IMG/VR virus record: IMGVR_UViG_3300026519_000410
Span: 1-24,025 of that record
Length of the DNA: 24,025 nucleotides
Source: a virus
Strand: one strand, 5' to 3'
Below, one piece after another: positions 1 through 24,025 of this stretch (positions are counted from its first letter, which is position 1; the number at the start of each line of letters is the position of its first letter). A program made the position numbers and the translations under genes. The notes beneath the pieces are model-generated. The model worked only from the letters and a program-made list of their open reading frames with translations. It did not search any database and was not told where the DNA came from.

Positions 1-17
1 GCGACACCAGCATATGA
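1..17 (+). CDS. 3' end of an upstream gene (partial)
   Basis: The third reading frame runs in from the window edge and stops at TGA 15-17, giving only four residues (D-T-S-I). The TGA overlaps the ATG at 14 as ATGA, the same 4-base overlap that joins most later genes of this module. That pattern is the only reason for calling a gene end here. In phage gene order this would be a head or connector gene, but nothing in four residues can show that. Confidence 0.35.
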
Positions 18-343
18 CGCGATCGGTGTCGTATGCGCGTGGTGCGAGCACGGTCGAAGTGCAAGCCACGATCGGGCGGACCGTCTTCGAGCAGGCGGAC
101 GAGTACGGCATCGTCACCAAGACCGAGAGCCGGGATTACCTGATCCGCACGGCTGACCTTGTGCTCGACGGCCAGGTCACGCTGCCCAAACGCGGCGACC
201 AGATCCGCGAGACCGATGGCAGCAGCACCTTCGTCTACGAAGTCCTCTCACCCGGCGACGAACCCGTCTTCCGCTACGCCGATCCGTACCGCAAGGCCCT
301 CCGCATCCACACCAAGCACATCGCCACAGAGACGAACTCATGA
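14..343 (+). CDS. Head-tail joining-like phage protein
   Basis: A 109-residue protein. Its second half has a compact pattern (LPKRGDQI, then a Y-E-V strand, then a basic RALRIHTKHI end) seen in small phage neck proteins of the FII/head-completion type, which seal the portal and receive the tail. The start at 14 is chosen because it forms an ATGA overlap with the previous frame, although the frame stays open to the window edge. Position agrees with the role: head-tail joining genes normally lie just before the tail terminator and tail tube genes, as here. The family call rests on size, context and a weak motif, so it is moderate. Another neck or head-closure protein would fit equally well. Confidence 0.5.
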   Translation: MTRSVSYARGASTVEVQATIGRTVFEQADEYGIVTKTESRDYLIRTADLVLDGQVTLPKRGDQIRETDGSSTFVYEVLSPGDEPVFRYADPYRKALRIHTKHIATETNS

Positions 344-609
344 GCCAGATGAACTCTCAACCACATACGACGAATGGCAAAGCACGCTGGGCCGGGATTG
401 GTTTGACCGCCTTGATTGGCATCCTCGCCCTGACCGTCCAATGGGGCGTGGTCACCACCAAGCTCGATCAGGTCGGTCGGCAGCTCGACAGCCTGACCGT
501 GGAGATCCGCAGCCTGCGCAGCGACATCTACTCGATCGAACGGCGGGTGTCCTATCTCGAAGGCCGACTCAACGGGCGATCGCACGGTCAGGCAGGAGAC
601 ACACCATGA
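340..609 (+). CDS. Small membrane-anchored coiled-coil protein
   Basis: An 89-residue protein. About 15 polar residues are followed by one hydrophobic segment (roughly residues 18-36, WAGIGLTALIGILALTVQW) and then a heptad-rich, charged region (about 40-80) likely to form a coiled coil. The layout predicts a short cytoplasmic end, one membrane pass and an exported coiled coil. Inner-membrane spanins (Rz type) have this shape, as do some small holin-associated proteins, but no family motif is visible. Its place among neck and tail genes is odd for a lysis protein. It overlaps both neighbours by ATGA, so its translation is coupled to theirs. Function is not known. Confidence 0.6.
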   Translation: MSQMNSQPHTTNGKARWAGIGLTALIGILALTVQWGVVTTKLDQVGRQLDSLTVEIRSLRSDIYSIERRVSYLEGRLNGRSHGQAGDTP

Positions 610-1046
610 GCACGCTGATCGCCATCGCCGACGCGGTTGTGGAATCACTCAACGAAGCGGCTGGGTCAGGCTCGTTCAGCCAGGCACTGACCGCCGAGCG
701 GCATTACCAGCCCGTGTTCGATCTGCCCGAGATGGCCGACCTGCATGTGTCGGTCGTGCCCAAGAGCGTCGAAGTCCTGGCGTCGAGTCGCAACCAGAAC
801 CAACATGATTACGCGATCGACATCGGTGTCCAGCAGAAGGTGGCGAGCGATACCGAGGCCGACGCACTCATGACGCTGGCCGAGGAGATCGCCGATCACT
901 TCCGGCTTGGCCGAGTGCAGGTAGACGGCATCGGCAGTGTCCCGGTGCTCAAGGTGGCCACCGAGCCGGTCTTCGCACCCGAGCACCTGACCGAGAAGCG
1001 TGTATTCACCAGCATCATCACTTTGACATTCCGGGTGCTGCGATGA
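606..1046 (+). CDS. Tail terminator-like phage protein
   Basis: A 146-residue protein starting at the ATG that overlaps the previous stop (ATGA 606-609). The same frame is open further upstream, but that stretch lies inside two other genes and gives Arg/Pro-rich shadow sequence, so it is not used. The sequence alternates helices and strands and ends in a strand of the type FTSIITLTFRVLR, common in tail completion/terminator proteins (lambda gpU-like). These cap the tail tube and join it to the head. Position just before the gp10-like and tail tube genes agrees. The assignment is by shape and gene order rather than a diagnostic motif. Confidence 0.5.
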   Translation: MSTLIAIADAVVESLNEAAGSGSFSQALTAERHYQPVFDLPEMADLHVSVVPKSVEVLASSRNQNQHDYAIDIGVQQKVASDTEADALMTLAEEIADHFRLGRVQVDGIGSVPVLKVATEPVFAPEHLTEKRVFTSIITLTFRVLR

Positions 1047-1459
1047 CCCCCATGAGAACAAACGCAGCGATTGGATTCCAAGTCAAGACCCGTTCGGACA
1101 TCCCGAAGGTGCTCCGCAAGGTGCGCCGTGCGAACATCGAGAGTCTCGGCCATGCGGGCGCATCGATCCGGCTCACCGCCAAGCGCAGCATCCGCAAGAG
1201 CGTCAACCCGGCCGAGCCAGGCAAGCCGCCCAAGACCCGGCGTGGGCAACTCCGCAGCGCGATCAGGTTCGCCGTCGAGAAGAACAGGCAACGCGTCGTC
1301 ATCGGGCCGGACCATCGCATCGTCGGTCAGTCGGCGCGAGCGCATGAGTTCGGCGGACGATACAAGCGACAGCGATATCCAAGGCGGCCGTTCATGGGAC
1401 CGGCGCTGACCAAAACCAAAGACCGCCTGCCCAAGCACTGGGCCGGTTCGGTGAGATGA
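1043..1459 (+). CDS. HK97 gp10-like minor tail/neck protein
   Basis: A 138-residue, very basic protein. The C-terminal part reads EFGGRYKRQRYPRRPFMGPA, matching the usual HK97-gp10 signature (E-[FY]-G, then a proline-rich RPF-x-x-PA motif) of phage neck/minor tail proteins. Its N-terminal half is helical with many Lys/Arg. It starts in an ATGA overlap with the previous gene. In many siphophages this protein sits next to the tail terminator and takes part in joining head and tail, as the gene order here suggests. Confidence 0.72.
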   Translation: MTPMRTNAAIGFQVKTRSDIPKVLRKVRRANIESLGHAGASIRLTAKRSIRKSVNPAEPGKPPKTRRGQLRSAIRFAVEKNRQRVVIGPDHRIVGQSARAHEFGGRYKRQRYPRRPFMGPALTKTKDRLPKHWAGSVR

Positions 1460-1484
1460 AAGACCAAGCAGATAGGAGATCATC

Positions 1485-1907
1485 ATGGCCATCAAACTCG
1501 GCATGGACGCCGTGCTCAACTACAAGACCGGGGGCGTCGGTGGCGGCGGATCGTGGACCGAACTTTCCAATGTCAAGGATGTGACGCTCTCGCTTGAAAC
1601 CGGCGAGGCCGACATCACCACGCGAGCCAACTCCGGCTGGCGGGCGACCGTCGGCACGCTCAAGGAAGCGAGCGTCGAGTTTGAGATGGTGTGGGACACC
1701 GCCGACGCGGGTTTCACCGCCATCAAGGACGCGTTCTTCAACAACACGGAGATCGGCCTGCAGGTCCTCGACGGCACGGCCGGGTCCGGACTCGAGGCCG
1801 ACTTCTCGATCACGAACTTCAGCCGAAGCGAGCAGCTCGAAGAGGCACTCACCGTCTCGGTGACGGCCAAGGTCACCTACGCCGGGACCGCGCCCGCATG
1901 GATCTGA
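1485..1907 (+). CDS. Phage tail tube (major tail) protein
   Basis: A 140-residue protein. It is strand-rich with polar turns and contains VKDVTLSLETGEADITTRAN early and an ADFSITNFSRSEQLEEALTVSVT stretch late, typical of TP901-1/HK97-like major tail proteins that stack as hexameric rings around the tape measure. It has its own ribosome binding site (AGGAG about 9 bases before the ATG) after a 25-base gap, whereas its neighbours are coupled by overlaps. This suits a structural protein needed in many copies. The slot just before the chaperones and the tape measure gene is the normal one. Confidence 0.75.
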   Translation: MAIKLGMDAVLNYKTGGVGGGGSWTELSNVKDVTLSLETGEADITTRANSGWRATVGTLKEASVEFEMVWDTADAGFTAIKDAFFNNTEIGLQVLDGTAGSGLEADFSITNFSRSEQLEEALTVSVTAKVTYAGTAPAWI

Positions 1908-1918
1908 TTGGAGGCAGC

Positions 1919-2416
1919 ATGAGGACATTCAAAGACAACGCGGGACGCACCTGGACGGTGAGCATCACGGTCGATGCGATCAAACGCGTGCGGGGTCTGC
2001 TCGAAGTCGATCTGCTCGAAGTCGTCGGCGGCAAGCTCATCGACCGGCTCATCACCGACCCGGTTCTGCTCTGCGACATCGTCTACGCCGTGTGCAAGCC
2101 GGAGGCCGACGCGCAAGGCGTAAGCGATGAAGACTTCGGCCGGGCGATGGCGGGTGATGCGATCGAGCATGCCACCACAGCCCTGCTCGAGGAACTCGTG
2201 TCTTTTTCCCCGAGCCCGAGGGACCGGGCGAATCTGAAACGAGTCCTGGACACGACCCGCCGGGTGATGGACAAGGCGAGGGATCTGGTCGAGCAGCGGA
2301 TCGAGAGCGGCGAACTGGATCGGATCGCCGAGGAAGCACTGCAAGATCATGTGGGGGGTGTTGGCGATTCATCTGGCAACTCGCCGGGATCGTCGGCGTC
2401 GATCCCGCCACCCTGA
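1919..2416 (+). CDS. Tail assembly chaperone, short form (gpG-like)
   Basis: A 165-residue, mostly helical acidic protein starting at the ATG at 1919, with GGAGG (1910-1914) as ribosome binding site. An upstream extension of the frame lies inside the tail tube gene and is ignored. It follows the tail tube gene and lies upstream of the tape measure gene, the fixed position of the lambda G / GT chaperones, which hold the tape measure protein soluble during tail assembly. The last part after residue 147 is Ser/Gly/Pro-rich, as expected of a disposable 0-frame end beyond a frameshift site. See the separate entry for the -1 frame extension. Confidence 0.72.
   Translation: MRTFKDNAGRTWTVSITVDAIKRVRGLLEVDLLEVVGGKLIDRLITDPVLLCDIVYAVCKPEADAQGVSDEDFGRAMAGDAIEHATTALLEELVSFSPSPRDRANLKRVLDTTRRVMDKARDLVEQRIESGELDRIAEEALQDHVGGVGDSSGNSPGSSASIPPP
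2353..2359 (+). promoter_or_regulatory. Probable -1 ribosomal frameshift site (slippery heptamer)
   Basis: G-GGG-GGT at 2353-2359 lies in the 0 frame as GTG GGG GGT. Both tRNAs can re-pair one base upstream (GGG in the P site, GGG in the A site). The -1 frame beyond this point is open for 114 codons and reads as a convincing protein, while the 0 frame ends 57 bases later. Lambda and many other phages use a -1 slip at this place between the two chaperone genes. No downstream pseudoknot was worked out. Confidence 0.72.
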
Positions 2417-2703
2417 CCTTGCGTGAACTGGTCGTGATGGCCGAAGCGCGGCAGCGCGACGAATGGGCACGCACAAGCTCGCTCATGGCCCTGATCGCCA
2501 ACGCCAACCGCGACCCCAAGAAGCACCGTGCGTTCCGACCGACCGACTTCGACCCGTTCAGCCAGGCGCAAGTACCAAAGCAGAAGGTCGATGTGAGCAT
2601 CCTCAAGGACATCTTCATCGACGGCAAACACCAGCAAACCACCATGCGCAAGGAGGCGCAGCCATGCAGACCAGACACATCGCCTACATCTTCGCACTCG
2701 TGA
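2359..2703 (+). CDS. Tail assembly chaperone, -1 frame extension (gpT-like)
   Basis: This -1 frame segment has no good start of its own: the first candidates (TTG 2419, ATG 2437) cut off the conserved-looking beginning. Read directly after the slip it gives CWRFIWQLAGIVGVDPATLT, then RELVVMAEARQRDEWARTSS and a helix with LIANANRDPKK, the kind of short domain found as the T part of phage GT chaperones. The joined product would have 147 + 114 = 261 residues. Its 3' end overlaps the next gene by 40 bases. In lambda the G part binds the tape measure and the T part recruits the tail tube protein. I infer the same division here. Confidence 0.7.
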   Translation, partial: CWRFIWQLAGIVGVDPATLTLRELVVMAEARQRDEWARTSSLMALIANANRDPKKHRAFRPTDFDPFSQAQVPKQKVDVSILKDIFIDGKHQQTTMRKEAQPCRPDTSPTSSHS

Positions 2704-3140
2704 TGATCACCCTCTCGCTGGGTGCGTGCGCCGGGTTTGATCTCGGCGATCTCGTCCGTGTCAAGACACCCAACCGCGTGCAGCAGTCCACGGGCCTCCC
2801 CGCGACGACCTCGCTCAATGAAGCCGAGGCCGAGTACCGCGCGTGGTTCGAGGAAACCCAGCGCGTAGGCTCGCAATGGAAGTCCAACATCGAACGGGCG
2901 GGCGAAATCCGAGGCATCTTCAGCCAGTTGACGCTTTCCGCCCTCGATCAAGTCGGCCCGACCGTCGCGGGCATCCCCATGCTCGGCCCGGCACTCCCCG
3001 CGATGACCGGGCTCGTTGGGCTGTTCCTTGGCACAGGCCGACTGCGCAAGGAGAAGGAAGCGTCGTTCAACAAGGGGATGAAGGAAGGGCGTGTCGTGCC
3101 GACCGGGCCTTCGCAGTCCACACGCACCATCAACACCTGA
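2664..3140 (+). CDS. Predicted lipoprotein in the tail module
   Basis: A 158-residue protein starting at ATG 2664, with AAGGAGG (2650-2656) 7 bases upstream. The N-terminus is a lipoprotein signal peptide: basic start (MQTRH), hydrophobic core, and lipobox L-G-A-C with Cys22 as the predicted lipidated residue. The mature part is helical, with a second hydrophobic stretch (about residues 105-130, Gly/Pro/Leu-rich) and a basic end. No family was recognised. A lipoprotein between chaperone and tape measure genes is unusual: phage lipoproteins are mostly lysis (outer spanin) or superinfection-exclusion proteins. At 158 residues it is long for an outer spanin. The signal peptide is clear and the function open. 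Confidence 0.72.
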   Translation: MQTRHIAYIFALVMITLSLGACAGFDLGDLVRVKTPNRVQQSTGLPATTSLNEAEAEYRAWFEETQRVGSQWKSNIERAGEIRGIFSQLTLSALDQVGPTVAGIPMLGPALPAMTGLVGLFLGTGRLRKEKEASFNKGMKEGRVVPTGPSQSTRTINT

Positions 3141-3152
3141 TCGGAGCATCGC

Positions 3153-5501
3153 ATGGCATCCGCACGCGGCATCCGAGCAGGCGCAGCCTACATCGAGCTC
3201 TACGCCAACGACAACAAGCTTGTCCGTGGGCTCAATCGCGCTCAGAAACGCCTCAAAGCCTTTGGTTCGTCTGTGCAGCGGATCGGCGCACGATTGACCG
3301 GCATCGGCACTGGGTTGGCTGCAGGTTTTGCGATCTCAACACGGGTCTTCGCGGGCTTCGACGATCGGATGCGTCAGGTGCGAGCCGTGACGGGGGCGAC
3401 CGAAGCCCAGTTCCAGTCCCTACGCGAGGAAGCCAAACGCCTCGGCCGGACAACCTCGTTCACTGCTGGGCAAGTCGCTGGAGCGATGACCGAGCTGGGT
3501 CGAGCAGGGTTCAAGCCCGAGGCGATCCTGACGAGTACGGAGGCGGTGCTGGCGCTGGCCCGCGCGACAAGCACCGAACTCCCACGAGCCACCGAAATCG
3601 CCGGGGCCGCCTTGCGTGGGTTCGCATTGCCCGTCGATCAGATGGCCCGCGTGACTGATGTGCTCACGGCCACCGCCAACGGCAGCGCCCAGACACTCGA
3701 AGACTTGTTCGAGGCCATGAAGCCCGTCGCACCGATAGCCAACGAAGCTGGTGCGAGTATCGAGGAGACGGCCGCCGCAATTGCGGTGCTGGCCAACAAC
3801 GGCATCAAGGGTTCACTCGCAGGCAACGCGCTGGCCCGGGCGTACAAGAACCTGTCCAACGAATCCAGGCAGGCCGAGCTGCGGAAGATCGGTATCGAAG
3901 CCGTCGATGCGCAGGGCAATCTTCGCCCGCTCGCCGACATTCTCAACGACCTGGCCAAGGCGACCAAAGGTCTCGGCTCGGCCCAGCGGCTGTCGATATT
4001 CGAGACCTTGTTCGGACGCGGCCAAGCCGCCGCCCTCAAACTCGCATCGTCGGCCGAGGCGTTCGATGCGTTGCAAGACCAGATCAGGAACTCTGCGGGG
4101 CTCGCGGTCAAGACGGCTGAGGAGATGGACGCGGGGATCGGTGGTTCGTTCCGCAAATTGCTCTCCGCCGTCGAGGGCATCGCCATTGCCATCGGCGAGG
4201 CCATCCAGAAGCCGGTCCGCCGGGCGGCCGACGCGATCACCAAGATCTCCGGTTGGATCACCAACCTCATCAATCAGAATCGCCAGCTCGTGGTCACGAT
4301 CCTCAAACTGACCGCCGTTGTGATCGGGGTCGGTATCGCGTTGGTCATTGCCGGGGTTGCGATCGTTGCCATCGGTGCTGTATTCGGTTCGCTCGCCGCG
4401 ATCATCACCGGCGTCGGCGTAGCGATCGGGATCATGGGTACGGTGCTCGCCGCGTTGCTCTCGCCGATCGGGCTGGTTGCCGTCGCGGTGATCGGTATCG
4501 GTGCTGCCATCCTGACCACCAGCGGTGCTGGCGGTGAAGCGTTGTCATGGCTCGGTGAACAGTTCGGCAAGCTCAAAGCAACCGTCACCAAGGTCGTCGG
4601 CGGGATGTCCGATGCGTTGGCTGCCGGGGATGTCGCACTGGCTGCCCAGATTCTCTGGCTTTCGCTCAAACTCATGTGGGAGAAGGGAATCGCGGCCATC
4701 AACGCCGCATGGCTCGAAGCCAAGCGGTTCTTCATTTCCACCGCCCAGCAGATGTGGTTCGGGGCGTTGGCTGCTGCCCAGATCGGCTTCCATGCCATCG
4801 AGGTCGCGTGGATCGAAACGACTTCGTTCCTCTCGAAGACCTGGACCAATTTCGCCAGCGGCTTCAAGAAGATCTGGGAGACGGCGACTTCGTTCGTTGC
4901 CAAGCGGATGCTGGAGATTCAGGGGCTGTTCGATTCATCGCTGGATGTGAAGGCCGCCAAGCAGGGCATCGACCAGCAACTTGAATCCCGGCTCAATGAG
5001 ATCGAATCGCAGGCCCAGCAAGCACTCACACAGCGCAATCAGAAACGGCAGCGTCAACGTGAGCAATCGGCCAGAGAGAACGAAGCCACGCTCGCCGAGA
5101 TCGGTCGGCAGTTCGACGAGGCCCAGAAGGCTCTCGACGACCGCACCAACACCAAGATCGAGCAGACGCAGCAGGCGCTCGATGAAGCCCGTCGTCAACT
5201 CGACGAAGCCATCGCCAAAGCTGCCAAGGAACGCAAGGACGCCCAGAACGCCGGGGCCGATGCCAACGCACCGGAATCGGCAGACAACCTCGTCGCCCGC
5301 ATCCAGAAACAACTCGCCGGGCTTGGCAGCACGCTCGGGCAATCAACCACCGTCCGGGGCACCTTCAACGCACTGGCCGTGCAGAGTCTCGCGGCCAGCG
5401 ACCCCGTGGCCGAACGCACCGCCAAGGCCAGCGAACAAACCGCCAAGAACACCAAACAACTTGTCACCGCCGCCCAGACCGGCGGCCTGACCTTCGCATA
5501 A
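3153..5501 (+). CDS. Phage tail tape measure protein (TP901 type)
   Basis: A 782-residue protein. Residues about 65-330 carry the TP901-type tape measure core (FDDRMRQVRAVTGATEAQF, a TSFTAGQVAGAMTELGRAGF segment and ASIEETAAAIAVLANNGIKG are characteristic). A long run of hydrophobic Gly/Ala/Val/Ile segments follows (about 378-452), then helices, and a charged coiled coil with many Gln/Glu/Arg (about 597-700). The protein fills the tail lumen, sets tail length and is ejected at infection. At about 0.15 nm per residue the tail would be near 115 nm. It begins 12 bases after the lipoprotein gene. It is the best functional anchor for calling this half a siphovirus-like tail module. Confidence 0.93.
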   Translation: MASARGIRAGAAYIELYANDNKLVRGLNRAQKRLKAFGSSVQRIGARLTGIGTGLAAGFAISTRVFAGFDDRMRQVRAVTGATEAQFQSLREEAKRLGRTTSFTAGQVAGAMTELGRAGFKPEAILTSTEAVLALARATSTELPRATEIAGAALRGFALPVDQMARVTDVLTATANGSAQTLEDLFEAMKPVAPIANEAGASIEETAAAIAVLANNGIKGSLAGNALARAYKNLSNESRQAELRKIGIEAVDAQGNLRPLADILNDLAKATKGLGSAQRLSIFETLFGRGQAAALKLASSAEAFDALQDQIRNSAGLAVKTAEEMDAGIGGSFRKLLSAVEGIAIAIGEAIQKPVRRAADAITKISGWITNLINQNRQLVVTILKLTAVVIGVGIALVIAGVAIVAIGAVFGSLAAIITGVGVAIGIMGTVLAALLSPIGLVAVAVIGIGAAILTTSGAGGEALSWLGEQFGKLKATVTKVVGGMSDALAAGDVALAAQILWLSLKLMWEKGIAAINAAWLEAKRFFISTAQQMWFGALAAAQIGFHAIEVAWIETTSFLSKTWTNFASGFKKIWETATSFVAKRMLEIQGLFDSSLDVKAAKQGIDQQLESRLNEIESQAQQALTQRNQKRQRQREQSARENEATLAEIGRQFDEAQKALDDRTNTKIEQTQQALDEARRQLDEAIAKAAKERKDAQNAGADANAPESADNLVARIQKQLAGLGSTLGQSTTVRGTFNALAVQSLAASDPVAERTAKASEQTAKNTKQLVTAAQTGGLTFA

Positions 5502-5525
5502 CCCCCACGAAAGGAAACCCGCCGC

Positions 5526-6335
5526 GTGCCCATCACGGTGACCGAAAAGTTTGAGAGCAGGCGATCGACCACGGGGGACAACCCGTCGGCTGAACTCGGC
5601 TACACCGTGCGCGGCACCGAAGACGATCTTGCGGCACGCACGGCGGTCGAATCCGCCAGCCCGACGACCTACGACAACCTGCCGCGTCAGGCGGTGGCCG
5701 TCGAACCTGTCGGCCCGGATCACTGGGACGCGACGGTGCGGTACGCACCCAACCAGTTGTCATCCCCACCTCAAACCGGCGAGAGCGTCTTCAGCTTCGA
5801 CACCGGCGGCGGCACGCAGCACATCACCCAGAGCAAAGCCACCGTCGGCACCTACGCCGCCTCGGGTTCGACCGCTCCGAACTTCCAGGGCGCGATTGGC
5901 GTGACAGCAGACAGTGTCAACGGTGTGGACATCACCGTGCCCGTCTACCAGTTTTCCGAGACGCACTACCTGCCCGCATCGCAGGTCACGACTGCGTACA
6001 AGGGCACGCTGTTCAACCTCACCGGCAAGGTCAACAACGGCTCGTTCCGTGGCTTTGCTGTGGGCGAACTGCTTTTCCTCGGCGCGACCGGCTCACGCCG
6101 CGGCACCGGAGCAGACGACGACTGGGAGATCACCTTTCGCTTCGCAGCCAGCCCCAATGTGACGGGTTTGTCAGTCGGCCCGATCACCGGCATCAACAAG
6201 AAAGGGTGGGAGTACCTCTGGGTGCGCTACGCCGACGCCGAGGACACCGGCTCGGGCACGATCGTCAAACAACCCATCGCAGCGTATGTCGAACGGGTCT
6301 ACGACGATGGGAACTTCGGAGGGCTCGGGATATGA
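5526..6335 (+). CDS. Phage tail-module protein of unknown function
   Basis: A 269-residue protein starting at GTG 5526, with GAAAGGA 10 bases upstream. It is predicted to be mostly beta strand: many short Thr/Val/Gly strands, a central YQFSETHYLP motif and a C-terminal EYLWVRY region. No signal peptide, membrane segment or Cys is evident. It follows the tape measure gene, where distal tail, tail-tip and baseplate genes normally lie, so a structural role at the tail tip is inferred. I do not recognise the family. It overlaps the next gene by ATGA. Confidence 0.65.
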   Translation: MPITVTEKFESRRSTTGDNPSAELGYTVRGTEDDLAARTAVESASPTTYDNLPRQAVAVEPVGPDHWDATVRYAPNQLSSPPQTGESVFSFDTGGGTQHITQSKATVGTYAASGSTAPNFQGAIGVTADSVNGVDITVPVYQFSETHYLPASQVTTAYKGTLFNLTGKVNNGSFRGFAVGELLFLGATGSRRGTGADDDWEITFRFAASPNVTGLSVGPITGINKKGWEYLWVRYADAEDTGSGTIVKQPIAAYVERVYDDGNFGGLGI

Positions 6336-7366
6336 GCGGCGATGCCTTCACGAAAGTCCGAACCGGCCAGCCGCTGGTCATCCCCGCGCGTGCGTACAAC
6401 GCCTTCGTCGATGCAGCCATCGATCATCAATCGCGCGAGCGCAGCACGACGGGCGACCCTCGACCAGATCAGTCGCATCGCGGCATCGTGCTCGTCCGCA
6501 ACGACACACCCGACGAACTGCCCGCCTACCACGCACTGGCGATCGCTGGTCCGCTCATCGAACCGGGTGACGGCGATCAGGAGCGGACCTTTCAGGGACG
6601 CACGCCATTGATCGGTGAACTGGCGACCGAGGAGTCGCCGCCGTTGTCGTTCGTAATTGCTCAACAGACGATCGAACCCGGCGGGCTCGGGCGGTGCGTG
6701 CTCTCCGGCACCACGCCCGCCAAGGTCACGGTCATCGACGAGAGCGACACGACCTGCGAACTCACCGCCGACGAGACGGTGCTGACGACTTCACCGCTGG
6801 GCGGCGCGCCGATCCTCTGGAAGGAAGAAGGCACCGGCGAGAAGTGGGCGGTGATCGAACTCGGCCGCCCGTCGCTCGGGCGCATCACCGCCGTGCTTGG
6901 CGAAGGTCAACTCATCCCGACCGAAGCCAACCGCTGGCGCTACCCGTGGGTCGAAGCCCGCCTCGACGGCGACCCAGGCAGCGAGACCTACCTGCGCTAT
7001 GTGCCGGTTCCCGACGGGCTCTCATCGCAAGGAACCGGCGGCGGTGAAGACCCGGCCCGCATGGCGATCAACCGCTTCGAAGCGCACCACTGCGACGACT
7101 CCTTTCCGGGCACCGGCTTCGAGGGCTTGCTCGGTGTGGGGCCAGTGTGCGATCTGCCCGGCGTGCTGCACAACTGCCCGCCCGCGCGGTCGCTCGAAAC
7201 CCGACTCGCACCGATCCCGATCGGCGTCGCGGTGCAACTGACTTGCGAGCGCGACACGAAGGGCAACCCGGTGTGGGTCTTCGAGGCGATGAGCTGCGTC
7301 GAGATCGCCGACCCGGCCGACGGCGACCGGAAGTTCAATCTGCTGGCAGCGGGAGGTGGCGGGTGA
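6332..7366 (+). CDS. Phage tail-module protein of unknown function
   Basis: A 344-residue protein starting at ATG 6332 in an ATGA overlap. The frame is open upstream, but that stretch is inside the previous gene. The N-terminal VRTGQPLVIPARAYNAFVDA segment is a helix of a kind I associate with phage tail-tip genes. The middle is strand-rich (residues about 45-200), and the C-terminal third has five scattered cysteines (HHCDDS, PVCDLP, HNCPP, TCERD, MSCVE) before a Gly-rich end. The clustered Cys could bind metal or form disulfides. No enzymatic motif is seen. Function is inferred only from position between the tape measure gene and the modification genes. Confidence 0.6.
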   Translation: MSGDAFTKVRTGQPLVIPARAYNAFVDAAIDHQSRERSTTGDPRPDQSHRGIVLVRNDTPDELPAYHALAIAGPLIEPGDGDQERTFQGRTPLIGELATEESPPLSFVIAQQTIEPGGLGRCVLSGTTPAKVTVIDESDTTCELTADETVLTTSPLGGAPILWKEEGTGEKWAVIELGRPSLGRITAVLGEGQLIPTEANRWRYPWVEARLDGDPGSETYLRYVPVPDGLSSQGTGGGEDPARMAINRFEAHHCDDSFPGTGFEGLLGVGPVCDLPGVLHNCPPARSLETRLAPIPIGVAVQLTCERDTKGNPVWVFEAMSCVEIADPADGDRKFNLLAAGGGG

Positions 7367-7926
7367 CCGATGCCCTCGCCCAACAACGCGCCCACGAACG
7401 CAGCAAGTATGTCGAGCTGGTATCGCGTCCGGGTTCGTCGTACGGCTCGACCAACCACGGCAAACACGCCGTCCCGATCGTGGTGCGATGGAAGCCGCGA
7501 TTGGTCGTGGACTTTGGTTGCGGTCGCAACGACTTCATCCATTACCTCCGCCGACTCGGTTTCGACGGCCTCGGCATCGATTTCGCCTTCCCCGAGGCCG
7601 ACATCGACAGACCTATGCACGACACCGGGCTACTTGATGATGTCGCCGATGTCGTGACGAGTTTCGATGCGCTCGAGCACCTGCTGCCGCAGGATGTGAA
7701 CCCGGTGCTCGACGAGATGCGCCGCGTGGCTCGCCCCAAAGCGTGGTTCTGCTTCTCGATCTCCACGCGCCCGAGCCGGATCACTGTGCGAGGCGAGAAC
7801 CTCCACCCGACCGTGCGACCGCTTCGCTGGTGGCTCGACCGCATCGCCCGCGTCGGCATTGTCAACAACGCACGCACCGAGGGCCGCTACATCACCGGCA
7901 GGTTCCGAGTGGAGGGCTGCCCATGA
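7363..7926 (+). CDS. Class I SAM-dependent methyltransferase
   Basis: A 187-residue protein starting at GTG 7363, overlapping the previous stop as GTGA. Motif I is VVDFGCGRN (residues 48-56, the SAM-binding glycine loop). Asp73 in GIDF could contact the SAM ribose. A motif IV-like TSFDALEHL (99-107) and a following RVARPKAWFCFSIS strand fit the methyltransferase-11 type. The target is not evident: it lacks DNA methylase NPPY/DPPY motifs, so a small molecule, sugar or protein is more likely than DNA. It is coupled by ATGA to the DUF115-like gene, which suggests that the two act on the same substrate. Confidence 0.8.
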   Translation: MTDALAQQRAHERSKYVELVSRPGSSYGSTNHGKHAVPIVVRWKPRLVVDFGCGRNDFIHYLRRLGFDGLGIDFAFPEADIDRPMHDTGLLDDVADVVTSFDALEHLLPQDVNPVLDEMRRVARPKAWFCFSISTRPSRITVRGENLHPTVRPLRWWLDRIARVGIVNNARTEGRYITGRFRVEGCP

Positions 7927-8843
7927 ACCGCCCGAACCAATCCGACATCATCGCTCTCCAGCACGGCCTCAAGAACCGAGCCCCCGCCCGCAACGGGCTG
8001 CGTCTCTACACCGCCGACTTCGATTCCGTTTCGATGGCCAACTTCTACCGAGGTCGGTCCGCGTTCCTGATGCTGTCGGGTCCGTCGCTGAACCAACTCG
8101 ATCTTTCGCTCTTGAACCAACGCGGCATCGTCACGATGGGCGTCAACAACGCCTGGACGATCCACCGACCAACCTTCTGGACCTGCGTCGATGATCCCGG
8201 CCGATTCATCGACACCGGCTGGAAGGACCCCGGCATCCTCAAGTTCGTGCCGGTGTGCCATCGCGTCCGCAAACTGCGCATCCAACTCCCCGACGGCACA
8301 TTGAAACCCAGCGCCTTCCATGTCAGCCAGATGCCCAGCGTCTTGTTCTACCGCCGCAGCAATCACTTCGATCACCAGCGCTTCCTCACCAGCGACACGG
8401 TGCCGTGGGGCAACGAGGGCAAGCACGCGGATTCGCTCGGCATCAAGGGCAAACGCAGCGTTATGCTCGCTGCCCTTCGCCTGTTGCACCACCTCGGTTT
8501 CCGAACGGTCTACCTGCTCGGCTGCGACTTCAAGATGGCCACTGACCGCAAGTACGCCTTCGACGAAACGCGCGAGGCGGCCGCCATCCGACACAACAAC
8601 GCGCTCTACGACGCATTGAGCCGACGCTTCGAGGCGTTGCTGCCGCACTTCGAGAAGCACAGGTTCCGTGTGGTCAACTGTTCGCCGGGTAGTGCGCTGT
8701 CAGTGTTCGAGCGGATGCGTTACGAGGATGCCATCGCCGCCGCATCGGCCGAGTGCGCCAAGCCCGTCCGCACGCAGGGCTGGTACACACCCGCCGACAA
8801 GCCCGCGAACAAACCGAAGCAACACACGGAGGCCAACGCATGA
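7923..8843 (+). CDS. DUF115 / sialyltransferase-like (Rossmann) protein
   Basis: A 306-residue protein starting at ATG 7923 (ATGA overlap). The N-terminal part has FLMLSGPSLNQLDLSLL (residues 48-64) followed by GIVTMGVNNAW. This S-G-P-S-L loop plus a strand ending in N-N is the hallmark of DUF115 (MptE-like) proteins and of CstI-type sialyltransferases, where it binds the nucleotide or CMP-sugar. A second matching element is VYLLGCDFKM near residues 196-205. The family acts on flagellin or surface glycans in several bacteria. Next to a methyltransferase and a Ser-rich protein, a role in decorating a virion or surface protein is plausible but inferred. The C-terminal 30 residues are Lys/Pro-rich and probably disordered. 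Confidence 0.62.
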   Translation: MNRPNQSDIIALQHGLKNRAPARNGLRLYTADFDSVSMANFYRGRSAFLMLSGPSLNQLDLSLLNQRGIVTMGVNNAWTIHRPTFWTCVDDPGRFIDTGWKDPGILKFVPVCHRVRKLRIQLPDGTLKPSAFHVSQMPSVLFYRRSNHFDHQRFLTSDTVPWGNEGKHADSLGIKGKRSVMLAALRLLHHLGFRTVYLLGCDFKMATDRKYAFDETREAAAIRHNNALYDALSRRFEALLPHFEKHRFRVVNCSPGSALSVFERMRYEDAIAAASAECAKPVRTQGWYTPADKPANKPKQHTEANA

Positions 8844-10267
8844 GCGAGCCGACGCGCTACTACCTCTTCCTGCCCGTCTGGGCCACCGGTCGAGCCCCGG
8901 ACGGCGGCGGCTCGAGCGAGTTCTCCACGCCGACCGAATCCGTGTCGTCGATGAGCAGCAGCACCGAAAGCACGATGCCCTCGAGTTCGACCGAGACCGA
9001 CAGCTACACCACGCCCAGTTCGACCAACACCGAGAGTTTCTCGACGCCGAGCTCGTCATCGAGTTCATCGTCGAGCAGTTCGTCCAGCCCATCTTCGAGC
9101 ATGTCGTCGATCCAATCGAGCACCGAAGGTAGTGTTTCGTCGAGCGGCGGTTCAACTGGTGGGTCGAGCAGTGGTTCGACTGGCGGTTCGAGCACGCCGT
9201 CATCAACTGCCAGCTCACAGATGAGTTCCGCTGTCAGTTCAACCGACTCCGGCCCCGGTTCGTCCGCGGGCTCGTCCGGACCCGGTTCATCGGGACCGGG
9301 TTCGTCAGGCGGCGGTTCTTCGGGAGGAGGTTCGAGCGGCGGTGGCTCGTCGGGTGGCGGCTCATCCGGTGGTGGCTCAAGCGGCGGGTCATCCAACGCA
9401 TCCAGCTCGTCGGCTTCGAGTTCGTCGAGCAGTTCATCAAGCGGGTCTTCCAGCGGCTCATCGAGCGGCTCAAGCAGCGGCAGCTCCGGCGGCTCATCTG
9501 GCGGATCAAGCGGCGGTTCAAGTGGGGGTTCCGGTTCCAACTGCTTCCTCTTCGGCACGCTCGTCCATGTCACCCCGACCCGGCGCGTCCCGATCGAATC
9601 GCTCCAGCCGGGCGACCAAATCCTCTCGATGGCCGTCCCCGGGCTCGAAGTCGATGCGCCCTTCCGCGCCCAGTACGACTGGCAATCCACCGAAGGCCTC
9701 GACGACGCCCGCATCCGTCAGGCAGTCGTCTCCCAAATCACCCTCGGCGAGCACGACGGCTTCTTCGTCATCAACAGCCGCATCAAGGCGACCTTCGAGC
9801 ACCCCTTCCTCATCCGCCGCGGCGATGCCTGGGGCTTCTGCTCCGCCGACCTGCTCCGCATCGGCGACATGCTCGTCACGCCCGACCTGGCTGAGGAACC
9901 CATCACGACCATTGAGCACATCCCCGGCCGCGTCCGCACCGCCTCGATCACCGTCCCCGGCACCAACACCTACCTCGCCGACGGGGCCTGGGTCCACAAC
10001 GACCTGCCCGGCCTCTCCGGCGGCATCGGCAACACCTCCGGCGGGTCAGGCTCAGGAAGCGGCAGCGGTTCAGGAAGTGGGTCCGGCTTCGGCAGCAGTT
10101 CCGGCAGCAAGTCCAGCGGCTCAAGCTTCGACAGCTCGTCCGGAAGCTCCTCCGGCGGCAGTTCGAGCGGTGGATCGTCCTCAGGAGGCTCATCCTCCTC
10201 CGACGGATCGAACCTGACCCAAGCGAGCAGTGCGATAAGCGGCTCGGGCAGCGACAACCAGAAGTAG
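8840..10267 (+). CDS. Ser/Gly-rich protein with an internal Hint (bacterial intein-like) domain
   Basis: A 475-residue protein starting at ATG 8840 (ATGA overlap). Residues 1-22 are ordinary. About 23-234 are almost only Ser, Thr and Gly with some Pro. Residues 235-387 are a Hint domain: Cys235 begins CFLFGTLVHV, with PIESLQPGDQIL next, then TFEHPFLI (the T-x-x-H block B element), and the end TYLADGAWVHN with His386-Asn387. Residues 388-475 are again Ser/Gly-rich. Because Asn387 is followed by Asp rather than Cys/Ser/Thr, this fits a bacterial intein-like (BIL) domain, which cleaves and may splice, better than a standard intein. There is no homing endonuclease insert. The low-complexity arms could be a fibre, adhesin or glycosylation substrate. 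It is the last gene of the tail module. Confidence 0.85.
   Translation: MSEPTRYYLFLPVWATGRAPDGGGSSEFSTPTESVSSMSSSTESTMPSSSTETDSYTTPSSTNTESFSTPSSSSSSSSSSSSSPSSSMSSIQSSTEGSVSSSGGSTGGSSSGSTGGSSTPSSTASSQMSSAVSSTDSGPGSSAGSSGPGSSGPGSSGGGSSGGGSSGGGSSGGGSSGGGSSGGSSNASSSSASSSSSSSSSGSSSGSSSGSSSGSSGGSSGGSSGGSSGGSGSNCFLFGTLVHVTPTRRVPIESLQPGDQILSMAVPGLEVDAPFRAQYDWQSTEGLDDARIRQAVVSQITLGEHDGFFVINSRIKATFEHPFLIRRGDAWGFCSADLLRIGDMLVTPDLAEEPITTIEHIPGRVRTASITVPGTNTYLADGAWVHNDLPGLSGGIGNTSGGSGSGSGSGSGSGSGFGSSSGSKSSGSSFDSSSGSSSGGSSSGGSSSGGSSSSDGSNLTQASSAISGSGSDNQK
9308..9382 (+). repeat. Five tandem 15-bp units coding GGGSS
   Basis: Five consecutive 15-base units each encode Gly-Gly-Gly-Ser-Ser, but use different codons (for example GGC GGC GGT TCT TCG versus GGA GGA GGT TCG AGC). 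The wider Ser/Gly-rich stretches at about 8906-9540 and 10016-10200 are similar without strict periodicity. Because the DNA units differ while the peptide is constant, the repeat appears to be kept at protein level. It is not a CRISPR or satellite repeat. Confidence 0.85.
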
Positions 10268-10350
10268 CCCGCATGGCTCGGTATGCGTACACCGTTGCAA
10301 ACACTCGGGTTAGCATCGCCGGCCCAGATTGGCATCACCACGGCCATGCT

Positions 10351-10367
10351 TTGTGATGGGGACACAA
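10351..10367. repeat. Small inverted repeat before the HTH gene
   Basis: TTGTG at 10351-10355 is matched by CACAA at 10363-10367 around 7 bases. It lies in the 182-base gap between the tail module and the defence operon. It could be an operator half-site pair or part of a transcript stem. It is short enough to occur by chance. Confidence 0.25.
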
Positions 10368-10376
10368 TGCGGTTCG

Positions 10377-10394
10377 CTGACACCATCATGTCAG
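10377..10394. repeat. Inverted repeat, possible operator of the defence operon
   Basis: CTGACA at 10377-10382 and TGTCAG at 10389-10394 form a perfect 6-bp inverted repeat separated by 6 bases, 55 bases before the HTH gene. The centre-to-centre distance is 12 bases, about one helix turn, as for a dimeric regulator. No T-run follows, so it is not an obvious terminator. A TATCAT (10435-10440) further down might be a -10 element, but no good -35 is present at the right distance. Confidence 0.35.
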
Positions 10395-10449
10395 TTCACG
10401 CCCCGAACAACACACAGCCACCACCAGCAACGGCTATCATACTCTCCGT

Positions 10450-10674
10450 ATGTCTGGTGACCGTCAGGGCAACCCGCCATCTCCGACCCCGGAGGTGATG
10501 ACCATCGACGACCTCGCAGTCTATCTGCAGGTCTCGAAGTCGTCGCTCTACAAGCTCGCCCAAGAGGGCCGAGTGCCGGGGCAGAAGGTGGGGCGGCACT
10601 GGCGGTTCCTGCGGACGACGATCGATCAATGGCTCGCGACTGGATCGCTTGGGACTTCGGCGGGTGACAAATAG
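10450..10674 (+). CDS. Excisionase-family helix-turn-helix DNA-binding protein
   Basis: A 74-residue protein. Residues 17-63 (MTIDDLAVYLQVSKSSLYKL, then the wing VPGQKVGRHWRFLRTTIDQWL) are a standard MerR/excisionase-type HTH_17 domain. The start is uncertain: ATG 10450 has no Shine-Dalgarno sequence, while ATG 10498, the first Met of the domain, is preceded by GGAGG only 2 bases away. It lies 12 bases before hsdM and faces the same way, so it is probably the first gene of the operon and its likely regulator. Similar small proteins also serve as recombination directionality factors, but no integrase is present in the window. Confidence 0.8.
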   Translation: MSGDRQGNPPSPTPEVMTIDDLAVYLQVSKSSLYKLAQEGRVPGQKVGRHWRFLRTTIDQWLATGSLGTSAGDK

Positions 10675-10686
10675 GACGGAGCGACG

Positions 10687-12334
<1,648 letters not shown>

Positions 12335-12345
<11 letters not shown>

Positions 12346-13435
12346 CCAGCCCAACTCCCCCGATTCCGGCCAGCTCCTGATCTACCACGACGGGGCAACA
12401 CGCCTCCAGGTCCGGCTCGAAGGCCGCACCGTCTGGCTCCCCCAACGCCTCATGGCCGACCTGTACCAAGTCTCGGTCAAGACCGTAAACGAGCACCTGA
12501 TAAACATTTACGCCGAGGGCGAACTCGACCGTGAGGCAACTATCCGGAGTTTCCGGATAGTTCAAATCGAGGGGAAACGCGAGGTCGCCCGCTCGATCGA
12601 CCACTACAACCTTGACGCCATTCTCGCCGTCGGCTACCGAGTCCGCTCGGCCCGGGGCACGATCTTCCGCCAGTGGGCCACCGCCCAGCTCCGCGATCTG
12701 CTCGTCAAGGGTTTCGTCCTCGATGACGAACGCCTCAAAGAAGGCCGTACGATCGGGGCTGATTACTTCGACGAGCTCCTCGAACGCATCCGCGACATCC
12801 GCGCCTCCGAGCGGCTGTTCTACCAAAAGATCACCGACATCTTCGCCACCAGTATCGACTACGACCCCAACGCCGAACTCTGCCAGACCTTCTTCGCCAC
12901 CGTCCAGAACAAGCTCCACTGGGCGATCCACGGCCACACCGCAGCCGAAATCATCCAACAGCGAGCCGATGCCGCCCAACCCAACATGGGGCTCACCACC
13001 TGGAAGAACGCCCCCTCCGGCCCCATCCGCAAGGGCGATGTCGCTGTCGCCAAGAACTACCTCACCGAAGAGGAAATCCGCGAACTCAACCGGATCGTCT
13101 CGATGTATCTGGACTACGCCGAGGACCAGGCCAGCCGTCGCAAGCCGATGAACATGGCCGACTGGATCGCCAAACTTGATGCCTTCCTCGAGTTCAACGA
13201 GCGAAACATCCTCACCCACGCGGGGAGCATCTCCCACGAACTCGCCAGAAAGCACGCCCGCGCCGAGTTTGCCAAGCACGAGGAAGAACGCCGCCGGCTC
13301 GAAGCCGCACAGCCGACGAGCGATTTTGACAAGGCCATCGAGGAAGTAAAGCAGATCGAGTCGACGCCAAAGAAAACCCGCAGCAGCAAGAAGAAGACCA
13401 CTCGGAAGCGCAAGCCGAAGGAGGGCGGCTCATGA
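12335..13435 (+). CDS. rhuM: RhuM-family protein inserted in the hsd operon
   Basis: A 366-residue protein starting at ATG 12335, inside the end of hsdM, with GGAGG 9 bases upstream. The N-terminal part ([20 protein letters not shown], then [11 protein letters not shown] and a [21 protein letters not shown] segment) is the diagnostic RhuM domain, resembling phage antirepressor/KilA-type DNA-binding modules. The C-terminal half is helical and the last 60 residues are highly charged (Lys/Arg repeats). RhuM was first named in a Salmonella pathogenicity island. Its biochemical function is not settled, and it is often found with type I restriction genes, as here. A regulatory or phage-sensing role is possible. 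Confidence 0.88.
12538..12562 (+). repeat. Perfect 11-bp hairpin inside rhuM
   Basis: AACTATCCGGA (12538-12548) and TCCGGATAGTT (12552-12562) are exact inverted repeats around a 3-base loop (GTT). The hairpin lies about 205 bases into the coding sequence, where the protein reads ATIRSFRIV. No T-run follows, so it is not a normal terminator. In RNA it would be a stable stem that could slow ribosomes or polymerase. Confidence 0.75.
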
Positions 13436-13521
13436 ACGCACCAAGCCGCGCACGGAGAGCCGAGGTCTGCACACTCGACAACACCATCCAGCAGAATCTG
13501 GAGGCTCTCGATTATGGCTAA
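13432..13521 (+). CDS. 29-codon ORF carrying a copy of the HsdM C-terminus
   Basis: Starts at ATG 13432 in an ATGA overlap with the rhuM stop and ends at TAA 13519-13521, just past the ATG of the next gene (13514). Its last part, LDNTIQQNLEALDYG, repeats the HsdM end [16 protein letters not shown]. The first 14 residues ([14 protein letters not shown]) are not HsdM-like. The simplest reading is a remnant of an hsdM 3' end kept because it contains the ribosome binding site and coupling signal for the following gene. It may be translated, but probably matters as a coupler rather than as a peptide. Confidence 0.55.
   Translation: MNAPSRARRAEVCTLDNTIQQNLEALDYG
13474..13516 (+). repeat. Direct repeat, copy 2: remnant of hsdM 3' end
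   Basis: Second copy of the 43-base segment at 12295-12337, with 39 identities and the ATG of the downstream gene in exactly the same place. It contains its own GGAGG (13500-13504). Recombination between the two copies would remove rhuM precisely and leave hsdM intact, with a slightly different last few codons. Confidence 0.85.
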
Positions 13522-14191
13522 GAAAAAGACGACTCGACCGCAACGATCGAATAATGAGATTCGCCATCTCATGCTCCAATATTTCTACGACCGAAACAAG
13601 AACGCCACCAGTGCTCGTGGGAAAAAGGGGTCGGCTGTTAAGATCAGTGATATTAAAAAGGAACTCAAAGCAGCGCATCAACTTACTCAACAGGAAGTTC
13701 AGAGCAATCTGACTTATCTTATCAGCCAAGGTTGGGTCGAGGAAGACACTGTAGAGAAGTCATTTACTGCACCAAGCGGTACGGTTGTTCCCTCCTCAAC
13801 TAGCTTTTTCAAGATCACTGCTCCGGGCATCGATAAGATCGAGGGTCCTGGAGAATTTACAATGCCAAAATTTCACGGTATCAACATCAATGCCACTGGC
13901 CAGAACATCATCACACTTGGAGACGGCAACCAGATCAATGCGCAGTTCTCAGAATTGGGCGAAGCCCTAGTGGAACTGCGCGATGCGATCACGAAATCTG
14001 AATCGCCCGAGCCGGTGAAGATGTCGTTCGTGGCTGACATTGACACCATTCAGTCACAACTCGCGAAGCCTGAACCAAACCACAGCATCATTGCTTCCGC
14101 ATGGGAAAGCGTGAAAGTTGCCGCAACCATCGGGAGTTGTGCGGGGCTCGTCCAGCGCATAGGTGATCTGATCGGAGGACTGCCCTTATGA
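13514..14191 (+). CDS. Winged-helix protein of unknown function with a GDGN motif
   Basis: A 225-residue protein starting at ATG 13514, using GGAGG in the hsdM-tail repeat. After a basic start, residues about 15-110 look like a winged-helix DNA-binding domain: LMLQYFYDRN, a second helix with ISDIKKELK, LTQQEVQSNLTYLISQGWVE as recognition-type helices, and FFKITAPGIDKIEGP as wing and last helix. A strand-rich stretch follows (about 117-138) with GININATGQNIITLGDGNQI. The C-terminal part is helical and ends in a hydrophobic segment (VAATIGSCAGLVQRIGDLIG). The gene looks visibly more AT-rich than hsdM or rhuM, suggesting separate acquisition. The family is not recognised. Position between hsdM and hsdS suggests a regulator or sensor linked to restriction. 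Confidence 0.72.
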   Translation: MAKKKTTRPQRSNNEIRHLMLQYFYDRNKNATSARGKKGSAVKISDIKKELKAAHQLTQQEVQSNLTYLISQGWVEEDTVEKSFTAPSGTVVPSSTSFFKITAPGIDKIEGPGEFTMPKFHGININATGQNIITLGDGNQINAQFSELGEALVELRDAITKSESPEPVKMSFVADIDTIQSQLAKPEPNHSIIASAWESVKVAATIGSCAGLVQRIGDLIGGLPL

Positions 14192-14220
14192 ATGAGGAGG
14201 TGCTGGGCCATGTTGAATAA
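14188..14220 (+). CDS. 10-residue coupling ORF before hsdS
   Basis: ATG 14188 overlaps the previous stop (ATGA) and the frame ends at TAA 14218-14220, spanning the hsdS start at 14210. The peptide (MNEEVLGHVE) carries no recognisable feature. The same arrangement occurs at 13432-13521 and 16023-16097, which supports a role in passing ribosomes to the next start. As a protein it is doubtful. Confidence 0.3.
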   Translation: MNEEVLGHVE

Positions 14221-15520
14221 CGGAACACGCATCTCCGTTCAATCGCTGATTGACTCTGGCGAACTCGTCATCAATGACGGGTATCGCGCTAAGAACATCG
14301 AACTGGCCACGCATGGAATCCCGTTCGCCCGAGCCCAAAACATCAAGGACGGCTTCCACTTCAACGGTGCAGATCGCTTTCCTGAAGAAGACCTGGGCCG
14401 TGTCGGCATCAAGATCAGTCAACCGGGCGATGTAGTCTTTACCTCGAAGGGGACGGTGGGTCGCTTCGCGCTGGTACGCCCGGGTACTCCGCGTTTTGTC
14501 TACGCACCGCAGCTGTGCTTCTGGCGGTCGTTGAACCCAGACCGGATCGACCCCAACTGGCTCTACTACTGGATGAACTCGCGGGATTTCTTCAACCAGT
14601 TCAAGAGCGTATCGGGCCAGACCGACATGGCCGAGTATGTGAGCTTGCGGGATCAGCGGGCGATGCACATCACTTTACCGGATATCCCCACCCAGCGTCG
14701 CATCGCTTCGATCCTCGGCTCTTTGGACGACAAGATCGAGTTGAATCGGCGGATGAACCGGACGCTCGAGCGGATGGCCCAGGCGTTGTTCAAGTCGTGG
14801 TTCATCGACTTCGACCCCACCTGCGCCAAAGCCGCCGGCCGCGACCCCGGCCTCCCCGCCCCCCTCGCCGCCCTCTTCCCCGATCGCCTCGAAGACTCCG
14901 AACTCGGCCAAATCCCGAAGGGGTGGGAGGTGAAGCCACTTGACAAGATCGCACACTACCTGAATGGTTTAGCCTGCCAGAAACACCCGCCAATCGAAGG
15001 CGAGAACTCCCTGCCCGTGATCAAAATCCGCGAGCTGCGGCAAGGCATCACGGCCAACTCCAATCGTGCCAATCTCCATGTGAAGCCCAAGTACTTCGTC
15101 GATGACGGTGACATCCTGTTTTCATGGTCCGGCAGCCTGCTGGTCACGATCTGGTGCAACGGCCGAGGCATCCTGAACCAGCATGTCTTCAAGGTCACTT
15201 CATCGGAGTATCCGAAGTGGTACTACTACCACGCGACGAAGCACCATCTCGAAGAGTTCCAACGCATCGCAGCCGACAAGGCCACAACGATGGGACATAT
15301 CCAGCGTCACCATTTGGCCGACGCCAAACTCGCTGTCCCACCCATCCCACTCATGGATCGTGCAACAGAGATCATCGGAGCGACACTCGATCGCCGAATC
15401 ACCGCGTTGAAGCAAGCCCGGACACTTGGGCTGATGCGCGACACCCTTCTCCCCAAACTCCTGAGCGGCGAGCTCGAAGTCCCCGAGGCCGAGGAACTGG
15501 TTGAGGAGGTGGTGAGATGA
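14210..15520 (+). CDS. hsdS: Type I restriction-modification specificity subunit (HsdS)
   Basis: A 436-residue protein. The start at ATG 14210 is preferred over ATG 14192 because GAGGAGG (14194-14200) sits 9 bases upstream of it. Two target recognition domains (about 10-150 and 240-365) are each followed by a conserved helix: the central one from about residue 160 (QRRIASILGSLDDKIELNRR, then LFKSWFIDFDP) and the C-terminal one with TLGLMRDTLLPKLLSGEL. Each recognition domain should read one half of a split DNA target. The DNA target cannot be predicted from sequence by eye. Length and layout are those of a complete HsdS. The end overlaps the phosphatase gene by ATGA. Confidence 0.95.
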   Translation: MLNNGTRISVQSLIDSGELVINDGYRAKNIELATHGIPFARAQNIKDGFHFNGADRFPEEDLGRVGIKISQPGDVVFTSKGTVGRFALVRPGTPRFVYAPQLCFWRSLNPDRIDPNWLYYWMNSRDFFNQFKSVSGQTDMAEYVSLRDQRAMHITLPDIPTQRRIASILGSLDDKIELNRRMNRTLERMAQALFKSWFIDFDPTCAKAAGRDPGLPAPLAALFPDRLEDSELGQIPKGWEVKPLDKIAHYLNGLACQKHPPIEGENSLPVIKIRELRQGITANSNRANLHVKPKYFVDDGDILFSWSGSLLVTIWCNGRGILNQHVFKVTSSEYPKWYYYHATKHHLEEFQRIAADKATTMGHIQRHHLADAKLAVPPIPLMDRATEIIGATLDRRITALKQARTLGLMRDTLLPKLLSGELEVPEAEELVEEVVR

Positions 15521-16026
15521 TTGAAGTTTCCAACAATCTGTTTATCGGCAGTGAGGCTGATTACGAAACGATCGTCAAACGCGAGGGCGGCTGGCATGTC
15601 GTTCATGCGTGCAAGGAACCATATCATCGGAAGCTTCTGGGCTATACCGGACGATCTGCTCCAAAGACCCATCCCGAATATCTTATCGCTGTTCGCGGTG
15701 ATCGATTGTTCTTGAATCTCATTGACGCCGCCGACCCGGCCTATATCCCCAAAGAGATTATTGATGCAGCGCTTGGTTTCGTCGATACGGCTCTCCAATC
15801 CGGTGGCCGTGTGCTGGTTCATTGCAATCAAGGTGAATCACGATCTCCTTCGATCGGGCTGCTTTATCTTGCTGTTCACACAAAGCTTCTTCCCATCACC
15901 TCGCTGGCTCATGCAGAAACTGAGTTCAGGAAGTTGTATCCAAGCTACAACCCCAAGGGAGGCATGAGGGGTTTTCTCCTCAAACACTGGGATCACTACA
16001 CACAGAACAATCGAGGGGAAGCATGA
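15517..16026 (+). CDS. Dual-specificity-type protein phosphatase
   Basis: A 169-residue protein starting at ATG 15517 (ATGA overlap with hsdS). The active site HCNQGESRS (residues 102-110) matches HC-x5-R-[ST] of Cys-based phosphatases, with Cys103 as nucleophile and Arg109 binding phosphate. Asp70 or Asp73 (IDAADP), about 30 residues upstream, is the likely general acid. FIGSEADY near the start is also typical of compact dual-specificity phosphatases. It would remove phosphate from Tyr/Ser/Thr of a protein, or from another phosphorylated substrate such as RNA 5' ends, as some family members do. It lies between hsdS and the RloC-like gene and is more AT-rich than hsdM, suggesting later entry. 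Confidence 0.88.
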   Translation: MIEVSNNLFIGSEADYETIVKREGGWHVVHACKEPYHRKLLGYTGRSAPKTHPEYLIAVRGDRLFLNLIDAADPAYIPKEIIDAALGFVDTALQSGGRVLVHCNQGESRSPSIGLLYLAVHTKLLPITSLAHAETEFRKLYPSYNPKGGMRGFLLKHWDHYTQNNRGEA

Positions 16027-16097
16027 AGACGCTGCGCCAATGCTTTTACACACTCTTCGTGAGAGTGATCGAGACTGCGTCTGTGGAGGTGGTGTGA
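16023..16097 (+). CDS. 24-residue coupling ORF between phosphatase and RloC-like gene
   Basis: ATG 16023 overlaps the phosphatase stop (ATGA) and TGA 16095-16097 shares one base with the next ATG (TGATG). It exactly bridges the gap and contains the next gene's ribosome binding site (GGAGGT, 16085-16090). The peptide MKTLRQCFYTLFVRVIETAS (first 20 residues) could form one amphipathic or weakly hydrophobic helix. A coupling leader is likelier than a functional protein, but a tiny peptide cannot be excluded. Confidence 0.4.
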   Translation: MKTLRQCFYTLFVRVIETASVEVV

Positions 16098-18382
16098 TGC
16101 CTATCGACCGCATCTCTCGGCTGCGTGGCTACGGCGTGTTCCGCGATTTCTCGTGGCCCACCAACCTCACCGACTTCGGGCGGTACAACTTGATCTACGG
16201 CTGGAATGGTTCGGGAAAAACAACCCTGAGTCGGCTGCTCCGTGATATCGAGCATCGCCGCACTCCAACGATGGAAGGCGAAGTCACACTTCGGATCGAT
16301 GGACACGAGATCAAGGGAGATGATTTCCCACAGTCCACGCTGCAGATTCGAGTGTTCAATCGGGAGTATGTCAACGAGAGCATCTTCCCGATTGGCGGCG
16401 GCGATGTTCCGCCGATCTTCGTGGTGGGAAAGGACAGCGTCGAGAAGCAGAAAGAAGCAGACAAGCTCAGGACTGAGTGTGGGACGAAGGAGGGGGAGTT
16501 CCAAAACGCAACGACGACGCAGAGGCGCACCGAAACGGAGTTTGAAAAGCACTGTACTGATCGCGCGAAGGTGATCAAGGACATGCTTCGGGCATCGGGT
16601 GAAAACGCATACAACAACTACAACAAGACCGACTACCAAGGGCGTGCGCAGAAGATGGCAACCGATGGGGACGCAGCTGCCCACCGACTCGACGAATCGG
16701 CCCGGGACAAACTCATTGCACAACACCGCGCGACACCAAAGGCGAAGGTGCCGTTGGTGGCTTTCACGCTCCCCGACCTCAAGGGGCTGGCAGATTCAGT
16801 GCAAGGCTTGCTGGGCACGACGGTCACCTCCTCAGCAATTCAGGCGTTGAAGGATGACTCCGAGCTCGCCGAGTGGGTCCGCGACGGCCTTGGATTGCAC
16901 AAAGATCACAAGGCGAACAAGTGTCTGTTCTGCGAGCAGCCGTTGCCAGAAGGTCGGCTGGCAGCTCTCGATGCACATTTCAACGCTGAATACGAGCGAC
17001 TCCTGAAATCGATCAATGATCAGATTCAGGCTCTGGAGACGACCCGAAAACAGGCGGATGACCTTCAGATTCCTGATCGTGCCGTGTTCTACGACGATCT
17101 CTCCGATGACTACGACGCTGCTGAGAAGACGCATCGAGATGCTCTCGCAACAGTCCGTTCATTCATTGGCACCTTGATTGAGGCGCTGAATGGGAAGAAA
17201 GCTCAGCCGTTCAAGGCTTCTTCACTGACCGTGCCAGTGCCTTCTGTTGACGCAAATGCCGTTGAATGCGTGAACGAAGTCATCCGTAGTCACAACAAGG
17301 CCTCCGATGACTTTGCCAGTCGAGTCAATACTGCACGAGACAAGCTGGCTTTGGACATGATCGCTGAGACCTTGGATGAGTATGTTCAGCTGCGGGATGC
17401 CGTACAGACAGCTTTGACCGCGATCAAACCCATTCAGGATGGGATCGAACAACTCAAAGCCAAGGTCACTGAGATTGAGCGGGAGATCCGGGAACACCAG
17501 CAGCCCGCAGAAGAGTTGAATGAGGATCTGAAACGCTATCTCGGGCACGGCGACATTCAGTTGGCCATCAAGGACACGGGTTACAGCATCACGAGGCACG
17601 GCAAGCCCGCTCTGATGCTCAGTGAGGGGGAGATGACGGCGATTGCACTGCTGTACTTCCTGAAGTCACTCAATGGGCGAGACTTTGACCCTCCGAATGG
17701 TGTTGTCGTGCTCGATGACCCTGTGTCCAGCCTTGACGCCAACGCCATGCACTTGGCGTTCAGCCTGATACGGGCCCGTACGGCAGACGCAGGTCAAATC
17801 TTCGTGCTCACACACAACTTCGCGTTCTTCCGCCAGGTGCGCAACTGGCTGAGATATGTTCCCGGCCAGAGAAGCAAAGACAGCACCAAACAACCGGCGC
17901 GGTTCTTTATGCTCGAGTGCGTAGAACAAGACGGGAAGCGGGCATCGGCACTTCGCCCCCTAGATCAGTTGCTTTACAAGTACGAGTCCGAATATCACTT
18001 CCTCTTCGCCTCTGTGTATCGGTTTGCCCACGGGCCGACACCCGAAGGCCTAGAAGCATGCTATGGAATGCCGAATATTGCTCGACGCTTGCTGGAAAGC
18101 TTCTTGGCGTTTCGGCATCCCGATGCCTTCGACAATATGTGGGGAGCTCTGCGGGAGGTCGCCACCTCCGATGAAGCGAGGAAGGGTCGCATCCTGAATT
18201 TCGTGCAGACATACTCGCACGGTCCGGGGACGGGGCAACCAGAACATGATCCGTCGGTTCTCGGCGAGTCCAGATCGATCCTTCAGGAGATTCTGGCGCT
18301 GATCAAATCGGAAGACTCTGGCCATTACGCGGCGATGAAGAATCTCGTCGATCCTGCAGGAGACAAGGAAGGAACAGCATGA
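16097..18382 (+). CDS. RloC/PrrC-like AAA_13 ATPase, candidate anticodon nuclease
   Basis: A 761-residue SMC/Rad50-like ATPase. ATG 16097 is chosen because GGAGGT lies 6 bases upstream and the sequence before it is not family-like. Walker A is GWNGSGKTT (35-43). A long coiled-coil region is interrupted by CLFC (Cys276, Cys279), a zinc-hook-like Cys-x-x-Cys as in RloC. Signature LSEGE (508-512), Walker B VVVLDDP (Asp540/Asp541) and H-loop THN (572-574) follow. The C-terminal part has Arg663-x3-Glu667 and a late His708 in YSHG, resembling the Arg-Glu-His triad of PrrC/RloC. Those enzymes cut the tRNA anticodon loop when a linked type I restriction enzyme is blocked or DNA is damaged. Position inside the hsd operon supports this. 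The nuclease call is the uncertain part. Confidence 0.82.
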
Positions 18383-21300
18383 CCGGCTATCTCGACGAAT
18401 CCCAACTCGAGATCGCCACGGTCGATACCTTCCGTGAGCTCGGCTACGACTATGTCCACGGCCCACAGATCGCCCCGGACGGCGACGCTCCCGAGCGGGT
18501 GGACTACGGCCAGGTCATCCTCGCCGAGCGGCTCCGTGCGGCTCTCTGCCGCATCAATCCTGATGTGCCCGACGAGGCTATCAACGAGGCGGTTCGCATC
18601 GTTACCCGTGCCGACAGCCCGTCGCTGATCGTCAACAACCGCGCCTTCCATCGCCTGCTCACCGACGGCGTCGATGTCTCATGGAGAGACAACGGGCAGG
18701 AGCGGCACGGCAAGGTCTGGCTCATCGAACGCGACCCGGCCAAGGTGGACGACAACGAGTTCCTCGTGGTCAACCAGTTCACGGTGATCGAGGACAAGAG
18801 GAACCGCAGGCCGGATGTTGTGGTGTTTGTCAACGGGCTGCCGATGGCGGTGATCGAACTCAAGAACCCGGCGGAAGAGAAGACCACCCTTCGCCACGCG
18901 TTCAACCAGATCGAGACTTACAAGAACGACATCCCGTCGTTGTTTGCCACCAATGAGGCTGTGGTGATCTCGGACGGGTTCTCAGCCAAGATGGGTACGA
19001 TCACTGCTGGGTGGGATCGGTTCATGCCCTGGCGGACGGTGGACGGCCAGACGGTTGCCCCCGTCTCCCAAATCCAGCACGAAGTGCTCATCCGAGGCGT
19101 GTTCGAGAAGCACCGATTCCTCGACTACATCCTGCACTATGTCACCTTCGAGGATGACGGGAAGTCGATCGTCAAGAAGGCCGCGGCGTATCACCAGTAC
19201 TGGGCGGTCAACAAGGCGGTCGATACCACCGTTGAAGCGAGCCGACCGGACGGCGACAAGAAGGCCGGAGTCATCTGGCACACGCAGGGTTCGGGCAAGA
19301 GCCTCTCGATGGTGTTTTATGCCGGGAAGATCATCGCGCACCCGGCGATGGAGAACCCGACGCTTGTCATCATCACCGATCGGAACGATCTCGATGACCA
19401 ACTCTTCGGCACCTTCAGCATCAACAGCGAACTGCTCAGGCAAAAGCCCGTGCAGGCCGAGAGCCGGGAGCATCTCAAGAGTTTGTTGCAGGTCGCATCC
19501 GGGGGGGTGGTCTTTACGACGATGCAGAAGTTTGAGGGAGGAGAATCGCTCAGCGAACGCCGAAACATCGTGGTGATCGCTGATGAGGCACACAGAAGCC
19601 ATTATGGCTTTGAGGCCAAGATCAATCGCAAGACCGGCGAGAAGAAGTACGGCATGGCCAAGTACCTGCGCGATGCCATCCCCAATGCCTCGTTCATTGG
19701 TTTCACGGGCACGCCGCTGGAACTCGACGACAAGAGCACACCCGCGGTCTTTGGTGAATACATCGACAAATACGACATCCTGCGTGCGGTCGAGGACGGC
19801 ACGACTGTGCCGATCTATTACGAATCTCGCCTGGCCAAACTGGAGCTCAACGAGGAGGAGAAGCCAACCCTTGACCCCGAGTTCGAGGAGATCACCGAGG
19901 GCGAAGAGGAAAGCGATAAGCAGAAGCTCAAGACCAAATGGGCTGCTCTCGAGGCGATGGTTGGTTCGGAGAAACGCATCGGGATGGTGGCACAGGATAT
20001 CGTCGATCACTTCGAGAAACGACTCGAAGCGATGGACGGCAAGGCAATGGTTGTTTGCATGTCGCGGCGGATCTGTGTCGATCTCTACAACGCCATCATC
20101 AAACTACGCCCACAATGGCACGATGAAGACGAGGCGAAAGGTGCGATCAAGGTCGTCATGAGTGGCTCAGCGTCTGACGAACAGGCATGGCAGCCACACA
20201 TCCGTTCAAAAACGCAGCGAGAAGATATCGCCAAGCGATTCAAGGATGCTCAAGATTCGCTCCAACTGGTGATCGTCCGGGACATGTGGCTGACCGGCTT
20301 CGACTGTCCGAGCATGCACACAATGTATATCGACAAACCGATGGTTGGGCACAACCTGATGCAGGCCATCGCTCGGGTGAACCGCGTGTTCCGCGACAAG
20401 CCGGGCGGACTGGTCGTGGACTACCTTGGGATTGCTGATGCCCTCAAGAAAGCACTCCACACTTACACTGCAAGTGGCGGCAAGGGTAAGGCTGCAATTG
20501 ATCTCGACAAGGCCGTCGAAGTCATGATGGAGAAGTACGAGGTTGTGTGCGACATGTTGCATGGCTTCGACTATCAAGCGGTGCTTCAAGCCGAGCCAGC
20601 CAAGCGCATGTCCGGCATTGCCGAAGCGATGGAGTTCGTTCTTGGACTGGATGATGGTAAGCGCCGATATGTGCAGGCCGTCTCGGCTCTGTCAAAGGCC
20701 TTTGCACTTGCGATTCCACACGATCAAGCGATGGCGATCAGAGACGAGGTCGGGTTGTTCCAGGAGATCCGAACCGCGATCGTGAAAGTCACAGCGTCCG
20801 AGTCTCAACGCTCACCCGAAGATATCGAATCGGCGATTCGGCAGTTGGTGTCACGGGCGGTCTATCCCACCGAGGTCGTCGATATCTTCGCGGCTGCTGG
20901 GTTGAACAAACCAGATATTTCGATTCTCTCCGATGAGTTCCTCGCTGATGTCCGCAAGTTGCCACAGCGGAATCTTGCGCTGGAGTTGCTCAAGCGACTT
21001 ATTAATGATGATATCAAGACGCGGATGCGGAAGAATGTCGTGCAGGCCCGCTCGTTTGCCGAGATGCTCGAAGCGTCGATTCGGAAATACCAGAATCGAG
21101 CGATTGAAGCCGCACAGGTCATCGAGGAGTTGATCGCACTGGCCAAGGAGATGAGAGCCGCACAAACCCGGGGTGACGACCTCGGCCTCAATGAAGACGA
21201 AATTGCTTTCTACGACGCTTTGGCAGACAACGACAGTGCTCAAGAAGTCATCGGCGACGAGAAGTTGCGGCTTCTCGCCCAAGAACTGGTCGATCGTGTA

Positions 21301-21471
21301 AAACGAAATGTCACGATTGACTGGCAGGTTCGCGAGAACGCGAGGGCAAAGATCCGCGTGATGGTCAAGCGATTGTTGCGACAGTACGGATATCCCCCCG
21401 ATTTAGAACAGCGAGCAACAGAACTAGTCTTGGAGCAAGCCGAAGTCTTGTGTAAAGATTGGGCATCGTGA
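18379..21471 (+). CDS. hsdR: Type I restriction endonuclease subunit (HsdR)
   Basis: A 1030-residue motor and nuclease subunit starting at ATG 18379 (ATGA overlap). The N-terminal PD-(D/E)xK nuclease has Asp146 in RRPDVVVF, Glu160-Leu-Lys162 in VIELK, and the type I-specific Q-x3-Y motif (Gln177, Tyr181). Helicase motor 1 has Walker A QGSGKS (303-308) and Walker B DEAH (402-405), then GFTGTPLE (motif III). Motor 2 contains the [14 protein letters not shown] and [16 protein letters not shown] motifs. The C-terminal third is helical and should dock on HsdM. The enzyme translocates DNA from unmethylated targets and cuts at a distance. No frameshift or missing catalytic residue was seen. Confidence 0.96.
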
Positions 21472-21528
21472 TCGGATAAGGATTGCAGCATGCCATTGAA
21501 ATCGGCTTCTGGAAAATGAAAACTTGCC

Positions 21529-21543
21529 AATGCCCGTGGCATT
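21529..21543 (+). repeat. Hairpin between hsdR and the DUF262 gene
   Basis: AATGCC (21529-21534) and GGCATT (21538-21543) form a perfect 6-bp inverted repeat around CGT, in the 100-base gap after hsdR. There is no T-run, so it is a poor terminator. It could be an operator for the DUF262 gene or a weak transcript stem. The gap itself shows that the next gene is not coupled to the hsd operon. Confidence 0.35.
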
Positions 21544-21571
21544 CGGATCGATAGAAGAGTGAGATTATGAG

Positions 21572-23668
21572 ATGAGAGCCATCCACAACCAGTTCACAAA
21601 GATTATCAACAGCGCGGCCCAGTATATCATCCCTGTTTTTCAACGCGATTACAGCTGGACTGAGGCCGAGTGTGAGCAGTTCTGGAAGGATATTCTCCAT
21701 ATCGCCGACGACACCAGTGATCGGGGGCACTTCCTCGGCTCGGTCGTCTACATCTCAACGGAAGAGATCTCGTCGAGCTTTACAAGATGGCTACTCATAG
21801 ACGGCCAGCAGCGTGTGACGACGCTGACCCTGCTCATGGCGGCTCTGCGTGACCACATTATGGAGACGGGCTGGACAGGCAGCGATGATGGCCCCACAGC
21901 CAAGAAAGTCGAAGCGTACTTCCTCCGGAATGTCCAAGAAGAGGGCGACCGCGAGCACAAACTGGTTCTGCGACGGCACGATCAGACCACGCTCCGAGCG
22001 ATCCTCGACCGGGATGAAATGCCCGAGCAGATTTCCGAGCGTATCCGTGATAACTACGAGTATTTCCGTGAGCAGTTGCTCGAAGCCGATCCAGAAACGG
22101 TGTACCGCGGCGTTGGCCGACTGATCGTCGTCGATGTCACGCTTGATCGAGGTGTGGACGATCCACAACTCATCTTCGAGAGCCTGAACAGCACCGGGAT
22201 GGATCTGAGCCAGGCAGACCTGATTCGCAACTTCATCCTGATGCGCCTGTCCGAAAAGGATCAGACGCGGCTCTACGAAACCTACTGGTGCAAGATCGAG
22301 AGCCTCTTCCGCGGGTCCGAACGGACATTCGATGCCTTCGTACGCGACTATCTCGCGCTACAGACGCGGGCAAGCAAGCAGGAGAAAGCCGACGAAATCT
22401 ACTTCGCGTTCAGACGCGAGTTTGGCTCGCTCGGCTCGAATCCGGTGGGACTTGATGCATTCTTGGAGGAGCTGCTTCGCTTCGCCCGCTATCACGCCGC
22501 GTTTAGCCTGGGAGGCCAGGCCCCGGACGCATTGCGCGAGCCACTCGCTCGGCTCCGTCGTCAAGTTGATGTGCCCGCGACGCTGATCATGAGCCTTTTC
22601 GATTGCCACGACCGGCTGGGTACACTGTCAACAGATGAGTTCGTTCAGACGATCGAACTCATCGAGAGCTATGTGTTCAGGCGGTCCATTTGCGGTCATC
22701 AGACTCGCGGCTATTGGCAGGTGTTCGCAAACCTGGCCTATCGGATCGATGAGACACACCCCCTTGAGTCGCTGGCCGTTGGCCTGGCCCGACAGCACGA
22801 CAACTATCGTTTTCCTGACGATGAAGCGTTCCGCAAGGCTCTCGAAACGAGAGAACTCTACGGCAAACGGGTCTGCTTCGAGTTGCTCGACAGACTGGAA
22901 AACCACAGCAGCAATGAGCCCACTGACACGAGCAAGTATTCGATCGAGCACATCATGCCGCAGAACGACAATCTCGGGCCAGAGTGGCGTGAGATGCTCG
23001 GCGAGTCTTGGCATGAGGTCCAGCGAGAATGGCTGCATCGACTCGGCAACCTGACACTCACGGGGTACAACAGCAAGTATTCCGATCACCCCTTCGACAA
23101 GAAGAAGACGATCAGCGGCGGCTTCGAGGAGAGTTCGGTCCGTCTGAACAAGTATGTCCGCGAGCAGTCACGGTGGACGCAAGCCGAGATGGAGACCCGA
23201 GGCAAAGAACTCGCGTCCCGGTCACTCTTGATATGGCCCTGCCTGGAGGTTGACAAGACACTCGTGGAGAAAGCCGAACATAAGGAAATGCGAGCACAGG
23301 CGAAACGAAGGGATGTTGCAAAGGTCCAGATGAGCCAGAAGGCCCGAGAACTGTTCGAGGCACTCCGTATTCATGTCCAGGAGATGGATGGCGACATTAT
23401 CGAGCTCGCCGAGAAGAAATCGGTGAGCTACCACAGTCCAACATTCTTTATGGAAGTGCTCCCAAGGAAGAATCGGGTCAATCTCCTGCTCGCACTTGAC
23501 TTCAACGAGATCGAGGATCCTCACGGGATCGCGAAGGACACCTCCGAGCGCAAGTTTTTCTTCTACGCCCAATATGAGGGTGGCGTGAATGTTCCCATCT
23601 GGGAGTCGAGCGACATTGATAAAGTTATGCCGATGATTCGGCAGGCACATGAACTGGCGAGGGTATGA
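21572..23668 (+). CDS. DUF262/DUF1524 (GmrSD-type) restriction nuclease with DUF5655-like C-terminus
   Basis: A 698-residue protein. The N-terminal DUF262 (GmrS-like) domain has IPVFQRDYSW (20-29) and IDGQQR (76-81), the ParB-like nucleotide-binding motif of this family, plus QLIFESLNSTG later. The DUF1524 (GmrD-like) HNH domain has EHIMPQ (459-464, His460) and GNLTLTGYNSKYS starting near 492. The last about 110 residues (VLPRKNRVNLLLAL, then a DIDKVMPMIRQAH helix) resemble DUF5655. GmrSD-type enzymes cut DNA carrying modified bases, such as glucosylated hydroxymethylcytosine, using NTP. It starts 100 bases after hsdR with only a weak ribosome binding site, so it is probably its own unit. It complements the methylation-sensitive hsd system. 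Confidence 0.9.
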   Translation: MRAIHNQFTKIINSAAQYIIPVFQRDYSWTEAECEQFWKDILHIADDTSDRGHFLGSVVYISTEEISSSFTRWLLIDGQQRVTTLTLLMAALRDHIMETGWTGSDDGPTAKKVEAYFLRNVQEEGDREHKLVLRRHDQTTLRAILDRDEMPEQISERIRDNYEYFREQLLEADPETVYRGVGRLIVVDVTLDRGVDDPQLIFESLNSTGMDLSQADLIRNFILMRLSEKDQTRLYETYWCKIESLFRGSERTFDAFVRDYLALQTRASKQEKADEIYFAFRREFGSLGSNPVGLDAFLEELLRFARYHAAFSLGGQAPDALREPLARLRRQVDVPATLIMSLFDCHDRLGTLSTDEFVQTIELIESYVFRRSICGHQTRGYWQVFANLAYRIDETHPLESLAVGLARQHDNYRFPDDEAFRKALETRELYGKRVCFELLDRLENHSSNEPTDTSKYSIEHIMPQNDNLGPEWREMLGESWHEVQREWLHRLGNLTLTGYNSKYSDHPFDKKKTISGGFEESSVRLNKYVREQSRWTQAEMETRGKELASRSLLIWPCLEVDKTLVEKAEHKEMRAQAKRRDVAKVQMSQKARELFEALRIHVQEMDGDIIELAEKKSVSYHSPTFFMEVLPRKNRVNLLLALDFNEIEDPHGIAKDTSERKFFFYAQYEGGVNVPIWESSDIDKVMPMIRQAHELARV

Positions 23669-23672
23669 AATC

Positions 23673-23789
23673 ATGTTGCGGCAATGTGATATTCAAGGCA
23701 TCAGTAACAAGTGGGAGTTCAGCCGATATCCACTGAGGAGCTTGGGACAGGAAATATCATTCGGAGACACCACCATGCTACAAAACTGA
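23673..23789 (+). CDS. Possible 38-residue ORF after the DUF262 gene
   Basis: ATG 23673 lies 4 bases after the DUF262 stop and the frame ends at TGA 23787-23789. It begins MLRQCDIQGISNKWEFSRYP. No good ribosome binding site and no recognisable domain were seen. Its length is within chance. The only support is close spacing to the gene before it, which would allow coupled translation. Confidence 0.2.
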   Translation: MLRQCDIQGISNKWEFSRYPLRSLGQEISFGDTTMLQN

Positions 23790-23798
23790 GAAAAAGGA

Positions 23799-23827
23799 TT
23801 GACACGCGGCCCGCTTCGCGGGATAGA
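23799..23827 (+). promoter_or_regulatory. Possible promoter (TTGACA, 17-base spacer, GATAGA)
   Basis: A perfect -35 consensus TTGACA at 23799-23804 is followed 17 bases later by GATAGA (23822-23827), which matches only three of six positions of TATAAT. The spacer contains a CCCGC-TTC-GCGGG inverted repeat, which could bind a regulator. Transcription would start near 23834 and reach the terminator at 23922, with no good ORF between. Confidence 0.3.
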
Positions 23828-23921
23828 CAGCGATGCCAATCTGTGGTTTACAGCCTGAGCACTTCCTCTCGACCCGTTCACCAGTACCCGAGTTTGGATT
23901 GCGCTGACTTCGGGGAGCTTC

Positions 23922-23956
23922 AAACGCCATCGCAAACTGCGGTGGCGTTTTTGTTT
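23922..23956 (+). terminator. Rho-independent terminator
   Basis: A stem of about 12 bp pairs AACGCCATCGCA (23923-23934) with TGCGGTGGCGTT (23938-23949), with one G-T wobble and a loop of AAC. It is followed by a T-rich tract (23948-23952, then GTTT). It is the only textbook terminator I found in the window and would end transcription reading rightward. Confidence 0.82.
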
Positions 23957-23985
23957 ACAACCAGTACTCCATGGGCTCGGGGACA

Positions 23986-24001
23986 GAGTTCGCCGTAACT
24001 C
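23986..24001. repeat. Small inverted repeat at the right edge
   Basis: GAGTT (23986-23990) and AACTC (23997-24001) flank CGCCGT, preceded by GGGGACA. Sequences of the form GGGGACAGAGTT are familiar to me from the borders of RAYT/REP-type elements, but the window ends too soon to see an element. Confidence 0.2.
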
Positions 24002-24025
24002 CACGCACCAGCGAGGCTTCCGGCG

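Follow-up and report, generated by a model that had tools for sequence, protein, structure and literature searches.

The 24,025-nucleotide stretch of virus DNA analyzed here (IMG/VR record IMGVR_UViG_3300026519_000410, positions 1–24,025, referred to as the window) raises the question of what a Hint domain, the fold of inteins and bacterial intein-like (BIL) domains, would do within a Ser/Gly-rich arm encoded behind phage tail genes. On balance, the product of 8840–10267 is regarded as a flexible arm protein of temperate siphophages of Planctomycetota, mostly Phycisphaerales, with a self-processing Hint domain resembling that of A-type BILs. The arm is probably displayed on the virion, a placement taken from the gene order of the tail operon and from the fusion to a tail-operon protein seen in one of two locus architectures (type II). 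A self-processing structural protein, as envisaged by the initial annotation, is supported as likely by these comparisons of sequences and loci.

The record is best interpreted as part of a temperate planctomycete siphophage whose tail operon is closed by the arm gene, since tail genes lie upstream (for the tape measure, the tail tube and a neck or tail-completion protein, along with two conserved genes whose products have no known relatives) and since close relatives occur in other viral contigs and in metagenome-assembled genomes (MAGs), nearly all of them from Phycisphaerales or other Planctomycetota. The position at the end of the tail operon had been recognized before and is borne out by synteny. 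The arm gene is preceded by:

3153–5501, plus strand: tape measure protein (profile matches).
5526–6335, plus strand: conserved tail-operon protein, marker of the phage family, found in at least 567 IMG/VR contigs.
6332–7366, plus strand: tail-operon protein of 344 residues, whose N-terminal domain is fused to a Ser/Gly-Hint arm in type II loci.
7363–7926, plus strand: methyltransferase, present in type I and absent from type II loci (profile matches, comparison of loci).
7923–8843, plus strand: sialyltransferase-like/MptE-like protein, directly upstream of the arm gene in type I and absent from type II loci.

The 5526–6335 protein has no match among GenBank phages. For the 344-residue protein only a mediocre model was obtained (pLDDT 69.5), the fold of which weakly matches capsid structures of phages FCWL1 and T1 (best E 3.7e-4), probably decoration proteins; searches with PHROGs and PDB profiles gave no useful match, and it is called a tail protein here on account of gene order. 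Members of the phage family are also found in contigs assigned to other phyla, namely Nevskiales MAG PRO7 (L032, L036 and L038), Vicinamibacteraceae MAG L048 and Alphaproteobacteria MAG L051, labels which are likely due to mis-binning and possibly to a wider host range.

In type I loci the tail genes are followed by the separate 344-residue protein, the methyltransferase, the sialyltransferase-like protein and the arm protein. In type II loci, a minority of about 11 in 70, the first 150–190 residues of a 344-residue-type protein lead straight into the Ser/Gly arm and the Hint domain, and these loci lack the genes for the methyltransferase and the sialyltransferase-like protein. The Hint-plus-arm unit is hence borne by two different N-terminal parts, one of which is a tail-operon protein, and in all complete members Ser/Gly arms flank the Hint domain on both sides. 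In L033 and L035 the 344-residue-type domain is divided between two genes in a row, which end near 9546 and which both bear a Ser/Gly-Hint-Ser/Gly arm of their own.

The arm gene and its protein are laid out as follows:

8840–10267, plus strand: arm protein with embedded Hint domain, 475 residues (open reading frame, relatives).
8855–8890, plus strand: N-terminal signature RYYLFLPVWATG, residues 6–17, common to type I relatives (alignment of relatives).
8891–9538, plus strand: N-terminal Ser/Gly/Thr-rich arm, residues 18–233 (sequence, repeats).
9539–9541, plus strand: Asn234, occupying position −1, where 64 of 66 relatives have Asn (alignment).
9542–10000, plus strand: Hint domain, Cys235–Asn387, with TFEH at 318–321 and His386-Asn387 (profiles, model, alignment).
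10001–10264, plus strand: C-terminal Ser/Gly-rich arm, from Asp388 to the end, 88 residues (sequence).
10109–10129, plus strand: conserved KSSGSSF motif, Lys424–Phe430 (alignment of relatives).

The start codon at 8840 overlaps the stop codon of the preceding gene as ATGA. Upon re-reading of the sequence, the reading frame, strand and coordinates as well as Cys235 (nucleotides 9542–9544), T318-F-E-H321, His386-Asn387 (nucleotides 9995–10000) and Asp388 all agreed with the initial annotation, and so did the flanks of the Hint domain, which consist of Ser, Gly and Thr almost throughout on both sides. The signature at residues 6–17, which reads RYYLYIPVWATG in type I arm proteins, is by inference a possible anchor.

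Residues 235–387 are predicted to form a real Hint domain, and this identification is secure in view of the AlphaFold2 model, a family profile match to the BIL domain 2lwy and some 70 relatives with conserved catalytic residues. In profile searches the earlier assignment fared unevenly: the single-sequence Pfam matches were weak (Hint_2, E 0.0014; Intein_splicing, E 0.0016; PT-HINT, E 0.02) and all below the Pfam gathering cut-offs, while the isolated domain scored 16.2 bits with TIGR01443 (intein_Cterm), above the cut-off of 15.6 bits. The AlphaFold2 model (mean pLDDT 91.4) displays the horseshoe Hint fold on which that assignment had been made to depend. Among PDB structures it most closely resembles two BIL domains, 6y75 (E 1.4e-8) and 2lwy (E 1.7e-8, TM scores 0.74/0.83), and after these mini-inteins and Hedgehog, so that the Hint/BIL fold is corroborated by structure comparison; the family profile likewise retrieved 2lwy from the PDB sequences with an E-value of 1.5e-6.

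The relatives with conserved catalytic residues derive from IMG/VR and Planctomycetota MAGs, and residues were counted in 66 distinct ones. Cys1 and the block B motif T[FPGA]EH are invariant (66 of 66), and the domain ends with His-Asn in 65 sequences and with His-Asp in one, so that the A-type BIL combination of Cys1, TxxH and C-terminal His-Asn is found in 65 of 66. The dN/dS values are 0.07–0.19 relative to close relatives and 0.03–0.14 inside another clade, indicating that the domain evolves under strong purifying selection. Together, the conserved catalytic and junction residues and the low dN/dS values point to a working catalytic domain, and they make a dead domain unlikely.

The initial annotation had remarked on the missing nucleophile at the +1 position, which is confirmed by Asp388 here and by Asp in 55 of the 66 relatives, the others having Thr (four), Ala (two), Gln (two), Tyr, Asn or Ser (one each). 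Cys, Ser or Thr, as demanded of a class 1 intein at this position, is thus restricted to the five relatives with Thr or Ser. A canonical intein is ruled out by this lack of a +1 nucleophile and by the lack of a conserved insertion site. It is still conceivable, if unlikely, that the Hint domain excises itself in an intein-like manner and joins both Ser/Gly arms into one continuous arm. The two flanking arms are alike in composition, Hint-less relatives with one continuous arm exist, and A-type BILs are reported to be capable of some ligation even where the +1 nucleophile is missing (Dassa 2004, Aranko 2013, cited in PMC7664689 and PMC7765530). However, the +1 residue is Asp in the great majority of relatives, and the Hint-less arms bear other domains and no KSSGSS motif, hence they are not simply the spliced form.

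With the A-type BILs (Amitai 2003, Dassa 2004; 2lwy) the arm Hint domains share the fold, the N-terminal Cys, TxxH and the C-terminal His-Asn, furthermore a non-nucleophilic, variable +1 residue, the absence of an endonuclease and flanks that are of low complexity or variable. The +1 position, though mostly free of Cys, Ser and Thr, is less variable than the family name implies. In contrast to A-type BILs, −1 Asn and +1 Asp are strongly conserved, and the domain resides in arms of phage tail operons, accompanied by the KSSGSSF motif. The His seen in block F of BILs and inteins, 2lwy among them, is replaced here by an invariant Asn. As block F differs and activity is predicted from sequence, the arm Hint domain is described here as one that would work like an A-type BIL rather than as a member of that class.

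For such a domain the following course may be proposed. The N-terminal part would anchor the arm on the particle. Asn387, aided by His386, would cyclize and thereby cut off the C-terminal arm, a step which may be slow because of the Asn in block F. The N-terminal arm would pass to Cys235 in a thioester linkage, the resolution of which by water or an amine would free the Hint domain and leave a Ser/Gly arm with a processed end. The established activity of A-type BILs is mainly to cut at both of their ends, ligation being minor (PMC7765530, PMC7664689). In type II proteins the N-terminal arm would be expected to stay behind, as it is joined to the tail-operon protein, with the Hint domain and the C-terminal arm leaving; release of the N-terminal arm, as first suggested, is therefore not expected in these loci. 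The cut might serve to mature the arm, to shed it or to attach it covalently.

Plain cleavage does not account for the KSSGSS motif or for the conservation of Asn at −1, two features which like cassette exchange and the Hint-less homologues go beyond the initial annotation. Asn precedes Cys1 in nearly all relatives, yet it makes up only 0.5% of the arm composition. In inteins thioester cleavage tends to be slower when Asn is at −1, and by analogy its conservation would fit controlled rather than immediate release. A Lys within K-S-S-G-S-S-F or a near variant is found in all intact C-terminal arms, 17–54 residues past His-Asn (the C-terminal end of L012 is truncated), and is the only conserved Lys of this arm, situated in a flexible linker. 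Across 60 loci of the wider phage family, motif and Hint domain are both present in 40 and both absent from 20; loose K matches in the Hint-less L225 and L234 proved upon inspection of the sequences to be different from KSSGSSF. Perfect as it is in these loci, the co-occurrence is suggestive and not a statistical proof, as only two changes on the tree, i.e. two independent events, are needed to produce it.

BIL and Hog Hint domains can transfer their N-terminal part onto nucleophiles. Accordingly, the Cys235 thioester might give the N-terminal arm to the KSSGSSF Lys or to an amine of a host or particle partner, resulting in a crosslink or tether. The confinement of the conserved Lys to loci with a Hint domain (40 of 40 versus 0 of 20) and the −1 Asn in 64 of 66 relatives speak for such a transfer, which nevertheless is quite unlikely, given that the association goes back to two events, the motif may have another purpose and the partner is hypothetical. 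Its more specific form, in which the thioester end of a particle-bound arm is passed to the KSSGSSF Lys of its own or a neighboring arm or to an amine of the host surface, leading to a crosslinked or cell-bound arm, is given a slightly lower chance still. If this is true, a phage structure for adhesion or assembly would make use of transfer chemistry of the Hedgehog kind.

The Hint domain seems to move between arms as a cassette. In pairs such as L069/L074 and L056/L078 the N-terminal parts are 85–90% and the 344-residue proteins 83–85% identical, the Hint domains just 52–57%, and the type I Hint domain of L038 clusters with a type II Hint domain from the same MAG (SH-aLRT 86). Hint-less relatives were compared at loci that have the 5526–6335 marker followed by a complete region. 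In L094, L096, L099, L101 and L109 a type I N-terminal part is present and a short segment replaces the Hint domain; the arms of L160, L163 and L169 carry a Cys-rich segment, those of L190, L227, L228, L233 and L234 another, distinct segment, and in L181, L192 and L226 a different C-terminal domain takes the place of Hint. The arm proteins of the latter three, possibly adhesins, contain a repeated N-terminal motif, RYLxRFVG...GVPVYALG. As these relatives hold other small domains on such arms, the arm seems to be a carrier on which small domains can be exchanged, Hint being one of several.

Both the cassette-like movement and the occupation of the same position by other small domains would be in keeping with a plain structural or binding head, or with the remnant of a selfish mini-intein, neither having a processing role in the particle. 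This is about as improbable as the covalent transfer, since the catalytic residues are retained though most positions change, dN/dS is low, the site lies in disordered arms and not in a conserved enzyme site, and the Hint domain is present in nearly every close relative with a complete region. The BIL-like self-processing arm remains the preferred reading.

Class 1 mini-inteins share the fold and the catalytic blocks A, B and G with the arm Hint domains, which differ in mostly lacking +1 Cys, Ser or Thr and in having no conserved enzyme insertion site. The Hedgehog C-terminal autoprocessing domain shares the fold and thioester formation on the N-terminal part, whereas the arm Hint domains have no sterol-recognition region and do have the Asn-cyclization end. 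The PT-HINT domains of polymorphic toxins (PMC3482391) likewise lie towards the C-terminal end of long proteins of the surface type, and PT-HINT is among the weak Pfam matches. Release of a C-terminal toxin upon target contact is nonetheless extremely improbable and was ruled out, as all C-terminal parts examined in the relatives are Ser/Gly-rich tails of 16–145 residues with no toxin domain; in addition, there is no adjoining immunity gene, and the genes behind the arm vary.

Hint domains in phage tail or virion proteins are also found in the tail clusters of Phage NCTB and the Erwinia alexandraviruses, annotated in GenBank as 'putative phage tail protein, contains intein domain' and 'virion structural protein', respectively. 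These are jumbo phages, and their Hint domains are only 27–29% identical and lie almost at the C-terminal end of proteins that are large or collagen-like. A literature search, covering few subscription journals, found no paper on Hint or BIL domains in phage virion or planctomycete phage proteins. The earlier statement that no example had been described thus holds for papers and has to be qualified for GenBank annotations: inteins, their bacterial relatives and Hint annotations in phage tail clusters are known, and for a Hint domain in a Ser/Gly viral arm no description was found. Elsewhere, L080:4854–8654 encodes a Hint domain with +1 Gly, embedded in Gly-rich sequence close to the N-terminal end of a protein resembling tail tip protein J (by eye), the Hint domain of L166:4001–4513 is 56% identical to it, and Ruminococcus phage NatCom_3870 (L083) encodes Hint-like domains at two places, annotated as hypothetical proteins.

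Behind the arm gene, at 10687–23668 of the window, lies a type I restriction-modification locus with HsdM, HsdS and HsdR, interleaved with genes for a PDC-S05-like protein, a DUSP-like phosphatase, a PDC-S06-like ATPase and a DUF262-like protein (Orf5/HEC-06). As type I restriction-modification genes occupy the corresponding place in L005, L022 and L047, it may be a variable cargo site. In the MAG loci L030, L035, L038 and L041, metal-efflux-like genes (CusA-, CusB- and P-type-ATPase-like, by eye) are found behind the arm gene. In the type II loci L018, L029, L033, L035 and L039, glycosyltransferase-like and sulfotransferase genes come next after the arm gene; in L018, L029, L033 and L039, adjoining the Ser-rich arms, a GT25-like glycosyltransferase is joined to a sulfotransferase domain. 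Together with the sialyltransferase-like gene upstream in type I loci, these downstream genes suggest a glycosylated arm, and glycosylation of capsid and tail proteins by the phages that make them is known (PMC12363180). The idea was set aside, as such neighboring genes may act on other targets.

Should the arm Hint domain prove active, its compactness and its unusual N|C...HN|D junction would also make it a tool for cleavage or ligation. What BIL domains do in nature is, to our knowledge, still poorly understood. In the present case the genomic place of a BIL-like domain is defined, its many relatives conserve the residues at both junctions, it is carried by two different proteins, and counterparts without Hint occur naturally. 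This set-up makes maturation, shedding and covalent attachment of a viral surface arm directly testable against each other.
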